Source: Mumia sp. Pv4-285
Lineage (GTDB): Bacteria > Actinomycetota > Actinomycetes > Propionibacteriales > Nocardioidaceae
DNA: 64,000 nt
Direction of reading: 5' to 3'
NCBI RefSeq assembly: GCF_041320275.1
Contig: NZ_CP162023.1
Span: 3,286,001-3,350,000, forward strand
Positions 1 to 64,000 of the stretch are shown in pieces. The notes below the pieces were generated by a model. The model searched no databases and was not told the origin of the DNA. It saw nothing but the letters and a program-made list of their open reading frames with translations. The position numbers and the translations under genes were made by a program. Position 1 is the first letter of the stretch; every line of letters starts with the position of its first letter.

Positions 1-226
1 CGGTCGCGACCAGGATCGCGAGCAACAGCCGCCACATCGTGGGCTCGTCGCCGGCTGCCTGCTTGAGCACGAGCCAGCTGGCGTAGGCACAGACCGTCAG
101 GAACGCAGCGTGCGCGAGGCTCAAGACGTTCATCAGCCCGAAGACGAGGCTCAGACCCGACGCGAGCAGGAAGTACAGCGATCCGACGCTCAGGCCGGTG
201 AACGCCAGGACGAGGAGGGTTTCCAT
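1..226 (-). CDS. livH: LivH-type branched-chain ABC permease (partial, N-terminus only)
   Basis: The minus strand reads ATG at 224-226 and stays open to the window edge, giving about 75 residues beginning METLLVLAFTGLSVGSLYFL. The hydrophobic N-terminus followed by ASGLSLVFGLMNVLSLAHAA is the typical start of LivH permeases of the hydrophobic amino acid/amide importer family (HAAT). The ATG overlaps the TGA of the upstream livF by one base (TGATG), so translation is probably coupled. With livF, livG and the binding protein at 6055-7239 it would form the importer of this catabolic block. The rest of the gene, and presumably livM, lies outside the window. Confidence 0.9.
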   Translation of the reverse strand, partial: METLLVLAFTGLSVGSLYFLLASGLSLVFGLMNVLSLAHAAFLTVCAYASWLVLKQAAGDEPTMWRLLLAILVAT

Positions 227-939
227 CAGCGGCCTCCCTTGGTGCCGCCGACGCCGAGCGCCTCGCGGATCGTGGCGTCGTCCTCAAGCACCTCGGGCGA
301 GTGCTGGGCGACCACACGTCCCTGCGCCATGATCACGACGTGGTCGGCGAGCCGGCGGGCCGCCGCGATGTTCTGCTCGACCATCAGCACAGTGGAGCGG
401 CCCTTGACCCGCTCGAGCGCGCCGACGACCTCGGCGACGACCTTGGGCGCCAGACCCTTCGTGGGCTCGTCGATCAGCATGAGCGGGTTGTCGTTCAGGA
501 GCCCTCGGGCCAGCGAGACCATCTGCTGCTGACCGCCCGAGAGCGTCCCCGCGAGCTGACGGCCACGGGTCTCGAGCTCCGGGAACAGCTCGTAGACCAG
601 GTCGTAGTGGTGGTCGCTGCCCTTCCGCTCGGCGAGCGCGAGGTTCTCCGACACCGTGAGGTCGCCGAACACATCCCTGTCCTCGGGGACGTAGGCGATG
701 CCCTGACGGGCGATTCGCGACGTCTCGAGCGTGTCGATGCGCTCACCGCGGTAGTGGATGGCGCCGCTCCGCTCGACGAGGCCGAGCACGGCGCGAAGCG
801 TCGTCGTCTTGCCGACGCCGTTGCGGCCGATGATGACCGTGACGTCGCCGGTGGGGACGTCGAAGGACACTCCTTGGAGGATGTGCGAGACGCCGATGGA
901 GGCGTGCACGTCCTCGAGCCGGAGCAAGGTGTCGATCAC
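226..939 (-). CDS. livF: LivF-type ABC importer ATPase
   Basis: This 237-residue protein is the second ATPase of a branched-chain amino acid type (HAAT) importer. Walker A GRNGVGKTT lies near residues 38-46, the signature LSGGQQQM near 137 and Walker B LMLIDEPTKGLAP follows. The length matches LivF (about 235). The GTG start at 937-939 overlaps the TGA of livG by four bases (GTGA), and its own stop overlaps the permease ATG. The gene belongs to a livG-livF-livH operon. Such importers in actinomycetes carry amino acids, amides, urea or aromatic and alicyclic carboxylates. Acyl-CoA synthetase neighbours favour a carboxylate here (inference). Confidence 0.93.
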   Translation of the reverse strand: MIDTLLRLEDVHASIGVSHILQGVSFDVPTGDVTVIIGRNGVGKTTTLRAVLGLVERSGAIHYRGERIDTLETSRIARQGIAYVPEDRDVFGDLTVSENLALAERKGSDHHYDLVYELFPELETRGRQLAGTLSGGQQQMVSLARGLLNDNPLMLIDEPTKGLAPKVVAEVVGALERVKGRSTVLMVEQNIAAARRLADHVVIMAQGRVVAQHSPEVLEDDATIREALGVGGTKGGR

Positions 940-1703
940 AGCAGCTCTCCCACGTACGCGGTCTGGACCCGCTCGTCGGACGTGACGGTGTCCGGCGCGT
1001 CGACGGCGAGGAGCTCGCCCTTGTGCATGACGGCGACGCGCTCGGCGAGGCCGAGAACGACTTCGAGGTGGTGCTCGACCATCAGGAACGTCGCGCCGGA
1101 TTCGCGGTGCAGCTCTCGGATCAGCTCGGTGAGGCCCTCGACGTCCTCGCTGTTGACGCCGGCCATCGGCTCGTCGAGGAGCACGTACGGCGCCCGGGCG
1201 GCGACGACGATGGCGAGCTCGAGCTTGCGGCGGTCACCGTGCGACAGCGATCCGGCCGGGCGGCCCGCGGCGGCGCCGAGTCCGACGCGGTCGAGCGCCT
1301 CGCGTGCTTCGGCGGTCGTGGCGTCCTTCGGAGTCAGGAGCCGGAGCAGCCCAACACCCTTGACGTTGCGGGACTGCGCCATGAGGCGCACGTTCTCGAG
1401 CGCACTGAGCCCGAGCAGCAGGTATGAGGTCTGGAACGTCCGCGACAACCCGAGACGGGCGCGCCTGTGCGGGGCCAGACGAGTGATGTCGGTGTCGCCG
1501 AGGAGGATGCGACCGCTGGTGCTGCGGACGGTTCCGCTGAGCAGGTTCAGGAGGGTCGTCTTGCCTGCTCCGTTCGGGCCGATGATGCCCAAGAACTCGC
1601 CGGCCGGGACTGCGAGCGAGACGTCTTCGACGATCTTCGCTCCTCCCACACGGAAGGTCAGCCCCTCCGTTCGGAGGCCGGTCGGGGGACTCTGCGATGT
1701 CAT
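936..1703 (-). CDS. livG: LivG-type ABC importer ATPase
   Basis: This 255-residue ATPase is the LivG partner of the importer. Walker A GPNGAGKTT is at about residues 42-50, the signature reads LSHGDRRKLELA and Walker B is YVLLDEPMAG. LivG proteins usually have this degenerate LSxGxQR-like signature. The ATG at 1701-1703 is the first gene of the livGFH transcript. About 55 nt upstream is the 27-bp inverted repeat that also precedes the other operons of this block, so it is probably controlled by the TetR at 9895-10521. Confidence 0.93.
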   Translation of the reverse strand: MTSQSPPTGLRTEGLTFRVGGAKIVEDVSLAVPAGEFLGIIGPNGAGKTTLLNLLSGTVRSTSGRILLGDTDITRLAPHRRARLGLSRTFQTSYLLLGLSALENVRLMAQSRNVKGVGLLRLLTPKDATTAEAREALDRVGLGAAAGRPAGSLSHGDRRKLELAIVVAARAPYVLLDEPMAGVNSEDVEGLTELIRELHRESGATFLMVEHHLEVVLGLAERVAVMHKGELLAVDAPDTVTSDERVQTAYVGELL

Positions 1704-1758
1704 TCGTTAGGCACCTAGCACTCGTGTCGGGACTACGACGTCCGCGGTGTGATGACCG

Positions 1759-1785
1759 TAATACGTACGCTATCCAAACGCAATA
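1759..1785. promoter_or_regulatory. TetR-type operator, site 1 (upstream of livGFH)
   Basis: Half-sites TAATACGTACG (1759-1769) and CAAACGCAATA (1775-1785) flank a 5-nt spacer. Each half matches the block consensus TATTGCGTACG / CGTACGCAATA at 9 of 11 bases. The site lies 56 nt before the livG ATG. Its assignment to the TetR at 9895-10521 is inference from recurrence and proximity. Confidence 0.65.
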
Positions 1786-1830
1786 GACTTGCTCCATCCT
1801 GCCCACGGCTGACAAAGGTTCTGCGGAACG

Positions 1831-1868
1831 ACGAAATGCGATCTGAACACATCCAGATCGCATTTCGT
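1831..1868. repeat. Perfect 15-bp inverted repeat with 8-nt loop
   Basis: The left arm at 1831-1845 (ACGAAATGCGATCTG) is the exact reverse complement of the right arm at 1854-1868, around loop AACACATC. It stands in the 205-base gap between the synthetase stop (1909) and livG (1703). It could terminate the synthetase transcript, but no T-run follows on the minus strand. Its right arm overlaps an operator half-site CGTACGCAATA at 1866-1876, so a regulatory role is equally possible. Confidence 0.6.
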
Positions 1869-1908
1869 ACGCAATAGCCCGCGCCGTCGGCGCCGCCGCG
1901 CTGCGCCC

Positions 1909-3471
1909 TCAGCCGATCTCCCCCGACTCGATCCGGCGCAGCAGCTCACGCTTGTCCGGCTTGGTCGTGGGAAGCAGCGGCACCTCGTCGACGACGATCC
2001 AGCGCTTGGGGATCTTGTACGGCGACAGCTCCGAACGGAGGTACGCCGTGACGACCTCGGCGTCGAAGGTCTCGGGATCGCGCGGCACCACGGCCGCGAC
2101 GACCTCCTGTCCCAGGTCGGGGTCGCCCACACCGACGACGAAGCAGTGGTTGACCTCGGGGTGCTCGTCGACGGCCGCTTCGACCTCCTTCGGCGACACG
2201 TTGGCGCCCGAGGTCTTGATCAGTTCCGTGAACCGGCCTGCGAAGTAGACCGACGGGTCGTCCTCGCGGACGAACACCCGATCGCCGGTATGCAGCCAGC
2301 CGTCGGCGTCGAAGGCCTCCCAGGCCTCGCGCTTGTTGTAGCCGAGCATGATGCCGGGTCCACGGACGAGCAGCTCGCCCTCCTCACCGGCCGGCACCTC
2401 CTTGCCGTGCTCGTCGACCACCAAGACATCCGTGGTGAGAAAGCTGCCTCCGGTCTCGGTCATGCTCCGGTGCCGAGGAATGTTGTCCGTCGTCCCCATC
2501 AGCGCCAGGTCTGCCGGCCCCTCGAGCAGCGTCGGCGCGGACGAGAGGTCGCGCGTCGCGAAGTCCGGGTGCAGCCGCATTCGTTGAGTGAAGGTCGGCC
2601 AGCCCGCGATCGACGTTCCCCGCTCCCGCTCGATCAGCTCGAGCGCGCCGCCGGGTTCGAGCCGAGCCATCACCAGCAGGGTCACCGGCGCGTGGAGAGT
2701 GCCCGTCACGCCGAGGATCCCTCCGATCCAGAAGAACGGCATGGCGCAGAAGTACTTCGGCGCGAGACCGTCGGGCGCTGCCTGCTGCATGATCGGTGGG
2801 ATGATCGCCGACTGCCGCATCAAGGTCGCGTGCGTGTGAACCACCCCCTTGGGATCGGCGGTGGTGCCAGAGGTGTGGATGATGATCGCGGCATCGGACG
2901 GGGCGACCTCGGCCTCAGCCGCCGCGAGGAGCTCCGCGTCGACGTCGTCGGCGGTCGGCTCGTCGCGCAGCGCGAACGGCACCGCCCACGGACGATCGAC
3001 CTCGCCGTCGAGCCAGATGCGTCGCAGGTACGGCGCTCCGGTCAACCGCAGCTGCGGACCTGTCTGCGCGGCGAGTCCCGGCAACGCCTCCTCGAGAAAG
3101 GCTGGGACGTCGACCTTGAGCACCTTCGCCGGCGCGAGGAGCACGTCGACGTCACCCAACCTCAGCACCTTCCGCAGCTCCCCGGGGGCGTAGAGCGTGC
3201 TGAACGGAAGGACCACGGCGCCGATCCGCGACGCAGCGAGCCACGCCACGACCCAGTCGGTCCCGTTGGGATAGAACAGACCGACGCGCGTGCCCTTGCC
3301 GACTCCGCGCGCGAGCATCCGACGGGCCAGCCCCGCTGACGCCGCCTCGGCTTCGGCGTACGTCAACCGGTCCTCGAGCGTGACGATGTAGTCGGCATCG
3401 CCGAACTCCGCGGCGGCCCGACGAACGGCGTCACCGATCGTGGGTCTGAAGCCGATGTCAACGGGTTCCAT
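1909..3471 (-). CDS. Class I adenylate-forming acyl-CoA synthetase (FadD-like)
   Basis: This 520-residue enzyme should activate a free carboxylic acid to its CoA thioester through an acyl-adenylate. The AMP-binding P-loop reads IIHTSGTTADPKGVVHTHA. The later hinge region GWLHTGDRV, FTELIKTSGANVSP and the C-terminal catalytic lysine stretch LPTTKPDKRELLRR are all present. The open frame extends upstream, but ATG at 3469-3471 has a GGGAGG ribosome site at about 8 nt spacing and starts the conserved MEPVDIGFRPTIGDAV, so I use it. It follows the dehydrogenase gene by 17 nt as the third gene of an operon. The substrate is unknown. Confidence 0.88.
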   Translation of the reverse strand: MEPVDIGFRPTIGDAVRRAAAEFGDADYIVTLEDRLTYAEAEAASAGLARRMLARGVGKGTRVGLFYPNGTDWVVAWLAASRIGAVVLPFSTLYAPGELRKVLRLGDVDVLLAPAKVLKVDVPAFLEEALPGLAAQTGPQLRLTGAPYLRRIWLDGEVDRPWAVPFALRDEPTADDVDAELLAAAEAEVAPSDAAIIIHTSGTTADPKGVVHTHATLMRQSAIIPPIMQQAAPDGLAPKYFCAMPFFWIGGILGVTGTLHAPVTLLVMARLEPGGALELIERERGTSIAGWPTFTQRMRLHPDFATRDLSSAPTLLEGPADLALMGTTDNIPRHRSMTETGGSFLTTDVLVVDEHGKEVPAGEEGELLVRGPGIMLGYNKREAWEAFDADGWLHTGDRVFVREDDPSVYFAGRFTELIKTSGANVSPKEVEAAVDEHPEVNHCFVVGVGDPDLGQEVVAAVVPRDPETFDAEVVTAYLRSELSPYKIPKRWIVVDEVPLLPTTKPDKRELLRRIESGEIG

Positions 3472-3488
3472 GGGGCATTCCTCCCTGT

Positions 3489-4637
3489 TCACGCGGTCGC
3501 GCCGAGCATCAAGGCGGCGACCTTGTCGCGGTGGTACGCGGGCGTCCCGAGCCACTGACGGCTCACGGTTGCCCGCTTGAAGTAAAGATGAGCATCGTGC
3601 TCCCACGTGAAGCCGATGCCTCCGTGAACCTGGATGCTGGCCCCCGCCACGTCGAGTGCGACGTCCGAGCCGACCGCCTTGCAGAGATGGGCGAGCAGCG
3701 TGGCCTGCGCCGGGTCCCCGTCGTCGAGAGCCTGGGCGGCGTGTCGCACGGAGGCTCGCAGCCCCTCGACCTCGACGTAGCAGTCGGCGAGCAGGTGCTT
3801 GAGCGACTGGAACGATCCGATCGCGCGGCCGAACTGAACGCGCGTCTTCGCCTGCTCCACGGCCATCTCGAGGGCACGCGTGGCGACCCCGAGCTGCTCC
3901 GCGGCCAGGGCTACCGCAGCGCGCCGCATCGTCGCGTCGACGATGCGGCGGCCCTCACCCACGCCACCGACGAGATCGGCCACGACGTCGTCGACGTGGA
4001 TGGTGACCGCGGGACGCGTGGGGTCGAGCGTGGCGCTGACCTCACGCCGCACCGCCTCGTCGTCGAGATCGACGGCGAGAAGCACCGAGCCGTCTGCGGA
4101 GTCGGCGAGCACGAGGGCGAGCGTGGCATTGTCGCCGTCGACCACCCACGGCTTCGAGCCGGTGACGCGCCAGCGCCCGCCGAGGCAGGTCGCCGTCGTC
4201 GTCACCGAACGAAGGTCCCAGTCGTGGGGGCGCTCCCCGGCTGCCATGGTGGCCACGCGTTCGCCACGCACCATCGCGGGCAACCAGCGCTTGCACGCCT
4301 CGGCGTCGCCAGACTCGAGCAGGGCGGTCGTGGCGAGGACGGTGCTGGCGAACATCGGGACCGGTGCCAGCGTGCGACCGAGCTCCTCGAGGAGAACCAC
4401 CTGGTACGACGCTGGGGCGCCCTGGCCGCCGAACTCTTCGGGCACGCACAGACCGGCGACACCGAGCTCGGTGCACAGCTGCCGCCACAGTGCACTCCGC
4501 TCGACGCGGCCGGCGTCGTCGCACAACTGGCGGACGCGACGAGTCGGAGCATGCTGCGCGAGGAAGGAGCGCACGCTGCTCCGGAAATCGGCGTGGTCCT
4601 GGTCCTCGACGAGCTCGGCATCTGCAGGCCAGCTCAT
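3489..4637 (-). CDS. Acyl-CoA dehydrogenase, probable non-catalytic partner subunit
   Basis: This 382-residue protein is of the acyl-CoA dehydrogenase family: an N-terminal helical domain (FRSSVRSFLAQHAP), a middle beta domain and a C-terminal four-helix bundle with TRVQFGRAIGSFQSLKHLLAD and IQVHGGIGFTWEHDAHLYFKRA. I find neither of the usual catalytic glutamates. The helix near residue 235 reads MRRAAVALAAEQLG, and the C-terminus ends SRQWLGTPAYHRD without an EGT-type motif. It overlaps the preceding dehydrogenase by four bases (ATGA). This resembles heteromeric alpha2beta2 dehydrogenases of actinobacterial steroid catabolism, where one subunit supplies the base (family knowledge; pairing here is inference). 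Confidence 0.85.
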   Translation of the reverse strand: MSWPADAELVEDQDHADFRSSVRSFLAQHAPTRRVRQLCDDAGRVERSALWRQLCTELGVAGLCVPEEFGGQGAPASYQVVLLEELGRTLAPVPMFASTVLATTALLESGDAEACKRWLPAMVRGERVATMAAGERPHDWDLRSVTTTATCLGGRWRVTGSKPWVVDGDNATLALVLADSADGSVLLAVDLDDEAVRREVSATLDPTRPAVTIHVDDVVADLVGGVGEGRRIVDATMRRAAVALAAEQLGVATRALEMAVEQAKTRVQFGRAIGSFQSLKHLLADCYVEVEGLRASVRHAAQALDDGDPAQATLLAHLCKAVGSDVALDVAGASIQVHGGIGFTWEHDAHLYFKRATVSRQWLGTPAYHRDKVAALMLGATA

Positions 4638-5884
4638 GCCCGACCCCCCGTCGGACGGGGCTCGCGGGGCAAGCCGAGCACCTGCTCGCCGATGGTGTTG
4701 CGCTGGATCTGACTCGAGCCGCCGTAGATGACTGCCGCTCGCGACCTCAGGTACGCCGACTGCCACGCCGCCGACGAGTTGGGGGTGCCAACCGGATCAG
4801 GACCGAGGACGGTTGCCGAAGGCTGGCCGGTCGTGATCGTCGCACCCATCCCCAGGAGGTCCATCGCCAGCTCCGTCAGCGTCAGGTCGAACGTGGTCTG
4901 GTAGAGCTTGAAAACCGATGACTCCGGGCCAGGCGAGGACCCTGCGGCGGCGCGTTTGCGGGCCTGAAACGACATCGCCTTCATCACCTCGATCTTGATC
5001 CGGGCATCGGCGAGCCGTTGGCGGATTCCAGGATCGTCCTCGAGCCCCTGCTCGCGGGTCAGAACGACGAGTCGGTCGAGCTCGCTGCCGTAGTGGACGT
5101 GAGCAGCCCCGAAGGCCGACCGCTCGAACCCGAGCAGACTCAGCGCCACCTGCGCTCCTTGCCCCGGCGCGCCGAGGATATTCGCGGCGGAAGTCCGGGC
5201 GCCCTCGAGGCGAACCTCCGCGAACTCCTCCTCGCCGGTCATCGAGCGGATCGGTGTGACGACGACGCCGGGCTGGTCCAGCGGGACCAGGAGGAACGAC
5301 AGCGCGTCTCGGTTTCTCGCTGCAGGATCGGTGCGCGCGAGAAGGAAGATCCAGTTGGCCTTGTGGCCCTGGGTCTGCCAGATCTTGTGCCCGTCGACGA
5401 CCCACTCGTCACCGTCGAGCACGGCCCTCGTCCTCAGGTTGAACAGGTCGCTGCCGGCCTCCGGCTCGGAGAAGCCTTGTGCCCAACGGTGCTCGCCAGA
5501 CACGAGTGCCGGGAGGAAGTGCTGCTTCTGCTCAGGAGTTCCCCACAGGAGCACGATCGATCCCAGCAGTCCGAAGCCGATGGGGTCGGTCGGCAGGGCC
5601 CACAGCGGCGCGCCGGCGCGGGCGGACTCCTCGTCGAGGACGATCCGCTGCTGCTGCGTCAGGCCGGCACCGCCGTACTCGACGGGCCACTCCGGTGCGA
5701 TGTAGCCCGTGCGTACGAGGGCATCACGCCAAGGACCGAGGAACGCTTCTCGTACGTCGCCTGCCAGCGCGCCCACGCCTCGAAAGCCGTCTGGCAGGTT
5801 GTCCGCCAGGAACTCGAGGACCTGCCCACGAAACTCGTCGAGCCTCGCCGGACCGGCCTCGCTGGACACCGCCTCAGTCGTCAC
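4634..5884 (-). CDS. Acyl-CoA dehydrogenase, probable catalytic subunit
   Basis: This 416-residue flavoprotein would introduce the alpha,beta double bond into an acyl-CoA. It has the FAD/substrate segment GFSEPEAGSDL, the motif GHKIWQTQGHKANW and a C-terminal IYGGSSQIQRNTIGEQVLGLPR. A glutamate in LLGFERSAFG sits where isovaleryl-CoA-type enzymes keep their base, while the alternative EGT position is GG. The start is GTG at 5882-5884 with AGGAGG at 5890-5895; a longer in-frame ATG would swallow the operator at 5936. It is the first gene of a dehydrogenase-dehydrogenase-synthetase operon. Confidence 0.88.
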   Translation of the reverse strand: MTTEAVSSEAGPARLDEFRGQVLEFLADNLPDGFRGVGALAGDVREAFLGPWRDALVRTGYIAPEWPVEYGGAGLTQQQRIVLDEESARAGAPLWALPTDPIGFGLLGSIVLLWGTPEQKQHFLPALVSGEHRWAQGFSEPEAGSDLFNLRTRAVLDGDEWVVDGHKIWQTQGHKANWIFLLARTDPAARNRDALSFLLVPLDQPGVVVTPIRSMTGEEEFAEVRLEGARTSAANILGAPGQGAQVALSLLGFERSAFGAAHVHYGSELDRLVVLTREQGLEDDPGIRQRLADARIKIEVMKAMSFQARKRAAAGSSPGPESSVFKLYQTTFDLTLTELAMDLLGMGATITTGQPSATVLGPDPVGTPNSSAAWQSAYLRSRAAVIYGGSSQIQRNTIGEQVLGLPREPRPTGGRA

Positions 5885-5935
5885 CGCAGCCTCCTGATCA
5901 TGTGACGGCCGCAACGACGCGACCTGCCCGCAGGT

Positions 5936-5962
5936 TATTCCGTACGCACTCCGTCCGCAATA
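5936..5962. promoter_or_regulatory. TetR-type operator, site 2 (upstream of dehydrogenase operon)
   Basis: Half-sites TATTCCGTACG (5936-5946) and CGTCCGCAATA (5952-5962) surround spacer CACTC. The arms match each other at 9 of 11 positions. Spacer sequence and the trailing AGCC are shared with the site at 7364-7390. It lies 52 nt upstream of the GTG start at 5884. Confidence 0.75.
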
Positions 5963-6006
5963 GCCCACGGTCACGCTCTGCACCGCCGGCCGGCACACGC
6001 AAGAGC

Positions 6007-6039
6007 CGGGTGCGTCCGATGAGGGATCGGACGCACCCG
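6007..6039 (-). terminator. Intrinsic terminator after livK
   Basis: A perfect 14-bp stem (CGGGTGCGTCCGAT at 6007-6020 with its complement at 6026-6039) encloses a 5-nt loop. It begins 15 nt beyond the livK stop on the minus strand. There is no U-tract, which is common for actinobacterial terminators. It would insulate the dehydrogenase operon from livK transcription. Confidence 0.8.
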
Positions 6040-6054
6040 ACTTCTTGCGGCGGA

Positions 6055-7239
6055 TCAGTCAGCTTCGTACGTGCCGACCTTCTCGTACGACGGTCCGACG
6101 ACCTTGTACAGGTACCAGTCCGGGTACGGGTAGTGGCCGTCCTCGTAGGAGAAGCCGGACACCAGCCCCTCGAGGTCAAACTCCTCCGTGTCGAGGACCT
6201 TGCCGAGGTCCTCACCCGAGCACGGGTAACCGCACTTCGCGAGCCCCTGTCCGTAGGCATTCGCCGTGATGTAGCCCATCGCCGTGTACCCGGCGTTCAG
6301 CGTCACGGCGTTGACCTCGTCGAGGGTCGGGGAGATCGCCTCGATGTAGTCAGCGGCCGCCCCAGTCGCGTTGTCAGGGTCGACGAGCTCGTAGGCGCTC
6401 ATGGCGTACACGTTCTCGTCGGTCGACTCCTCCAGCGACGTGAGGTTGCCGGTGCCGTCCGCCCAGACCACGGGCACGTCGAGTCCGGCCGCGCGGACCG
6501 CCTTCAGGACTGCGAGGAATCCGGGGCCGAAGTTGCTGACGATGACGACGTCGGGCTTGGCGGCGACGACCTTGGCCACCTGCGGCGAGACGTCGGTCGC
6601 GGCGAGGTCGAGCTCCTGGGAGGTCACGAGGTCGACCCCGGCGTCGCCCGCCTTCTCCTTCACGGCGTCGGCGAGTGCCAGGACCGTCAGGGTGTTGAGG
6701 TGGACGAGGGCTGCCTTGGGATTCTCCTTGCCGCTGACCTCCTTCGACGCCCCGAGGAGTGCCCCAGCCATGCGCGTGCTGTTGGGTCCGAGGTTGTAGA
6801 CGTAGTCGTTCGGCTCGGCGACCGAGAGGCACGCGAGCGGAACCTTGTAGCGCTCGACGACCGGCGTGGCGGCCGAGCAGTTGGCGCTGAGGACGAACCC
6901 GAACATCGCGTTGACCTGGTCGGAGGTTGCGAGCTGGGTCGCGTTCGTCGCCGAGCGGGACGAGTCGCCGGCGTTGTCGAGCGCCGTGACCTCGATCTCG
7001 TGGCCGTCGACTCCGCCGTCGGCGTTCGCCTGGTCGACGTAGGCCTTCACGCCCGCCTGGAGCGACTCGCCGTAGAAGGAGACCGGTCCGGACAGCTCGG
7101 CGTTGATGCCCCACTTGTAGGGGCCGTCGGCGTCTCCTTCCGCGGAGTCGCCGCCGCCACCGCCGCATGCTGCGACTGCTGCGGCGAGGGCGAGCGAGGT
7201 CAGCACGACCTTCGCTCGCGTCACGTGCATTGATTTCAT
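6055..7239 (-). CDS. livK: LivK-like periplasmic-binding lipoprotein of the carboxylate/amino-acid ABC importer
   Basis: This 394-residue substrate-binding protein has a lipoprotein signal: basic MKSMHVTRAK, a hydrophobic stretch and lipobox VAAC at about residues 24-27, followed by a Gly/Ser/Asp-rich linker. The mature part (KWGINAELSGPVSFYGESLQAGVKAYVDQANADGG) is a type I Peripla_BP_6 domain as in LivJ/LivK. The ATG at 7237-7239 follows an AGGAG ribosome site; an earlier in-frame ATG at 7317 lacks one. It is transcribed divergently from the synthetase at 7426 and ends in a strong hairpin. It should feed the permease/ATPases at 1-1703, from which it is separated by the dehydrogenase operon. 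Confidence 0.9.
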   Translation of the reverse strand: MKSMHVTRAKVVLTSLALAAAVAACGGGGGDSAEGDADGPYKWGINAELSGPVSFYGESLQAGVKAYVDQANADGGVDGHEIEVTALDNAGDSSRSATNATQLATSDQVNAMFGFVLSANCSAATPVVERYKVPLACLSVAEPNDYVYNLGPNSTRMAGALLGASKEVSGKENPKAALVHLNTLTVLALADAVKEKAGDAGVDLVTSQELDLAATDVSPQVAKVVAAKPDVVIVSNFGPGFLAVLKAVRAAGLDVPVVWADGTGNLTSLEESTDENVYAMSAYELVDPDNATGAAADYIEAISPTLDEVNAVTLNAGYTAMGYITANAYGQGLAKCGYPCSGEDLGKVLDTEEFDLEGLVSGFSYEDGHYPYPDWYLYKVVGPSYEKVGTYEAD

Positions 7240-7363
7240 GACCTCTCCTGGGGTTCGACCGCCCGTTATTAATTTCGACGTCGGTGTCAACATAGGTGTG
7301 GCCCACATCACTGTCAAGCCGTTTGAGAAGGAACTCCGGCTGACCCGCGAGGCGCGGTCCGAC

Positions 7364-7390
7364 TATTGTGTCCGCACTCCGTACGCAATA
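7364..7390. promoter_or_regulatory. TetR-type operator, site 3, with overlapping promoter
   Basis: Half-sites TATTGTGTCCG (7364-7374) and CGTACGCAATA (7380-7390) flank spacer CACTC; arms agree at 9 of 11. On the plus strand CTGACC (7340-7345) and TATTGT (7364-7369) with 18 nt between form a plausible -35/-10 pair, so binding would block the promoter of the synthetase at 7426. The 186-base divergent gap also serves livK. I see no other signal in it. Confidence 0.78.
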
Positions 7391-7425
7391 GCCTGCGGGA
7401 AAGCACTCAGCACAGGCGGTGGGTC

Positions 7426-8955
7426 ATGACCTTCGACTACTCGGACATCCTCGACGACACGGCCGACCGGTCACCGGACCGTGTCGGCCTGCTCGCCGGC
7501 GACTGGAAGATCACGTATGCGGAGATCCAGAGCGCCGCGGACACGTTGGCGGCGACCCTGTACGCCCGCGGAGTGCGGCCAGGAGACCGGGTTGCGCTCT
7601 GCCTGGGCAACCAACCTGAATGGGTCTTCGTCTTCTTCGCCCTGTGCCGCCTGCGGGCCTCCGCCGTCATGCTTCCGAGTGCGTGGCGCGCCGCCGAGAT
7701 CCGACACGCCTTCGAGCTCACCGGTCCGCGAGCGATCGTCGCGAGCCGCACGGTCGCGCCGATCTTCGACGAGGTAGCCCGCCCAGAGCTCGCCGTGGTC
7801 GCGGGTCCCGGCGACGCCATCGACGGATGGTCCGAGATCGCGGACCTGCTGTCCGAGGTTGCTCCGGCCGTGCCCGCCGGGGTTCGCGGGCTCGATCCGG
7901 GCGACATGGAGCTGGCACTCCCGTTCAGCTCTGGGACCACCGGCATGCCGAAGGCCGTCCGCCACACGCATCACAGCCTCGTCGTCGCGACCCGCCAGTG
8001 GCGCGAGTCTCTCGACATCACCCGCGAGGACCGGCTTCAGGCTCTGACTCCCCTGGCTCACATCCTCGGAATCGTCAACATCGGCGCCACGTTCATCGGC
8101 GAAGCGACGATCCGGCTGTTCCCGAGGTTCACACCCCGAAGCATGGTCGAGAGCTTCCAGCAGGATCGAATCACGATCGGCATGACCGTCGCCCCGATCG
8201 CGGCAGCACTCGCTGCCATGCCCGATCTCGAAGAGTTCGACCTGTCGTCGCTGCGCTACCTCAACTGGTCCGCCACTCCGGTCAACCGCGACATCGCCCA
8301 GCAGGTCAGTGATCGGATCGGGGTCAGCTGGCTTCCGGCGTACGGCACGACCGAGGTTCCGATCGTCGCGGTCAACCCCGTCTCCTCGCTGCCGCACGGG
8401 CGCCTGGACTCCGTGGGTCTTCCTCCGTCAGCGGTCGACGTCGAGACGATCGACGTCGTGAGCCACGAGTTCCTCCCGCGTGGGAGCACCGGCGAGATCG
8501 TGGTGCGCAGTCCGGCGCGGATGGAGGGCTATCTGCCCGAGGGAGACTCCCCGTTCCTGGACGGCGGGTGGTACCGCACCGGCGACATCGGCCACGTCGA
8601 ACCCGAGGGCTGGGTCGTCGTGACCGACCGCGTCAAGGACATCATCCGGGTGTCCGGCACCCAGGTCTCCCCCGTCGAGGTCGAGCGCGTCCTCGTGTCG
8701 TCTCCCCTGGTCGCCGACTGTGCGGTGTTCGGCGTCCCCGACGAGCGTCGCGGCGAGAGGCCGGCTGCAGCCGTGGTCGTCGCCGACGGCGTCGACACGA
8801 GCGCCGAGGAGATCATCACCTGGATGGCGGACCGTCTTGCGCCGTACAAGCAGCTTCGCGACGTGTACTTCGTCGAGGAGATCCCCCGCACCCCCTCCGG
8901 GAAGATCCAGCGACGCCACCTCGTGGGTCAGCTCTCCGCCGGCGCCGAGAAGTGA
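7426..8955 (+). CDS. Class I acyl-CoA synthetase (4-coumarate:CoA ligase-like)
   Basis: This 509-residue enzyme is the second adenylate-forming ligase of the block. The P-loop is LPFSSGTTGMPKAVRHTH at about residue 165, and GYLPEG, GGWYRTGDIGHVEPEGWVVVTDRVKDIIRVSGTQ and the terminal RTPSGKIQRRHLV lysine motif are intact. The start ATG at 7426 lies 36 nt behind the operator; the longer open frame begins inside that operator. It is monocistronic, divergent from livK and convergent with the lyase gene 10 nt further on. Two ligases suggest activation of the imported acid and of a downstream intermediate, but substrates cannot be read from the sequence. Confidence 0.88.
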   Translation: MTFDYSDILDDTADRSPDRVGLLAGDWKITYAEIQSAADTLAATLYARGVRPGDRVALCLGNQPEWVFVFFALCRLRASAVMLPSAWRAAEIRHAFELTGPRAIVASRTVAPIFDEVARPELAVVAGPGDAIDGWSEIADLLSEVAPAVPAGVRGLDPGDMELALPFSSGTTGMPKAVRHTHHSLVVATRQWRESLDITREDRLQALTPLAHILGIVNIGATFIGEATIRLFPRFTPRSMVESFQQDRITIGMTVAPIAAALAAMPDLEEFDLSSLRYLNWSATPVNRDIAQQVSDRIGVSWLPAYGTTEVPIVAVNPVSSLPHGRLDSVGLPPSAVDVETIDVVSHEFLPRGSTGEIVVRSPARMEGYLPEGDSPFLDGGWYRTGDIGHVEPEGWVVVTDRVKDIIRVSGTQVSPVEVERVLVSSPLVADCAVFGVPDERRGERPAAAVVVADGVDTSAEEIITWMADRLAPYKQLRDVYFVEEIPRTPSGKIQRRHLVGQLSAGAEK

Positions 8956-8965
8956 TGAAGGCGCC

Positions 8966-9886
8966 TCACTTCGTCAGGGCAGCCACCACGCGGCTGGGTG
9001 CCGGTCGGCCCAGCTGACCGGCCATCCACCGCGAGGTCCCGACCAGCGCGTCGAGGTCGACCCCGGTCTCGATGCCGAGGCCGTGCAGCATCCACACGAG
9101 GTCCTCGGTCGCCAGGTTGCCCGTGGCGCTCTCCGCGTACGGGCAACCTCCGAGGCCGCCGGCGCTCGCGTCGAACGTCGTGATGCCGTGCTGGAGCGCG
9201 GCGTAGGCGTTGGCCAGGGCCTGGCCGTACGTGTCGTGGAAGTGCATCGCCAGCGCGCTGTCGGGGAGACCCTGGGCGTTGAAGGCGTCGAGCAGCGCGG
9301 TGACCTGCCCGGGCGTGCCCACACCGATCGTGTCCCCGAGGCTCAGCTGCGATGCACCGAGGTCGACGAGCCTTCGACCGACGGCCACGACCTGCTCAAC
9401 CGGTACCCCACCCTCCCACGGGTCGCCGAAGCACATCGACACGTAGGCCCGCACCGAGATGCCCCGGTCGGCGGCTGCGGTGACGACCGGTTCGAACATG
9501 GCGAACTGCTCGTCGAGACTTCGGTTGAGGTTCCGCCGTGCGAACGTCTCCGTCGCAGACCCGAACACCGCGATGTGCCTCACTCCGAGCTCGACCGCCC
9601 GCTCGAGCCCGCGCTCGTTCGGCACCAGCACGGGCAGCACCTCTGCCTCGGCCGACAGCTGGGCCATCACCTCGGCGGCGTCGGCCAGCTGCGGCACCCA
9701 CCGCGGGTGTACGAAGCTCGTCGCTTCGACGATCGGCAGTCCGGCCGCCAACAGGCGACGGATGAACTCGACCTTGATCTCCGCGGTGAGTGCAACGTCC
9801 TCGTTCTGAAGACCGTCGCGAGGACCCACCTCGTAGATCGTGACGTGAGTCGGCAGCTCACGACCTGGAACGACGTGCGGTGCCAT
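8966..9886 (-). CDS. Hydroxymethylglutaryl-CoA lyase family enzyme
   Basis: This 306-residue TIM-barrel enzyme is of the HMG-CoA lyase family, which cleaves 3-hydroxy-3-alkyl acyl-CoAs by retro-Claisen reaction to acetoacetate-like products and acetyl-CoA. The N-terminal metal motif EVGPRDGLQNE, the HFHDTYGQALANAYAA metal histidines and the signature GGLGGCPYAESATGN with the catalytic cysteine are present; the common SVAGLGG appears as SAGGLGG. It lies 8 nt after tetR, probably in one transcript, so its expression should follow the regulator. True HMG-CoA lyase of leucine breakdown is possible, but the setting suggests cleavage of a beta-branched intermediate of the imported acid. Confidence 0.88.
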   Translation of the reverse strand: MAPHVVPGRELPTHVTIYEVGPRDGLQNEDVALTAEIKVEFIRRLLAAGLPIVEATSFVHPRWVPQLADAAEVMAQLSAEAEVLPVLVPNERGLERAVELGVRHIAVFGSATETFARRNLNRSLDEQFAMFEPVVTAAADRGISVRAYVSMCFGDPWEGGVPVEQVVAVGRRLVDLGASQLSLGDTIGVGTPGQVTALLDAFNAQGLPDSALAMHFHDTYGQALANAYAALQHGITTFDASAGGLGGCPYAESATGNLATEDLVWMLHGLGIETGVDLDALVGTSRWMAGQLGRPAPSRVVAALTK

Positions 9887-9894
9887 CGGCTCTC

Positions 9895-10521
9895 CTAGGA
9901 CTCGGACGCGCTGTGCAGACCCCTGAGGATGACGTCCACGAGTGCGGTGGACTCTCTCTCGAACTTCTCGGCGAAACCGGGGTCGTCACGGTCGGTGGAG
10001 AACGCCCAGTGGAAGAACATCCCGCCCAGGATGAGGTCGGGCAGGATTGCCGCGGAGACGTCCCCGGCAAGCTCACCCCGGGCGATCGCGCGCCGCGTGA
10101 CCTGCCGCGCTGCACGACCGCGCGGACCGATCACGACCTCGCGGTAGAGCCGGTCGAGCTCAGGGTTGTTGGTGCAGTCGACCAGGATCCTGCTGCCAGC
10201 CTGGGGAAGGAACGGGGCGGAGTACCAGTCGAGCCACTGGGCGAGATAGTCACGGACGTCCGCCTCGAGACCGCCCATGTCTCGCGCCGTCGGGAAGTTG
10301 GTGCGGTTGAAGGCGCTGACGAGCAGGAGCTCACGGCTCTCCCACCGCCGATAGATGGCGGGCTTGCCGATCCCGGCAGACCGGGCGACCGCGTCGAAGG
10401 TGAGCCCACGCCACCCGTTGAGAGCGTAGACCTCGAGCGTCGCGTTGAGGACCAGCGGCTCGACCCTCGGGTCACGCTTGCGCCCCGCTCGGCGCTTCAC
10501 GGCGTCTGTGCTGGTTGACAT
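9895..10521 (-). CDS. TetR-family regulator of the carboxylate block
   Basis: This 208-residue regulator has a basic N-terminus (KRRAGRKRDPR) and a TetR helix-turn-helix at about residues 25-65 (GWRGLTFDAVARSAGIGKPAIYRRWESRELLL), then a helical ligand domain. The ATG at 10519-10521 has a GGGGA ribosome site; a longer in-frame start at 10611 would run across the operator at 10564. Two copies of the 27-bp inverted repeat lie just upstream, so it probably represses itself and the operons carrying the same repeat. The likely inducer is a CoA ester or the free acid of the pathway (inference). Confidence 0.9.
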   Translation of the reverse strand: MSTSTDAVKRRAGRKRDPRVEPLVLNATLEVYALNGWRGLTFDAVARSAGIGKPAIYRRWESRELLLVSAFNRTNFPTARDMGGLEADVRDYLAQWLDWYSAPFLPQAGSRILVDCTNNPELDRLYREVVIGPRGRAARQVTRRAIARGELAGDVSAAILPDLILGGMFFHWAFSTDRDDPGFAEKFERESTALVDVILRGLHSASES

Positions 10522-10563
10522 CAGTCCATCCCCTGTCCTGGCTCGCGCGTGCCTTGTGGGCAC

Positions 10564-10590
10564 GATTGCGGCTGCCTCGCGTACGTAATA
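10564..10590. promoter_or_regulatory. TetR-type operator, site 4 (tetR promoter)
   Basis: Half-sites GATTGCGGCTG (10564-10574) and CGTACGTAATA (10580-10590) with a 5-nt spacer. The right half matches consensus at 10 of 11 bases, the left at 7 of 11. It lies 43 nt upstream of the tetR ATG and supports autoregulation. Confidence 0.65.
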
Positions 10591-10672
10591 TACGCCCTCT
10601 GGACAGGGCATCCCGAGGCGGCTCGCCGGAATGCTTTCATGGTCCGCGATGTGACGCGAGGGCCATCGCCAG

Positions 10673-10699
10673 GCTTCCGTACGCAGCGCGTTCGTAATA
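10673..10699. promoter_or_regulatory. TetR-type operator, site 5 (upstream of tetR)
   Basis: Half-sites GCTTCCGTACG (10673-10683) and CGTTCGTAATA (10689-10699) match consensus at 8 and 9 of 11 bases with the same 5-nt spacing. The centre is 109 bp from that of site 4. The 246-base gap between tetR and the protease stop holds these two sites and nothing else I can support. Confidence 0.6.
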
Positions 10700-10767
10700 A
10701 GCGGACGATGAAGGCGCGCAACCGCCCCCGGCCCGAAGGACCGCGGGCGGCGCCGTTCCTCCTCCCG

Positions 10768-11871
10768 CTAGCTCCCGGAGATGATGCGCGGCAGCGCAGC
10801 CTCGAACAGCTCGATGAAGGACGCGGCCGACAGCACAGAGCTTCGCGGCTGCGCAGCGGCAGCGAGCTCGGCTCCCCACGCGGCGGCGCGCTCGCGCTGC
10901 AGCGGTGTCCCGTGGTGGCCGGGGCTCGCGAACTGGCAGTCCCCCACGGTGTAGAAGCTCAGCAACGCGTCGGTGACCCGCTTCTGGTTGAGCGCCAGAC
11001 CCTTCTTGTGGACGCCGTAGTAGGCCGCCATCGCATCGGCCATCAGCTCCGTACGACGCGTGGCTTCGGCAGGATCCGTGGGACCGGTGTCGAAGACGCC
11101 GAGCTCGAACTGGACGTGGTGGGCGAACTCGTGCGCCATGATCACCCGCGGACCGACGTCGCCCAGGCCGATGGCGTCGTACGCCGCGAGGATGCCGTCG
11201 CCGAACACCAGCTTGTCGGGCAGCGCCGCGAGCACGGGATCGGTCTCGTCCTCGCCGCTGAACGCGAAGGCGTTCAGCGTCCACAGCGGGTTGTCGTAGA
11301 AGTCTCCCTGCCTCTCCATGAAGTCGGCGACCGTCTGGGCCTCGAGCGCGATCTGAGCGGGAGTCATCGGGGCGATCTCGCCGGCCGCCACCATGGCGGT
11401 CAGGGTGGCCGCGATGCGGTCGGCGTCGAGCAGCACGTCGCCGTGCATGGCCATCAGCTGGATGTCGGCGGACTCGATGTCCCAGAACCTTCGGAGGTCG
11501 CGGAACGTGTTCTGCAGCTGGTGCGCCTGCGACTCGAGCGCATAGTCCGGATCACCGGTCGTGCCGAAGAAGAGCGCGTCGTACGTCGGAACGTCCAGCA
11601 GGGTGTCGAGGTGGGCGAACAGGAAGGTGAGCTGTTCGTTCGTCATGTCGGCGAGCAGCCCGTCGACGTAGTCGTCGAGCAGGGTGCCTGTGCACTCGCT
11701 GGGGGCGACCGCCTGTCGGACCGCGGCCTTCGCCGGGATCTCGACCAGGTCGCGTTGAGCCGTGGGTGCGGATGGGCTGGCCGCAGCGGTCGCGGTGGCG
11801 ACCGGGCTCACCAGTCCGAGCGCCAGGATCGCGGCGCCGAGCGCCACGAACAAACGGGTGGATCTGTTCAC
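10768..11871 (-). CDS. Exported HExxH zinc metalloprotease
   Basis: This 367-residue protein has a Sec signal peptide (VNRSTRLFVALGAAILALGLVSPVATATAAA). Its catalytic motif VIMAHEFAHHVQFELG supplies the two zinc histidines and the glutamate, in the HEFxHHVQ form typical of the neutral zinc metallopeptidase (YpfJ-like) group, with a downstream ELMADAMAAYYG helix likely giving the third ligand. The start is GTG at 11869-11871 with AAGGAG about 7 nt upstream; earlier in-frame ATGs lie in the GNAT gene. It is probably secreted. The substrate is unknown, and it has no obvious link to the neighbouring catabolic genes. Confidence 0.82.
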   Translation of the reverse strand: MNRSTRLFVALGAAILALGLVSPVATATAAASPSAPTAQRDLVEIPAKAAVRQAVAPSECTGTLLDDYVDGLLADMTNEQLTFLFAHLDTLLDVPTYDALFFGTTGDPDYALESQAHQLQNTFRDLRRFWDIESADIQLMAMHGDVLLDADRIAATLTAMVAAGEIAPMTPAQIALEAQTVADFMERQGDFYDNPLWTLNAFAFSGEDETDPVLAALPDKLVFGDGILAAYDAIGLGDVGPRVIMAHEFAHHVQFELGVFDTGPTDPAEATRRTELMADAMAAYYGVHKKGLALNQKRVTDALLSFYTVGDCQFASPGHHGTPLQRERAAAWGAELAAAAQPRSSVLSAASFIELFEAALPRIISGS

Positions 11872-11939
11872 GCGCGTCTCCTTCACTTCGGAACCTGGAC
11901 GCCCCGTGCGCCCGGGTCGGCAACCCAGGAAGTGCCCCG

Positions 11940-12410
11940 TCAGCGGGTGGTGCACACCTTCCGCAGGTGCACTCGCCGGAACTCGTCCTCCGCGGCGACG
12001 CGCGTGATCTCGAAACCGTGCCGGCGATAGAACGCGATGTTCTCGACCATCGTCTCGTGCGTGTAGAGGCGCACCTCGTCGTACCTGAGGCTCGTCGCCG
12101 TCGCCTCGGCCCACGCCAAGATCCCTGTGCCGATCCCCCGTCCCTGCCATCCAGGTGCGACCGCGATGTTCTCGACAAGGAGGTGGTCGCCTTCCTCGCG
12201 GGTCACGACGAGGGCGACCAGCTCGCCGCCTTCGCGTACGAGGTAGACGTCCCCGTCCTCGATGGCGCGCTCGTAGTCGGCGTTCATGGGTACGGGTTCC
12301 TGACCCATGCGCGGGACGTACGGCGCGTACGCGCGGCGCACCAGCGCGCGTACGGCGGTCGCGTCCGCGGGCTCTGCTGGGACGGGCGTCAGATCATCCA
12401 CCCGCACCAC
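11940..12410 (-). CDS. GNAT-family N-acetyltransferase
   Basis: This 156-residue protein has the acetyl-CoA binding motif A as VAPGWQGRGIGTGILAWAEA at about residues 90-110 and the later VENIAFYRRHGF motif B region. This is the usual layout of a single-domain GNAT acyltransferase. The GTG start at 12410 follows a GGGGA ribosome site. It stands 68 nt upstream of the protease gene on the same strand. The acceptor substrate cannot be inferred. Confidence 0.85.
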   Translation of the reverse strand: MVRVDDLTPVPAEPADATAVRALVRRAYAPYVPRMGQEPVPMNADYERAIEDGDVYLVREGGELVALVVTREEGDHLLVENIAVAPGWQGRGIGTGILAWAEATATSLRYDEVRLYTHETMVENIAFYRRHGFEITRVAAEDEFRRVHLRKVCTTR

Positions 12411-12455
12411 GATCCCCCGTACGCCCCGCGCCGTCCAACGACCATCCGCCGGTCG

Positions 12456-13361
12456 TCACGCCTCGCGTGGCGTGTCGCGGGCGTACGCCTCCCACGACGA
12501 CAGGATCGGCCCGGACACGTCCCAGCCCTTCGGCGCCTCGAAGTAGTCGGGGTGGTTCTTCTCGGTGTAGGCACGGATCTTGGGCGGCACGTCGTCGAGC
12601 CCGCGGATCGTCTTCCGGCTGTGCAGCCTTCCGGTCATCACGCCGCTCTCGAGACCCGAGCCGCCCATCCGCATCCACGGCCAGAACGGCGAGACGCGCG
12701 AGAATCCGGCGCGGAAGTGAGCGGAGGCGAGGTCGCGGTCCTCGAGCTCTCGCTTCGAGGTGTAGATGACGAAGTGCTCCGAGGGGTTGATCGTGTCGCC
12801 CGTCGAGGACTTGGGCCAGCCCGACGGCGTGACCGGGTTGGGGTACTCGTGGGCGTAGTCCCACTCGAGCAGCACCTCGTCGCCGTACACGGCCCACGGC
12901 AGGATGAACGGCAGCGACCCGTCGTCGGACGCGTCGACGTTCTCGTTCATGGGGACGCCGTGCTCCTCGGCGTCGCCGACGAACAGCTTCGGCATCTCGA
13001 GGGTGAGCTCGCCGCCGATCTTGTCGTTGAGGAACGGATAGACCTCGACCGTCTCGCCGGTGAACGGGTTGTCCCAGCTCTCGATCACGTCGCCGGTGCG
13101 CAGGTCGTAGAAGAAGCCGGTCTCCTTGCCGCGCATCTGGAGGCGTTCGGTCGAGCCCTCGCCGACGAAGCGGACCTTGGTGATGCCGGTGCCGGCGTAC
13201 CCGAACAGCGGCTGCTGCCTCGAGGTCCCCACCGAGGCGTACATCGCACCGTGGAACGTCGAGATCAGCGGGTCTTCGCCGAAGGTCCCCCACGTCTTGC
13301 CGAACGCGTACAGGTTGTCGCGCGGCGACGCGGCGAGGTCGAGCGGTACGGAGCTGGTCAC
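12456..13361 (-). CDS. DUF1838 family protein
   Basis: This 301-residue protein begins VTSSVPLDLAASPRDNLYAFGKTWGTFGED and contains GKETGFFYDLRTGDVIESWDNPFTGETVEVYPFLNDKIGG, which I recognise as the DUF1838 pattern. I see no signal peptide, membrane helix or known catalytic motif, and the function is unknown. The GTG start at 13361 has GAAGGG upstream. It is divergent from the DUF1269 gene across a gap that holds a perfect 15-bp inverted repeat, whose core recurs before the DUF1254 and peroxidase-cluster genes 28-34 kb away. Shared control with those genes is therefore possible. Confidence 0.78.
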   Translation of the reverse strand: MTSSVPLDLAASPRDNLYAFGKTWGTFGEDPLISTFHGAMYASVGTSRQQPLFGYAGTGITKVRFVGEGSTERLQMRGKETGFFYDLRTGDVIESWDNPFTGETVEVYPFLNDKIGGELTLEMPKLFVGDAEEHGVPMNENVDASDDGSLPFILPWAVYGDEVLLEWDYAHEYPNPVTPSGWPKSSTGDTINPSEHFVIYTSKRELEDRDLASAHFRAGFSRVSPFWPWMRMGGSGLESGVMTGRLHSRKTIRGLDDVPPKIRAYTEKNHPDYFEAPKGWDVSGPILSSWEAYARDTPREA

Positions 13362-13440
13362 GGTGGTCCCTTCACAGGCGGCGGTGGACGGACGCTAGCA
13401 CCGCACCGCTCCTCGGGACGCGCGAATCTCACCCGGCGCA

Positions 13441-13475
13441 TCGACGGCATCACCCGCGTCGGGTGATGCCGTCGA
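13441..13475. repeat. Perfect 15-bp inverted repeat; contains 17-bp palindrome copy 1
   Basis: Arms TCGACGGCATCACCC (13441-13455) and its exact complement (13461-13475) enclose GCGTC. The inner TCACCCG-CGT-CGGGTGA (13450-13466) matches the palindromes at 41987-42003 and 47448-47464. The gap is between divergent genes, so neither needs a terminator here. An operator is the better reading. Confidence 0.72.
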
Positions 13476-13526
13476 CGGCGGGCCGCCGGAGAGTGGAATC
13501 CCCACCTCGATCAAGGGAGCCCTGGC

Positions 13527-14090
13527 ATGTCAGACGACACGAACAACCCGGACGTGGAGATGAGCGCGGCGACCGTCTCCGATGGCGCTTACACCCTTCT
13601 CGTTGCCGACTTCAGCGACACCAGCATGGCGTGGGAGGCGTACGAGACCCTCAAGTCCGTGGAAGACGGGCGCAGTGTCGAGATCGAGGGCGTGGTCGTG
13701 GTGAGCCGCTCCGCCGACGGCGAGCTCGAGGTCCAGAAGGCGACCGACCACAGCACGAAGTCCGGACTCAAGTGGGGCGTGGTCGGTGGTATCGCGCTGG
13801 GCGTGATCTTCCCGCCGTCGATCCTCGGCAGCGCCGCCGTGGCCGGCACCGCGGGAGCCTTGGTCGGCAAGCTGCGTCAGCGGCACCACCACAGCGAGCT
13901 CGAGCAACAGCTCGAGAACGCCATCCCGCCCGGTCACTCCGGTCTTCTGGCGCTCGTCTCCGACCCCGGCGCCGTGAAGATCCGCAAGGCGCTCGAGCGT
14001 GCCGACGCCATCGTCGAGTCCGCTATCGATACGGTCGAGGCCGACGACATCAAGGCAGCCGCCAAGCAGGCCCAGCAGTCCGACGCCTGA
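13527..14090 (+). CDS. DUF1269-like glycine-zipper membrane-associated protein
   Basis: This 187-residue protein has an N-terminal ferredoxin-like segment (YTLLVADFSDTSMAWEAYETLKSVE), then SGLKWGVVGGIALGVIFPPSILGSAAVAGTAGALVGKL at about residues 85-120, a Gly/Ala-rich hydrophobic hairpin, and a second alpha/beta segment ending in an acidic, Ala-rich tail. This is the pattern of DUF1269-type proteins that sense or modulate membrane state. The function is unproven. The ATG at 13527 follows AAGGGAG. The Imm-5-like gene starts 32 nt downstream. Confidence 0.75.
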   Translation: MSDDTNNPDVEMSAATVSDGAYTLLVADFSDTSMAWEAYETLKSVEDGRSVEIEGVVVVSRSADGELEVQKATDHSTKSGLKWGVVGGIALGVIFPPSILGSAAVAGTAGALVGKLRQRHHHSELEQQLENAIPPGHSGLLALVSDPGAVKIRKALERADAIVESAIDTVEADDIKAAAKQAQQSDA

Positions 14091-14121
14091 ACGGCAGCCC
14101 CGACGCCGGAGGCGCAGACCG

Positions 14122-14637
14122 GTGATCCTTCCGAAGGTCCGCGATCCTCGCTTCGTCACGATCCGCCGGGGCGGGACGCTCACCGACTCTGATCACCACC
14201 TCCTCGCGCTGTGGGCTGCCACCTGCGCCGAGCACGTCCTGGACTTCTTCGAGACGGCCCGGCCCGACGATCCACGACCGCGTCAGGCGATCGAGCAGGC
14301 TCGAGCCTGGGTACGTGGCGAGGCGAGGATGATGGAGGCACGCGCAGCCGGAGGCCACGCCATGGGTGCAGCGAGGGAGCTGCGGGGGGCTCCTCGACAC
14401 GCCGCGTACGCCGCCGGCCAGGCCGCGGTCGTCGCGCACGTCGCCGCGCACGAGCTGGGTGCCGCCGCCTACGCCATCAAGGCGGTCCGGGCGGCCGCAC
14501 CCGAGGGGGATAGCGACACGGCCGGGCGACTCGAGTGCCGGTGGCAGCGGGACCAGCTGCCGGAAGCCGTCCACGACCTCGTTCTCGACGACCAGCGGCT
14601 GCGCAACGACATCTGCTGGTCGGTGTTCGAGTGCTGA
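14122..14637 (+). CDS. Imm-5-like putative immunity-family protein
   Basis: This 171-residue protein begins VILPKVRDPRFVTIRRGGTLTDSDHHLLALWAATCAEHVLDFFE, which I recognise as the group annotated Imm-5-like or putative immunity protein. It is alpha-helical and Ala-rich, with HAAYAAGQAAVVAHVAAHELGAAAYAIKAV and a C-terminal ICWSVFEC. I see no toxin gene beside it, so an antitoxin role is not supported by context. The GTG start at 14122 has GGAGG about 9 nt upstream; the open frame extends further up but overlaps the DUF1269 gene. It ends 3 nt before the convergent FtsX stop. Confidence 0.7.
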   Translation: MILPKVRDPRFVTIRRGGTLTDSDHHLLALWAATCAEHVLDFFETARPDDPRPRQAIEQARAWVRGEARMMEARAAGGHAMGAARELRGAPRHAAYAAGQAAVVAHVAAHELGAAAYAIKAVRAAAPEGDSDTAGRLECRWQRDQLPEAVHDLVLDDQRLRNDICWSVFEC

Positions 14638-14640
14638 GCG

Positions 14641-16512
14641 TCAGCCCGATCGGGTGATCCGGCGCGAGCCGACCAGCGCGGCGACCAGCGTCAACCCGAG
14701 GCAGGTGCCGAGGACGGCGAGCAGTGGTAGCCACGGGATCGTCATGCCGACCGCGGCGACGTCGCGGGTCACAGCCTGCCGGATCAGCCAACCCACGAAG
14801 CCGGTCACCACTCCCCCGACGACGAGCGCGGCACTGCCGACCAAGCCGGCCTCCCACAGCGCGGTGCGGCGCAGCTGTCGATCGGTCGCACCGAGGAGCA
14901 TCGCGGTCCGTACCTGGGCACGCCGCTGCGAGGCGCCGATCAGCACCGCGTTGACGATGGCGATGGCGGCGTACAGCCCGGCCGGGCCGAGGAACACCCA
15001 CAGCCCGAGGCTGTTGCCGGCGCGGGTCTGCTGATCGACCGCGTCGATCCACGCGTCGGCCGTGAGTACCCTCCCGGCGGTGCCGGCGAGCATTGAATCC
15101 AGGTCCGCGGAGCCGGGGTCGACGAACACGACGTCCGGGACGCTGGGCGGAAGATCGGCGACCATCGCACGAGGTACCAGCACCTCGCCGTACAGGTCCG
15201 GAGCATCACGTACGACCGCGGCGACCGTCGCGCGGATCCGCTGGCCGCCGATCCGCACCTCGATCGGGTCGCCGACGTCCGCGCCGAGGTCGAACGCGTA
15301 CGTCTCGGTCACGACGATGTCGTCGGCGCCGAGCCGGGCAAGGCTGCCGTCCACCGCGGTCAGTCCACGAGCCTGGGTCGCCGCCGGGAGGTCGATCACG
15401 TCGACCAGATCTCGCTCGCCGTCGGGCCGGAGCCGGGCCGAGACGGTGGAACGCGGGTCGGCGACGACCACGCCCTGCGCCCCGACGAGCCGCTCTGCCA
15501 CCACCGGGTCGTCTCCGGTCTCGACCACGAACGGCGTACGCAGCTGCTCGCGGTCCAGGGCCGTCGTCCAGTCGGCAGTGAAGCTCAGTGCGACGATCAG
15601 AGAACCGGCGATCGCCGAGATCGCGAGGATCGGCGCCGCGAGCGCGGCCGGCATGCGTACGGCGGTGCGCACCTGCTCGCGCGCCAGCCGCGCGGTGACG
15701 TCGCGATCGACGAACGGCCACCCCAGCAACCCGGCGAGCCACGGGAACAGCACCCCGCCGAAGCAGACCAGGCCGATCACCATGACCTCGGGCACCAGGA
15801 TCGAGATGACCACGGTGAAGAGCGGGGTGAAGTGGTCGGCAGCCGCCATCAACACGATCGGCGCGCCGAGGCAGACGGACCCGACCGTGATGGCCACGAC
15901 GCTCGGCCGGCGGCGCTCGACGCCGGCCTCACGCAGGGCAGCCGCCGGCGCGACCCGCGCTGCCCGCGCGGACGAGCGCCAGCTGCCGAGCAGCGCGACC
16001 GCGATGGCGATCGGCCCTGCCACCGCCCACGGCAGCCACGGCGGGGGTGGCTCCAGGGTGACGTCGAGTAGTCCGCGCGTGCGGAGTACCCAGACGAACA
16101 CCGTCGTGGCCGGTGTGGACAGCAGACAGCCGGCTGCCCCGGCCAGCACCGCGACGAGCGCGGACTCGCCGAGGACCATCCGGCGAACCTGCCACGGTGT
16201 CGCGCCGATCAGCCGGAGCATCCCGAGCTCACGGCGGCGGGAGGCGACCACGAAGCCGAAGGTGCTGCCCACGACGAACACGGCCATGAAAACCGAGATC
16301 CCCGACATCACGCCGACGAGGGAGGACAGGTCGGTGAGCTGGGTGCGCTGGTCGGCGCCGAGGTCCGACGCGCCGACAGCGGCGTCGACGGCGGCAGCGA
16401 GATTCACGGCGGTCCCGACCAGGACCGTCCCGCAGGCGAGGGCGACGAAGGCTCCGGCGTACGGCGGCCAGGAGCGCCGCACCGTCTGGCGGCTGAGACG
16501 AAGCATCATCAT
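14641..16512 (-). CDS. FtsX-like ABC transporter permease
   Basis: This 623-residue membrane protein has a transmembrane segment near residue 20, an FtsX domain (SGISVFMAVFVVGSTFGFVVASRRRELGMLRLIGATPWQVRRMVLGESALVAVLAG) and a second C-terminal FtsX unit (ASQRRAQVRTAMLLGATDRQLRRTALWEAGLVG) separated by a large soluble domain. This is the two-FtsX layout of MacB/BceB-type permeases. ATG at 16510-16512 overlaps the ATPase stop by four bases (ATGA), though two further in-frame ATGs follow at once. With the ATPase it probably exports or detoxifies a peptide, lipid or antibiotic. The adjacent two-component system is the likely regulator. Confidence 0.88.
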   Translation of the reverse strand: MMMLRLSRQTVRRSWPPYAGAFVALACGTVLVGTAVNLAAAVDAAVGASDLGADQRTQLTDLSSLVGVMSGISVFMAVFVVGSTFGFVVASRRRELGMLRLIGATPWQVRRMVLGESALVAVLAGAAGCLLSTPATTVFVWVLRTRGLLDVTLEPPPPWLPWAVAGPIAIAVALLGSWRSSARAARVAPAAALREAGVERRRPSVVAITVGSVCLGAPIVLMAAADHFTPLFTVVISILVPEVMVIGLVCFGGVLFPWLAGLLGWPFVDRDVTARLAREQVRTAVRMPAALAAPILAISAIAGSLIVALSFTADWTTALDREQLRTPFVVETGDDPVVAERLVGAQGVVVADPRSTVSARLRPDGERDLVDVIDLPAATQARGLTAVDGSLARLGADDIVVTETYAFDLGADVGDPIEVRIGGQRIRATVAAVVRDAPDLYGEVLVPRAMVADLPPSVPDVVFVDPGSADLDSMLAGTAGRVLTADAWIDAVDQQTRAGNSLGLWVFLGPAGLYAAIAIVNAVLIGASQRRAQVRTAMLLGATDRQLRRTALWEAGLVGSAALVVGGVVTGFVGWLIRQAVTRDVAAVGMTIPWLPLLAVLGTCLGLTLVAALVGSRRITRSG

Positions 16513-17252
16513 CGCTCCAGGCCGCTCATCGCCGCGGCGATCTGGGTCGCGTCGGCACGGTCCAACCGCCCGACCACCAGGCCGTCCTCCAGGAAAAGCG
16601 TGCTGTGCGCGTACGACGCGGAGAGGGGGTCGTGCGTCACCATCACGACCGTCTGTCGCTGCTCGTCGGCGACCGCGCGCATCAGCTCGAGCACCTGCCG
16701 ACCGGAGCTCCGGTCGAGCGCCCCCGTCGGCTCGTCGGCGAACAGCACCTCCGGCCGCAGGTGCAGCGCGCGAGCGATCGCGACCCGCTGTTGCTGGCCG
16801 CCGGACAGCTCGGGCGGTCGCCGCCGCGCCGTGCCCTCGAGACCGACCTGGCGCAGCGCGTCGACGATCGCAGCACGCCGGACGCGCCGACCGGCCAGGC
16901 GCGCCGGCAGCGCGACGTTCTCCGCTGCGGTCAGCGCGTCGAGCAGGTTGTAGGACTGGAACACGAACCCCATCGCCGTCCGCCGAAGCTTCGTCAGCCC
17001 GGTCTGGCTCATCGCACCGAGCGGCTGTCCGCCGACGACGACCTCGCCGCGGGTGGGTCGGTCGAGGCCGGCGGCTACCTGGAGCAGCGTGGACTTGCCG
17101 GATCCGGACGGCCCCATGATCGCGGTGAAGCTGCCGCGGGTGAAGGCATGCGTGACGCCGCGCAGAGCGTGCACGTCGCCCGCGCGGGACCGGTACGTGC
17201 GGGTGACGCCATCGAGTCCGACGGCGATGTCGGTCGTGAGGTGGGTGGTCAT
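16509..17252 (-). CDS. MacB/LolD-type ABC exporter ATPase
   Basis: This 247-residue ATPase has Walker A MGPSGSGKST at about residues 46-55, Q-loop FVFQSYNLLDALTAAEN, signature ELSGGQQQRVAIARAL, Walker B VLFADEPTGALD and the H-loop MVTHDP. The DEPTGALD form is typical of the MacB/LolD/BceA branch. It is the first gene of a two-gene operon with the FtsX permease. Its promoter region is shared with the divergent histidine kinase and contains a perfect 22-bp palindrome at 17307-17328. Confidence 0.92.
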   Translation of the reverse strand: MTTHLTTDIAVGLDGVTRTYRSRAGDVHALRGVTHAFTRGSFTAIMGPSGSGKSTLLQVAAGLDRPTRGEVVVGGQPLGAMSQTGLTKLRRTAMGFVFQSYNLLDALTAAENVALPARLAGRRVRRAAIVDALRQVGLEGTARRRPPELSGGQQQRVAIARALHLRPEVLFADEPTGALDRSSGRQVLELMRAVADEQRQTVVMVTHDPLSASYAHSTLFLEDGLVVGRLDRADATQIAAAMSGLER

Positions 17253-17306
17253 CTCTCCATCGAATCCGCCGACAGGCCGCCGATCTCTGTCCCGTACGCG
17301 ACACCA

Positions 17307-17328
17307 GGGGTAGCGCGTGCGCTACCCC
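17307..17328. promoter_or_regulatory. Perfect 22-bp palindrome between ABC exporter and two-component genes
   Basis: GGGGTAGCGC (17307-17316) and GCGCTACCCC (17319-17328) are exact inverted repeats around GT. It lies 55 nt before the ATPase ATG and 33 nt before the kinase ATG. Placement suggests the operator of the NarL-type response regulator at 18599-19249 (inference). Confidence 0.72.
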
Positions 17329-17360
17329 GCTCGGGCTCCTCTGCGCCCTAGGGTCGAGAC

Positions 17361-18611
17361 ATGAGCGGTACGCCGGACGCCTGGGCCGCCCTACGCGCAC
17401 AGCCCTGGCGCTACCTGGGCTCCCGGTGGCCGTGGGGTGCCCTCGCCTACCTGCTGACGACCGTGCCGGTCGGCGTGGTCGCGCTGGTCGTGCTCGGCCT
17501 CACTCTGTTCGTCGGTGCGGTGACGCTGGTCGTCGTGGTCGGGATCGTGGTGCTGGCCACGGTTCCGGTGCTGGCCGGCCTCCTGGGCGTGGTGGAGCGC
17601 GCGAGGCTGCGGCTCGTCCAGCACGCCGCACCATCGGGGATGACGCTGGCCGACCGGCTCCGCGCAGGCCGTCGCCTCGCGGTGTCCTGGCCGGAGGTCG
17701 GGTACGCGTTCCTGGTCGCCGTCGTGCTCTGGCCGCTCGATGCGCTGCTCCTCGTGCTGGCGGTGAGCTTCCCGGTCGTGATGCTGCTGGCTCCGTGGCT
17801 GGCGACCGTCGGCCGGATGGAGGTCATGGGCTGGCAGGTCGATCCCGGCGCAGAGGCATGGGCGGCCTGTGCGGTCGGCCTGGTGCTGCTGGTCGCGGCG
17901 GCGTACCTGGTCGGACTGGCAGCCGTGGCCCAGGCCGCGCTTGCCAGACTGCTGCTCGACCCCCGCCAGGCTGAGCTGGCCCGAGCGGTCGTCGACCTGA
18001 GACGGTCGCGTGTCGACCTGGTCGACGCGTTCGAGACCGAGCGCCGCCGGATCGAGCGCGATCTCCACGACGGGGTGCAGCAGCAGCTGGTCGCGCTGAC
18101 GATGACCCTCGGGCACGCAGAGCTCGATGTCCCTGAAGGGCCAGGCCTGACCCTGGTCCGCCGAGCGCACCGCCAGGCTGAGCAGGCGCTCGACGACCTG
18201 CGCGGCACCGTGCGAGGCATCCACCCGCGGGTGCTCGCCGACCACGGGCTCGCGGCCGCGGTGCACGAGATCGCCGACCGCTCGACCGTCCCGGTCGACG
18301 TCGACATCCGTCTCGAGGAGCGGCTGCAGGTTCCGGTCGAGGCTGCGGCGTACTTCGTCGTCAGCGAGGCACTCACCAACGTCGCCCGGCACGCCCGCGC
18401 GCGGCGGACCGAGGTGCACGCCTGGCGCCAGGCGGACCGCGTGGTGCTGACCGTCATCGACGACGGAGTCGGCGGAGCACGTCTGGACGGTGCAGGCAGC
18501 GGGCTGCGCGGACTCGCGATCCGCCTCGATGCCCTGGGTGGCGAACTGACGGTGAGCAGCCCGTCGGGCGGGCCGACCGAGGTGCGGATGGAGTGCCCGT
18601 GCGCCGGCTGA
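17361..18611 (+). CDS. NarL/DesK-type sensor histidine kinase
   Basis: This 416-residue kinase has an N-terminal membrane sensor region with about four hydrophobic segments (for example AYLLTTVPVGVVALVVLGLTLF and VGLVLLVAAAYLVGLAAVAQA) and little extracellular sequence. A HisKA_3 dimerisation helix follows with the phospho-acceptor in ERRRIERDLHDGVQQQLV at about residue 234. The HATPase domain shows SEALTNVARHARA (N box) and VIDDGVGGA. Such intramembrane-sensing kinases often detect envelope stress and drive a neighbouring ABC exporter. The response regulator gene overlaps its end. Confidence 0.9.
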   Translation: MSGTPDAWAALRAQPWRYLGSRWPWGALAYLLTTVPVGVVALVVLGLTLFVGAVTLVVVVGIVVLATVPVLAGLLGVVERARLRLVQHAAPSGMTLADRLRAGRRLAVSWPEVGYAFLVAVVLWPLDALLLVLAVSFPVVMLLAPWLATVGRMEVMGWQVDPGAEAWAACAVGLVLLVAAAYLVGLAAVAQAALARLLLDPRQAELARAVVDLRRSRVDLVDAFETERRRIERDLHDGVQQQLVALTMTLGHAELDVPEGPGLTLVRRAHRQAEQALDDLRGTVRGIHPRVLADHGLAAAVHEIADRSTVPVDVDIRLEERLQVPVEAAAYFVVSEALTNVARHARARRTEVHAWRQADRVVLTVIDDGVGGARLDGAGSGLRGLAIRLDALGGELTVSSPSGGPTEVRMECPCAG

Positions 18612-19249
18612 GGATCGTGCTCGCCGAGGACGCGGCGCTCCTGCGCGAGGGCCTGGTCGGCATCCTCGAGCGTGCGGGCCACGAGGTGGTGGCTGCGGTG
18701 GGCGACGCGGATGCCTTGCTCGCGTACGTCGCGAAGGAGCGACCGGACGCCGTCGTCACCGACATCCGGATGCCACCGACGCACACCGACGAAGGGCTGC
18801 GGGCGGCAGCGCGGATCCGAGGCGAGCACCCCGGCATCGCGATCATGGTGCTCTCGGCGTACGTCGCCGAGGCGTACGTCTCCGAGCTGCTCGACTCCGC
18901 TGCGGGCGGCGGCATCGGCTACCTGCTCAAGGACCGGGTCGGGCACGTCCGTGAGTTCCTCGACAGCCTCGACCGGGTGGCCGCCGGTGAGACGGTCATC
19001 GACCCGCAGGTGGTCAGGCAGCTGCTCGGCAGGCGCCGCGCCGACGGCCCGCTCGCCTCGCTGACCGAGCGCGAGAGGGAGGTGCTGGCGCTGATGGCCG
19101 AGGGTCGTACGAACGGGTCGATCGCCGAGGTGCTGGTGGTGAGCGAAGGGGCGGTGCGCAAGCACGTCGGCAACATCTTCGCCAAGCTGCGCCTCGACTC
19201 CTCCTCGGATCGCCGTGTGTCGGCGGTTCTGGCCTACCTTCGCGGATAG
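18599..19249 (+). CDS. NarL/LuxR-family response regulator
   Basis: This 216-residue regulator has an N-terminal receiver domain with the acidic pair in VLAEDAALL, phospho-acceptor Asp in VVTDIRMPP at about residue 52, the threonine/serine position in MVLSAY and the lysine in LLKDR. A C-terminal GerE helix-turn-helix follows (LTEREREVLALMAEGRTNGSIAEVL and SEGAVRKHVGNIFAKL). I prefer GTG at 18599, with GGAG 5 nt upstream; GTG at 18593 is the in-frame alternative. Either start overlaps the kinase gene. It probably regulates the divergent ABC exporter through the palindrome at 17307-17328. Confidence 0.9.
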   Translation: MRRLRIVLAEDAALLREGLVGILERAGHEVVAAVGDADALLAYVAKERPDAVVTDIRMPPTHTDEGLRAAARIRGEHPGIAIMVLSAYVAEAYVSELLDSAAGGGIGYLLKDRVGHVREFLDSLDRVAAGETVIDPQVVRQLLGRRRADGPLASLTEREREVLALMAEGRTNGSIAEVLVVSEGAVRKHVGNIFAKLRLDSSSDRRVSAVLAYLRG

Positions 19250-19326
19250 CCGGCACCAGCGTTCGGTCGCACGCCGAAGGGGCCCGTGCGAGGTAGCGTG
19301 AGTCACCCATCACCCGAGGAGCACAC

Positions 19327-21126
19327 ATGCCCGCAGACTTCGCGGATCGCACCGACTTCGACAACGCCAGCCGCGGCCTCGTCGCCGTGCTGGAACCCGC
19401 TCAGGTCCTGGCCGACGACGGTCGCGTGATCTACGACGCCGCAGGCTTCGGCGAGGCGACCAGCGGCGACTGTCCCGACACCGTGAACCCGAGTCTGTGG
19501 CGTCAGGCGCAGCTGACCGCCATCCACGGTCTGTTCGAAGTCACCGGCGGCATCTACCAGATCCGCGGATACGACTTGTCGAACATGACGCTCGTCGAAG
19601 GCGGCACCGGCGTCATCGTGATCGACCCGCTCGTCTCCGCCGAGTGCGCGTCGGCCGGCCTCGCGCTGTATCGCGAGCACCGCGGCGACCGCCCGGTCAC
19701 CGCCGTCATCTACACCCACTCCCACATCGACCACTTCGGCGGCGTGCTCGGCGTGGTCGATGCCGACACGACCGTGCCGATCGTCGCGCCCGAGCACTTC
19801 CTCGAGCACGCGGTCTCGGAGAACGTCTACGCCGGTGGCGCGATGCTCCGACGCGGGATGTACCACACGGGGATGGGCCTTCAGTTCGGCGCGACCGGGA
19901 CACTCGGTGCAGGTCTCGGATCGGCGACCTCGACGGGAACCGTGGGGCTGATCGCGCCCACGCTCGACATCACCCACACCGGGCAGGAAGAGACGCTGGA
20001 CGGCGTACGCATCGTCTTCCAGGTCACGCCCGGCACCGAGGCCCCGTCGGAGATGAACTTCTTCTTCCCCGACCACCGGGCGCTGTGCCTGGCCGAGAAC
20101 GCCACGCACAACCTGCACAACCTCCTGACGCTTCGCGGCGCCGAGGTTCGCGACGCCCGCGGCTGGTCTCGCTACATCGCCGAGGCGATCGAGCTGTACG
20201 CCCACGACAGCGACGTCGGATTCGCCTCGCACCACTGGCCGACCTGGGGCACCGACAACCTGATCCAGTTCCTCACCGAGCAGCGCGACACGTACGCGTA
20301 CCTGCACGACCAGACGCTGCGGCAGCTCAACCAGGGACTCGTCGGCAGCGAGATAGCGGAGGACTTCGCGATGCCGCCCGCCCTCGATGCGGCGTGGCAC
20401 ACCCACGGCTACTACGGCTCGGTGAGCCACAACGTCAAGGCGATCTACCAGCGCTACCTCGGCTGGTACGACGGCAACCCTGCACACCTGTGGCAGCACC
20501 CGCCGGAGGCCGCTGCTGCTCGCTATGTCAAGTCGATCGGCGGTATCGACGCCACCGTCGCGCGAGCGAAGGAGTTCGCCGAGGAAGGGGACCTGCGCTT
20601 TGCCGCCGAGCTCGCGAGCCACGCGGTCTTCGCCGAACCCGGTCACGCCGCCGCGACGGAAGTCCTCGCCGACGCACTGACCCGACTCGGCTACGGATCC
20701 GAGTGCGCGACGTGGAGGAACAACTACCTCGCGGGCGCGAGCGAGCTCGGCGGCAAGATCTTCCCCGCCAACGTCAGCGCGGCGGGCATGGCCACTGCAC
20801 TCACGATCACGCAGGTCTTCGACAGCATCGCCATCCGGATCAACGGGCCACGAGCCTGGGACGCGTCGGCATCGATCCGTTGGCACTTCACCGACGTCGA
20901 CGAGACGTACCGGATGGAGCTGTCCAACGGCGTCCTGGTCCACTACCCGACGCACCGGTCTGATCCGGCAGACCTCGTGGTGACGCTGACCAAGGCGCAG
21001 CTGCTGGGCCTGTTGGCCGGTTCGGGCACCGACGACATCACGATGGACGGGGACGCGTCAGTGATCTCCAGGATCGTCGGACTGACGGACGAGGCCGACC
21101 CGGCGTTCGCGATCGTCACCCCGTGA
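19327..21126 (+). CDS. Metallo-beta-lactamase-fold alkyl sulfatase (SdsA1-like)
   Basis: This 599-residue enzyme has the layout of type III alkylsulfatases, which release inorganic sulfate from alkyl sulfate esters. The N-terminal metallo-beta-lactamase domain carries the binuclear zinc motif THSHIDHFGG at about residue 138 and later ligands in CLAENATHNLHN and SHHWPTWG. A helical dimerisation region (about 370-480) and a C-terminal SCP2-like hydrophobic domain follow. I see no signal peptide, so it may act in the cytoplasm, unlike secreted SdsA1. The ATG follows GAGGAGCACAC. It is monocistronic and convergent with the SDR gene. Confidence 0.88.
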   Translation: MPADFADRTDFDNASRGLVAVLEPAQVLADDGRVIYDAAGFGEATSGDCPDTVNPSLWRQAQLTAIHGLFEVTGGIYQIRGYDLSNMTLVEGGTGVIVIDPLVSAECASAGLALYREHRGDRPVTAVIYTHSHIDHFGGVLGVVDADTTVPIVAPEHFLEHAVSENVYAGGAMLRRGMYHTGMGLQFGATGTLGAGLGSATSTGTVGLIAPTLDITHTGQEETLDGVRIVFQVTPGTEAPSEMNFFFPDHRALCLAENATHNLHNLLTLRGAEVRDARGWSRYIAEAIELYAHDSDVGFASHHWPTWGTDNLIQFLTEQRDTYAYLHDQTLRQLNQGLVGSEIAEDFAMPPALDAAWHTHGYYGSVSHNVKAIYQRYLGWYDGNPAHLWQHPPEAAAARYVKSIGGIDATVARAKEFAEEGDLRFAAELASHAVFAEPGHAAATEVLADALTRLGYGSECATWRNNYLAGASELGGKIFPANVSAAGMATALTITQVFDSIAIRINGPRAWDASASIRWHFTDVDETYRMELSNGVLVHYPTHRSDPADLVVTLTKAQLLGLLAGSGTDDITMDGDASVISRIVGLTDEADPAFAIVTP

Positions 21127-21137
21127 CACTCTGATCG

Positions 21138-21950
21138 TCAGTCAGCAGCGTCGGCCGTGGCGGCTTCGGCGCCCCCGTCATGCTGCGGCACGGTTGCTGC
21201 ACCGATGTCGTCAGCGAGGGGCCTGTTGCCGGCGAGGAGTCCACCATCGACGGGAAGGTCGACGCCCGTGATCCAGCGGGCGCGGTCGGACAGCAGGAAG
21301 GCCACCGCATCAGCCACGTCCTGCGGGGTGCCGACCCGCCCGAGCGGGTACCAGCGGGCTGCGCGTGCGAGCGCGTCAGGAGCTGCGACCAGCCTCGCGT
21401 TCCACGCCGCGTTCGCGATGGTCCCCGGTGAGACCGAGTTGATCCGGATGCTGTGCGGCCCGTACTGCACGGCCAGCGATCGTGTGAGATTCAGCAGCGC
21501 AGCCTTGGCTGCGCTGTACATGTCGTTGCCGAAGTAGGCATGACCGTTCACGGACGCCACGTTGACGACCGCCCCGCGGCCGGCGTCGCGCATCGCCGGC
21601 AGGAACGCCTGGGAGAGGCGGAACGTCCCGCCGAGGACGACGTCGAGGTCCTCTGACCAGGTCGCCTCGTCGATGGACTCGAACGACACGTTGCTGCACA
21701 CGGCCGCGTTGTTGACGAGGAAGTCAGGCGGGCCGAGGCGCGCGAGGACGTCGTCTGCGACCTGGCGAACGGAGTCGGCCGACCTGAGGTCGAGGTGAAC
21801 CGCCTCGGTGCTGGGGACTGCACGAGCCACTCCCCTGGCTGCGTCGACGTCACGGTCGGCGAGGACGACATAGCCTCCGTCGTCGACGATCGCTTGGGCG
21901 ATCGCACGTCCGATGTCACCGGCAGCACCTGTCACGACTGCGATGGTCAT
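21138..21950 (-). CDS. Short-chain dehydrogenase/reductase
   Basis: This 270-residue SDR has the nucleotide motif TGAAGDIGRAIA at residues 8-19, NNAAV, the catalytic Tyr-Lys in MYSAAKAAL and the tail GVDLPVDGGLLAG. The aspartate in LADRDVD at the end of beta-2 favours NAD over NADP. It lies 4 nt after the MalG-type permease and is the last gene of the importer operon, so it probably oxidises the imported sugar, a lactol or a keto-deoxy intermediate. Its substrate is not known. Confidence 0.85.
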   Translation of the reverse strand: MTIAVVTGAAGDIGRAIAQAIVDDGGYVVLADRDVDAARGVARAVPSTEAVHLDLRSADSVRQVADDVLARLGPPDFLVNNAAVCSNVSFESIDEATWSEDLDVVLGGTFRLSQAFLPAMRDAGRGAVVNVASVNGHAYFGNDMYSAAKAALLNLTRSLAVQYGPHSIRINSVSPGTIANAAWNARLVAAPDALARAARWYPLGRVGTPQDVADAVAFLLSDRARWITGVDLPVDGGLLAGNRPLADDIGAATVPQHDGGAEAATADAAD

Positions 21951-21954
21951 GTGG

Positions 21955-22905
21955 TCATCCCTTCAGTGCGCCGACGGTGAGGCCCTTGGTGATCTGCTTC
22001 TGCAGGAGCGCGAATGCGAGGAGCACAGGGACGACGGTCATCATCATCCCGGCGAACAACGTCACCCAGTTCGTGCCGTAGTTCGCCGCCTGCCCGAGCT
22101 GGAACAGACCGAGGGGCAGCGTCATCTTCTCCGGGGTATGGATCAGCAGCAGCGCGTAGAAGAACTCGTTCCAGTTCTGCAAGAAGCTGATGATGGCCAC
22201 GGACGCCACCCCGGGCCCCATGAGGGGCAGGATGACGGAGAAGAAGGTACGGGTCGGAGACGCCCCATCGATCGCCGCTGCCTCTTCCAGCTCGTACGGG
22301 AGGGTCTTCATGAAGCCGGTCAGCACGAACACGTTGAACGGCAGGTTGTACGTGGCGTACACGAGGATCAGACCGATCCGGCTGTCGAGCAGGCCGAAGT
22401 CCTGCATCAGGTTGTACAACGGTGCGAACGTCACCATCCACGGGATCATCAGACCCATCAGGAAGACCGCGAGCACGACACCGCTGAAGCGGAACTGCAC
22501 TCGAGCCAGCGGGTACGCGGCGACCACCGAGACGGCGACGCCGACGGCGGTCGCGGTCAGTGTGACCACGAGGCTGTTGCCGAAGTACGCGCCGATGTTC
22601 GCCCCGCTCCAGGCGTTGGCGTAGTTCTCCCAGCGCCAGCCTTCGGCCAGCTCCCACGGCGACGTGGCAAGGAACTCGCGGTTGGTCTTCATCGAGACGT
22701 TGAAGACCCACGCGAAAGCACTCGCGGTGGAGACGACGATGCTTCCCAGGAGCAGGTAGAAGAACAGGTGGTACGTCCGGAAGGGTGCACGCGGCTCCGT
22801 GGAACCCCGGCGCCGGCGCTTGCGCCGCTGCACCGGTTCTTCGACCGCCGGTGGCGGACTCATCGGGGCGTCCTTCTGGATGACGTCAGTACTGGAGTTC
22901 GTCAC
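21955..22905 (-). CDS. Carbohydrate ABC permease, MalG-type
   Basis: This 316-residue inner-membrane permease has six predicted helices and the EAA loop ELEEAAAIDGASPTRTFFSVILPLMGPG that docks the ATPase. It has the longer hydrophilic N-terminus usual for actinobacterial MalG homologues (Pro/Arg-rich VEEPVQRRKRRRRG). It overlaps the MalF-type gene by 20 nt. No ATPase is encoded in the operon, so a shared MsmK/UgpC-type ATPase elsewhere probably energises it. Confidence 0.9.
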   Translation of the reverse strand: MTNSSTDVIQKDAPMSPPPAVEEPVQRRKRRRRGSTEPRAPFRTYHLFFYLLLGSIVVSTASAFAWVFNVSMKTNREFLATSPWELAEGWRWENYANAWSGANIGAYFGNSLVVTLTATAVGVAVSVVAAYPLARVQFRFSGVVLAVFLMGLMIPWMVTFAPLYNLMQDFGLLDSRIGLILVYATYNLPFNVFVLTGFMKTLPYELEEAAAIDGASPTRTFFSVILPLMGPGVASVAIISFLQNWNEFFYALLLIHTPEKMTLPLGLFQLGQAANYGTNWVTLFAGMMMTVVPVLLAFALLQKQITKGLTVGALKG

Positions 22906-23764
22906 GCTTCATCACCTTGTTCAGAACCTTCGCGAGAACCAGCATGAGCACGACGAGGACCACTCCCATGGCTGCCGCGTAGCCGAAGTCGGCCTGGTCG
23001 AAGGCGACCCGGTACATCAGGGTGCCGACGGTCTCGGTGGATCCGAACGGTCCACCTCCGGTCATGATGTAGATGAAGGCGAAGGCCTGGAAGCTCTGGA
23101 CCACCCAGAGCACGAGAAGCATCCGCAGCAGGTCGGCGAGCATCGGCAGCATGATGCTGAAGAGGATCCGCCCCTCACCCGCGCCGTCGATCCGCGCCGC
23201 CTCCAGCACGTCGGTCGGCAGACGCTCGAAACCTGCGCACAGCAGGACCACCCAGATCCCGATGCCGTGCCACACGGACACGAACGTCACGGCTGCAAGA
23301 GCGGTGGCAGGGTCGCCCAGCCACGTCTTCGCCAGGGCGCCGAGGCCGAGCCCCTCCAACGTGGGATTGATCAGACCGAGCGTCGGGTGGTAGAGGAACT
23401 TCCACATGATCGACACGACCGCGACCGACAGGACGACCGGCGCGAAGACGAAGAACCGGAAGAACCGCTCGCCCCGCAGCCGGTGGGACAGCGCCCACGC
23501 GATGGTGATCGCGGGCGGGAAGAGCATCAGCGCGCCGATGATCGTCAGCAGGAACGTGTTCTTGAGCGAGCTCGCGAAGTCAGGATCCCCCACGAGTCGC
23601 TCGTACTGGTCGGTGCCGACGAACGTCATCGTCCCCGTGCGGGAGAACTCGTTGAGCGAGAGATCGATCGTACGGAACAGCGGATACAAGAAGAAGAGTG
23701 CCAAGAGCGCGAACGCAGGCAGCAGGAACGGAACGATGATCCGTCGCTGTGCTTTCCTGAGCAT
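22886..23764 (-). CDS. Carbohydrate ABC permease, MalF-type
   Basis: This 292-residue permease begins MLRKAQRRIIVPFLLPAFALLALFFLYPLF, typical of UgpA/MalF proteins. Its EAA loop reads VLEAARIDGAGEGRILFSIMLPML. Together with the MalG-type protein it forms the channel of a CUT1 family importer for oligosaccharides or sugar derivatives. It is separated from the binding-protein gene by 73 nt containing a 12-bp hairpin that may reduce downstream expression. Confidence 0.9.
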   Translation of the reverse strand: MLRKAQRRIIVPFLLPAFALLALFFLYPLFRTIDLSLNEFSRTGTMTFVGTDQYERLVGDPDFASSLKNTFLLTIIGALMLFPPAITIAWALSHRLRGERFFRFFVFAPVVLSVAVVSIMWKFLYHPTLGLINPTLEGLGLGALAKTWLGDPATALAAVTFVSVWHGIGIWVVLLCAGFERLPTDVLEAARIDGAGEGRILFSIMLPMLADLLRMLLVLWVVQSFQAFAFIYIMTGGGPFGSTETVGTLMYRVAFDQADFGYAAAMGVVLVVLMLVLAKVLNKVMKRDELQY

Positions 23765-23784
23765 GGGTCCTCCGATCGGGTGGG

Positions 23785-23821
23785 GGCTGCCGCGAGCCCT
23801 CAGTCAGGACTCGCGGCAGCC
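23785..23821 (-). terminator. 12-bp hairpin between binding-protein and permease genes
   Basis: GGCTGCCGCGAG (23785-23796) pairs perfectly with 23810-23821 around a 13-nt loop. It lies 16 nt after the binding-protein stop. In such operons this is often a partial terminator or RNA-stabilising hairpin that keeps binding protein in excess over permease. Confidence 0.7.
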
Positions 23822-23837
23822 GACGGAAAACGCGAGG

Positions 23838-25184
23838 TCAGTTCCCGTAGACCCGTTTCAGGCCCTCGTCGAGCGCGGCGAGGGTCTCCTCGGCGTCCTG
23901 CTTGCCGAACATCAGCTTCGTGATCTCCGGATAGACGACCTCGTTCGCCTTCGACTGAAGGAGGCCGAAGTAGGCGGGGAAGAGCTGGTCCGCGCTACCG
24001 ACGACGTCGGCGATGCCAGGCAGACCGGGCGGACTGGGGACGTCCTTGACGGCCGAGACCTCTCCGATCTCCTCGGCGCGCGCGGTCTGGGTCTCGACGC
24101 TCGTGACACGACGGACCCATTCGAGCGCGAGCGGGATGTTCTCGCTCTCCGCATTGACCGACATGAGCTGCGCGGCGGCCATCATCCCTGCCTGGTCTCC
24201 GGTGCCGCCGTCGACCGTCGGGAAGGCGACGACGCCGAGCTCGAAGTCTGCTGGGATGACGTCCTTCATCTCGCTCACGAGCCAGCTGCCCATGAGGATC
24301 ATCCCGGCCTTCCCCTGGAAGAACTGGGCCTGAGCGGCGGTGAAGTCCGTCCCCTCGAATCCCTCGAGGAACGCGCCCTTGTCCCTCAGCTCCTCCATCT
24401 TCTCGAGGCCATCGAGGAAGCCGGGGTCGTCGGTGATGCTGCCCTTGCCCTCGATCAGCACTTCATGCGCCTTCTCGTAACCGACCGTGCGCATCCACAG
24501 GTTGTCGGTCCACATCCCCATGTAGGGCTCGAAGAGTCCCGTCACTGCGATCGGGTCGACGCCGGCCGAGGTGAGCTTGTCGGCAGCCGCCGTCAGGTCG
24601 TCCCACGTGGCCGGCGGAGCGATGCCGTTGTCCTTGAAGAGCTTCGCGTTGTAGAAGAGCACCTGCAGCGAGAGCTCGGACGGGACGCCGTAGACCTCCT
24701 TGCTCTCCGGGTGCTCCATGAACTGACGCACGGCGGGCGTGAAGGAGTCGAGCCACGGCGCGCCTGTGGTCTCGTCCTCCTGCTCCAGGTACGGCTTGAG
24801 GTCGAGGAGCTTGCCGTCGTCGGCCCATGCGAGCAACGCGTCGTTGGTGCCGTCGAACATCGTGTAGTCGACGTCGAGGCCGTCACCCGACCGCCACCGC
24901 TGCTCCAGCGCCGGGCGCGCCTCCGTGTTGGCGAACGTGAGCTTCACGTCCGTACCGGAGATGTCCTTCGCCATCGTGGCGGCGACGTCGTCCAAGAAGG
25001 CCAACGACGGTGTGCCCGTTGCCGGGAGGACGCCGACCTCGATCGGCCCTCCCTCGATCTCGCTCTGCCAGCTCGACGCCTCAGGCGCGTCGGGCTGGTC
25101 ATCTCCCCCGGAACCACATGCCGCCAGCGCCGTCATCGAGACGGCGACCGTCCCGGCGACCAACAACTTCCGCAAAGCAAACAC
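23838..25184 (-). CDS. Carbohydrate ABC substrate-binding lipoprotein
   Basis: This 448-residue protein is an extracellular solute-binding family 1 member. The lipoprotein signal begins VFALRKLLVAGTVAVSMTAL, with the lipobox LAAC and then GSGGDDQPD. The mature body has the usual GKAGMILMGSWLVSEM segment, which matches the conserved GxAAMxxxGxW motif of sugar-binding proteins. The start is GTG at 25182-25184. It belongs to the operon DapA-like lyase, binding protein, two permeases and SDR, headed by an IclR-like operator. The ligand is probably a sugar acid or oligosaccharide. Confidence 0.88.
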   Translation of the reverse strand: MFALRKLLVAGTVAVSMTALAACGSGGDDQPDAPEASSWQSEIEGGPIEVGVLPATGTPSLAFLDDVAATMAKDISGTDVKLTFANTEARPALEQRWRSGDGLDVDYTMFDGTNDALLAWADDGKLLDLKPYLEQEDETTGAPWLDSFTPAVRQFMEHPESKEVYGVPSELSLQVLFYNAKLFKDNGIAPPATWDDLTAAADKLTSAGVDPIAVTGLFEPYMGMWTDNLWMRTVGYEKAHEVLIEGKGSITDDPGFLDGLEKMEELRDKGAFLEGFEGTDFTAAQAQFFQGKAGMILMGSWLVSEMKDVIPADFELGVVAFPTVDGGTGDQAGMMAAAQLMSVNAESENIPLALEWVRRVTSVETQTARAEEIGEVSAVKDVPSPPGLPGIADVVGSADQLFPAYFGLLQSKANEVVYPEITKLMFGKQDAEETLAALDEGLKRVYGN

Positions 25185-25236
25185 TGCAGGTCATCCCCTT
25201 CATCGTTCGGTGGTTGTGCCAGTAGTTGGGCTGTCG

Positions 25237-26223
25237 TCAATGCCGCGGGGACAGATCTGGCAGCAGGTCCGAGAACTCCTCGAGGAAGACCTCGATCCGA
25301 CGCAGCTCTTCTGCGTCGAGCTGATGGGCCGGTCCGCGGCAGAAGTCGCTGGCGAACAGACCGCGACGGTACGAGATGCGCTTCTCGGCGGCGATGATGA
25401 GCTCGGTGTCGAGCATCCAGTACGAGATGTACGGGAGCAGGCGCCGGTGCAGGTCCTCCCCCGCCGCGACGTCGCCCGACTCGAGCAGGCTCCAGATCCG
25501 TACGTAGATCTCGGTGAACGAGCACCCGGGCTGAGTCCCGACGGCTCCGCGACGCCACGCGTCCGGAAGCTGCACGCCGGCGTATCCCTCGATCGAGGCG
25601 AGCGGAGGATCGAGCGCCGCCAGCTCTCCGATGAGACGCCCCGGCGGGCTCGACTCGACCTTGACGAGCCGGAGGTTGGGGTGAGCTGCGGCGAGGCCGG
25701 CGATGATGCCGGCATCGAGGCTCGTGCCGGTCTCCGACGGCGCGTACTGCAGCACCACCGGGGTGGGTGCGACGGCCTCGAGAACGGCGACCACGTGCTC
25801 GACGATCGCTCGCCGCGACGGCGTGAGGAGGTAGGGGGGAAGCAGGTTGATGAGGTCGGCGCCTGCGTCGACGGCCTGTCGCGCACGCTTCGCCGCGAGC
25901 ACGGTGGCGTGGTCCTGGACGGCGACGATGGCCGCGACGTCCTTGCGGGGGCCGGTGCGCCCGAGAAGGATCTCCAGGAGGCGGCTGCGCTCTCCCTCGG
26001 TCAGCTTGTAGAACTCCGACGCGAACCCGGGAAACATCATGCTGCTCACGCCGGTGCTGATCACGTGGTCGACGACTCGAGCGAACCCGATCTCGTCGAT
26101 CTCGCCCTCCTCCGTGAACGGGACCTCCAAAACCGGCGAGACGCCTGTGACGAGGGCAGCGGCGTCGCCGCTGACACCCTCCTGCACTTCGGTCGATGTC
26201 TTGGGTCCTGCGTCGATCGTCAT
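25237..26223 (-). CDS. DapA-family (dihydrodipicolinate synthase superfamily) lyase or dehydratase
   Basis: This 328-residue class I aldolase-fold enzyme has the Schiff-base lysine in NLRLVKVESSPPG at about residue 190 and the tyrosine in VLQYAPSETG at about 162. The usual GTTGE segment is replaced by FPGFASEFYKLTEGER. Relatives act on pyruvate-containing keto-deoxy sugar acids (aldolase) or deoxyglucarate (dehydratase); true lysine biosynthesis is unlikely here. The ATG at 26221-26223 has no strong ribosome site. It heads the importer operon. An IclR-like operator lies 39 nt upstream. Confidence 0.82.
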   Translation of the reverse strand: MTIDAGPKTSTEVQEGVSGDAAALVTGVSPVLEVPFTEEGEIDEIGFARVVDHVISTGVSSMMFPGFASEFYKLTEGERSRLLEILLGRTGPRKDVAAIVAVQDHATVLAAKRARQAVDAGADLINLLPPYLLTPSRRAIVEHVVAVLEAVAPTPVVLQYAPSETGTSLDAGIIAGLAAAHPNLRLVKVESSPPGRLIGELAALDPPLASIEGYAGVQLPDAWRRGAVGTQPGCSFTEIYVRIWSLLESGDVAAGEDLHRRLLPYISYWMLDTELIIAAEKRISYRRGLFASDFCRGPAHQLDAEELRRIEVFLEEFSDLLPDLSPRH

Positions 26224-26262
26224 CAGCTGTCTGCGCCCATCTCGAGTGAAGTTTCGTTATTT

Positions 26263-26276
26263 CGAAAACATTTTCG
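26263..26276. promoter_or_regulatory. IclR-like operator A (upstream of DapA-like gene)
   Basis: CGAAAA and TTTTCG form a perfect inverted repeat around CA. The flank GTTATTTCG (26256-26264) resembles GGTATTTCG at operator B (39705-39713). The 127-base gap between the divergon stop at 26351 and the gene at 26223 holds only this site and its presumed promoter. Confidence 0.6.
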
Positions 26277-26350
26277 CGTAGTCAGATACTAGAACGCCCC
26301 GTCGGCGGTCCACAAGGGGTTCGAGGGGATTGCCGCGGACGGGCCGCGCC

Positions 26351-27082
26351 TCAGCCGAGGAGCCTTGCCACGACGTTGCCGAGCACCTCGGCACGCTCTG
26401 CCGCGCTGATCGGCCACTCCGTGACCCGCCTCAGCTCGGCCTCGGGGACGGTGTAGGGAGCATCCGTCGAGAAGACCAGACGCGACGCACCGATGCCGCT
26501 GTCCTCGGCAAGGGCCGACAGGACCGTGTCCCAGGGGGCGTAGCAGGTGTCGCCGTAGAGGTTCGGGGCGTAGCGCAGGGCGGGCGCCGCGTCGATCCAG
26601 AAGTCGGTCGCACCACTACGTCCCATCACGAACGGGACTTCGGGGAAGCGCCGCGCAAGGCTGGCGAGCGGTAGCGGGAGTGCGTTCGGCGGCGTCCCTG
26701 TCCGGACGTAGACGAACCAGCCTTCGTCCCCAGCGAGCTCGATGAGCGGGTCGAGGAGCCCATCGAGCAGGTCGAAGCCTTGAAGGACGCTGTCGACGCA
26801 CAGCGCTCGCGCACCGGCGTCTCGAGCGCGTCGCAGCTCGTCGACCGCTGCCGCCCCTCGCCACGGATTGGCGACCGCATACGGGATCAGCCGCCCCTCG
26901 GACGCCCGGGCTGCCGCGACGACCCGCTCGTTGCCCTCGCGGTTGTCGACGGCGATGCACCGCTCGTCCGGTGCGACCAGTGCCCGGTCGATCCCGAGGC
27001 GATCCATGGAGGAGAGGAGGTCGTCGCGTTCGAGCACGACTTCTCGACCGCGACCGAGCCGGACGTGCGCGTCGATGATCAT
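26351..27082 (-). CDS. Degenerate amidohydrolase (PF04909-like) with His-to-Arg ligand changes
   Basis: This 243-residue protein aligns by eye with the amidohydrolase at 29060-29821, but the metal ligands are changed. The HxH of strand 1 reads DAHVRLG, the LSHDGTPP histidine is arginine in VYVRTGTPP, and the GHGG histidine is arginine in VMGRSGATD; only the late aspartate (FSTDAPYT) is kept. It is therefore unlikely to be a metal-dependent hydrolase and may bind an anionic ligand or act as a partner subunit (inference). ATG at 27082 overlaps the previous stop (ATGA). It is the last gene of the five-gene operon. Confidence 0.78.
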   Translation of the reverse strand: MIIDAHVRLGRGREVVLERDDLLSSMDRLGIDRALVAPDERCIAVDNREGNERVVAAARASEGRLIPYAVANPWRGAAAVDELRRARDAGARALCVDSVLQGFDLLDGLLDPLIELAGDEGWFVYVRTGTPPNALPLPLASLARRFPEVPFVMGRSGATDFWIDAAPALRYAPNLYGDTCYAPWDTVLSALAEDSGIGASRLVFSTDAPYTVPEAELRRVTEWPISAAERAEVLGNVVARLLG

Positions 27083-27960
27083 GCCGGCGCGCCGACGCTC
27101 AGTCCGAGCGCGGACAGCGCGTCGGCGTGGATGATTCCCTCGATGAGCTCGCCCGGAACCCTCGGCAACGCCGTCCCCTCGAGGATCGAGTTCACGGCAC
27201 GTAGACCGGCGATCGCTTCTCCGGTGTTGGCGATGGGGAAGTCGGATCCGAGCAGCAGCTTGTGCGTGCATCCCCACTCGACGGCCGCGAGCAGCGACTC
27301 GTAGCAGACCCACGGGCGCAGGTAGATCGACGACACGTCGGCGTACACGTGCGGGTGCTTCCGGATCGTCACGACCGTCTCCTTGCCCCACGGGTGCCCC
27401 ATGTGGGCCATCACGATCCTCAGCTCGGGAAACCGCAGCGCGACCTCGTCGGTCACCAACGGATACGTGTAGCGCAGCGGCGCGGCGCGGATCGGCGAAG
27501 CACCCTGGTGGAAGACGATCGGGAGGGCGTTCCGCTCGCAGTAGCCGTAGAAGGCGAGCGCCTCGTCGCCGAGCGGGTCGAAGTTCTGATAGTTCGGCCC
27601 CAGCTTGACGCCCACGAGACCGAGCTCGCGGCACCGCTCGGCCTCGTCGAACGCGTCGGGCTCCGTCGGATCCACCGACATGAACCCGATCCGCCGGGAA
27701 GGATCGTGTGCGACGAACTCTGCCGTGGCGTCGTTCGTCCGCTCGGGGGGATGCGGGATGCCGGTCGCGGCCGCCGGGTCGGGCACGGCGATGTTGAAGA
27801 CGATCGTGACGTCAGCGGCATCCATCGCGGTGTCGAAGTCCGCCCAGGAGTTCGTCGTGACCACGGGGCGATCCGTACGCCAGGTCGTGAACACCTGGCG
27901 TTCGGCGTCCGGCACGGCATCCCGGTGCGTGGGTGTGTGGGCGTGGACGTCGACGATCAT
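27079..27960 (-). CDS. Amidohydrolase family 2 metal-dependent hydrolase
   Basis: This 293-residue TIM-barrel protein keeps the full ligand set of PF04909 enzymes: HAH in VDVHAHTPTH, His in IVFHQGASP, His in MAHMGHPWG and Asp in LGSDFPIAN. Known relatives hydrolyse sugar lactones or pyrone-dicarboxylate lactone, or decarboxylate hydroxybenzoates. In this setting a lactone or cyclic amide opening is the natural guess. It is translationally coupled to the enolase-family gene before it (stop 27957) and to the degenerate paralogue after it by ATGA overlaps. Confidence 0.82.
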   Translation of the reverse strand: MIVDVHAHTPTHRDAVPDAERQVFTTWRTDRPVVTTNSWADFDTAMDAADVTIVFNIAVPDPAAATGIPHPPERTNDATAEFVAHDPSRRIGFMSVDPTEPDAFDEAERCRELGLVGVKLGPNYQNFDPLGDEALAFYGYCERNALPIVFHQGASPIRAAPLRYTYPLVTDEVALRFPELRIVMAHMGHPWGKETVVTIRKHPHVYADVSSIYLRPWVCYESLLAAVEWGCTHKLLLGSDFPIANTGEAIAGLRAVNSILEGTALPRVPGELIEGIIHADALSALGLSVGAPA

Positions 27961-29063
27961 CGGAGCTCCTCGATCAGGTCAGGTCGTGGGCGGACACCGA
28001 GGCCGGGGCCGGCGCCCAGCCGGACCGTGCGGCCGTCGGTGTCGAGCGGGGCGGCGAGCACGTCCTCGCGGTAGTAGAAGGCGCCGATGACGTCTGACGG
28101 GATGCTCGACGACAACCGTGGGAGAGCGCACGCGACGTGCAGCTGCGCCGCAGCCCCGAGACCGAACTCACCGTTCGAGCCGATCACCACGTCGAGACCG
28201 AACTCGGCCGCGACACTCCCCATCGCGAACGCACGTCCCGGCCCTCCGCTCTTGCCGACGTAGAGGCTCACGCAGTCCGCGGCATCAGCGCGGACCAACC
28301 GCGTGAGGTCCGCCATCCCGAAGACCGCTTCGTCGGCGATCACCGGGAGACCGTACCTGCGGGCGGCGGCGAGGCCTTCGAGGTCGTCGGGGTCGACGGG
28401 CTGCTCGATGAAAGCCGCGCCGGCCGAGGCGATCAGCGGGATCGCGCGCGCAGCATCCGTCCGGCTCCATCCGCCGTTCGCATCAGCTCCCACGAACACG
28501 TCGGGGCCGACCACGTCTCGTACGTGCCGCACGCGCTCGACGTCACCGTCGACCCCCAGACCCACCTTCACCTTGAAGGCGTCGAAACCGAGTCGTCGCG
28601 CTGCGGCGACCATCGGGGGGAGAGCGTCTCCGTCTCCCGACAGCGAGAGCTTGATGTCGACGACGTCGCGCCGGGGACCCCCGAGCGCGACCGCGAGCGG
28701 GACGTCGAGCGTCCGCGCGTAGGCGTCCCAGAGCGCTGTGGAGACGCCGGCCTTCGTGAAGGGATTCCGCGCGAGCACGCGGTCCATCACGTCCTCGAGA
28801 TCGGCCACAGGGGCGATCGGACGTCCGATGATCGCCGGCGCCAGCAGGGTGCGTACGAAGTGCTCGGCGGTGGTGCCGTCCTCACCGCTCCACAACGGCG
28901 TCGCGCTCACCTCGCCAAAACCCTCGACCCCGTCGCTCGTCACGATCCGGACCAGGAGGAAGTCGGACCTGGCATGCACGCCGCGCGCACCGCGCACGAC
29001 GAGGTCGGGGTTCACTTCGAGCGTCATCGGTGCCGTGTGGACGGCGGCGACGGTCGCTCTCAT
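27957..29063 (-). CDS. Enolase-superfamily enzyme, MLE subgroup (cycloisomerase/epimerase type)
   Basis: This 368-residue protein has the capping domain (RATVAAVHTAPM, LLVRIVTSDGVEGFGEVS) and barrel residues of the muconate-lactonising subgroup: the KxK lysines in AFKVKVG, metal ligands in VGADANGGWS, FIEQPV and IADEAVFG, and the second acid/base lysine in LYVGKSGG. The sequence SNGEFGLGAAAQLH follows. MLE-group enzymes abstract the proton alpha to a carboxylate in cycloisomerisation, dehydration or epimerisation. The reaction here is unknown. I chose ATG at 29061-29063, which overlaps the upstream stop; the longer frame runs into that gene. Confidence 0.84.
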   Translation of the reverse strand: MRATVAAVHTAPMTLEVNPDLVVRGARGVHARSDFLLVRIVTSDGVEGFGEVSATPLWSGEDGTTAEHFVRTLLAPAIIGRPIAPVADLEDVMDRVLARNPFTKAGVSTALWDAYARTLDVPLAVALGGPRRDVVDIKLSLSGDGDALPPMVAAARRLGFDAFKVKVGLGVDGDVERVRHVRDVVGPDVFVGADANGGWSRTDAARAIPLIASAGAAFIEQPVDPDDLEGLAAARRYGLPVIADEAVFGMADLTRLVRADAADCVSLYVGKSGGPGRAFAMGSVAAEFGLDVVIGSNGEFGLGAAAQLHVACALPRLSSSIPSDVIGAFYYREDVLAAPLDTDGRTVRLGAGPGLGVRPRPDLIEELR

Positions 29064-29821
29064 CGCGGACCGGCGAGGAGCGCGCGAGGGTTGTCGACGA
29101 GCATCGCGTGGCGTTGCGCGGGCGTGATGCCCCACCCGTCGATCTCTTGGACCCGAGCGACCGCGTAGTCCTGGCTGGTGCGGTCGGAGAGACCGGCGTC
29201 GGTGCCGAAGAGCACCTTGTGCGGTGGTGCTGCAGCAAGGATGGCGCGTGCCGCGTACGGCGGGGTGCCGCAGATGCAGAGGTAGAGGTTCTCCGTCTCC
29301 ACCACCGCCGCGAGCGCCTCACGCCACGTGTCGTGCAGACCTCCGTGCCCGAGGACGACCTGGAGCGTCGGATGACGGCGCGCGAGCGCGGCGATCTGGG
29401 TGGCAGTCGAGTACGGCGGGGTGCCGTCGTGGCTGAGCAGGATGCCGCCCGCCCCCGCGAGCACCTCGCAGACCGGGTCGAGGCCGGCCTCGTGCATGCT
29501 GAACCCCTGCAACCAAGGATGGAGCTTGAGCCCGCGGAGACCGAGCGGCCCCATCATCCGCTCCACCTCCGCTGCAGCACCATCGAGTCGGGGATGGACG
29601 GTGCCGAAACCGAGCAGCCGGTCGGGATGCTCACCGACGAACGCCGCAAGATCGTCGTTCGTCGTCGGCGAGGGGTCGAACAGGCCGTCATGGCTGAGGA
29701 CGACGGCTTGTTCGATCCCCGCCCCGTCCATGAATGCGACGAAGTCGTCGACCCCGAAGGCGACCCCTCCCAGCCAGCTGGTGGTACGCCAGGACGGCGT
29801 GTGGGTGTGGAAGTCGATCAC
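29060..29821 (-). CDS. Amidohydrolase family 2 metal-dependent hydrolase
   Basis: This 253-residue hydrolase starts at GTG 29819-29821 (VIDFHTHTPSW), overlapping the creatininase-family stop as GTGA. Metal ligands are complete: HTH in strand 1, His in LLSHDGTPPY, His in VLGHGGLHDTW and Asp in FGTDAGLSD. It is the closest visible relative of the degenerate protein at 26351-27082. The longer open frame with ATG at 29944 lies inside the creatininase-family gene. Two intact amidohydrolases in one operon suggest two successive hydrolytic ring or ester openings, or different specificities. Confidence 0.82.
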   Translation of the reverse strand: MIDFHTHTPSWRTTSWLGGVAFGVDDFVAFMDGAGIEQAVVLSHDGLFDPSPTTNDDLAAFVGEHPDRLLGFGTVHPRLDGAAAEVERMMGPLGLRGLKLHPWLQGFSMHEAGLDPVCEVLAGAGGILLSHDGTPPYSTATQIAALARRHPTLQVVLGHGGLHDTWREALAAVVETENLYLCICGTPPYAARAILAAAPPHKVLFGTDAGLSDRTSQDYAVARVQEIDGWGITPAQRHAMLVDNPRALLAGPR

Positions 29822-30567
29822 AGCGCCTCGGCCAGCTCGATGAAACGGTCGGCCGCTCGCGCCACGAGGTGGTCGAGCCGACTCCGTCCGGCCACCGCCT
29901 CCGCCTTGGCAGGCTCGTCGGTGTAGCCGTCGATCGCCTGCCACAGCGCGGGCGTGTGGACGCCCACGTCCTCGACCGCCAGGACCGCAGGACTCGTCGA
30001 CCGCGCCTCCGGGACGGTTGTCGTCTCAGGGTGGAGCGCCAGCATCAAGGACGTCTCGAACTCGCCCGCGTGCCCTGGGGCGAAGACGTCGTCCTCCCGA
30101 GGAGCCAGCCGCCAGTAGTCGAGGTGGGCCACGGCGAGTCCGAGGGACGATGCGGCGTCGGCGGCTGCCGCCTGGCAGATACCGACGTTCCCACCGTGGC
30201 CGTTGACCACGACCACGCGTCGACCGCCCTGTGCCGCGACCGATCCGAACACGTCGCCGAGGAGGGCGAGGAGCGTCGCCGGCTTCAGCGAGAGCGTCCC
30301 GCCGAACGGCAGATGGTGGCCCGAGACTCCGTAGCCGATCGTCGGCGCGACGAGGAGAGTGCGGCTCGACCGCTGGGCCGCGGCCTGCGAGCCCTGCCAG
30401 GCGACCGCTTCCGCCAGGAAGGCGTCCGTGCCCGTGGCCAGATGAGGTCCGTGCTGCTCGGTCGCCCCGACGGGGACGACGACCAGCGCGTCCGGCAACC
30501 AGCGTCCGAGGGCCTCGCGACCAGACTGCGACCAGAGTGCGGCGACTGAACCCACACCGACCTCCAT
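29818..30567 (-). CDS. Creatininase-family amidohydrolase
   Basis: This 249-residue protein has the creatininase metal motifs VPVGATEQHGPHLATGTD, HHLPFGGTLSL and VVNGHGGNVG, and the later acidic segment HAGEFETSLML. The family hydrolyses cyclic or linear amides (creatinine, formamide intermediates) and includes the mycofactocin peptidase MftE, but no mft genes lie here. The ATG at 30565-30567 has no good ribosome site and lies only 11 nt from an IclR-like palindrome, so a leaderless mRNA is possible. It heads the five-gene operon running to 26351. Confidence 0.84.
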   Translation of the reverse strand: MEVGVGSVAALWSQSGREALGRWLPDALVVVPVGATEQHGPHLATGTDAFLAEAVAWQGSQAAAQRSSRTLLVAPTIGYGVSGHHLPFGGTLSLKPATLLALLGDVFGSVAAQGGRRVVVVNGHGGNVGICQAAAADAASSLGLAVAHLDYWRLAPREDDVFAPGHAGEFETSLMLALHPETTTVPEARSTSPAVLAVEDVGVHTPALWQAIDGYTDEPAKAEAVAGRSRLDHLVARAADRFIELAEAL

Positions 30568-30578
30568 GCTCGAAATAC

Positions 30579-30593
30579 CGGAAATGATTTCCG
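30579..30593. promoter_or_regulatory. IclR-like operator C (upstream of creatininase operon)
   Basis: CGGAAAT-G-ATTTCCG is a perfect 15-bp palindrome. From memory its core matches the E. coli IclR consensus TGGAAATNATTTCCA. It sits in the 37-nt gap between the iclR-family stop (30605) and the creatininase-family ATG (30567). Confidence 0.8.
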
Positions 30594-30604
30594 ATACGCG
30601 AACA

Positions 30605-31426
30605 TTACGAGACCGGAACCGCCCTTGGCAACGATTCGGCGGGACATCCAAGGCGCCGTGAGACCTCGGTCGTCAGACCGACCAGCCCCGTGGCGGCGTC
30701 CCGCATGCGATCCGGTGTGAGGTCACGCGCGAAGCCCGTCACACCCAACGCCCCGGCGACGTGGCCGTCGATCCCGAAGAACGGGGCGGCCACGCATGAG
30801 ATCTCGGCCTGCTCCTCTTCCTCCTCCATCGCATAGCCGTGCTGGCGCACGTCCTCGAGGAGCGAGAGGAAGGCCTTGCGCCCGCCCTTCGGCGCATTGG
30901 GGCCGCGGCCCGGCGTCAGCCTCGACAACAGCGGCTCGAGCTCGTCGGGGTCGAGGTACGCGGCGATGGCGCGGCCCAGGGCCGTGAGGTTGAAGGGAGC
31001 AATCTTGCCGGAGTAGGTGTCGAACTGGACGAATCCTGGCGTCGCGGCCTTGGCGACGTACACCACCGAGTGTCCGTCGAGAACCCCCATGTGCACGGGC
31101 ATGCCGAGCTTGTCGGCGAGCATCCTCATCTCACTCGTCGCCACCCTCGAGAGGTCCGCGTCGCGGACCAGCTGGCTCGCGAGCCCGTACAGCCGCAGCG
31201 TCGGGCGCCAGAAGTGGCTGCGCCCGACCACGCGCCGCGTGGCGTACCCGCGCTGCTCGAGCGTGTAGACGATGCTCGCGCAGGTCGCCAGCGGGATGTT
31301 GGTCACCTTGGCGAGGGCCGTGAGCGTGAGCTCCTCCTCGGCCTCGACCAGGTGCTCGAGAACCGTGAGAGCCCGGTCAACCCCAGGGGACGCCGGCCGA
31401 TCTCCCGCCTTGCTGCGATCATCCAT
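30605..31426 (-). CDS. IclR-family transcriptional regulator
   Basis: This 273-residue protein has an N-terminal winged helix (GVDRALTVLEHLVEAEEELTLTALAKVTNIPLATCASIVYTLEQRGYATR) and a C-terminal IclR effector domain with the usual FNLTALGRAIAAYL and ISCVAAPFFGIDGHVAGALGVTG segments. The ATG at 31426 follows AAAGG. It is divergent from the KDPG-aldolase/kinase pair and directly precedes the creatininase operon on the same strand. IclR-like palindromes occur before four transcription units of this region, so it is probably their common regulator, most likely a repressor released by a pathway acid. Confidence 0.9.
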   Translation of the reverse strand: MDDRSKAGDRPASPGVDRALTVLEHLVEAEEELTLTALAKVTNIPLATCASIVYTLEQRGYATRRVVGRSHFWRPTLRLYGLASQLVRDADLSRVATSEMRMLADKLGMPVHMGVLDGHSVVYVAKAATPGFVQFDTYSGKIAPFNLTALGRAIAAYLDPDELEPLLSRLTPGRGPNAPKGGRKAFLSLLEDVRQHGYAMEEEEEQAEISCVAAPFFGIDGHVAGALGVTGFARDLTPDRMRDAATGLVGLTTEVSRRLGCPAESLPRAVPVS

Positions 31427-31522
31427 GGGTCAACCTTTGCCTCTCGTCGCCGTTGCCGGTGCATCGTTGCAGTGGGCAGAATGGTGAAACGTCGCCGCCC
31501 GGGCCTAGACTATTCTATATCT

Positions 31523-31537
31523 CGAATGTGTCTTCAC
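31523..31537. promoter_or_regulatory. Possible IclR-like operator D (upstream of aldolase/kinase)
   Basis: CGAATGTGTCTTCAC matches operator B (CGGAAATGTCTTCCG) at 10 of 15 positions. It lies in the divergent gap between iclR and the aldolase, just downstream of a TATTCT/TATATC-rich segment that could be the -10 region. It is the weakest of the four sites. Confidence 0.4.
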
Positions 31538-31559
31538 AATGCCGAAGAAAGGTCTGCGT

Positions 31560-32204
31560 GTGGCGAGTCTCCCGGTCTCGGGCCCAAGCATCACCGGTGT
31601 CGTAGCAATCGTCCGCCTTCGCGGCACGGCTGCCCCCGACGCTCTCGTCGACGCGCTCGTCGACGGCGGTGTCACCTTCCTCGAGGTCACCGCAACGACA
31701 CCCGGCGCATGCGCCACGATCGAGCGCTGGCGCCGACGACGACCCGAGGCCAGGGTCGGCATGGGGACCGTCCGGACGCCCGACGACGCGCGCGCTGCGA
31801 TCTCGGCGGGTGCCCACTTCCTCGTGACGCCGACGACCGTCCCCGGCGTCCTCGCCGTCGCCGGCGAGCACGGTGTCCCCGTGGCCTGCGGCGCGCTCAC
31901 CCCCACAGAGATCGACCAGGCGTGGCGTCTCGGCGCCGACGTCGTCAAGGTCTTCCCGGTCGCGAGCGTCGGTGGCCCGGACTACCTCCGCGCCGTGCGC
32001 GACCCTCTCCCGGAGGTCCCGCTCCTGCCCACAGGCGGTGTCGACCGCGGCAACATCCGGGCCTACGCGTCGGCGGGAGCAGTCGGCGTCGGTGTCGGAA
32101 GCTCTCTCGTCAGTGAACACGCGGTCGTCGGGGAGCACTGGGACGACCTCCGGGCACGCGCGCGGTCGTTCGTCGACGCCTGGAAGGAGACCGCTGATGC
32201 CTGA
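31560..32204 (+). CDS. KDPG/KHG-type 2-keto-3-deoxy-phosphosugar aldolase
   Basis: This 214-residue class I aldolase has the glutamate in FLEVTATTPGA, the loop VGMGTVRTPDDA and the Schiff-base lysine in DVVKVFPVASVGGPDYLRAV, then LPTGGVDRGNIRAY. It would cleave a 2-keto-3-deoxy-6-phospho-sugar acid to pyruvate and a phosphorylated aldehyde. I prefer GTG at 31560 with GAAAGG about 7 nt upstream, giving the normal family length; ATG at 31539 is the alternative. The kinase gene overlaps its end by 8 nt, giving a kinase-aldolase pair as in the Entner-Doudoroff branch for sugar acids. Confidence 0.88.
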   Translation: MASLPVSGPSITGVVAIVRLRGTAAPDALVDALVDGGVTFLEVTATTPGACATIERWRRRRPEARVGMGTVRTPDDARAAISAGAHFLVTPTTVPGVLAVAGEHGVPVACGALTPTEIDQAWRLGADVVKVFPVASVGGPDYLRAVRDPLPEVPLLPTGGVDRGNIRAYASAGAVGVGVGSSLVSEHAVVGEHWDDLRARARSFVDAWKETADA

Positions 32205-33138
32205 GGTGCTGACGCTCGGTGAAGCGATGGGCTGCCTCCGCAGCGCCGGACGGGTGAACCTCGGGGACGCGGTGAGTCTGGGCGTCGCAGGTGCCGAGAG
32301 CAACGTCGCGATCGGGCTGGCTCGCCTGGGGCACGCGTGCCGGTGGGTCGGAGCCGTCGGGCCCGACCAGATCGGGGAGCTCGTCGTTCGTACGCTCACG
32401 GCGGAGGGCGTCGACGTCTCGTGCGTCCGCCGCAGGCCCGAACCGACCGGCATCGTCGTCTTCGAGGAACGACTCGGCGGCCTGACGCGGGTCGACTACC
32501 ACCGGCGCCACTCGGCCGGGAGCATGGTCTCTGTCGAGGACGTGACCGCTGCGTTCGCCGACGATGCTCCGCAGATCGTCCACCTCACGGGGCTCACGAT
32601 GGCTCTCAGCCCCGCAGCGGCGGACGCGGTCCGCGCCGCCGCACGTCAGGCCCGCGACCACGGCGCCCTGGTGTCTCTCGACGTCAACCACCGCAGTCGT
32701 CTGTGGTCGGCCGAGGATGCTCGATCGGCGTTGGCGACCCTGGCAGGCTTGGCCGACGTCGTCATCGCGTCCGAGGACGAGCTGCCGCTCGTCGCGACCG
32801 CAGAGTCGCTCGCCGACCAGGCCGCGCAACTGCTCGAGCACGGCGCGCGCACCGTCGTGGTGAAGCACGGCGCGGAGGGCGCAACCTCGTACTCGACCGA
32901 CGGAGTCATGCACTCCCCCGCTCGTCGGGTGAGCGTCGTCGACACCGTCGGCGCGGGAGACGCGTTCGTGGCCGGCTACCTGTCGGGCGTGCTCGACGGG
33001 CTGTCCGAGACTGCCCGTCTCCTTCGCGCCAACACCGTCGGCGCCTTCGCGGTGGGCTCCCGCGGCGACTGGGAAGGGCTTCCTACCAGGGAGGAGCTCC
33101 CCCTGCTCGACGTGGCGCCCGGCGAGGCCGTGCGGTGA
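32197..33138 (+). CDS. PfkB-family sugar kinase, probable 2-keto-3-deoxy-sugar-acid kinase
   Basis: This 313-residue ribokinase-fold enzyme starts MPEVLTLGEAMGCLRSAGRVNLGDAVSLGVAGAESNVAIGLARLG, has the substrate segment YHRRHSAGS and ends in the PfkB signature VDTVGAGDAFVAGYLSG with the catalytic aspartate near residue 254. The RxxSAGS segment resembles KDG kinases. The ATG at 32197 has GGAAGGAG upstream and overlaps the aldolase stop. Phosphorylation of a keto-deoxy acid for the aldolase before it is the likely role. Confidence 0.85.
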   Translation: MPEVLTLGEAMGCLRSAGRVNLGDAVSLGVAGAESNVAIGLARLGHACRWVGAVGPDQIGELVVRTLTAEGVDVSCVRRRPEPTGIVVFEERLGGLTRVDYHRRHSAGSMVSVEDVTAAFADDAPQIVHLTGLTMALSPAAADAVRAAARQARDHGALVSLDVNHRSRLWSAEDARSALATLAGLADVVIASEDELPLVATAESLADQAAQLLEHGARTVVVKHGAEGATSYSTDGVMHSPARRVSVVDTVGAGDAFVAGYLSGVLDGLSETARLLRANTVGAFAVGSRGDWEGLPTREELPLLDVAPGEAVR

Positions 33139-33168
33139 TGCCGCCCGCGTGAGCGAGCGGCATCACCG
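33133..33168. terminator. Bidirectional terminator between kinase and RidA genes
   Basis: CGGTGATGCCGC (33133-33144) pairs perfectly with 33157-33168 around a 12-nt loop, making a 12-bp stem. It includes the kinase stop codon and ends 8 nt before the convergent RidA stop. No T-run is present. Confidence 0.75.
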
Positions 33169-33175
33169 AGGTCGG

Positions 33176-33595
33176 TCACACTGCGGGCGGCCCGCAGCCC
33201 TTCACCGCCATCACGTCGATCTCCACCAGGATCCCGCCGAGCTCCGATCCCGCCGTCGTCCGCACGGGCAGGGGCTCGGTGAAGAACTCGCGGTACGCCG
33301 CGTCGAACGCGTCCCAGTCACGCTCGACGTCCGCCAGGTGTGCGGTGACCTTCACCGTGTCCTGCAGGTCCGCACCGGAAGCGGCGAGGGCGGCGGCGAC
33401 GTTGCGCAGCGTCTGACGCGTCTGCTCTGCCACGTCGTCACCTCCGACGAGCTCGCGCGTCACCGGATCGACCGGCCCGAAGCCGGCGGTGACGACGAGA
33501 TCGCCGACCACCACCGCCTGCGAGTACCAGCCTCGGGGCGCAGGGGCCTGCGCCGTGCTGACGCTCTCCTTCTTGTGCCGGCTCATGGCCGTCAC
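33176..33595 (-). CDS. RidA/YjgF-family protein
   Basis: This 139-residue protein has the RidA core: YSQAVVVGDLVVTAGFGPVDP, AEQTRQTLRNVAAALAASGADLQDTVKVTAHLADV, FDAAYREFF and a late LGGILVEIDVMAVKG. The arginine that binds the carboxylate in deaminating RidA (normally in PVRTT) is present in PLPVRTTAGS. The family deaminates reactive enamines or imines. GTG at 33595 overlaps the previous stop (GTGA); ATG at 33586 is an alternative. Its position at the end of an operon of exported proteins is unusual, since RidA is cytoplasmic. Confidence 0.82.
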   Translation of the reverse strand: MTAMSRHKKESVSTAQAPAPRGWYSQAVVVGDLVVTAGFGPVDPVTRELVGGDDVAEQTRQTLRNVAAALAASGADLQDTVKVTAHLADVERDWDAFDAAYREFFTEPLPVRTTAGSELGGILVEIDVMAVKGCGPPAV

Positions 33596-35439
33596 ATCCC
33601 GAACGAGATCGCGGACTCGAAACCGTTTCCGCCGAAGCGGCGCGGCGCCGTCCAGGGGTTGCTGGCGGTCGCGCCGTTGCCTGGATGGATCCAGACCGAC
33701 CCCGAGGAGTCACGTACGACGAGGTCAGGGTGGCCCGTCCCGTCGACGTGGGCGACGTCGAGCGACGTCACACCGGACCAGTCGCCGTCGATGGTGATCG
33801 GGTCTCCGGTCGCGGTCGGGAAGACCCACAGCGAGCCGTCGTTCTCGAGATCGACCAGGTCGGCATACCCGTCGTCGTCGAAGTCGTGGAGCGCGAGCTG
33901 CGAGGCCTGCTGCCAGTTGCTGCCGACCCACACTCGCGGGTCCCAGGGGAAGCTCGTCGTCGAGCCGTTGCCCGGGTAGGCGTAGAGGTCACCGCCCGGC
34001 TGCCGTCCGACGAGGTCCGACTTGCCGTCGCCTGTCACGTCACCCGCGAGGATCATGTCGAAGATGTTCCATCCGGTGCCGGCGAAGTACCGGCTCGGCC
34101 ACGGGTTCCCGGTCGCCGCACCGTTGTGGAGATAGATCCACAGCGTGCCGTTGGCCGCCGCGCGGTCGAGGACGAGGAGATCCTGACGGCCGTCGCCGTT
34201 CACGTCGTCGACGAGGATCCGAGAGGCGAATCCCCACTCGGTGCCGGCGGCGCGCAAGGTGGTCCAAGGGTTGCCCGACGTCGACCCGTTGTTCGGAAGG
34301 ACGAACAAGCTCTGTCCGGTCCCGAGGCGTGCTGCCAGCTCGGGCCGCCCGTCACCGTCGACGTCGCCCACGAGGATCCCGGTCGCATAGGTGAACCCGC
34401 TGCCTGCCGGGAAGCTGGTCGACGGCGACCACATGCTGCCCGGTGTGGTGCCGAGGCTGGGGTGGACCCGGAGCGTCCCCGACTCCGTGCGCGCGATGAT
34501 GTCCGGCCTGCCGTCCGCGGTGACGTCGGCGAGCTCGAGCCGGTCACCCAGTCCGAAGCCGGTCACGCCGGTGACGATCGACGTCCAGAAGTTCGACGTC
34601 GTCGCTCCGTTGTGCGGATACACGAGGATGTTGCCGCTGCCGTCGCGCGCGACGATGTCGGGGTTGCCGTCACCCGTCGCGTCGCCGAGCATCAGGGCGT
34701 TCGCGAGGTTCCAGCCGGTGCCCGACCAGATCGGCGACTGCGTCCACGGGTTCGACGTCGTCGAGCCGTTGCCGCGGTAGACCCAAAGCGTCCCGCCCGA
34801 GTTGGATGGATCGCGGACGAGAAGGTCGGCAGACCCGTCGCCGGTGACGTCTCCGACCCGGATCGTGTCGGCCAGGTTCCATCCCGTCCCCGCGTGGACC
34901 CGTGTGGTCCACGGATCGGCTGGGTCGCCGTTGTTGGGATAGATCCACAGGGTCCCCCCGTCGGCACCAGGGTCGCGGACGATCAGGTCGTCCTTCGCAT
35001 CTCCCGTGACGTCGGCGAGGACCGCGAGGTCGGCGAACTCCCATCGTGTGGCCGTCGTCCGGTAGGTCTCCTCCCACGGGTTGGACGTCGTCGACCCGGT
35101 GGTGTCGTAGATGCGGATCGCCCCGGCGTCGGCGGCGGACATCTGCGCGACGAGGTCGGCGCGGCCATCACCGGTGACATCCGGAGGAAGGGCGCTCGCC
35201 GCGAGCGAGCGCGCGGTGTTCTCGCCGGCCGCTGCCGACGGCGTACGCGGTGCCTTCTTGTTCGTCCCTCGCTCGAGGAGACGATCGGCGTTCCACGTCG
35301 GCTCGGCCTTCTTGTGGTGGCGGACCTTGTCGCGTCCGTCGCGTGGCGTGGCGCTCGCCTCGGCGGCGTGCGTGCCCGAGAGCCCGACGACTAGCGCGGT
35401 CGCGAGCACGCCGGTGCGCGTGAGTGACTTCTGGGACAT
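33592..35439 (-). CDS. Secreted FG-GAP/VCBS beta-propeller protein
   Basis: This 615-residue protein has a signal peptide (MSQKSLTRTGVLATALVVGLSGTHAAEASA) and a short basic linker. About ten repeats of roughly 50 residues follow, each opening with a calcium-loop motif such as DVTGDGRADL, DVTGDGSADL, DVDGDGRPEL or DFDDDGYADL, and most contain a TLWIYxxNG...NPW element. I find no catalytic domain. The repeats probably form one or two propellers that bind carbohydrate or protein outside the cell. The ATG at 35439 overlaps the upstream stop by one base (TGATG). It belongs to the exported operon led by the GH43-like gene. Confidence 0.85.
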   Translation of the reverse strand: MSQKSLTRTGVLATALVVGLSGTHAAEASATPRDGRDKVRHHKKAEPTWNADRLLERGTNKKAPRTPSAAAGENTARSLAASALPPDVTGDGRADLVAQMSAADAGAIRIYDTTGSTTSNPWEETYRTTATRWEFADLAVLADVTGDAKDDLIVRDPGADGGTLWIYPNNGDPADPWTTRVHAGTGWNLADTIRVGDVTGDGSADLLVRDPSNSGGTLWVYRGNGSTTSNPWTQSPIWSGTGWNLANALMLGDATGDGNPDIVARDGSGNILVYPHNGATTSNFWTSIVTGVTGFGLGDRLELADVTADGRPDIIARTESGTLRVHPSLGTTPGSMWSPSTSFPAGSGFTYATGILVGDVDGDGRPELAARLGTGQSLFVLPNNGSTSGNPWTTLRAAGTEWGFASRILVDDVNGDGRQDLLVLDRAAANGTLWIYLHNGAATGNPWPSRYFAGTGWNIFDMILAGDVTGDGKSDLVGRQPGGDLYAYPGNGSTTSFPWDPRVWVGSNWQQASQLALHDFDDDGYADLVDLENDGSLWVFPTATGDPITIDGDWSGVTSLDVAHVDGTGHPDLVVRDSSGSVWIHPGNGATASNPWTAPRRFGGNGFESAISFGM

Positions 35440-37898
35440 CAGAGGACGATCCTCTCCTGTGCGCGGTACTTGCGGCCGTTGACCTTGATCCACTTCACGC
35501 CCGAGCCGGGGACGCCGTGCAGGACGACCTTGCGGGGCGGGTGGTGCCACCGCCCCTTCCAGCGGACGTCGAGAGTCCGCCCGTCCTGCGAGAGCTCGAA
35601 CGCGAGGTCGACCTGGCCGTACGTGGTCGGGACGTTGAGGAACTCGGTCTTCTGCTCGGACGAGAGCCACTCGTTCGGACACATCCGCATCAGGTGCAGA
35701 TCCTGAGGTGAGATCGAGTCGTCGATCACGGAGTGCAGGACCGACCACACGACGATCGGATGGCTGAAGAGGTTGCCGTAGATCGCGTGCCGGTGCTCGC
35801 TGGAGATGTAGGTGTCCTGCGACAGTCCACCGACCAGCAGTCCGTACATCCCTTCCAGGTAGCGGTCGCGGTCACCGAGCTCCCAGTTGTGGAACATGTT
35901 CCAGCTGTAGCAAGGCTCGCTCGACGACTGCTCGTGGTCGAGGACCGCCCGATAGAGCGCCGAGTGGTGCACGGGGTCGAACAGCTTCGTGTTGGGACCG
36001 ACCCGGAAGAACTCGACGAACGACCTCATCAACGGGTCGGAGGCCGGCATCAGGCCCGCCCACACCGACATCAACGCTCCGGTGTCGAGCATCGTGAAGT
36101 CGTCCCACACGCCTTCGCCCGCGAACTGCGGCGGGAACACCGGCCACTCCTTGCCGTCCTCGTCGGTCCACTTCTTCGAGCGGTCTGCGAGTGCGTGGAT
36201 GGCCTCGACGAAGGTCTGCTTGAAGCCGTCGGCGAACGCGGCGAACTCGGCTGCCCTCGGATGCTGCTCCCGCTCCAGCAGCGTGATCGCGGAGCGCAGG
36301 CCCTTGTACGTGAAGCACTGGGCGATGAAGCCCTGCGTCTCCACCCCCTCGTCGGTCGAGTGACCCGGCGGCATGATGCCCTTCACGCCGTCGTGGTTCG
36401 TCCTCGCGCAGGCGTCGACGATGTAGTCGCACGCCTTCACGATCGGCTCGACCCACCGGTCGATGAACTCCCGTCGGTCGGTGACAAGGGCGTGGGTGCT
36501 CAAGATCTCGAGGATCGCGCCGTGATCGCTCATCCAGTCGATCGACTGCAGGGTCTTCGGAGTCGAGAGGTAGCCGGGGTACGACCCCTCGGGGAACACC
36601 GAGCTGGGCGGTTTGCGCGTCCCCTGCGTGACCATGTAGATCTCCGCATGCTTCTCGACCACGTCGTGGTAGCCGAGCCGGTCGAGGAACATGTGGCTGA
36701 CCATCGACGTCGGCGTGCTCCAGAGCACGTCGTACGCGTACGAACCGGAGAGGAACGAGTAGAGCCCGGTGTCCGGACTCTTCTCGGCGACGATCTCCGC
36801 GAGCTGGGGGCCTCGCCGCAGCACCTGGTTGACGTAGTTCTCGGGCGTGCGGACAGTCGCCACCGTGGCCTCACGCTGCTGCCAGTACGCCTCGCACTCG
36901 GCGAGCACCGCATCGCGCCCGGGAGCGATCTCGGCCTTCACGTCGGCGAGCGGCTGCGGGAGCATCGGGATCTGGAGGTCGACGTGGGCGCCGACCTTCA
37001 CCGGCAGTCCGAGCCGCAGGTCGTACACGCCGTCCCGCCCGGAGTTCTCCTCCATGGCGATGGTGCCCTTCTCGGCGGTGGTCACCATGAGGCGTACGTT
37101 GTCGTCCTTGTCGGTGATCGGGACGGTGATCGCCTTGCCGGCGGGGTTCCATACCCGCTGCATCGTCAGGCCACCAGCGATCGGCGCCTCGTCCGGCACG
37201 ACGGTCAGCGGGACGCCGTTCTCCTGCTCGTACGGGCCGCGGGGCTTCATGTACGCCTTGCTCAGCCACAGCTGGAACGTGAAGTCCTTCGGCGCCTTCA
37301 CCGGATCGACGTACACGACCTCGAATCGGACCCAGGCATAGATCGGTTCGACCGCGGTCTCCACGTCACCCCCGCCCGGGATGTGGCCGAAGACGGTCTG
37401 CCGGATGATCAGGCCCTCCTGGCGGCGGTACTCCGTCCACAGGACCGGCGCGTCGCGGTCTTCCTCCCAGCCCTGCTTGCGGAACCCGAGGTCGTCGTCC
37501 CACACCTCGTGCACCGACGTCGGGAAGCTCGGGAAGCCGCCCCCACGCTGCGGCATGACGACCGTGAGCTGGAAGTTCTTGCCGAAGTACGGCTGAGTGT
37601 TGGGCTTTGCCGCGATCACCCAGCTCGGGTCGCAGATGAGCGCGCCGTTGTAGATCGAGTTGAAGCGGAACAGGTGCCCCTTCCACCCGATCGGCGTCCA
37701 CACGTTGCGCTGCGGGAGCCACCAGTGCTTGGCGTTCTCGACGTTCGGCTCGGGGCTGCCGGGGCCGAGCGCGGTCGAGACGAAGGTGTCGGCCGCCGCC
37801 TCGGGCACGAGCGCTTTCGGAGCGGCGACGACGAGTGCACCTCCTGCCGCCACCCCGCCGCTGAGTTGGAGAATCCGTCTTCTGGATACGTCGGTCAT
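35439..37898 (-). CDS. Tat-exported probable (alpha/alpha)6 glycosidase-like protein, family unassigned
   Basis: This 819-residue protein has a Tat signal (MTDVSRRRILQLSGGVAAGGALVVAAPKA). After a beta-rich N-terminal domain of about 330 residues comes a helical region with SYAYDVLWSTPTSMVSHMFLDRLG, GIMPPGHSTDEGVETQGFIAQCFTYKGLR and CYSWNMFHNWELGDRDRYLEGMYGLL, which looks like a six-hairpin toroid as in GH15/78/94-type enzymes. A short C-terminal beta segment follows. I cannot name a family. Conserved-looking acidic residues (DEGVE, WELGDRD) are candidate catalytic sites. It follows the GH43-like gene by 44 nt. Export as a folded protein suggests extracellular glycan or glycoside breakdown. 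Confidence 0.68.
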   Translation of the reverse strand: MTDVSRRRILQLSGGVAAGGALVVAAPKALVPEAAADTFVSTALGPGSPEPNVENAKHWWLPQRNVWTPIGWKGHLFRFNSIYNGALICDPSWVIAAKPNTQPYFGKNFQLTVVMPQRGGGFPSFPTSVHEVWDDDLGFRKQGWEEDRDAPVLWTEYRRQEGLIIRQTVFGHIPGGGDVETAVEPIYAWVRFEVVYVDPVKAPKDFTFQLWLSKAYMKPRGPYEQENGVPLTVVPDEAPIAGGLTMQRVWNPAGKAITVPITDKDDNVRLMVTTAEKGTIAMEENSGRDGVYDLRLGLPVKVGAHVDLQIPMLPQPLADVKAEIAPGRDAVLAECEAYWQQREATVATVRTPENYVNQVLRRGPQLAEIVAEKSPDTGLYSFLSGSYAYDVLWSTPTSMVSHMFLDRLGYHDVVEKHAEIYMVTQGTRKPPSSVFPEGSYPGYLSTPKTLQSIDWMSDHGAILEILSTHALVTDRREFIDRWVEPIVKACDYIVDACARTNHDGVKGIMPPGHSTDEGVETQGFIAQCFTYKGLRSAITLLEREQHPRAAEFAAFADGFKQTFVEAIHALADRSKKWTDEDGKEWPVFPPQFAGEGVWDDFTMLDTGALMSVWAGLMPASDPLMRSFVEFFRVGPNTKLFDPVHHSALYRAVLDHEQSSSEPCYSWNMFHNWELGDRDRYLEGMYGLLVGGLSQDTYISSEHRHAIYGNLFSHPIVVWSVLHSVIDDSISPQDLHLMRMCPNEWLSSEQKTEFLNVPTTYGQVDLAFELSQDGRTLDVRWKGRWHHPPRKVVLHGVPGSGVKWIKVNGRKYRAQERIVL

Positions 37899-37942
37899 GC
37901 CAGCCTCCCTGGATCGAACTTCTGGACGTGTGTGGGTCGCGG

Positions 37943-39679
37943 TCAGAGGAAGAAGGTGCGCGCCGGATCGACGAACCCGCCGGCGACGATCACGGAGATG
38001 CCGTAGGGCCGGACCGCGAAGCCGCCGTCGTTGTGCCAGGCACGGACGTCACCGTTGGCGAGGATGACCGCCACCTCGGCACGGCCGTCGTCATCGAGGT
38101 CGGCGAAGCGCAGCCGCGACGGATCGGTGAAGCCGTCCGCGACCACGACCGACGTCCCGTACGGAGAGGAAGCGAAGCCGGCGTCGTTGTGCCAGGCCCA
38201 GACGTCACCGTTCGGCTGGACGAGGGTGATCTCCGCCCGGCCGTCGGCATCGAGATCGGTGAACGTCGTGCGGTCGGGGGTGAACCCGGCGGCGATGACG
38301 ACCGAGTTGCCGTACGGGTTCGCACTGAACGCGCCGTCGTTGTGCCAGGCCCACACCTCGCCGTTGGGCTGGATGGAGATGAGCTCAGCACGACCGTCGT
38401 CGTCGAGGTCGGCGAAGCGGACCCGCGACGGATCGGTGAAACCCGCCGCGATGACGTGCGACTGCCCGAACGGCGAGGCCGCGAACCCGCCGTCGTTGTG
38501 CCAGGCGCGGATCTGGCCGTCGGACTGGACGTGGATCATCTCAACCAAGCCGTCGTCGTCGAGGTCGGCAAACCGCAGCCGCTCGGGGGCGTACCCGCTG
38601 GTGATGACGGTCGAGCTGCCGTACGGGTTCGCGAGGAAGCCCCCGTCGTTGTGCCAGGCGCGGACGTCGCCGGACGCTTCGACGTACGCGATCTCGGAAC
38701 GCATGTCGCCGTCCAGCGACGACGCTCGGCGCCCGCCTTGGACGGGAGTCGTGCCGGCCCACGAAAGGTCGATCGAGAACATGTGGCGCGCGCCGCTCAC
38801 CCACCCGTGGAAGACGAACTTGTCGCCGCCGGTGAGCCCGTCCGCAGCGGTGACGACGTCGCCTCCGCCCGGTCCGCAGATGCCGGAGTTCCCTTGCGTC
38901 ATCAGGACCTGACCGGTCGCCCAGGGGCCGTTGAGACTGGGTGCCGAGGAGAAGTAGGTCGAGTAGCCGCACCCTCCGTAGCCGCCGGCGGAGTAGACCA
39001 GCGTGTACGAGCTGCCGCGCTGTACGAGGTCCGGAGCCTCGATGACGGATCCGGCGGGCGTGGTGATCAGTGCGGTCGCGGCGCCGACGAGCGCTGTCCC
39101 ATTGTTCGTCGTCTGACTGAGCCACAGTGTCGACGACTGCCCTATCGCGTTGCCGTCGTTCTTCCAGAGGAGATAGCGCGTCCCGTTCGCGGCGACGAAC
39201 GTGTTCGCATCGATCGCACCACCTTGGGACAGGGGGCAGATCAGCGGTCCGCCGGCTGCAGGCGTGAACGGGCCCAGCGGCGACGTCGCGGTGGCGACGC
39301 CGATGCACTGCCGACCAGAGGACGCGTGGCGCGCCGTGTACGTCATGGTGAGCGTTCCGTCGGGGTTGGGTTGCACGTCGGGCGCCCAGGTCGCCCCGGC
39401 CTGCGCCCAGCTCGGCGACGGCCCACCCGGCATCGCGTCCCCCCGTACGGTCCACGGCCCGTCGATCGTCGGGGCGCTGGCGACCGGGACGTGGCGGAAG
39501 TTGTTGGTCGCGTAGGCGTACCAGGTGTTGCCGACCCTCACGATCTCGGGATCGGGGAAGTCCTCGGCGATGAGAGTCTTGGGCACCTCCAGCGCGCGTG
39601 CGGGAGAGAACGTCATCGTGACGGCCGCCATCACCGCGAGCACGGTGAGGACCCTTCGTACGTGCCTTCTGGACCTCAT
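37943..39679 (-). CDS. Secreted GH43-like five-blade propeller with C-terminal VCBS repeats
   Basis: This 578-residue protein has a Sec signal (MRSRRHVRRVLTVLAVMAAVTMTFSPARA). The N-terminal domain (about 35-320) follows glycoside hydrolase family 43: DFPDPEIVRVGNTWYAYAT gives the base aspartate, SQGGAIDANTFVAANGTRYLLW the middle aspartate and GSVIEAPDLVQRG the acid glutamate. Five near-identical repeats of about 52 residues follow (RFADLDDDGRAE...AWHNDGGF...PYG). Likely substrates are arabinosides, xylosides or similar glycans. It is the first gene of the exported operon. An IclR-like operator lies 33 nt upstream. Confidence 0.84.
   Translation of the reverse strand: MRSRRHVRRVLTVLAVMAAVTMTFSPARALEVPKTLIAEDFPDPEIVRVGNTWYAYATNNFRHVPVASAPTIDGPWTVRGDAMPGGPSPSWAQAGATWAPDVQPNPDGTLTMTYTARHASSGRQCIGVATATSPLGPFTPAAGGPLICPLSQGGAIDANTFVAANGTRYLLWKNDGNAIGQSSTLWLSQTTNNGTALVGAATALITTPAGSVIEAPDLVQRGSSYTLVYSAGGYGGCGYSTYFSSAPSLNGPWATGQVLMTQGNSGICGPGGGDVVTAADGLTGGDKFVFHGWVSGARHMFSIDLSWAGTTPVQGGRRASSLDGDMRSEIAYVEASGDVRAWHNDGGFLANPYGSSTVITSGYAPERLRFADLDDDGLVEMIHVQSDGQIRAWHNDGGFAASPFGQSHVIAAGFTDPSRVRFADLDDDGRAELISIQPNGEVWAWHNDGAFSANPYGNSVVIAAGFTPDRTTFTDLDADGRAEITLVQPNGDVWAWHNDAGFASSPYGTSVVVADGFTDPSRLRFADLDDDGRAEVAVILANGDVRAWHNDGGFAVRPYGISVIVAGGFVDPARTFFL
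37946..38720 (-). repeat. Five tandem ~52-codon VCBS-type repeats in the GH43-like gene
   Basis: Each unit reads approximately RFADLDDDGRAE, then QPNGEVWAWHNDGGF, then PYG and a hydrophobic VVIAAGF. Units differ by few residues, and the DNA recurs every ~153-156 bp (for example repeated GTTGTGCCAGGC). The array could expand or contract by recombination. Confidence 0.8.
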
Positions 39680-39711
39680 GACAGCTCCCTCAGCGCAATG
39701 TTTCGGTATTT

Positions 39712-39726
39712 CGGAAATGTCTTCCG
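39712..39726. promoter_or_regulatory. IclR-like operator B (upstream of exported glycosidase operon)
   Basis: CGGAAAT-G-TCTTCCG pairs at 5 of 7 arm positions and shares CGGAAATG..TTCCGAT with operator C. It lies between the GH43-like start (39679) and the divergent methyltransferase (39794). Confidence 0.68.
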
Positions 39727-39793
39727 ATTACCGTGCGATAACAATGGCACTAGGTCCGGCCGCTGGCAAGGGCGGCGAGGGTAGTCTCTTGCC

Positions 39794-40399
39794 GTGACCA
39801 CGGTGGATGTCGGCGCTGCGTACGACGAACGCGCCGACGAGTACACCGAGCTGCTCGGAACGGTTGACCAGATGGCGCGTCAGGATCGAGCGACGATCGA
39901 ACGGTGGCAGGCCGGCATCGATGGGAGGATCCTCGACGCCGGGTGCGGCCCAGGTCACTGGACCGAGCTGCTGTCCCAGGACGGCACGCGCACCGTGATG
40001 GGGGTCGATGCGTCTGCTCGCTTCATCTCCGCGGCGCGACGGAACTTCTCGCACCCAGCCTTCTCGCGAGGCGACCTCGCCGCGCTGCCGATGGGGTCTG
40101 GCTCTGTCGACGGCATCCTGTCCTGGTACTCGATCATCCACACCCCGCCTGCGGCGGTTCCTACGATCATCGGCGAGTTCGCCCGCGTCCTGGCTCCCGG
40201 CGGATCCGTCCTGCTCGGATTCTTCGACGGCGAACCCGGCGCAGCGTTCGACCACGCGGTGACGACCGCGTACTACTGGTCCGCGGAAGCGCTCGGTGCG
40301 CTGCTGACGCCGTTCGGATTCGTCGTCGAGAGGAGCTCGGCCCGCCAGGATCCCGGCGTCCGACGGCAGGGCGACCTGACGGCGAAGCTCGCAGCCTGA
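39794..40399 (+). CDS. Class I SAM-dependent methyltransferase
   Basis: This 201-residue protein has SAM motif I in RILDAGCGPGHWTELL at about residue 46, the acidic motif II in VMGVDASARFI, and post-motif segments RGDLAALPMGSGSVDGILSWYSIIHTP and VLAPGGSVLLGFF. It is a small methyltransferase 11/25 type enzyme with no recognisable substrate domain. The GTG start at 39794 follows a GAGGG-containing leader. It is divergent from the glycosidase operon and convergent with the DUF1254 gene. Its role in either neighbourhood is unclear. Confidence 0.85.
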   Translation: MTTVDVGAAYDERADEYTELLGTVDQMARQDRATIERWQAGIDGRILDAGCGPGHWTELLSQDGTRTVMGVDASARFISAARRNFSHPAFSRGDLAALPMGSGSVDGILSWYSIIHTPPAAVPTIIGEFARVLAPGGSVLLGFFDGEPGAAFDHAVTTAYYWSAEALGALLTPFGFVVERSSARQDPGVRRQGDLTAKLAA

Positions 40400-40480
40400 A
40401 CGCCGGGCGTGGTCACCGCGGCAGCTGTCCCGGCGAGGGCATCGGGGACCACATGCCTGCGTCCCAGTTGGAAACTGCAG

Positions 40481-41923
40481 TCAGTCGAGGGGCTCGAACT
40501 CGTTGAGTCGCCAGGTCTGGTCGAACCATGGTTCGAGCGGGCCATAGATACGGAAGAGCTGGAACCACGACTTGCCCGGGATGGTCTCAACCCAGTTCGT
40601 CTCCTGGCCCTCAGGGGCCACGGGGCCGAAGTACAGGTCGTGGGAACCGTCGGCGTTGGATCGGAGAGTGCCCGTGTTGCTCGCCAGAGCCGGCCAGATC
40701 GTCGAGGGCACCTGGAGAAGTGACCGCGTCTGCGTGTCGTAGAGGTCGACCGCCCAGAAGTTCTTCGCAGGGACGTCCGGGTCGACGTGCAGCCGGTACG
40801 TCCGCGCCCCGTCGAGGAGATCTCCGCGGCTGTCGTGGATCGTGTAGGCGTAGGCCGACCCAGCACCGACCTGGGCGTGAGCCATCGCAGGGGTCACGAC
40901 GGTGGCCAGGTAGTGGAACTGCGTACGGGCGTCCAGCAGCCGCGCCCCGTTGCGGAGGAACTCGTGGCTGCCTCCGACGAATCCCACCTTCCAGGACCCG
41001 TACAGGACCGCCTCGGGGTCGCGGGACTCGAAGGCGACCGTGCGTGCGATCCCGGCACCGATCTCGGCCGCTCGGGTGAGAATGCCGCGCATCCTCTCGT
41101 CCGGCGTGAAGGGCTGGCCAGCGACCAGACCGATGGCCGCGAGCTGCCCGGCACGCTCTGCGTCGAGGGCATCGGTCGGCTCCTCCTGGAGGAGCTCGTC
41201 GACCTCCTCGAAGAAGGAGAAGTCGTTGCTGTGCACGGTGTTGAAGACCTGCTCGGCGAGGTTGACGAACTCGTTCGCCTCCGGTGCCGCTGCCTCAGCG
41301 AGCGGATAGATCCTGGTCTGCTTGATCTCCGGGACGCCACCGAGCGCCCGGAGCACCACCCAGTTGGAGTACGTCGGGCAGTGGTAGGTGAAGTAGCCGT
41401 CAGGGACCTCGCCCTCGTGACCGGGCGGGAGGAACAGGTACTTGCCGCCCTGTCCGCCGTCGGGACCCGCGATGCCCATGTCGGCGACGTAGCGGAACCA
41501 GAAGTCGTCGACCACGCACAGCGACTGCGGTGGCGCCTCGATCACGGTCGGACCCCACGCTCTGAGGTCGAGGAACGTGGTCCCGTAGGTGGTCTCGGTG
41601 TTCGGGGTCAGGAACAGGCTCCGAGAGTTCGCTCGCGGATCGGTGAAGCCGATGACCTGCGGCGACGTGATGCCGGCTGACTGCAAGCCACGACGCATCG
41701 CGACCAAGGAGGCGCCGGGGACGGCGTTCAGGAACACCTCGATGCCGCGCATGAGATCGAGAGCGTCGTAGACGGTGGACACGGTGTCCGGACGCGGCAC
41801 TCCGTCGAAGAACTGCAAGGACCCGAACGGCGAGTCGATCGTGTCCGCGGACGAGAGTCCGTCGATCGCCTCCCGCATCTGCTCGGGCGTCAGCCCACTA
41901 CCTGTAGCCCCCGAGACCGACAT
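40481..41923 (-). CDS. DUF1254/DUF1214 domain protein
   Basis: This 480-residue protein has the DUF1254 pattern in the N-terminal half (NTETTYGTTFLDLRAWGPTVIEAPPQSLCVVDDFWFRYVADMG) and the DUF1214 pattern in the C-terminal part (YRLHVDPDVPAKNFWAVDLYDTQTRSLL, SNADGSHDLYFGPVAPEGQETNWVETIPGKSWFQLFRIYGPLEPWFDQTWRL). No signal peptide is visible. The function is unknown; these proteins are widespread and sometimes linked to hydrocarbon or lipid catabolism (family knowledge, weak). A 17-bp palindrome lies 64 nt upstream of its ATG. Confidence 0.82.
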   Translation of the reverse strand: MSVSGATGSGLTPEQMREAIDGLSSADTIDSPFGSLQFFDGVPRPDTVSTVYDALDLMRGIEVFLNAVPGASLVAMRRGLQSAGITSPQVIGFTDPRANSRSLFLTPNTETTYGTTFLDLRAWGPTVIEAPPQSLCVVDDFWFRYVADMGIAGPDGGQGGKYLFLPPGHEGEVPDGYFTYHCPTYSNWVVLRALGGVPEIKQTRIYPLAEAAAPEANEFVNLAEQVFNTVHSNDFSFFEEVDELLQEEPTDALDAERAGQLAAIGLVAGQPFTPDERMRGILTRAAEIGAGIARTVAFESRDPEAVLYGSWKVGFVGGSHEFLRNGARLLDARTQFHYLATVVTPAMAHAQVGAGSAYAYTIHDSRGDLLDGARTYRLHVDPDVPAKNFWAVDLYDTQTRSLLQVPSTIWPALASNTGTLRSNADGSHDLYFGPVAPEGQETNWVETIPGKSWFQLFRIYGPLEPWFDQTWRLNEFEPLD

Positions 41924-41986
41924 GCATTCCCCACTCGTGATCGACGCTGCTCTTCACACCATCGCAGCGAGAGAGGGTCTGCTGGA

Positions 41987-42003
41987 TCACCCGTAGCGGG
42001 TGA
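41987..42003. promoter_or_regulatory. 17-bp palindrome copy 2 (TCACCCG-TAG-CGGGTGA)
   Basis: This perfect 7-bp-arm palindrome lies in the 97-base gap between the amphi-Trp stop (42021) and the DUF1254 start (41923). Copies occur at 13450-13466 and 47448-47464. Here it could also act as a short terminator of the amphi-Trp transcript. Confidence 0.65.
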
Positions 42004-42020
42004 ACGGGCGCCCTGCGGGC

Positions 42021-42239
42021 TCACCAGGAGAGCTCGATCTCCACCTCGTGCTCGTCGTCGCTGATCTCGACCTCGACCTTGAGGTCGACCTCCTCGGGCA
42101 CGTGCATGGTGATGCGACGCCCCTTGTGCTCGAACTCGACGGCGTTGTTCCGACCGAGGGCGTCGGCGAAGGCGTGGAGTCGCGCGGCGGCTTCCTCCCG
42201 CCGCAGTCGGAGGGTCGTGTCTGTCTCGAACAGGTCCAT
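42021..42239 (-). CDS. Amphi-Trp domain small protein
   Basis: This 72-residue protein (MDLFETDTTLRLRREEAAARLHAFADALGRNNAVEFEHKGRRITMHVPEEVDLKVEVEI...ELSW, given here in part) fits the amphi-Trp family: an amphipathic helix, then beta strands ending in a terminal Glu-Leu-Ser-Trp. The ATG at 42237-42239 follows CAGGAGACGAC, a strong ribosome site, so I reject the longer frame through 42635. It is 17 nt after the sulfite-oxidase-like gene. The molecular function is unknown. Confidence 0.8.
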   Translation of the reverse strand: MDLFETDTTLRLRREEAAARLHAFADALGRNNAVEFEHKGRRITMHVPEEVDLKVEVEISDDEHEVEIELSW

Positions 42240-42256
42240 GTCGTCTCCTGTGGTGG

Positions 42257-43336
42257 TTATACGCGGTCGACGTAGATGACTTCGATGGCGTTGTTGCCGT
42301 AGCCGAGGCGGTTCCACGGCGGGACGTCGGGTTGTACGTTGCCGGCGGCGTCGGTCGCTCGGGCTCGCAAGGTGTGGCGGCCGATGTTGATCGACTCCCA
42401 GGTGAAGGTCCAGTCCTGCCACTGATAGTCGCTGCGGGCCGGTTCGAGCTCGGCAGGGTGCCAGTCGCCCTCTCCCGTCAGGCTGACCTCCACACGGGCG
42501 ATCGGGCCGGCGCCCGACCATGCCTTGCCCCTGACCGTGCAGGTCCCGACATCGATGGTCGACCCGGGTGTCGGGTCGGTGATCCGCGAACGCACGCGCA
42601 TCAGGGAGACAGGTTCGTGAGGTCTGTCGGGCCACTGGTACATGTAGTGACCGGTCTGGAACTCACCGCTGTAGGGCTCGACGAGGACATCGATCCGCTT
42701 GAGCCACTTCACCGAAGCGACGGCGTACCAGTGGGGGACGACAAGCCGGAACGGAGCGCCGTGGTCGCGACCCAGCGGCTGGCCGTTCATCTCGTAGGCG
42801 ATGAGGATTCCCGCGGACGGATCGGTGGCCTGTGCGATGGGCAGCGACCGGGTGAAGGTCAGGTTGTCCTGATCGGTCTCGGGCAGGATCGCCTGGAGGT
42901 GGTAAGGGCCGTGGTCAGCCCCTACCGCAAGAACCTCGACTCCTTCGGCTGCGGGCTCGACCTTCGCCAGGACTTCGTGGAGGAGTGCACCTCTCCACGT
43001 CGCCGTGGAGACTGCGAAGTCACCCCACGGTTCTCCGGTCGGCAGCGGCCGCATCTCGAGACGGCCGTTTCCGGCGCACTCGAGGGTGACCGTGTGGTCG
43101 TGGGCGGGCATGGCACGGAGGTCGTCGACGGTCAGAGTGATCCGCGTGCCGACCGCGCCGCCGATCTCCAAGATCCCGTCGTGCTCGGGCACCGCGAAGT
43201 TGCTGCGGACATAGTGGAGCTCCGTGGGAGTGGTCTCACCGGCGAGCGCAGCGGGCGGGGCCTCGGCGTTGTAGGGCGCGGGATTGATCATCACCAGCGC
43301 GGCGCGTGCCGCTTCGAGTTCTTCATCCACGGTCAT
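42257..43336 (-). CDS. Sulfite-oxidase-like molybdopterin oxidoreductase
   Basis: This 359-residue protein has the SUOX-type molybdopterin fold: HTVTLECAGNGRLEMRP with the Mo-coordinating cysteine near residue 88, HGAPFRLVVPHWYAVASVKWLKRIDV, and a C-terminal Mo-co dimerisation domain (SLMRVRSRITDPTPGSTIDVG...VRGKAWSGAGPIARVEVS). There is no heme domain and no Tat or Sec signal, so it probably acts in the cytoplasm. Sulfite is the classical substrate, but many homologues act on other oxyanions or organic oxides. It is followed by the amphi-Trp gene and preceded by the enoyl-CoA hydratase gene. Confidence 0.88.
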   Translation of the reverse strand: MTVDEELEAARAALVMINPAPYNAEAPPAALAGETTPTELHYVRSNFAVPEHDGILEIGGAVGTRITLTVDDLRAMPAHDHTVTLECAGNGRLEMRPLPTGEPWGDFAVSTATWRGALLHEVLAKVEPAAEGVEVLAVGADHGPYHLQAILPETDQDNLTFTRSLPIAQATDPSAGILIAYEMNGQPLGRDHGAPFRLVVPHWYAVASVKWLKRIDVLVEPYSGEFQTGHYMYQWPDRPHEPVSLMRVRSRITDPTPGSTIDVGTCTVRGKAWSGAGPIARVEVSLTGEGDWHPAELEPARSDYQWQDWTFTWESINIGRHTLRARATDAAGNVQPDVPPWNRLGYGNNAIEVIYVDRV

Positions 43337-43375
43337 GGTGTCAGCCTCCTGGGCACGGCGTTGCAGGACGAGTCA

Positions 43376-44236
43376 TCAGAAGTCGGAGTCGTCGAAGGTC
43401 GGTTCGCGGCCGTCGTTGAAGGCACCGATGCCCTCGACGCGATCGGGGTGGACCGCGGAGCGCCAGTGCGCGTCCATCATGATCGCGATCGCCTGTTCGA
43501 TCGGCTGTCCCTCGCCCAGGTGCACCGCGCGCTTCACCGCCTGGACGGCCGTCGGCGAGTTGCCGGCGATCTTCTCGGCGATCCGCAATGCCGCGGAGGC
43601 CAGATCGCCAGGTGCATGGATCTCGTTGACCATCCCCAGCCGGTACGCCTCCTCCGCCGGGATCGGGTCGCCGGTCATCAGCATCTGAAGCGCCTTGCCA
43701 CGGGGCAGGAGCCGGGGCAGCAGCGCCGGTGAGCCGCCTCCGGCGGCCAAGCCGAGCATGGCTTCAGGCTGCCCGAAAACCGCGTTGGACGAGGCGATGA
43801 TGAAGTCGGTGCTCTGAGCCAGCTCGCATCCCCCGCCGTACGCGATGCCGTTGACGGTGGCGAAGATCGGCTTGCGGAGCTCTCGGACCGTGTACAGGGT
43901 TCGGTCGAATGCTTGACGCTGCCGCAGCCAGTCCTCCTTGGTCATGGCTTTGCGCTGCCGCAGATCGCTTCCCACGGAGAAGGCACGGTCGCCAGTTCCT
44001 GTGAGGATGACGACCCGGACGGACGTCTGAACCGCGATCTCCTCGACCACCTCGGTCAACAAGGCACCCATCTCGGTGGTGATCGCGTTGTCGGCGTGCG
44101 GCCGGTTGAGGGTGATCCGGGCGATGCGGCCGTCGGAGACGTAGTCCAGGAGCACGGGCGGCTCCGTCTCCTCGACGTCGGGAGCGGGAAGGCTGAAGTC
44201 GAGCGCTGCCCAGCGGTCGGTGCCGGATGAGCTCAT
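43376..44236 (-). CDS. Enoyl-CoA hydratase/isomerase (crotonase) family protein
   Basis: This 286-residue protein has the crotonase oxyanion-hole segments DRAFSVGSDLRQRK and VNGIAYGGGCELAQSTDFIIAS, then FGQPEAMLGLAAGGGSPALLPRLLPRGKAL. Both glutamates of hydratases are present (GGGCELA and QPEAMLG). The ATG at 44236 follows GAGAGG; the longer frame from 44263 has no ribosome site. It lies 39 nt upstream of the sulfite-oxidase-like gene and 27 nt after the peroxidase. The CoA substrate is unknown, and no other beta-oxidation gene is in this cluster. Confidence 0.86.
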   Translation of the reverse strand: MSSSGTDRWAALDFSLPAPDVEETEPPVLLDYVSDGRIARITLNRPHADNAITTEMGALLTEVVEEIAVQTSVRVVILTGTGDRAFSVGSDLRQRKAMTKEDWLRQRQAFDRTLYTVRELRKPIFATVNGIAYGGGCELAQSTDFIIASSNAVFGQPEAMLGLAAGGGSPALLPRLLPRGKALQMLMTGDPIPAEEAYRLGMVNEIHAPGDLASAALRIAEKIAGNSPTAVQAVKRAVHLGEGQPIEQAIAIMMDAHWRSAVHPDRVEGIGAFNDGREPTFDDSDF

Positions 44237-44263
44237 GATGCTGCCTCTCTGTGGTGACGCCAT

Positions 44264-45613
44264 TCAGGTGTCCAGCTCGGCGAGCCAGCGCAAGGCGCTC
44301 AGACTCGGGGCGAAGCAGTACTCTCCGCCGCGGGTGACGACGAACGGCGGCAGGTCCTGGAGCCGACGACGGATCGGTCGTTGCGGGATCGTGAAACTGC
44401 TGGAGTCGTCGTGAGGTCCGACGAGCGGGTCGGACTCCAGCGGAGCGCCGATGAAGATGCCGTCGTTGAGCCACTGGGTCTTCACGAACTCGAACTGTCG
44501 TCTGATGTGGGCGCCGGCAAAGACGAAGATGATCCCGCGGTCGATCCCGTCATCGTCCAGCACACCGTCGGGGAGCATCGGTCCGTAGCTCGTCCCGCGT
44601 CGGATCATCCGATGGAGCCGGACGTCGACGCTGCCTTCGTGATCCAGCGCATCTCGAGGATTGGCCCTACGCGCGTGCGCACCCACGGGACACTTGAAGC
44701 CGCGCGGGTCGTCGGCAAAGCCGAAGTCGTTGTTGCGCTGAGGGTCCCTGCCGAGCTCCGGATCGTCTCGGTCAGGGGTGAGTGCCAGCGGGGCACCGCT
44801 CTGCCAGCGGCCGACGACCTTCGCGCCGAGGAGATCCTCTTCCGTCGCGTTCGCCGATCTGGAACGAAGGTACGTCCGGTAGGCCGCCACCTTGGTGTGC
44901 AGCTTGCGGATCACCACGTAGGTGCCGTTGCGACCCAGTACGTCCGGGGCCGGCATGGGCGGCAGCTCTCCTGTCTCGTCCGGGTACCCCAGGATGATCT
45001 CGCCTGCCTTGAGGGGTCGCTCTCGGGGATTCGTCGGCGCCCGACCACTTCCCTCGACGGCGGGTTGGCCAATGCCGTCCTTGAAACCGAACGACGTACG
45101 CCCCGTCGCCAGCTGATAGCAGTCCTGACGCCAGACAAGCTCGATCCCGGGGAGCTCTACCTGGGCTGCGCGCGCCTTCTCCGCGGCGGCTCGGAGCCGT
45201 GACTCGTCGGACGAGAGCACAGCGATGGCGACGTGGACGTCGGCGGCTCCGAAGGGTTCCTCCCAGTGGTCGGGACCGCTTTCACCAATGTCCCCGAGGA
45301 GCTCGGCGCGGGCCGCCATCCCTTGCCGGAACTCCGGCGCGAAGCTCTCCAAGGAGGCCGCCGGGACGCCGAGCGCCTCGAGCCCGTGGTAGGTGAACGC
45401 GACCGTCAGCGACGTGTCGCCTGCCGCATCGACAACACCGGCGGAGCTGACGATCCGGTGCAGCCTCCGTACCAGCTCACGTCCGTCCTCGCGGTCACGG
45501 ATGCACAGCAGCAGGTACGTGCCGACGTACGGAGAGGGACGCTCGTACAGGGCCCCTGCCTGGATGTCGTCAAGCTCCAGCGATACGCCCGGCGTGACCT
45601 CCAAACCACTCAC
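44264..45613 (-). CDS. DyP-type heme peroxidase
   Basis: This 449-residue protein has the DyP distal motif GFKDGIGQP (GxxDG aspartate near residue 186), the proximal heme histidine in CPVGAHARRANPRDAL and the distal arginine in MIRRGTSYGP. It ends WLNDGIFIGAP and a short C-terminal extension. DyP enzymes oxidise dyes, lignin-related phenols and other bulky substrates with hydrogen peroxide. No signal peptide is visible. The start is GTG at 45611-45613, 13 nt after the DUF4331 stop; the longer frame would overlap that gene by 120 nt. Confidence 0.88.
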   Translation of the reverse strand: MSGLEVTPGVSLELDDIQAGALYERPSPYVGTYLLLCIRDREDGRELVRRLHRIVSSAGVVDAAGDTSLTVAFTYHGLEALGVPAASLESFAPEFRQGMAARAELLGDIGESGPDHWEEPFGAADVHVAIAVLSSDESRLRAAAEKARAAQVELPGIELVWRQDCYQLATGRTSFGFKDGIGQPAVEGSGRAPTNPRERPLKAGEIILGYPDETGELPPMPAPDVLGRNGTYVVIRKLHTKVAAYRTYLRSRSANATEEDLLGAKVVGRWQSGAPLALTPDRDDPELGRDPQRNNDFGFADDPRGFKCPVGAHARRANPRDALDHEGSVDVRLHRMIRRGTSYGPMLPDGVLDDDGIDRGIIFVFAGAHIRRQFEFVKTQWLNDGIFIGAPLESDPLVGPHDDSSSFTIPQRPIRRRLQDLPPFVVTRGGEYCFAPSLSALRWLAELDT

Positions 45614-45626
45614 CGCCGTTCCATGA

Positions 45627-46772
45627 TCAGTGGTGCTCGGGAGGCTCGGGCGGGTTCGGGTTCGGCAGCGCCAGGTACGGGAAGCTCGTCGTGCCCGGCC
45701 GCGTGGCAGCGTCGACCCCGTCGCTGATCGTGGGGCCGTGGCCGGCATTGACGAGCTGGGTGAAGAGCGTGTCCATGACGTCGTCGTTCAGCGTCCGGCC
45801 GCCGCAGGTCGCGTTCGGCTCACCGTGCCGCGCGGCCAGCTCGATCTCGAGGAACGAGCCCTGCTCCACGTACGGCTTCGTGACGTCCACGACCAGGTAG
45901 TCGGCGAGGACCAGGTCTGTCAGCGGATGGCTGCCGTTCTCGCCCTGATGCCAGTCGGCCTTGCCGTCCAGGCCGTCCCAGAACGCGAGGTTCGCGTCGA
46001 GCCGCGCTCGATAGGCACCGGAGTAGGAGTCTCCGAGGTGGAACGCGTCGTCCATGTTGTAGAGGTCGCGGATCTCGAGGTCCCGGTTGACCGGGTCGAA
46101 GTCCCTCGGCGCGAGCATCATGTTCTTGACCTCCGGGCGACCCACCCGTTCGATCCTGACGTTGAACTCGCCGCGCGTGAGTGTCTCGGCGACGACGCCC
46201 ACGAGCGTCCATCCAGGCAGCATCTCGGTGTCGATCTCGATGACGATGCTGAGTACGTTCTTGCCGTCCAAGAAGATCGTGCCGTGATCTGTGAAGGCAA
46301 GCTTTCGCGTCGCGATCGTGGCCAAGGCCGCCCGGGCATCCATGATGAACGGGTCCCACCGGACGCCGGCGAAGATCCGCACTCCTTGTCCGGTCCCGCC
46401 CTCCTCGGCGTTGACCCGAAAGGAGACCTGTTCGCCACTGGGTGCCACGCATGTGCCGTGCTGCTCGTGACCCGGCTCGCCGGTGTTGGGGTCGGACACG
46501 TGCTCCGGAGAGTCGAAGACGCAGTCGAGGACCAGCTCGTCATCCTCCGGGACGAAGTCCCAGCCGGACGTTTCGCTCCCCGGCCTGAGTGCCCTCAGCC
46601 GGAACCGATACAGGAGGCCCGCGGAGAAGAGGTCGGACGGCTTGGCCATCGGCAGCGTGTTGAGGACGAGGACGAGTCGCCCTGGCACCTCCGGGCTCGG
46701 GAATGCGTACACGTCCGTGATGTCCGCGATCGGGTCGGAGAGGGCCCGCGGCCCGGAGATGTGGTCAGACAT
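45627..46772 (-). CDS. DUF4331 family protein
   Basis: This 381-residue protein starts MSDHISGPRALSDPIADITDVYAFPSPEVPGRLVLVLNTLP, the hallmark of DUF4331, and keeps NMMLAPRDFDPVNRDLEIRDLYNMDDAFHLGDSYSGAYRARLDANLAFWDGLDG and a C-terminal ADYLVVDVTKPY and GGRTLNDDVMDTLFT. There is no secretion signal, although many relatives are exported. The function is unknown. It sits between an uncharacterised protein and the DyP peroxidase in one transcription unit. Confidence 0.85.
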   Translation of the reverse strand: MSDHISGPRALSDPIADITDVYAFPSPEVPGRLVLVLNTLPMAKPSDLFSAGLLYRFRLRALRPGSETSGWDFVPEDDELVLDCVFDSPEHVSDPNTGEPGHEQHGTCVAPSGEQVSFRVNAEEGGTGQGVRIFAGVRWDPFIMDARAALATIATRKLAFTDHGTIFLDGKNVLSIVIEIDTEMLPGWTLVGVVAETLTRGEFNVRIERVGRPEVKNMMLAPRDFDPVNRDLEIRDLYNMDDAFHLGDSYSGAYRARLDANLAFWDGLDGKADWHQGENGSHPLTDLVLADYLVVDVTKPYVEQGSFLEIELAARHGEPNATCGGRTLNDDVMDTLFTQLVNAGHGPTISDGVDAATRPGTTSFPYLALPNPNPPEPPEHH

Positions 46773-46794
46773 GACAGCTCCTGGTCTCGCCGCG

Positions 46795-47343
46795 CTAGTC
46801 GGCAGCCTCGTCCAGCAACGGCTGCATCGCTGGATGTTGAAGGAGCTCGGCGGCCTGCGGGTGGTCGAGAACCTGCTGGAACGCCCGGTTCACGCGCTGC
46901 GCCTTCCGTATCTCCTTGACCGTGCCGCCGTAGTTGCGGGCATATGCCGCAGCCGTCTGTTCAGCACCGAGGACGAACGCACGCACAGCTGCGACGTCCG
47001 GCAGCCCGTCGTACCCCTCCACGTGACGAAAGATCACGTCGAAGAGAGCCAGTGTCGGCCCCGAGGTGAAGAAGTCCTCCATGTACGCGTCCCACGGCCC
47101 GTCGAAGCTGGTCACGAACGCGAGGCGCGTGTCGTCGTCGAACAGCACGAACCGTGCCTCGTGGATCGTCTGGATCGCCATGCCGTAGTCACCCGGTCGA
47201 TACCCGGGTGTGTCCTGCAAGCTCAGCAGTGCATCTCGCAGGGACGACGCCTGCCCGTCCTTGACCCGGAAGAACAGGCTGAACTCGCTCGTGGGCCCGA
47301 CACTCAGGCCCGGCTGCGTCGCTCCGCTGTCTGGTACGGCCAT
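46795..47343 (-). CDS. Uncharacterised protein heading the peroxidase cluster
   Basis: I cannot assign this 182-residue protein to a family. It shows SEFSLFFRVKDGQASSLRDALLSLQDTPGY, then MAIQTIHEARFVLFDDDTRLAFVTSFDGPWDAYMEDFF, which looks like a ferredoxin-like or dimeric alpha/beta barrel fold of the kind found in ABM-type and DyP-related proteins. A helical C-terminus follows (RKAQRVNRAFQQVLDHPQAAELLQHPAMQPLLDEA). The start is ATG at 47343. It is the first gene of the minus-strand series and has the 17-bp palindrome 105 nt upstream. Confidence 0.7.
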   Translation of the reverse strand: MAVPDSGATQPGLSVGPTSEFSLFFRVKDGQASSLRDALLSLQDTPGYRPGDYGMAIQTIHEARFVLFDDDTRLAFVTSFDGPWDAYMEDFFTSGPTLALFDVIFRHVEGYDGLPDVAAVRAFVLGAEQTAAAYARNYGGTVKEIRKAQRVNRAFQQVLDHPQAAELLQHPAMQPLLDEAAD

Positions 47344-47447
47344 GGGGGTTGCCTTCCCACTGGACCGACACGCCCGATCGACGCCGGTAACTGCGGCTAG
47401 GAGCGCCCAGCCAGATGTGACGTTAGTGCCCTGTCTGTGCGGCCGCC

Positions 47448-47464
47448 TCACCCTCGGCGGGTGA
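47448..47464. promoter_or_regulatory. 17-bp palindrome copy 3 (TCACCCT-CGG-CGGGTGA)
   Basis: This copy differs from a perfect palindrome at one base. It shares CGGGTGAAC with copy 2. It stands in the 237-base divergent gap between the peroxidase cluster (47343) and the SHOCT gene (47581). A short CGGTCC-ACAA-GGACCG repeat at 47542-47557 lies next to the SHOCT start. Confidence 0.62.
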
Positions 47465-47580
47465 ACCGCCGGAGCGGTGAACGGCGACGCATCCGCGTTG
47501 CGGCTGGTCGGGCCCACCCGGCTCTGCCACACTGCGGCTACCGGTCCACAAGGACCGAAACTCACGAGATGAGGCTCGCC

Positions 47581-47976
47581 ATGGATGCCATCACCAACGA
47601 CTTCGGAGAAGTCCTCCTCTGGTCCTTCTGGTTCTTCATCTGGATCGCAGCACTCATGGTGTGGTTCCGGTGCCTCTTCGACCTGTTCGGCGACCACACC
47701 CTCAGCGGCTGGGCTAAGGCCGGATGGGCAGTCCTCCTTATCTTCGTGCCCTGGCTCGGTGCCCTGATCTACCTCATCGCACGCGGCCGGAGCATGACGG
47801 AACGCCAGATGGCCAAGGCAGCGGAGCTGCAAGCCGCCCAGGCCGACTACATCAAGCAGGTCGCCAGCACCCCGACGTCGTCGGCAGACCAGATCGCGAG
47901 CGCCAAGGCGCTCCTCGACTCCGGCGCCATCGACCAGAACGAGTACGAGACGCTGAAGGCCAAGGCGCTCGCCTGA
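47581..47976 (+). CDS. PLDc_N/SHOCT domain small membrane protein
   Basis: This 131-residue protein has two transmembrane helices (EVLLWSFWFFIWIAALMVWFRCLFDLF and WAKAGWAVLLIFVPWLGALIYLIARG), the phospholipase-D-nuclease N-terminal pattern, and a C-terminal SHOCT motif (SADQIASAKALLDSGAIDQNEYETLKAKAL). Such proteins are common in actinobacteria with no proven function. ATG at 47581 is 9 nt after a GAGG ribosome site; in-frame ATG at 47569 is possible. It is divergent from the peroxidase cluster and may share its palindrome. Confidence 0.85.
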   Translation: MDAITNDFGEVLLWSFWFFIWIAALMVWFRCLFDLFGDHTLSGWAKAGWAVLLIFVPWLGALIYLIARGRSMTERQMAKAAELQAAQADYIKQVASTPTSSADQIASAKALLDSGAIDQNEYETLKAKALA

Positions 47977-47997
47977 GGCTCGCGGGACGATCGCGCG

Positions 47998-48561
47998 TCA
48001 CGCCGCTCCATACGCCGGCTGTGTGACGGCGATCGCCCCGACCCCGGCGGTGATGGTGAGGAGAAGGCCGTCGCGGACGTAGTGGGCGTCGCCCACCCGG
48101 CTGGTGATCATGCGCCGTACGACGTGGTTCTCGGCGCTGATCACGGCTTGGACGTTCTGCGTGCCCAGGCGCGCCACGCACACGGCGAGCTCGTCGACGA
48201 GGCGCGAACCGACGCCGTGTCCTTGGCTGGCGTCGGCGACCACGACGGCGATCTCGACCGTTGCCGCGACACCTGCTGCCGAGTGGGTGTCCGGAATCGG
48301 CGCCCACATCGCGTGCCCGATGACGACGTCACCACGAACTGCGAGGAGCGAGCCGCCGAGCGCGCTCGGTGTGAGCAGGTGCTTGGCCAGCCCGGGCAAG
48401 GATCCGCTGCTCATCCCGGTCAGGAATCGCAGGTACAGAGACTCTGGCGACAGCTCGGCGAGGAACCTCTCCATCGCCTCGAGGTCGTCGGCGGAGCCAC
48501 GACGAATCCGTGACTCGCCCGCGCCGGTCCGCCTCGGACCCGGTCCCGCAAGGACGGTCAT
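47998..48561 (-). CDS. GNAT-family acetyltransferase
   Basis: This 187-residue protein opens with a basic, Pro/Arg-rich stretch, then RIRRGSADDLEAMERFLAELSPESLYLRFL, a substrate segment seen in GNATs fused to acyl-CoA synthetases (Pat-like). The acetyl-CoA loop appears as ASQGHGVGSRLVDELAVCVARLG at about residues 110-132. It overlaps the alpha/beta hydrolase gene by four bases (ATGA) and so belongs to that two-gene operon. The substrate is unknown. Confidence 0.8.
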   Translation of the reverse strand: MTVLAGPGPRRTGAGESRIRRGSADDLEAMERFLAELSPESLYLRFLTGMSSGSLPGLAKHLLTPSALGGSLLAVRGDVVIGHAMWAPIPDTHSAAGVAATVEIAVVVADASQGHGVGSRLVDELAVCVARLGTQNVQAVISAENHVVRRMITSRVGDAHYVRDGLLLTITAGVGAIAVTQPAYGAA

Positions 48562-49445
48562 GACCGCGCCCTGTCGGCCAGGAACTCCATGACGACGTCG
48601 AGCACACCGGGGTCGTTCAGCAGCGCACTGTGCCCCAGGCCCACCGTCTCGTGTCTTCGACCTCGCGAGCCGTGGGCAGCAGTGATCACGTCAGCCTGGC
48701 TCGCGTGCACGACCTGGTCGAACCTCTCCTGGACCACCAGCAGCTCGTCGGCAGGCCCATCCCCGACCGAGAAGCGCTCCCAGATGTCAGACGCGCCGTC
48801 GAAGAGCCTCCGCTCGATCGTCCCTCGCAGGTGTGCGTTGACGTCAGGGCCAAGCCTCAGGGCGGAGCAGAAGGCGTCGACGAGATATCCGAAGTCGCCG
48901 ACTCCGTTGACGACGACGACGCGCGGAGCACTCATCCCGTTGCGGATGGCATGGAAGGCGATCGGCGCTCCGAGGGAGTGGGCGACCACACCCTCGAACG
49001 GGCCACTTCGTTCCCCCACCGCCCGGATGATCGCCTCGTGATCCAGGATCGTGCCGGCTTTCCCACGGGTCGCACCGTGGCCGAGTGCGTCGTACGAGAC
49101 CGGGCTGAAGCCCTCCTCGAGCAAGCGAACGATCATCGGGGCGAACCGCGAGGCGCGTGACCTCCAACCATGGATCAGGAGGACGGGCCGAGGCCCGTCA
49201 CCCCACTCGTACACGCGGATGCGCCGACCACGCCACGGCAGGTCTGACTGCCTCGCTGATTCGTGAGCGTCGCGCTCGTCCTCTCGGACCGGGCCCCTGA
49301 CCAGCGGCCGGCGCCACAGCTCGAACGCGGCACGAGCCGCCGTGCGGGACGAAGCTCTTGCGAGCCCGTTGAGGGCGTGCCCGGCAAGCCGTGTGGTGAA
49401 GGGCTGTGGCGTCCCGCTCGCCGCCGCCTCGATCGTGGTGGTCAT
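48558..49445 (-). CDS. Alpha/beta-hydrolase
   Basis: This 295-residue hydrolase has the oxyanion segment LLIHGWRSRASRF, the nucleophile elbow VVAHSLGAPIAF (serine near residue 163) and the catalytic histidine in GLGHSALLNDP. An acid in the strand before it is not clear to me. The ATG at 49445 follows GGGGGAGAC; the longer frame crosses the TetR promoter. It is divergent from the TetR gene at 49525, which probably represses it. It is likely an esterase, lipase or epoxide/lactone hydrolase. Confidence 0.83.
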   Translation of the reverse strand: MTTTIEAAASGTPQPFTTRLAGHALNGLARASSRTAARAAFELWRRPLVRGPVREDERDAHESARQSDLPWRGRRIRVYEWGDGPRPVLLIHGWRSRASRFAPMIVRLLEEGFSPVSYDALGHGATRGKAGTILDHEAIIRAVGERSGPFEGVVAHSLGAPIAFHAIRNGMSAPRVVVVNGVGDFGYLVDAFCSALRLGPDVNAHLRGTIERRLFDGASDIWERFSVGDGPADELLVVQERFDQVVHASQADVITAAHGSRGRRHETVGLGHSALLNDPGVLDVVMEFLADRARS

Positions 49446-49464
49446 GTCTCCCCCTCTGGCGAAT

Positions 49465-49490
49465 ACAATACGAACGATCGTACCAGTTGT
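49465..49490. promoter_or_regulatory. Probable operator of the second TetR
   Basis: ACAATACGAACG (49465-49476) and CGTACCAGTTGT (49479-49490) are imperfect inverted repeats, 8 of 12 matching, around AT. The centre contains the exact palindrome ACGATCGT (49474-49481). The site lies in the 79-base divergent gap between hydrolase and tetR. Confidence 0.6.
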
Positions 49491-49524
49491 TTGAGGCACG
49501 GTCGTGCGATAAGTTCTGGGAGAC

Positions 49525-50184
49525 ATGAAGAGCGAGCCGACATTGGACGACCACCCCGACGGACGAGTACGCCGCGGCAACGCGACCCGGCGTACGGTGC
49601 TTCGTCGCGCCGTCGACGTCGCCTCCGTCGAAGGCCTCGAAGGGCTCTCGATCGGACGCCTCGCGACGGAGCTCTCGATCAGCAAGAGCGGCCTCTTCGC
49701 GCTGTTCGGTGCCAAGGAGGAGCTCCAGCTGTCGACGATCCGCGCCGCCAAGCGCATCTACGTCGACACGGTCGTCACCCCCGCGCTCGAGTCACCGCCT
49801 GGGATCGGACAGGTCTGGGCCCTCATGAGCGCCTGGCTCGACTACTCCAGAGAACGCGTCTTCCCGGGCGGATGCTTCTTCGCCAAGACGAGCTACGAGT
49901 TCGCCGGCCGCCCCGGTGACGTCCACGACGCGCTCGCTGCGGCCCGCCACGAATGGCTCGAGCTGATCGAGCACGCGTTGACCGAAGCGCAGGGGCGGGG
50001 CGAGCTGGACGGCGCTGAGTCGCCAGCCCAGCTCGCCTTCGAGCTGAACTCATTCCTCGACGGCGCGAACCTCGACTCGTTGCTGAGCAACGACGACGAC
50101 GTCTACACGCGCGCCCAGCACGCCATCGGCCGCCGCCTCGCATCGGTGAACCGAAGCGGCGTCGAACCCTGGGCCACCGCCTGA
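49525..50184 (+). CDS. TetR-family regulator of the alpha/beta-hydrolase operon
   Basis: This 219-residue regulator has the TetR helix-turn-helix at about residues 25-70 (RRAVDVASVEGLEGLSIGRLATELSISKSGLFALFGAKEELQL) and a helical ligand domain with VFPGGCFFAKTSYEFAGRPG, a pattern of the TetR_C group that includes many drug- or lipid-responsive regulators. The ATG follows CTGGGAGAC. Divergent placement with a central palindrome supports local repression of the hydrolase-GNAT pair. Confidence 0.88.
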   Translation: MKSEPTLDDHPDGRVRRGNATRRTVLRRAVDVASVEGLEGLSIGRLATELSISKSGLFALFGAKEELQLSTIRAAKRIYVDTVVTPALESPPGIGQVWALMSAWLDYSRERVFPGGCFFAKTSYEFAGRPGDVHDALAAARHEWLELIEHALTEAQGRGELDGAESPAQLAFELNSFLDGANLDSLLSNDDDVYTRAQHAIGRRLASVNRSGVEPWATA

Positions 50185-50226
50185 CTGCTCGCTCGTCGGC
50201 CGAGCCGCGCAGTTCTCTTCGGCCGC

Positions 50227-51684
50227 CTACGCGAGCCCGTTGTGACGCAGCAGGAGCCAGAGCTCTGCGGCGACGTCGGGATCATCGAGGTCCACGCCGA
50301 GCAACGAACGCACTCGCGACATCCGATGGCGCAGCGTGTTCCGGTGGACACCGAGCTCGCGGGACGCAGGCTCCCACTGACCCCAGTTGCGCAGGTAGGC
50401 GACGACCGCTCCAGTCAGGTCCGCACGACCGTAGTCCCTCAGTCGGCGGAGCGCGAGGTCGAGGCCGGACGTGCGAAGTGACCGCTTCTCCATGACGACG
50501 GTGCTTGCTTCGGGAAGGCCGGCGAGCAGACGCTGCAGCCCGACACGGACGTCGTGGACCCGCTCGAGCGGAACCGGTTCGGAGACGACCGACGAGGCTG
50601 CTGGGTCCACCTCCAACAGAGCCGCACCGAGCTCCGCAGGGTCAGGCTTCTCGCTCGGCGCAAGGAACCACAACGCCTCAGGGTCGTGCCACCCTGCGAT
50701 CGCGGCAGGACACCACTCACTGACGACCTGATCGACGGCAACAGGGGCAGACGTGGCGATGACGACGATGCGCAGCTCGTGTCCGAGCGCGATGTCGAGT
50801 CGCGAAGCAAGCCGTGCGGCAGCGTCGGCCAGGCGCATGTCGACGAGCATCGCCACGGCTTGAGCGTGACCATGGGTTCTGGCCTGGTCCTGGTCTCGCC
50901 GCAACGCGCCGAGCGTGAGCAGCGACGCGGCCGCGAGACCGACCCGGTGCTGCGTGCCGGAGAGGCGGTTCTCGGTCCCGATGAGCAGATGCCCGGCAAC
51001 ACGCTGGCCGAGCGTGATCGGATAACCGATCGACGAGCCTGTCGTTCGTTCCATCGTGAGCGGCGCGGTCGACGCACGTCGAGACGACGCTCGAAGCTCG
51101 GCCGCCACGTCGGCAGCATCCTGCAGCCGACCAGCGGGATGAACGTGCTCCACCTCGCCGGACGGGCCGAGCATGGCGGCCCACCCGCGCATCGCATAGG
51201 CCAGCGAGCGAAGCGTCGCCGAGACCGGATCACCGGAGAACGCGGCCTTGACCAGCTCGCTGTGGGCAACCACCGCTTCTCCGAGATCGCGGCGCTCGGC
51301 TTCGGTGCGCAGCTTCCAGTAGGACTTTGTCACGTCGAGGAAGGCGCCCTCCGGAGGGACGACCAGCAGCGTCAGCCGAAAGCGCTCGCACGCCTCACGG
51401 AGGACCAGCGGGACACCTTGGAGGCTCGGACCGAGACCAAGTCCGAGTGCCGATATCTCCGACCCGGCGAGGCGCGAGACGTACTCGGTGATCCCGGCTT
51501 CGTTGCGAGGGAGCGACAGGCCCGTCGTGAGCATCAGCTCGCCGCCGCTCAGGTACGGAGTGGGGTCAGCGAGGTCGCTTACGTGGACCGCACTCACAGG
51601 GAGGTCCGGCGCACTCTGAGCGGGCAACGGCCTTAAGACATCGGGGATCGCCGCGCACAGGTGCTGGACGGTGGGGAGATCCAT
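50227..51684 (-). CDS. PucR-family transcriptional regulator
   Basis: This 485-residue protein has an N-terminal PucR domain (VSAVHVSDLADPTPYLSGGELMLTTGLSLPRNEAGITEYVSRLAGSEISALGLGLGPS), a central GGDEF-like/CdaR region and a C-terminal HTH_30 domain (VAYLRNWGQWEPASRELGVHRNTLRHRMSRVRSLLGVDLDD). Family members control purine, amino acid, GABA or lactam catabolism and respond to a pathway metabolite, usually as activators. It is divergent from the ABC-amidase-transaminase operon at 51868 and is its probable regulator. Confidence 0.9.
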   Translation of the reverse strand: MDLPTVQHLCAAIPDVLRPLPAQSAPDLPVSAVHVSDLADPTPYLSGGELMLTTGLSLPRNEAGITEYVSRLAGSEISALGLGLGPSLQGVPLVLREACERFRLTLLVVPPEGAFLDVTKSYWKLRTEAERRDLGEAVVAHSELVKAAFSGDPVSATLRSLAYAMRGWAAMLGPSGEVEHVHPAGRLQDAADVAAELRASSRRASTAPLTMERTTGSSIGYPITLGQRVAGHLLIGTENRLSGTQHRVGLAAASLLTLGALRRDQDQARTHGHAQAVAMLVDMRLADAAARLASRLDIALGHELRIVVIATSAPVAVDQVVSEWCPAAIAGWHDPEALWFLAPSEKPDPAELGAALLEVDPAASSVVSEPVPLERVHDVRVGLQRLLAGLPEASTVVMEKRSLRTSGLDLALRRLRDYGRADLTGAVVAYLRNWGQWEPASRELGVHRNTLRHRMSRVRSLLGVDLDDPDVAAELWLLLRHNGLA

Positions 51685-51867
51685 GCCGCCATCTTATGAG
51701 ACCGCACTCTCAGTTGTGCGCCCCGCCCCGGGTTGATGTGCACAGAGCGATGAACTGTTGTGCAGATCGTCCAACGAACGTGGCCCGGATCACTGGGCAG
51801 CATGTGCCCACCGGTCAACGCCGACCGCCCCGCTCCCCTCATGGCCTGATCGCCTCCTGGAGGACCC
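51685..51867. promoter_or_regulatory. Divergent control region of pucR and the ABC-amidase operon
   Basis: It contains a direct repeat C(A/T)GTTGTGC at 51711-51719 and 51755-51763, 44 bp apart, a TGTGCACA palindrome at 51737-51744 and an inverted repeat TGAGA-N6-TCTCA at 51697-51712. These are candidate PucR sites. A TGGAGG ribosome site precedes the ATG at 51868. Confidence 0.45.
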
Positions 51868-53520
51868 ATGACCCGAAATCCCTTTGCCCGGACACTCACC
51901 CGCGTGGTCTCCGTCGCCGTCGCCGCTGTTGTCACGGCAAGTCTCGCAGCGTGCAGTGGCTCCTCCTCGTCGGATGCGAGCTCCGAGCGCGACGCGGAGG
52001 TCGTCACCAGCGCGCCCGCAGCCGACGGCGCCATCGACGAGCTCAACTGGGGCGTGCCGTTCGGCGAGCCGCCGAGCGTCGACCCCGCGGCAGGCGGCGA
52101 CAGCAGCGCGAACCTCATCAAGGCGAACGTCTGCGAACCGCTGCTCCGGCTCAACGACGACTACACCATCAGCCCCGCCCTGGCGGAGTCGTGGGAGTAC
52201 TCCGACGACAAGCTGACTCTCACGTTCACGATCCGTCAGGACGTCAAGTTCTCCGACGGCAAGCCGATGACCGTCGAGGACGTCCAGTACAGCTTGGCGC
52301 GCAACCTCGACCCCGAGCTCGCCTCAACGTGGGCTGGCAGCGTGTACGGCAACGTGAAGGCCGTCACCGCTCAGGGCGACGACAAGATCGTCGTCACGTT
52401 CAACGCGCCCGACTCCCTCTTCGTCAAGGCGATGGCGATCACCGCCGGTCTGGTCAGTGAGAAGGCCTACGTCGAGAAGGCGGGCACCTCGTACGGCACG
52501 GCTGCGGGCGGGCTCATGTGCACGGGACCGTACTCGATCGCGAGCTGGCAGTCCGGGAGCGGGATGACCCTGGCAGCCAACCCCCACTACTGGAACGACG
52601 AGTTCACGCCGCACGCCAAGACGGTGAACCTCAAGTTCATCACCGAGGCGTCTTCGCTCGTCCAGGGCCTCGAGTCCGGCAGCCTCGACGGCTCGTACGA
52701 CGTGCCGCCAGGCTCCATCGCGTCGCTGCGCAAGACCGGTGAGGTCTACCAAGGACCGTCACCGCAGATGCTGCAGATCTACCCCAATGCCGGGGCGATG
52801 GACGACGTGAAGCTACGCCAGGCGGTCAACCTGCTCGTCGATCGCACCGCTGTCGCCGACCAGATCTACCACGGCACGGCCGAGCCGATGTACACCTTCA
52901 CCCCGGAGCTCCTCTGGGGCGACGGCGCGGAGACGCTGCAGGCTGCGCTCGACGACCTGGACAAGCCGGAGAAGGTCGACATCGACGGAGCCAAGAAGCT
53001 CATCGACTCGATGGACAACCCGCCGTCTGAGCTGACGTTGGCGATCATCGCCGGCCACGAGCAGATGCGTCTCACCTCGGCCCTGCTGCAGGAGTCGATG
53101 AAGAAGGTCGGCATCACCCTGACGATCAAGCCCATCCAGCCAGCCGAGAACGTCGCCTACTTCACGGATCCGGCCGCGCGCGAGGGCATCGACCTGATCA
53201 TGAACACTGGCTGGTCCGCCGTTCCCGACTACCTCTTCTACGCCCGGCGCGTCGTGGTGCCCGAGGGGCGGTTCAACCTTCTCGGCTACGAGAACCCCAC
53301 GGTCACCGACCTGGTCGCGAAGTCGGCCGAGACCTTCGACGAGCCGGAACGCGCCGAGACCTTCGCGGAGGCGCAGGCGATCTTCACACCTGAGGTGCCG
53401 CTCATCCCGGTCGCGAACCCGCGCGAGGTGTCGTTCGTACGCGAGGGACTGGGTGGACTCACCACCTCGTTCGCGTACGTCTACCACCCGAGCCTCGCAA
53501 CCATCGGCGCGACGAAGTAG
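51868..53520 (+). CDS. Dipeptide/nickel-type ABC substrate-binding lipoprotein (SBP family 5)
   Basis: This 550-residue protein has a lipoprotein signal (MTRNPFARTLTRVVSVAVAAVVTASLAAC) followed by a Ser-rich linker. The SBP_bac_5 body includes VCEPLLRLNDDYTISPALAESWEYSDDKLTLTFTIRQDVKFSDGKPMTVEDVQYSLARNLDP and GGLMCTGPYSIASWQSGSGMTLAANPHYW. Ligands of this family are peptides, opines, glycosides or other amides. It is the first gene of the operon and is separated from the permease by an 11-bp hairpin. Confidence 0.9.
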   Translation: MTRNPFARTLTRVVSVAVAAVVTASLAACSGSSSSDASSERDAEVVTSAPAADGAIDELNWGVPFGEPPSVDPAAGGDSSANLIKANVCEPLLRLNDDYTISPALAESWEYSDDKLTLTFTIRQDVKFSDGKPMTVEDVQYSLARNLDPELASTWAGSVYGNVKAVTAQGDDKIVVTFNAPDSLFVKAMAITAGLVSEKAYVEKAGTSYGTAAGGLMCTGPYSIASWQSGSGMTLAANPHYWNDEFTPHAKTVNLKFITEASSLVQGLESGSLDGSYDVPPGSIASLRKTGEVYQGPSPQMLQIYPNAGAMDDVKLRQAVNLLVDRTAVADQIYHGTAEPMYTFTPELLWGDGAETLQAALDDLDKPEKVDIDGAKKLIDSMDNPPSELTLAIIAGHEQMRLTSALLQESMKKVGITLTIKPIQPAENVAYFTDPAAREGIDLIMNTGWSAVPDYLFYARRVVVPEGRFNLLGYENPTVTDLVAKSAETFDEPERAETFAEAQAIFTPEVPLIPVANPREVSFVREGLGGLTTSFAYVYHPSLATIGATK

Positions 53521-53571
53521 TTCGTCGCTGTCGTCGCAGGATCCTCCGTTCAACGTCGAACGAGGGCAGGA

Positions 53572-53602
53572 GGTGGCGGTCCGGATGATCTGGGCCGCCA
53601 CC
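53572..53602 (+). terminator. Attenuating hairpin after the binding-protein gene
   Basis: GGTGGCGGTCC (53572-53582) and GGGCCGCCACC (53592-53602) pair over 11 bp with one G-U pair and a 9-nt loop. It lies in the 124-nt gap before the permease gene. It resembles the hairpin at 23785-23821 in position and is probably a partial terminator or stability element. Confidence 0.6.
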
Positions 53603-53644
53603 CCCGAACCGCAGTAGGACCGCCCCATACGAAGGGAGAATGGG

Positions 53645-54586
53645 ATGCGGAGCGTTCTCAAGAACGTGATCGGCGCGCTCGTCACCATCCTGGTTGCCAG
53701 TGCCGTCATCTTCGCGGCCATGCAGCTCGTGCCGGGTGACCCGGCAGCCGAGATCGCGGGCACCGACGCGACCGCCACGGAGGTCGCCCAGATCCGAGAG
53801 AACCTCGGCCTGGACCGACCGGCGTGGATCCGCTACTTCGACTGGCTCGGTGGCTTCTTCACCGGTGACTTCGGCCAGTCGCTCCAGCACCGGCAGAGCG
53901 TGCTCACCCTCCTCAAGCCGCGGCTCGGAGCCACTCTCATGCTCGATCTGTACGCCACCCTGCTCGTCGTCGTCGTCGGCATCGGCCTCGGGGTCCTCGC
54001 TGCCCGTAACCGCCGCGTGAACTCCACGCTGACCGTGGTCAGCAGCGTGTTCGTCGGGCTGCCGACGTTCGTGGCCGCCATCTTCCTCATTCAGGTCTTC
54101 GCGATCTCACTCGGCTGGTTCCCTGCCCTCGCAGACACCGGCAACGGTCTGGCGACCACGATCCACTCCCTGACGCTCCCCGCCATCGCACTGTCTCTGT
54201 CGTGGATCGCGCTCGTGGCCCAGATATCCCGCGCGAGCTTTCGCGAGCAGCTCGGCCGTGAGCACGTGCAGACCGCGGTCGGCCGCGGCCTCACCGGCAA
54301 CGCCATCTTCCGCCGGCACGTCCTGCGCAACGGCTCCGCACCGATCGTCAGCGTCATCAGCCTGACGATGGGCGGACTCATCGCCGGATCCGTGGTCGTG
54401 GAACGCGCTTTCAGCATCGACGGCATCGGCGCGTTTCTCGTCCAGTCGATCCTGCGCCACGACGCGGAGGTCGTCATGGCGATCACGATGCTCATCGTCG
54501 TGGTCTTCATCGTCGTCACCGTCATCGCGGACCTGGCGCAACTGGCCATCGACCCGCGGCTACGTTCCCGAGGAGTACGCCGATGA
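53645..54586 (+). CDS. DppB-type ABC permease
   Basis: This 313-residue permease has the DppB/OppB start RSVLKNVIGALVTILVASAVIFAAMQLVPGDPAAEIAG and the family helix-loop FRRHVLRNGSAPIVSVISLTMGGLIAGSVVVERAFSIDGIGAF. Six transmembrane segments are expected. It follows GAAGGGAGA and overlaps the next permease gene by four bases (ATGA). It forms the channel with the DppC-type protein. Confidence 0.92.
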   Translation: MRSVLKNVIGALVTILVASAVIFAAMQLVPGDPAAEIAGTDATATEVAQIRENLGLDRPAWIRYFDWLGGFFTGDFGQSLQHRQSVLTLLKPRLGATLMLDLYATLLVVVVGIGLGVLAARNRRVNSTLTVVSSVFVGLPTFVAAIFLIQVFAISLGWFPALADTGNGLATTIHSLTLPAIALSLSWIALVAQISRASFREQLGREHVQTAVGRGLTGNAIFRRHVLRNGSAPIVSVISLTMGGLIAGSVVVERAFSIDGIGAFLVQSILRHDAEVVMAITMLIVVVFIVVTVIADLAQLAIDPRLRSRGVRR

Positions 54587-55476
54587 CGACCACCGGACTC
54601 GTTCCCCCCACCTCGCGCCGGCGAAGCCGCCGGCTGCGCCCCGAGACCGCTGCGCGTCGGTCGGTGCTCCGCCGCGACCGCGTCGCGCTCGGGCTCACCA
54701 TCTTCCTCGGCCTGCTGGTCGTGGTCGCCGTCCTCGCGCCGGTGATCGCGCCGTACGCCCCCGACGAGACCGACATCCTCGCGGCGTCACAGGGGCCGAG
54801 CGGCGCCCATCTCCTCGGGACGGACGCGCTGGGGCGTGACCTCCTCTCCCGGCTGATCTACGGCACGCGGCTGAGCCTGCTCGGTCCGGTGATCGTCATC
54901 GGCGTCGCCACCGTGTGCGCGGTGGCCCTCGTCCTCTCGTCGGTCTGGATCGGCGGCCGGTACGACCGTTTCGTCGGGAAGGCACTCAGCGTGCTGTTCT
55001 CCTTCCCCGGCCTGATCCTCGCGATCGTCGTCGTCGCCATCGTGGGCGCCGGCATCACGGGACCGATCGTCGCCTTCTCGATCGCATTCATCCCCTACAT
55101 CGCTCGGGTCCTCCGCCCGGTCGCACTGCGGGAGCGGTCGATGACCTATGTGAGCGCCCTTCAGCTGCTGGGGGTCTCGGGATGGTGGATCTGCGTACGA
55201 CATCTGCTTCCGAACATCTTTCCGTTCGTCCGGGCTCACGTCACGATCGCACTCGGCACCGCTCTGGTCGACCTGGCCGCGGTCTCGTACATCGGCCTCG
55301 GCGTCCAGGCACCCGCAGCCGAGTGGGGTCTTCAGATCTCGACCGGCCAGGCCGACCTGCTCGCCGGGAAGCCGTGGGAGTCGCTGACGGCCTGCGTCGC
55401 CGTCCTCGTGGTCGTCATCGCCGTGAACATCCTCGGCGAACGGCTCGCGGCAGCCGCCCAGAAGGAGGGCCGATGA
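54583..55476 (+). CDS. DppC-type ABC permease
   Basis: This 297-residue permease has a cytoplasmic basic N-terminus, then LLGTDALGRDLLSRLIYGTRLSLLGPVIVIGVATVCAV, the hallmark of DppC/OppC, and the EAA-like loop LQLLGVSGWWICVRHLLPNIFPFV. It is coupled by ATGA overlaps to the genes on both sides and partners the DppB-type protein. Confidence 0.92.
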   Translation: MTTTGLVPPTSRRRSRRLRPETAARRSVLRRDRVALGLTIFLGLLVVVAVLAPVIAPYAPDETDILAASQGPSGAHLLGTDALGRDLLSRLIYGTRLSLLGPVIVIGVATVCAVALVLSSVWIGGRYDRFVGKALSVLFSFPGLILAIVVVAIVGAGITGPIVAFSIAFIPYIARVLRPVALRERSMTYVSALQLLGVSGWWICVRHLLPNIFPFVRAHVTIALGTALVDLAAVSYIGLGVQAPAAEWGLQISTGQADLLAGKPWESLTACVAVLVVVIAVNILGERLAAAAQKEGR

Positions 55477-56537
55477 ACACGCTCGAGACCACCACCACGC
55501 TCGATGACACCGCGGTCGAACCAGCGGTCGCGATCGAGCACCTGAAGGTCCAGATCCCGGTCGACGGAAGCCCGGCCACCGTCATCCATGACGTCACCCT
55601 GACGATCGCGCGGGGTGAGGCCGTCGGGCTGGTCGGCGAGTCCGGCTCCGGGAAGTCGATGACCGCGCGAGCCCTCATGCGCCTGCTTCCGAACGGCGCT
55701 CAGGTCGAGGGCGAGGTCCGCTTCGAGGGCGAGGACGTGCAGGCGATGCCTCCTCGCCGCCTCCGGGAGTACCGGGCCTCGAGCATCGCGATGATCTACC
55801 AGAACCCGCACGCGCACATCAATCCTCTGCGTACTGTCGGCGACTTCCTCGTCGAAGGGCTCTGCCAGGTCAAACGGGTTCCGCGTCGCGACGCCGAGCG
55901 CAAGGTCCTGGAGCTGCTCGCCGCCGTCGGGATCGCCGACGGTCCTCGACGCCTGACCCAGTACCCGCACGAGCTGTCCGGCGGCCTGCTGCAGCGAGTC
56001 ATGATCGCGGCGGCCCTTGCCACCGAGCCGGACGTCATCCTGGCCGACGAACCGACCACGGCTCTCGACGTCACCACGCAGGAAGAAGTCATCGCGATCC
56101 TGCGCGAGGCGCTCGAAACACGTGGGCTCGCGCTGCTCCTCATCACGCACGACCTCGATCTGGCAGGTGCGGCATGCGATCGGCTCGCCGTCATGTACGC
56201 CGGCCAGGTCGTCGAGGTCGCCGGTGGTGACGCGCTGGTAGAGCGGCCGTTGCACCCCTACTCCGCAGGTCTGCTCGCCGCACGGCCCGAGCTCGGCAAC
56301 CGGTCTCGGCTCCGGACCGTTCCCGGTCGGCCGGCCGCTGGCTTCGAGGTCGGGGACGGGTGTGTCTTCGCCGAGCGGTGCGCGTTCGTCACTGACCACT
56401 GCGTGGCCGAGCGTCCTGCGCTCCGTCCCCTCCACGACCGGCTGGTCGCCTGCCACCGCGCCGAGGAGCTCGACGGTGCGCTCCTCGCCGACCCCGTACG
56501 CGCCGAGACCGGTGCAGACCCACGGGAGGAACTGTGA
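55473..56537 (+). CDS. DppD-type ABC ATPase
   Basis: This 354-residue ATPase has Walker A GESGSGKSMTAR, Q-loop MIYQNPHAHINPLRTV, signature ELSGGLLQRVMIAAAL and Walker B VILADEPTTALD. The C-terminal oligopeptide-transporter extension carries a cysteine motif (CVFAERCAFVTDHCVAERP) that may bind an iron-sulfur cluster in this family. The ATG at 55473 follows GAAGGAG. It overlaps the DppC-type gene (ATGA) and the DppF-type gene (GTGA). Confidence 0.92.
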   Translation: MNTLETTTTLDDTAVEPAVAIEHLKVQIPVDGSPATVIHDVTLTIARGEAVGLVGESGSGKSMTARALMRLLPNGAQVEGEVRFEGEDVQAMPPRRLREYRASSIAMIYQNPHAHINPLRTVGDFLVEGLCQVKRVPRRDAERKVLELLAAVGIADGPRRLTQYPHELSGGLLQRVMIAAALATEPDVILADEPTTALDVTTQEEVIAILREALETRGLALLLITHDLDLAGAACDRLAVMYAGQVVEVAGGDALVERPLHPYSAGLLAARPELGNRSRLRTVPGRPAAGFEVGDGCVFAERCAFVTDHCVAERPALRPLHDRLVACHRAEELDGALLADPVRAETGADPREEL

Positions 56538-57349
56538 ACGTCCCTCAGCTCAGTGCCCGGGAGCTTCGCAAGGAGTTCGCCGGTGGCCGGAAGTCGGCTC
56601 CGGTCGTCGCCGTCGACGGAGTCACGTTCGACGTCGAGCGCGGCGGTTCGCTCGCCATCGTGGGCGAGTCCGGCTCCGGCAAGACCACAGTCGTCCGGAT
56701 GATCGCCGGCCTGGAGACTCCGACGTCCGGTGAGCTCCTGCTGGACGGCGCACCACTGGCGCAGCACGCACGCGGAGCAGCGGCACGTCTCGCCCGCGCA
56801 CGTCGGGTCCAGATGGTCTTCCAGGACCCGTACTCGTCGCTCGACCCGCGACAGACCATCGGCGACGGGCTCACCGAGATCATCCGTCTCCACGGGATCG
56901 CTGACCGCGCCGAGGGCATGGACCTGGCACTGAGCCAGCTTCAACGGGTCGGACTCGACCAGCGTCACCTCGCCATGCGTCCAGGGAGCCTCTCCGGTGG
57001 CCAGCGTCAACGTGTCGCGATCGCACGCGCGCTGGCCGTCGATCCCGAAGTCCTCATCCTCGACGAGGCGGTCGCCGCGCTCGACGTCTCGATCCAGGCA
57101 CAGATCCTCAACCTGCTGACCGACCTCCGCACCGAGAGCGACGTGACCTACCTCTTCGTGACACACGACCTCGCCGTTGCCCAGCAGGTCACCGACACCG
57201 CGATCGTCATGCATCACGGGTGCATCGTCGAAGAGGGCGCGACCGACGCGGTCCTCAACGATCCGCAGGCCGACTACACCCGCCGGCTGCTCGACGCGGT
57301 CCCCCGCCGTGGGTGGAAGCCCCGTCGCCGCCTGGTCGTCGGCGCCTGA
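56534..57349 (+). CDS. DppF-type ABC ATPase
   Basis: This 271-residue ATPase starts at GTG 56534. Walker A is GESGSGKTTVVRM, the Q-loop MVFQDPYSSLDPRQTI, the signature SLSGGQRQRVAIARAL and Walker B VLILDEAVAALDVSIQ; the usual DEPVSALD is DEAVAALD, with the catalytic glutamate kept. It lacks most of the oligopeptide C-terminal extension. It is the last transporter gene, 32 nt before the amidase. Confidence 0.9.
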   Translation: MNVPQLSARELRKEFAGGRKSAPVVAVDGVTFDVERGGSLAIVGESGSGKTTVVRMIAGLETPTSGELLLDGAPLAQHARGAAARLARARRVQMVFQDPYSSLDPRQTIGDGLTEIIRLHGIADRAEGMDLALSQLQRVGLDQRHLAMRPGSLSGGQRQRVAIARALAVDPEVLILDEAVAALDVSIQAQILNLLTDLRTESDVTYLFVTHDLAVAQQVTDTAIVMHHGCIVEEGATDAVLNDPQADYTRRLLDAVPRRGWKPRRRLVVGA

Positions 57350-57381
57350 TCGCTGCCCTCCCACCATTCTCAAGGAGATCC

Positions 57382-58794
57382 ATGGACCCCTTCAGCTCCG
57401 CCAGCGACATCGCACGTTCGATCCGCGCCGGCGCGATCAGCCCGGTCGATGTCGTCGAGCTCTACCTGTCGCGCATCGACACGTACAACGACGCAGTCAA
57501 CGCGATCGTGTGGCGCAACGACGACGACGTCCGCCAAGCCGCGAAGGCGGCCGAGGCAGCGCTCGGCTCCGGCGGCGCGCTCCCGTTCTTCCATGGTGTG
57601 CCGATGCCGATCAAGGACCTGGTCTCGGTCAGCGGGCAGCCCAACACGCGCGGCGGCCTCGGCACATCGACCGAGCCCCAGCCGGAGAACGATCTCGTCG
57701 TCGACCGCATCCTCAACGCCGGCTTCCTCCTCATGGGGCGGACGAACTCGCCTGAGGGCGGGATGACGCAGGTGACCGAGAACAGTCGCTACGGCATCAC
57801 CCGCAACCCGTGGAACCTCGACCGCACCCCGGCCGGGTCGAGCGGCGGGGCGTCGGCGGCGGTCGCGGCAGGCCTGGCGCCGATCGCCAGCGCGTCCGAC
57901 GGCGGTGGATCGATCCGCATGCCGGCGTCCGCGACCGGCCTGGTCGGACTGAAGCCGAGCCGCGCGCGCGTCCCCGCGAAGGTCCTCGGCTGGGAGCACG
58001 GCACCACGCAGGGTGTCGTCACCCGCACCGTCGAGGACGCGGCCAGGACTCTCGACTACCTGTCGGTCGAGGACCCGCTGGGCTGGTACCGCGCGCCCAC
58101 CCCTGAGCGTCCGTACGGGGACAGCTACACCGAGGCGGCCGGCCCCTTGCGCATCGGGCTGATGCTCGATGCCCCGAACGGCGTCGAGGTCGACCCGATC
58201 TGTGCCGAGACCGCGGAGCGGACGGCGCGGCTTCTCGAGGTGGCCGGCCACACCGTCGTCCCTGTCTCGGCCGACTTCATCAGTACCGAGGCTCTTCGCA
58301 TCTACAGCACCACCGTGATCGCGGCGTCGCTGCACACGGTCCCCTACGACGACCCGTCGCAGTCGGAGCCCTTCATCATCGCCCGCCGCAAGATGGCCGA
58401 AGAGCTGCCCGCCAGCGAGTACGCCAAGGCCGTCCTCCGGCTGCACCTCGAGTGCCGACGCATGGTCGCCCACTGGCGCCGCGACTTCGACGTCCTGGTC
58501 AGCCCGACGCTGGCCTGCCAGGTCCCCCCGGTCGGCGTGATCCTGGCCGAGGCCAACGAGCTGCTCGACGGGAGCAGCCCCCGTGAGGCCCGGATGCTCG
58601 CGTTCAACTCGTACGCCAACATCCTCGGCCTCCCCGCGATCAGTGTGCCGGTTGGGACGGATTCCGACGGCCTCCCCGTCGGTGCGCAGCTCGTGGGCTC
58701 ACCGTACGACGAGACCACCATCCTTCGCCTCGCTCAGTCCCTCGAGCGGGAGCTGGACTGGGCCAGCCGCACTCCGGCGGCCTTCACCCACTGA
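57382..58794 (+). CDS. Amidase-signature family hydrolase
   Basis: This 470-residue enzyme has the complete amidase triad: lysine in VPMPIKDLVSV, cis-serine in TPAGSSGGASAAVAAGLAP and nucleophile serine in SASDGGGSIRMPAS. It ends YANILGLPAISVPVGTDSDGLPVGAQLVGSPYDE. The length and NPWNL-TPAGSSGG layout recall general amidases and NylA-type cyclic-dimer hydrolases (from memory). The ATG at 57382 follows AAGGAG; the longer frame overlaps the ATPase. With the importer before it and a GABA-type transaminase after it, it probably releases an omega-amino acid from an imported amide or lactam. Confidence 0.88.
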   Translation: MDPFSSASDIARSIRAGAISPVDVVELYLSRIDTYNDAVNAIVWRNDDDVRQAAKAAEAALGSGGALPFFHGVPMPIKDLVSVSGQPNTRGGLGTSTEPQPENDLVVDRILNAGFLLMGRTNSPEGGMTQVTENSRYGITRNPWNLDRTPAGSSGGASAAVAAGLAPIASASDGGGSIRMPASATGLVGLKPSRARVPAKVLGWEHGTTQGVVTRTVEDAARTLDYLSVEDPLGWYRAPTPERPYGDSYTEAAGPLRIGLMLDAPNGVEVDPICAETAERTARLLEVAGHTVVPVSADFISTEALRIYSTTVIAASLHTVPYDDPSQSEPFIIARRKMAEELPASEYAKAVLRLHLECRRMVAHWRRDFDVLVSPTLACQVPPVGVILAEANELLDGSSPREARMLAFNSYANILGLPAISVPVGTDSDGLPVGAQLVGSPYDETTILRLAQSLERELDWASRTPAAFTH

Positions 58795-58836
58795 CTCCGA
58801 GCACCGCAGACCAGAACGTACGAGAAGGAGCAACGC

Positions 58837-59268
58837 ATGGCACTCAGCACTGACGACAAGGTCGAGATCTGGGAGCTGTACTACCAGTACAACTTCACCG
58901 TCGACATCCTCGGCGACGCCGAGAAGATGACGGACTTCTTCGTCGAGGACTGCTCGTACGACCACTACCGCTTTCCGGAGCTGGTCGAGGGCAAGACCGC
59001 CATCAGGGACTTCATGCAGCAGGCGATCGACGCGCAGCAGGGAGGCTTCAAGCACCTGAACGACAACATCATCCTGACCGCGACCCCGGATGGCCCCGAG
59101 GATGCGACCGGCGTCGCCTACATCGTCACCGTCGACGGCCGCGACCTCGCCGCCCCGCGGGTGGACCGTTCGTCGATGTACCGCGACATCCTGCGCAAGA
59201 CCGACGACGGCTGGAAGTTCGTCCAGCGCAAGGTGATCGGCGACGTCGTCAAGGAGTTCCGGTCCTGA
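58837..59268 (+). CDS. SnoaL/NTF2-like protein
   Basis: This 143-residue protein has the NTF2-like cone fold pattern of SnoaL_4 proteins: YYQYNFTVDILGDAEKMTDFFVEDCSYDH, GKTAIRDFMQQAI, KHLNDNIILTATPDGPEDATGVAYIVTVDGR and DGWKFVQRKVIGD. The early Tyr/Asp residues often line a hydratase or isomerase pocket. Its ribosome site is AGAAGGAG. It shares one base with the following oxidoreductase start (TGATG). The reaction is unknown. Confidence 0.85.
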   Translation: MALSTDDKVEIWELYYQYNFTVDILGDAEKMTDFFVEDCSYDHYRFPELVEGKTAIRDFMQQAIDAQQGGFKHLNDNIILTATPDGPEDATGVAYIVTVDGRDLAAPRVDRSSMYRDILRKTDDGWKFVQRKVIGDVVKEFRS

Positions 59269-60272
59269 TGCCCACCTCGTCCCGCGCCGTCCTGCTCGCC
59301 CGCCGTCCGCAGGGCCTGCCCGTCCTGGCGGACTTCGCCGTCAGCGACGTGACCGTCCCCGACCCGGGCCCCGGCGAGATCCTGGTCGAGAACCACTACC
59401 TGTCGGTCGACCCCGGCCAGCGTGGCCTGATGAACGGCGGCGACTCCTACGTCGCGACGTACCAGCTCGGAGAGGCGGTGACGGGCCGAGCCGTCGGCCA
59501 GGTCGTCGCGTCGCAGGACCCTCGACTCCCCGTGGGCAGCCACGTGTTCCACCGCGTCGGATGGCGCCAGCACTCGATCGTCCCCGTTGCAGCGGCCCGT
59601 CCGATCGACGTCGGGCGCGCCCCCGAGTCGTCGTACCTCGGCGTCATGGGACACCCCGGGCTCACGTCCTGGCTGGGTGTCGCACTCGTCGCCGACGTGC
59701 AGCCCGGCGACGTCGTCCTGGTCACGAGTGCCGCTGGTGCCGTCGGCGCCGCCGCCGGCCAGCTGGCGCTCGCCCGAGGCGCGAGCCGCGTGATCGGCTC
59801 GGTCGGCTCGACTGAGAAGGCGGAGTACGTCACCGCGAAGCTCGGTTTCACCGACGCCTTCGACTACAAGACCACCGCACTGGCCGACTACGTCGCGGGC
59901 CACGTCCCGGAGGGACTCGACGTCGTCTTCGACAACGTCGGCGGCGTCCAGCTCGACCAGGCGCTGGCGGCCACGAACACCCACGGACGCCTCGCCCTCT
60001 GCGGATCGATCTCGACCTACAACGGCGAGCCGTACCAGCTCGCGAACACCGGCCGGATCCTCTCCCAACGGCTCCGGGCCGAGGGCTTCCTCGTGTTCGA
60101 CCACGAGGACAAGTGGGACCGGTTCCACGCCGAGATGGCCGAGCACCTCACTCAGGGGCGGGTCAGCGTCGAGGAGACCCACTACCGCGGTCTCGACGCC
60201 GTCCCGGAGGCGTTCCTCAGCCTGTTCACCGGTGCCTCGACCGGGAAGGTGCTCGTGGACGTCCGTCCCTGA
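59268..60272 (+). CDS. NADP-dependent MDR oxidoreductase (zinc-free, prostaglandin-reductase-like)
   Basis: This 334-residue protein has the zinc-free medium-chain reductase layout: an N-terminal GroES-like part (YLSVDPGQRGLMNGGDSYVATYQLGEAVTGRAVGQVVAS), then GLTSWLGVALVADVQPGDVVLVTSAAGAVGAAAGQLA and the nucleotide-binding AAGAVGAAAG loop. FDNVGGVQLDQAL and a LSQRLRAEGFLVFDH segment are typical of the curcumin/prostaglandin reductase group that reduces alpha,beta-unsaturated carbonyls. It may reduce an enone or enoate formed in the pathway. Confidence 0.87.
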   Translation: MPTSSRAVLLARRPQGLPVLADFAVSDVTVPDPGPGEILVENHYLSVDPGQRGLMNGGDSYVATYQLGEAVTGRAVGQVVASQDPRLPVGSHVFHRVGWRQHSIVPVAAARPIDVGRAPESSYLGVMGHPGLTSWLGVALVADVQPGDVVLVTSAAGAVGAAAGQLALARGASRVIGSVGSTEKAEYVTAKLGFTDAFDYKTTALADYVAGHVPEGLDVVFDNVGGVQLDQALAATNTHGRLALCGSISTYNGEPYQLANTGRILSQRLRAEGFLVFDHEDKWDRFHAEMAEHLTQGRVSVEETHYRGLDAVPEAFLSLFTGASTGKVLVDVRP

Positions 60273-60323
60273 GCCCTCCCACTCCCCACGCTCACGCCAG
60301 CCACGCTCACGACAGGAGTCGTC

Positions 60324-61658
60324 ATGTCCCTCCCCGCGCAGAAGCGCATCCTCGCCACGGCCGTCCCAGGGCCGAAGTCGACGAAGCTGCACCGGCAGCG
60401 AACCGAAGAGGTGGCGGCCGGGTTCGGCATCACGCTGCCCGTCTTCGTCGAGGAGGCCGGCGGAGGAATCATCGTCGACGTCGACGGCAACCACCTGATC
60501 GACCTCGCCGCAGGCATCGCCGTCACGAGCGTCGGTGCGTCCCACCCGGAGGTCGTCGCCGCGGTGAAGGAGCAGGCCGAGCGCTTCACGCACACCTGCT
60601 TCATGGTCACCGAGTACGAGCCGGCGATCGACGTCGCTGCCACGCTCAACCGGATCACCCCCGGCGACCACGAGAAGCGCACCGCACTGTTCACCACCGG
60701 GGCGGAGGCGGTCGAGAACTCGATCAAGATCGCCCGCGCCTACACCGGGCGCAGCGCCGTCGTGGTCCTCACGCACGCGTACCACGGCCGCACCCTGCTC
60801 ACGATGAGCATGACGGGAAAGAACGTGCCGTACCGGGACGGCTTCGGCCCGTACGCGCCCGAGGTCTACAAGGTGCCCTCGCCGTACCCGTACCGCTGGG
60901 TCGGCGGGGCGGAGCAGGCAGGTGACGAGGCGTACGACCTGCTCGTCGAGACGGTCACGACCCAGATCGGTGCCCACAACGTCGCTGCAATCATCGTCGA
61001 GCCGATCCAGGGAGAGGGCGGCTTCATCGTCCCGCCCGAGGGCTACCTGGCCCGAGTCGCGGCGTTCGCGCAGGAGCACGGCATCGTGTTCGTGGCCGAC
61101 GAGATCCAGGCCGGCCTCGGTCGTACCGGCGCGATGTTCGCCGTCGACCACGAAGGTGTCGTGCCGGACCTGATCACGACTGCCAAGGCGCTCGGCGCCG
61201 GACTGCCGATCTCGGCCGTGACCGGACGCGCCGAGATCATGGACGCGGTCGGCCCGGGGCGTCTCGGCGGGACCTACGCCGCGAACCCGATCGCGTGCGC
61301 CGCCGCCCGTGCAGCGCTGGAAGTCATCGAGCGCGACGACCTCCCCGCCAAGGCACGCCGAATCGAGGCGATCGTGCGCCCGAGGCTCGAGGCCATGACC
61401 GGCGACGACTCGTACGTCGGTGAGGTCCGCGGGCGCGGTGCCATGCTGGCGATGGAGTTCGTCGAGCCCGGGACGACGCGTCCTGCACCGGAAGCGGCCA
61501 AGCGGGTCGCGGACTATGCCAACAGCCACGGCGTCCTCACCCTCACTTGCGGGACGTTCGGCAACGTCATCCGTCTCCTCCCGCCACTGGTCATCGGGGA
61601 GGACCTCCTCGCTGAAGCCGTCTCCGTGCTCGAGGACGCCGTCGAGGCGCTTGCGTGA
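60324..61658 (+). CDS. gabT: 4-aminobutyrate-type aminotransferase
   Basis: This 444-residue PLP enzyme follows actinobacterial GabT closely: VFVEEAGGGIIVDVDGNHLIDLAAGIAVTSVG, FTTGAEAVENSIKIARAYTGR, HAYHGRTLLTMSMTGKNVPYRDGFGPYAPEVY, cofactor aspartate in VADEIQAGLGRTG and Schiff-base lysine in LITTAKALGAGLPISAVTGR. It should transfer the amino group of GABA or a longer omega-amino acid to 2-oxoglutarate, giving a semialdehyde. Its ribosome site is GACAGGAG. It overlaps the dehydrogenase gene by four bases, fitting direct hand-over of the aldehyde. Confidence 0.9.
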   Translation: MSLPAQKRILATAVPGPKSTKLHRQRTEEVAAGFGITLPVFVEEAGGGIIVDVDGNHLIDLAAGIAVTSVGASHPEVVAAVKEQAERFTHTCFMVTEYEPAIDVAATLNRITPGDHEKRTALFTTGAEAVENSIKIARAYTGRSAVVVLTHAYHGRTLLTMSMTGKNVPYRDGFGPYAPEVYKVPSPYPYRWVGGAEQAGDEAYDLLVETVTTQIGAHNVAAIIVEPIQGEGGFIVPPEGYLARVAAFAQEHGIVFVADEIQAGLGRTGAMFAVDHEGVVPDLITTAKALGAGLPISAVTGRAEIMDAVGPGRLGGTYAANPIACAAARAALEVIERDDLPAKARRIEAIVRPRLEAMTGDDSYVGEVRGRGAMLAMEFVEPGTTRPAPEAAKRVADYANSHGVLTLTCGTFGNVIRLLPPLVIGEDLLAEAVSVLEDAVEALA

Positions 61659-63151
61659 CCGCCACCGTCAGCTTCAGGCCGACGACCGGCGAGCGGGCCG
61701 GCTCCGTCCGAGACAGCCTTCCCGGCGAGGTCTCCGACATCGTCGAGCGAGCCTCATCGGCCGCGCCCGAGGTGGCGGCGACGTCTCCGCGCGAGCGGCA
61801 GCTCTGGCTCGAGGCGATCGCTGAGTCCCTGCTCGACCATCGTGACGAGCTCGTACGGCTGGCCGACTGCGAGACGGCGCTGGGCCAGGAACGGCTCACA
61901 GGCGAGCTGACGCGCGCCGCAGCGCAGCTGCGCTTCTACGCCGAGGTCGCCGTCGAGGGGTCGTACCTCGACCTGACGACGGACTCTCCGACCGCGACGA
62001 CGCCCGCGCTCGTCCGCATCAACCAACCCCTGGGACCGGTGGCGGTGTTCGGTGCGAGCAACTTCCCGTTCGGCTTCGGGGTGCTCGGCAACGACACCGC
62101 CTCGGCGCTCGCGGCGGGTTGCCCGGTGGTGGCGAAGGCACACCCGGCGCACGTGCTGCTGTGTGCTCGGTTGGGTGACCTCGCCCGAGACGCTCTCGCC
62201 ACTGCGGGCGCTCCGGCGGGCACCTTCGGTCAGGTCGTCGGGTTCGACGCGGGGGTCCAGCTGGTGACGGAGCCGGCGATCCGAGCCGTCGGCTTCACCG
62301 GCTCTCAGGCCGGCGGGACGGCACTCTGGCGGCTCGCCAACGAGCGCGACGTCGTCATCCCGGTCTTCGCCGAGATGGGGACGGTGAACCCAGCGGTGAT
62401 GACGCCTGCGTCGACTGCTCGCACGAGCGAGGTCGCGGCCGGTTTCGTCGCCTCCTTCACACTCGGCTCCGGGCAGTTCTGCACCAAGCCCGGGCTGCTG
62501 CTCGCGCCCGCGGGTCACGGCGTGGCGGCGGAGGTCGGGCGCGCGCTCGCGGCGGCCGCCCCGTCCGCGACCATGCTGACGCGAGGGATCGCCGAGGCGG
62601 CTTCGACCGGCGTCGACGCGCTCGTCGAGGGCGGAGCGGAGGTGGTCGCCCGCACCGGACGGAGCGACAAGGGCTGGTCGGCCGACACGGTGGTTCTGGC
62701 CGCTCCGAGCACCGCGCTCCATGTCGGCAGCCGACTGCTGGAGGAGTGCTTCGGGCCGGTCGCCGTCGTCGTCGAGTACGCCTCCGTCGACGAGGCCGTC
62801 CTCGCGCTCGGCCAGCTGCAGGGCAGCCTCACGGCGACCGTCGTCACCGACGGCACCGGCACCGATCCGCACGCCGCTCTCCTGATCTCGACCGTCGCAC
62901 GCAACGCCGGTCGGGTGACGGTGGACGACTGGCCCACCGGAGTCGCGTGGACCTGGGCGCAGCAGCACGGCGGGCCGTGGCCTGCCACCTCTGCGCCGGG
63001 CAGCACCTCCGTCGGAGCCGCCGCGCTCGACCGGTTCGTCCGGCCGGTGAGCTACCAGTCGACCCCTGACCCGTGGCTTCCGGAACCCGCTCGCGCGGCC
63101 GACCCGTGGCGGTTGCCGCGACGGGTCGACGGCAGGCTCGAGCTCGCATGA
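61655..63151 (+). CDS. NAD(P)-dependent aldehyde dehydrogenase (2-oxoglutarate-semialdehyde type)
   Basis: This 498-residue protein has the pattern of alpha-ketoglutaric semialdehyde dehydrogenases: GPVAVFGASNFPFGFGVLGNDTASALAAGCPVVAKAHPAHV, NAD loop VGFTGSQAGGTAL, the glutamate in FAEMGTVNPAVM and the catalytic cysteine in SFTLGSGQFCTKPGLLL. It would oxidise the semialdehyde made by the transaminase to the dicarboxylic acid. The start is GTG at 61655, overlapping the gabT stop; its own stop overlaps the CoA-transferase ATG. Confidence 0.88.
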   Translation: MTATVSFRPTTGERAGSVRDSLPGEVSDIVERASSAAPEVAATSPRERQLWLEAIAESLLDHRDELVRLADCETALGQERLTGELTRAAAQLRFYAEVAVEGSYLDLTTDSPTATTPALVRINQPLGPVAVFGASNFPFGFGVLGNDTASALAAGCPVVAKAHPAHVLLCARLGDLARDALATAGAPAGTFGQVVGFDAGVQLVTEPAIRAVGFTGSQAGGTALWRLANERDVVIPVFAEMGTVNPAVMTPASTARTSEVAAGFVASFTLGSGQFCTKPGLLLAPAGHGVAAEVGRALAAAAPSATMLTRGIAEAASTGVDALVEGGAEVVARTGRSDKGWSADTVVLAAPSTALHVGSRLLEECFGPVAVVVEYASVDEAVLALGQLQGSLTATVVTDGTGTDPHAALLISTVARNAGRVTVDDWPTGVAWTWAQQHGGPWPATSAPGSTSVGAAALDRFVRPVSYQSTPDPWLPEPARAADPWRLPRRVDGRLELA

Positions 63152-64000
63152 CGCTGCCGCTCGACGGCGTCCTGGTCGCCGACTTCTCCCGCGTCCTCGC
63201 CGGACCCTTGGCGACGGCGACGTTGGCCGACCTCGGCGCCACCGTCGTGAAGGTGGAGCGGCCCGGCTCCGGCGACGACACCCGTTCCTGGGGACCGCCG
63301 TGGGTGGGTGAGGAGGGGGACACCGCCTCGTACTTCCATGCGGCCAACCGCTCCAAGCGCTCGGTGACGCTCGACCTCGCTGACCCCGGAGACCGGGATC
63401 TCGCTCAGCGGCTGGCGGTGCGGGCGGACGTGCTCGTCGAGAACTTCAAGTCCGGCGTTCTGGCCAAGCACGGCCTGGGGTACGAGCAGGTCGCCACCGC
63501 GAACCCGGGCATCGTGTACTGCTCCGTGACTGGGTTCGGCTCCACCGGCGGGGCTGAGCTCCCCGGCTACGACTTCCTCGTCCAGGCGGTCGGGGGCCTG
63601 ATGAGCATCACAGGTCAGGCCGACGCCGACCCGACGAAGGTCGGCGTCGCTGTGGTCGACGTGCTCACGTCGAAGGACGCCACGATCGGGATCCTTGCCG
63701 CGCTGCGGGCACGAGACCTCACCGGCCATGGCCAGCACGTCGAGGTGAACCTGCTCTCGAGCCTGCTCGGGTCGCTGGCAAACCAGGCGAGCTCGTACCT
63801 CCTCACGGGGACGGCGCCCGGCAGGATGGGCAACGCCCACCCGTCGATCGCGCCGTACGAGCTGCTGCGATGCCGCGACGCCGAGCTTGCGGTCGCCTGC
63901 GGCAACGACGGCCAGTTCCAGCGGCTGGCGGAGGCGATCGGTGCCCCCGACCTGAGCTGCGACGCCCGTTTCGCCACCAACGCGGCACGAGTCGAGAACA
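63148..64000 (+). CDS. CaiB/BaiF family III CoA-transferase (partial, runs off the window)
   Basis: ATG at 63148-63150 overlaps the dehydrogenase stop (ATGA), and the frame stays open to the window end, about 284 residues. The start MTLPLDGVLVADFSRVLAGPLATATLADLGATVVKVERPGSGDDTR, then FHAANRSKRSVTLDL, VLVENFKSG and the catalytic aspartate region VGVAVVDVLTS, is typical of formyl-CoA-transferase-like enzymes. It would activate the acid made by the dehydrogenase using a donor such as succinyl-CoA, or transfer CoA from an intermediate. Confidence 0.92.
   Translation, partial: MTLPLDGVLVADFSRVLAGPLATATLADLGATVVKVERPGSGDDTRSWGPPWVGEEGDTASYFHAANRSKRSVTLDLADPGDRDLAQRLAVRADVLVENFKSGVLAKHGLGYEQVATANPGIVYCSVTGFGSTGGAELPGYDFLVQAVGGLMSITGQADADPTKVGVAVVDVLTSKDATIGILAALRARDLTGHGQHVEVNLLSSLLGSLANQASSYLLTGTAPGRMGNAHPSIAPYELLRCRDAELAVACGNDGQFQRLAEAIGAPDLSCDARFATNAARVEN

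Follow-up and report, generated by a model that had tools for sequence, protein, structure and literature searches.

The window analysed here, a stretch of 64,000 nucleotides from Mumia sp. Pv4-285, carries a five-gene operon, CRE-AH1-MLE-AH2-AH3, entirely on the minus strand. CRE is a creatininase-family protein, MLE an enolase-superfamily enzyme, AH1 and AH2 are Amidohydro_2 proteins, and AH3 is an arginine-substituted paralogue of AH1. The four junctions read GTGA, ATGA, ATGA and ATGA, giving four 4-base overlaps. An earlier sequence-only reading had described five overlapping genes here, and their positions, strand, overlaps and Pfam families were all confirmed. Table 1 lists the operon together with neighbouring genes and predicted operator-like sites.

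Table 1. Genes and operator-like sites of the locus, with positions in the window and the basis of each assignment.
Feature	Position	Strand	Basis and remarks
SDR dehydrogenase	21138..21950	-	Pfam
Sugar ABC importer permease 2	21955..22905	-	Pfam
Sugar ABC importer permease 1 (UgpA-like)	22886..23764	-	Pfam; NCBIfam below cut-off
Sugar ABC importer binding protein	23838..25184	-	Pfam SBP_bac_1
DapA-family lyase (2-keto-3-deoxy acid aldolase or dehydratase type)	25237..26223	-	Pfam DHDPS
Operator-like site before DapA	26252..26267		Motif score 26.0
AH3, Arg-substituted pseudo-amidohydrolase, AH1 paralogue	26351..27082	-	Pfam Amidohydro_2, 70 bits
AH2, Amidohydro_2 enzyme	27079..27960	-	Pfam, 109 bits; alignment
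MLE, enolase superfamily, MLE subgroup	27957..29063	-	Pfam MR_MLE, N 62 and C 168 bits
AH1, Amidohydro_2, complete metal-ligand set	29060..29821	-	Pfam, 112 bits
CRE, creatininase-family metal hydrolase	29818..30567	-	Pfam Creatininase, 184.4 bits vs gathering 31.3
Operator-like site before CRE	30569..30583	-	Motif score 15.0, inside range of permuted controls
IclR-family regulator, 37 bases upstream of CRE	30605..31426	-	Pfam IclR_C, HTH_IclR
Operator-like site between IclR and Eda	31512..31527		Motif score 21.5; strict pattern does not match
KDPG/KHG aldolase (Eda), divergent from IclR	31539..32204	+	NCBIfam TIGR01182
PfkB kinase, 2-keto-3-deoxygluconate-kinase-like	32197..33138	+	Pfam PfkB; 8-base overlap with Eda
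RidA-family protein	33176..33595	-	NCBIfam TIGR00004; 4-base overlap with FG-GAP gene
FG-GAP repeat protein, signal-like N-terminus	33592..35439	-	Pfam; start shorter than longest ORF
Secreted 819-aa protein, no Pfam family	35439..37898	-	Predicted model, Foldseek
Secreted GH43 with FG-GAP repeats, first operon gene	37943..39679	-	Pfam; signal-like N-terminus
Operator-like site before GH43	39701..39716		Motif score 20.4

Conservation was assessed at 25 loci carrying AH2 at 68% identity or more, out of the best 80 loci returned. Gene presence was counted there by tblastn at 40% identity or more, as a simple gene caller overlooked many genes or misplaced their starts. All five genes were found in 17 of the 25 loci, with CRE in 23, AH1 in 19, MLE in 24 and AH3 in 18; DapA and an IclR homologue were each found in 21, and the enzyme set occurs in 14 actinobacterial genera. 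These 17 complete loci, together with the identical four 4-base overlaps in Mumia xiangluensis (locus L106), indicate that the layout is not due to chance. In some relatives the set was rearranged or reduced, yet the genes retained were still clustered, so that scattering, which the sequence-only reading had named as a possible refutation, was not seen. One or more of DapA, IclR and CRE were missing by tblastn from each of L125, L126, L128 and L135, and Kribbella antibiotica (L112) retained only AH2, DapA and IclR. CRE, AH2, MLE and DapA form a core. The dehydrogenase and AH1/AH3 look like the front end of a pathway, which in five Amycolatopsis has apparently been swapped for an operator-bearing MFS carrier and an FAD oxidase. 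None of the titles or abstract openings listed from searches of open-licence papers described the set, in agreement with the earlier statement that no characterised pathway using it was known.

By Pfam score and motifs CRE belongs to the creatininase family (PF02633), and its motifs EQHG, D, NGHGGN and GHAG-FE, presumably the metal ligands, were invariant or nearly so in 24 sequences. Assignment as a true creatininase, MftE or IolN was rejected, the scores of 98/235, 116/172 and 56/245 bits being below the NCBIfam equivalog cut-offs. The start of CRE is uncertain; the GTG at 30555 is preceded by GGAGG, and the ATG at 30567 nearly touches the operator-like site. The MLE subgroup is defined by a KxK motif, three acidic metal ligands and a lysine opposite, and residues K164, K166, D194, E220, D244 and K271 of MLE, which align with muconate lactonizing enzyme 3i4k, place it in that subgroup of the enolase superfamily. 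It was rejected as a muconate or chloromuconate cycloisomerase (TIGR02534, 188 bits vs a cut-off of 335). Within the set, conservation is strongest for AH2, at 95% to M. xiangluensis. Both AH1 and AH2 belong to Amidohydro_2 by Pfam score and the HxH...H...H...D pattern; they need not be hydrolases, however, since their nearest solved structures by sequence are ACMSD/LigW-type decarboxylases and unassigned proteins. The alignments show the predicted catalytic ligands kept in CRE, AH1, AH2 and MLE and replaced in AH3.

In AH1, residues H5, H7, K99, H101, H131, H159 and D208 were invariant in all 18 sequences that aligned, out of 20. At four of the five metal-site histidine positions of AH1, AH3 has Arg, Asp, Arg and Arg/Lys, and the earlier label of pseudo-amidohydrolase is therefore apt. 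R8, D97 and R127 of AH3 were invariant in all 19 sequences, 14 of the 17 aligned at position 155 had R there and the other 3 had K, and the whole pattern H6-x-R8, D97, R127, R/K155, D207 was found in 17 of 17. Among 29 relatives taken from other genomes in the phylum, not one had arginine at a position equivalent to 8, 127 or 155. AH3 was rejected as a catalytic metal-dependent amidohydrolase, the HxH...H...H...D site being absent, and it probably does no metal chemistry. Its predicted model (pLDDT 92.7) is nearest in fold to the amidohydrolase superfamily, with ACMSD among the matches. Plasmid transfer of AH3 was also rejected, as no match was found in a plasmid collection.

A whole-genome search of 13 chosen genomes found AH1 and AH3 orthologs together in 7 and neither in 6; in the remaining 12 of the 25, both were present at the locus by tblastn. 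This joint presence or absence in 13 of 13 genomes, the loss of the metal histidines and the good conservation suggest that AH3 is a non-catalytic partner of AH1, a role to which we give an even chance. Alternatively, AH3 may be a real enzyme with metal-independent chemistry, its arginines binding a carboxylate. It has its own invariant residues at the former ligand positions, and among its fold matches is structure 4d8l of LigI, a metal-independent member of the superfamily. Co-presence with AH1 and paralogy to AH1 nevertheless fit a partner role better, and most of the nearest solved folds are metal enzymes, so a catalytic AH3 appears unlikely.

Candidate genes for uptake, oxidation and keto-acid cleavage flank the operon. 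The best solved relatives of DapA are YagE and L-KDA dehydratase. A Gfo/Idh/MocA-type oxidoreductase adjoins the cluster in at least 13 of the 25 other loci, a lower bound from the gene caller with Pfam run on one member and the others assigned by clustering, and lies directly before CRE in 11. Eda scored as a KDPG aldolase (TIGR01182, 172.3 vs a cut-off of 156.05 bits), and the best NCBIfam match of the PfkB kinase, below cut-off, was KDG/KDGal kinase. Across the 25 loci the aldolase adjoins the cluster in L106-L108 only, and the kinase additionally in L120 at 42%. The window's aldehyde dehydrogenase (61655-63151) lies about 22 kb beyond GH43 and is without an operator-like site, a position that counts against a Weimberg-type end, which requires such an enzyme. 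An Amidase-family gene is found at 57220-58794, far from the cluster.

The GH43 gene, with an operator-like site 23 bases upstream, leads an operon encoding the 819-aa protein, the FG-GAP repeat protein and RidA. A PDB sequence search with the 819-aa protein gave nothing useful. Its low-confidence model (pLDDT 56) matched GH65, GH94, GH116, GH92 and GH63 in Foldseek, only a hint that it may be an (alpha/alpha)6 glycoside-active enzyme. The RidA-family protein scored 93 bits with TIGR00004, below the cut-off of 106, and is found nearby only in L106, L108, L124 and, weaker, L128. This secreted glycosidase operon, the shared operator motif and the AH1/AH3 pairing are additions to the sequence-only reading.

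Four units have an operator-like motif in common: IclR/KDPG aldolase-KDG kinase, CRE-AH1-MLE-AH2-AH3, DapA-sugar ABC-SDR, and GH43-unknown protein-FG-GAP-RidA. The motif model was built from nine 15-mers of four relatives (L107-L110). Its seven best matches in the window, which are the only ones scoring 12 or more, sit at the promoters marked by 26252, 31512, 39701 and 30569. Its top score was 26.0, while the highest reached by any of 30 column-permuted models was 16.7. The CRE and DapA sites are not independent, because the training sites were chosen with a pattern partly derived from them. A strict pattern, TTYCGRWATNNCGA, had 3 matches across the 4.65 Mb of the entire genome, each at one of these four promoters, and the GH43 match played no part in deriving it. 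When reversed, however, it likewise had 3 genome matches, and it matched just 1 of 20 loci outside L106-L110; it is therefore the longer, looser model that carries the regulon claim. A similar model found 59 distinct sites in the 20 other loci (85 before merging near-palindromic sites counted on both strands), vs 4-27 for 12 permuted models. Thirty-six of the 59 lay close to where a cluster or candidate gene begins, spread over 16 of the 20 loci; in L114, L125, L128 and L135 no site was counted close to the start of a gene. The distribution of these predicted sites makes shared regulation of one catabolic pathway very likely, with IclR apparently their controller.

The shared motif links the KDG-kinase-like protein, the KDPG aldolase and the DapA-type enzyme, which supports the sugar-catabolic setting proposed earlier. 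Judged from gene content, the best reading is an oxidative sugar or sugar-acid route that would end in 2-keto-3-deoxy acids. We somewhat favour a view in which IclR controls a regulon for the breakdown of a cyclic compound derived from carbohydrate, with the operon encoding its intracellular core, and consider sugar-acid chemistry fairly likely. A sugar would be released outside the cell by the secreted GH43 and (alpha/alpha)6 proteins, taken up by the ABC importer, and oxidised to a lactone or keto form by the SDR, or elsewhere by the Gfo/Idh/MocA-type enzyme. AH1 would open or rearrange the product, and AH3 would be its metal-free partner subunit, supplying arginines in the manner of ACMSD dimers. 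MLE would yield a 2-keto-3-deoxy acid, either through syn elimination or through a cycloisomerisation that opens the ring. Whatever hydrolysis, decarboxylation or C-C cleavage is still needed would fall to CRE and AH2, and DapA and/or the kinase plus aldolase would release pyruvate and a small aldehyde. The exact order of these steps is doubtful. The resemblance of AH1 and AH2, among solved structures, to decarboxylases rather than to characterised sugar lactonases speaks against the scheme, as do the loss of DapA, IclR or CRE from some loci and the narrow distribution of the adjoining aldolase. An undescribed glycan-sugar route in which AH1 is obligately paired with AH3, a creatininase-fold enzyme opens a sugar ring and the 819-aa protein is a new glycoside-active enzyme is proposed tentatively, as a minority expectation. 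Of the overall reading made before, the linked set in a sugar-catabolic setting stands; stepwise hydrolysis of an amide-bearing sugar is not supported, given the decarboxylase-like affinities of AH1 and AH2 and the probable lack of metal chemistry in AH3.

Other substrates were weighed against a sugar, drawing on a Pfam scan of 50 window ORFs. If the substrate were a carbocycle (inositol or cyclitol), the dehydrogenase would make a cyclic ketone or beta-diketone, CRE would use C-C hydrolysis to open the ring like IolN, and MLE, DapA and the aldolase would finish. CRE does weakly match the IolN model (56 bits), the best NCBIfam match of the alternative dehydrogenase of 13 loci is inositol 2-dehydrogenase (66 vs a cut-off of 355 bits, one member), and IolC is among the matches of the PfkB kinase (169 vs 300 bits). 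All three are far under their cut-offs, however, nothing IolE- or IolD-like was found among the 50 ORFs, and the secreted glycosidases and CUT1-type importer suit glycosides better; a carbocycle is improbable.

A nitrogenous substrate (lactam, amino-sugar or hydroxyproline-like), with CRE as a cyclic amidase and RidA clearing enamines released by MLE, seems more improbable still. It would accommodate the family of CRE, the RidA gene of the GH43 operon and the second-best NCBIfam match of MLE, cis-3-hydroxyproline dehydratase (132 bits, cut-off 500), but RidA is confined to the few loci given above, no other deaminase or aminotransferase was found among the 50 ORFs, and the Amidase-family gene is distant from the cluster. 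The amide-bearing substrate suggested earlier loses ground here, as nothing beyond the creatininase family name and the RidA gene indicates nitrogen. We regard an aromatic-acid (muconate or meta-cleavage) pathway with a PcaR-like IclR, a muconate cycloisomerase and LigW/ACMSD-type decarboxylases as highly improbable. The best NCBIfam matches of IclR (PcaR/PcaU/PobR, 113 bits) and MLE (muconate cycloisomerase, 188 bits) and the nearness of AH1 to LigW point that way, but the two scores are far below cut-offs of 285 and 335, the 50 ORFs yielded neither a ring-cleaving dioxygenase nor a muconolactone isomerase family, and the operator motif is common to the sugar importer, GH43, KDG-kinase-like protein and aldolase.

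In the favoured sugar route, one candidate regulon joins a glycan-side operon to an intracellular enzyme set. The occurrence of the set in 14 genera makes functions genetically testable for several orphan families, namely the creatininase-family enzyme, two amidohydrolases, the MLE-subgroup enzyme and the secreted (alpha/alpha)6 protein. The AH1/AH3 pair, if real, would be a clear case, within the amidohydrolase superfamily, of a pseudoenzyme retained as a partner at the active site.

Several known systems resemble parts of this set. Non-phosphorylative fucose/rhamnose catabolism in SAR202 also pairs enolase-superfamily dehydratases with dehydrogenases, whereas the aldolases named for it are COG3836 (PMC10444878). 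A SAR202 genome (L175) has an AH2 relative at 42%, with no CRE or AH3 relatives seen near it. The Streptomyces SCO3486/SCO3480 pathway for 3,6-anhydro-L-galactose is, to our knowledge, without CRE or AH genes. As outlined in PMC9706016, this actinobacterial route likewise starts with an oxidation, after which an enolase-superfamily enzyme opens the ring to give a 2-keto-3-deoxy sugar acid; however, it uses an aldehyde dehydrogenase rather than an SDR or Gfo enzyme, and the active site of SCO3480 includes Asp270 and His297, whereas MLE aligns a lysine (K271), as in muconate lactonizing enzymes. ACMSD shares its fold group with AH1/AH3, and its activity requires an arginine from the adjacent subunit (PMC9021598, PMC11650718). 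Both subunits of the ACMSD homodimer are active, whereas here an active-looking AH1 and its Arg-substituted paralogue AH3 are encoded together.

The Agrobacterium Udh/Gli/Gci/KdgD route, which oxidises galacturonate, offers a close analogy. Udh is a dehydrogenase, Gci an enolase-superfamily cycloisomerase and KdgD a DapA-type dehydratase. With an amidohydrolase-superfamily enzyme these families combine in one route (PMC6353982), as they may here. The present set has, in addition, CRE, a second AH, AH3, a KDG-kinase-like protein and an aldolase. MLE is of the MLE subgroup and scored 73 bits to 4ggb, which we take to be Gci, behind more than 40 other chains, and DapA scored 52 bits vs a cut-off of 374 for KdgD. 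Membership in the Gli/Gci/KdgD pathway was rejected on this comparison, which covered Gci and KdgD. By analogy, the best reading is that the present set would work like the Udh/Gli/Gci/KdgD route while not being a member of it.

The sequence-only reading had described a five-gene overlapping operon in a sugar-catabolic setting, and both parts held. The genes for a creatininase-family protein (CRE), an amidohydrolase (AH1), an MLE-type enolase (MLE), a second amidohydrolase (AH2) and a pseudo-amidohydrolase (AH3) overlap at four junctions (GTGA, ATGA, ATGA and ATGA), all five occur in 17 of 25 core loci by tblastn, and an importer, a DapA-family lyase (DapA), a KDPG aldolase and a KDG-kinase-like protein lie around the set. 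New relative to that reading are a shared operator-like motif, a secreted glycosidase operon, an apparently modular core with a front end, and a conserved AH1/AH3 pair; several of the steps proposed below we infer. No published description of the gene set was found among the listed titles and abstract openings of open-licence papers. The genome carrying the window is a single 4.65-Mb contig, and its nearest named relative in the scan was Mumia xiangluensis (locus L106; AH2 95% identical). For CRE, a GTG at 30555 with GGAGG upstream may be the start codon in place of the ATG at 30567, which almost touches an operator-like site.

Features of the window and of related loci (L-numbers)
Feature	Position	Strand	Remark
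IclR regulator, CRE, AH1, MLE, AH2, AH3, DapA, binding protein, permease 1, permease 2, dehydrogenase SDR	31426 to 21138	minus	consecutive, in this order
KDPG aldolase			divergent from IclR; NCBIfam score above cut-off
KDG-kinase-like PfkB protein			divergent from IclR, with the aldolase; scores below cut-offs
GH43, 819-aa secreted protein, FG-GAP protein, RidA protein	39679 to 33176	minus	closely spaced unit, farther up
819-aa secreted protein	35439-37898		no Pfam family; 49-94% identity to relatives beside the cluster
Relatives of 819-aa protein	L106:32-2446, L107:2033-4495, L108:2110-4647, L109:2346-4853, L110:2367-4856
Relatives of 819-aa protein	L114		two copies, one partial
Second recurring family	L126:12948-14399, L118:4844-6397, L122:3089-4498, L123:2342-4519, L125:8382-9926		beside cluster in 5/25 loci; no Pfam match (L118 member) or NCBIfam match (L126 member)
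MFS carrier and berberine-type FAD oxidase	L116, L117, L119, L121, L164, about 14450-17430		minimal Amycolatopsis loci; one promoter region with operator-like hits
AH3-like and AH1-like tandem	L094:12514-13988		genome G125
Alkyl sulfatase-type enzyme	19327-21126		adjoins SDR
Molybdopterin oxidoreductase, enoyl-CoA hydratase, DyP-like and DUF4331 proteins	40481-47832		more distant
PucR-type regulator, Opp-type ABC transporter, Amidase-family gene	50227-58794		separate uptake-and-hydrolysis cluster
Aldehyde dehydrogenase	61655-63151		after the PucR/Opp/Amidase cluster, remote; no operator-like site scoring at least 12 (weight-matrix scan)

Named genomes were scanned with an AH2 alignment and the best 80 loci were taken. 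In the 25 core loci AH2 was at least 68% identical, and these span 14 genera (Mumia, Sinosporangium, Dactylosporangium, Jiangella, Kribbella, Amycolatopsis, Nakamurella, Micromonospora, Actinoallomurus, Nonomuraea, Actinocatenispora, Actinopolymorpha, Pseudonocardia and Conexibacter). The other 55 held AH2 relatives of 41-61% identity, mostly without the rest of the set; CRE and/or MLE relatives were present at L132-L134, L137, L139 and L151, and weak MLE relatives also at L150, L182 and L185. With tblastn and a minimum identity of 40%, the core loci contained CRE (23/25), AH1 (19/25), MLE (24/25), AH3 (18/25), DapA (21/25) and IclR (21/25). The five genes were contiguous and in unchanged order at nine loci; at other loci MLE was relocated, insertions separated genes, or the order was scrambled. 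Five minimal Amycolatopsis loci had only CRE, AH2, DapA and MLE, plus IclR, Kribbella antibiotica (L112) retained only AH2, DapA and IclR, and L126 lacked CRE, all by tblastn; L118 is interrupted by a contig end. The L112 locus is syntenic with that of K. sandramycini and has operator-like matches upstream of AH2. Within Mumia, AH2 was found in two of six genomes, counting the window's own, a patchy distribution that may reflect horizontal acquisition of the set. A search of 72,556 plasmid records for AH3 found nothing.

The window and L106-L110 have in common, upstream of CRE and DapA, the motif TTYCGRWATNNCGA. The genome carries three copies of it, always within the window: before DapA, before CRE and, at a site outside its derivation, 23 bases before GH43. 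Since its reversed form likewise matches the genome three times, the short pattern is weak by itself. With one mismatch allowed, five window matches at three places were obtained; 100 shuffles averaged 0.73 and never gave as many as five. Across the core loci there were 14 strict matches (13 in L106-L110, one in L115) and none backwards. Those upstream of the 819-aa protein (L109, L110; inside an over-long ORF in L108), at the Gfo/Idh/MocA-type dehydrogenase gene (Gfo; L109, L110) and before a binding protein (L115) were not derivation sites.

A 15-base weight matrix trained solely on L107-L110 letters gave seven window matches scoring at least 12, at 26252 (DapA), 31512 (IclR/aldolase), 39701 (GH43) and 30569 (CRE); its training sites were chosen with a pattern derived partly from the window CRE and DapA sites, which leaves the GH43 and IclR/aldolase places as independent. 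Scores at the four places ran from 26.0 down to 15.0, and the best of 30 column-permuted matrices reached 16.7; three places therefore stand out, and the CRE site alone is not significant in this test. A second, related matrix, whose training sites came from the window and L106-L110, was applied to the 20 core loci outside L106-L110. It produced 85 hits, or 59 distinct sites, compared to 4-27 distinct sites for 12 permuted matrices (four earlier ones gave 10, 7, 17 and 11 raw hits). Thirty-six of the 59, spread over 16 loci, lay no more than 200 bases from where a cluster or candidate gene starts, including Gfo, CRE, DapA, IclR and transporter genes; L114, L125, L128 and L135 had none within that distance. 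All five minimal Amycolatopsis loci had sites at both CRE and an MFS carrier adjoining an FAD oxidase. These sites are presumably bound by the IclR protein.

AH3 and AH1 are paralogues with about 30% identity and the blocks LQGF, GTPP and G--G--D-W in common. In AH3, H7, H101, H131 and H159 of AH1 are replaced by R8, D97, R127 and R/K155 (14 R, 3 K), while H6 and D207 are kept, in 17 of 17 aligned sequences. That alignment omits L110 and L115; R8, D97 and R127 are invariant in all 19. Among 29 relatives in other genomes (the loci obtained, out of 41 matching genomes among 296 of the phylum), none had arginine at position 8, 127 or 155; 21 kept all six ligand-type residues and eight deviated. 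For 13 genomes chosen from the 25, a whole-genome search found both AH1 (55-79%) and AH3 (61-78%) in seven and neither ortholog in six, including the five minimal Amycolatopsis; two of the six had weak AH1-like matches (35 and 39%). The other 12 have both genes in the locus by tblastn. Since the absences fall in one Amycolatopsis group and one Kribbella species, they probably represent at least two independent events. The predicted AH3 model is confident (pLDDT 92.7), and its best folds belong to the amidohydrolase superfamily, including ACMSD, 5-carboxyvanillate decarboxylase, LigJ and the pyrone-dicarboxylate hydrolase 4d8l. ACMSD reportedly must dimerise to be active, because the neighbouring subunit contributes an arginine (PMC9021598, PMC11650718). 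From the substitutions, the pairing, the fold and this analogy, we propose that AH3 may serve AH1 as a metal-free partner and complete its active site.

Among Amidohydro_2 relatives, those at L025, L027 and L028 have lost several metal ligands differently from AH3 (DAYNN and DGLAM motifs), and the L028 gene stands in tandem with an AH1-like gene. The AH3-like member of the L094 tandem retains the metal ligands; this is possibly an intact ancestor-type pair.

CRE has creatininase-family motifs and scored far under the creatininase, MftE and IolN models. MLE shares K164, K166, D194, E220, D244 and K271 with the muconate lactonizing enzymes and fell under the muconate cycloisomerase cut-off. DapA is closest to YagE and L-2-keto-3-deoxyarabonate dehydratase. 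AH1 and AH2 have the Amidohydro_2 metal ligands; their closest solved structures are 5-carboxyvanillate and ACMS decarboxylases or unassigned proteins, so lactonase, isomerase, hydratase and decarboxylase roles are all possible. A low-confidence model of the 819-aa protein resembles (alpha/alpha)6 glycosidases and phosphorylases.

In the proposed pathway, secreted enzymes would free a sugar, which the importer would take into the cell, SDR or Gfo would oxidise it, and AH1 together with AH3 would process the oxidised ring. The core of CRE, AH2, MLE and DapA would then turn the acid into 2-keto-3-deoxy intermediates and split these. GH43 weakly hints at arabinose- or xylose-containing glycans as the source. 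Sugar release, import, oxidation and the AH1/AH3 step seem to form an exchangeable front end: the minimal Amycolatopsis genomes lack AH1 and AH3 orthologs, the stretches examined of the five loci contain neither SDR nor Gfo, and present instead are the MFS carrier and FAD-linked oxidase (identified by Pfam in L116 alone), whose common promoter has operator-like sites. The KDG-kinase-like protein and aldolase are also at the cluster in Mumia, Sinosporangium and Dactylosporangium.

Compared to the Agrobacterium route, the enzymes here are not close to KdgD or to Gci (4ggb, which we take to be its structure). MLE does not show the Asp-His type cycloisomerase site of the Streptomyces anhydrogalactose route (PMC9706016). 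The pathway logic is similar both to that route and to the Agrobacterium route through Udh, Gli, Gci and KdgD (PMC6353982).
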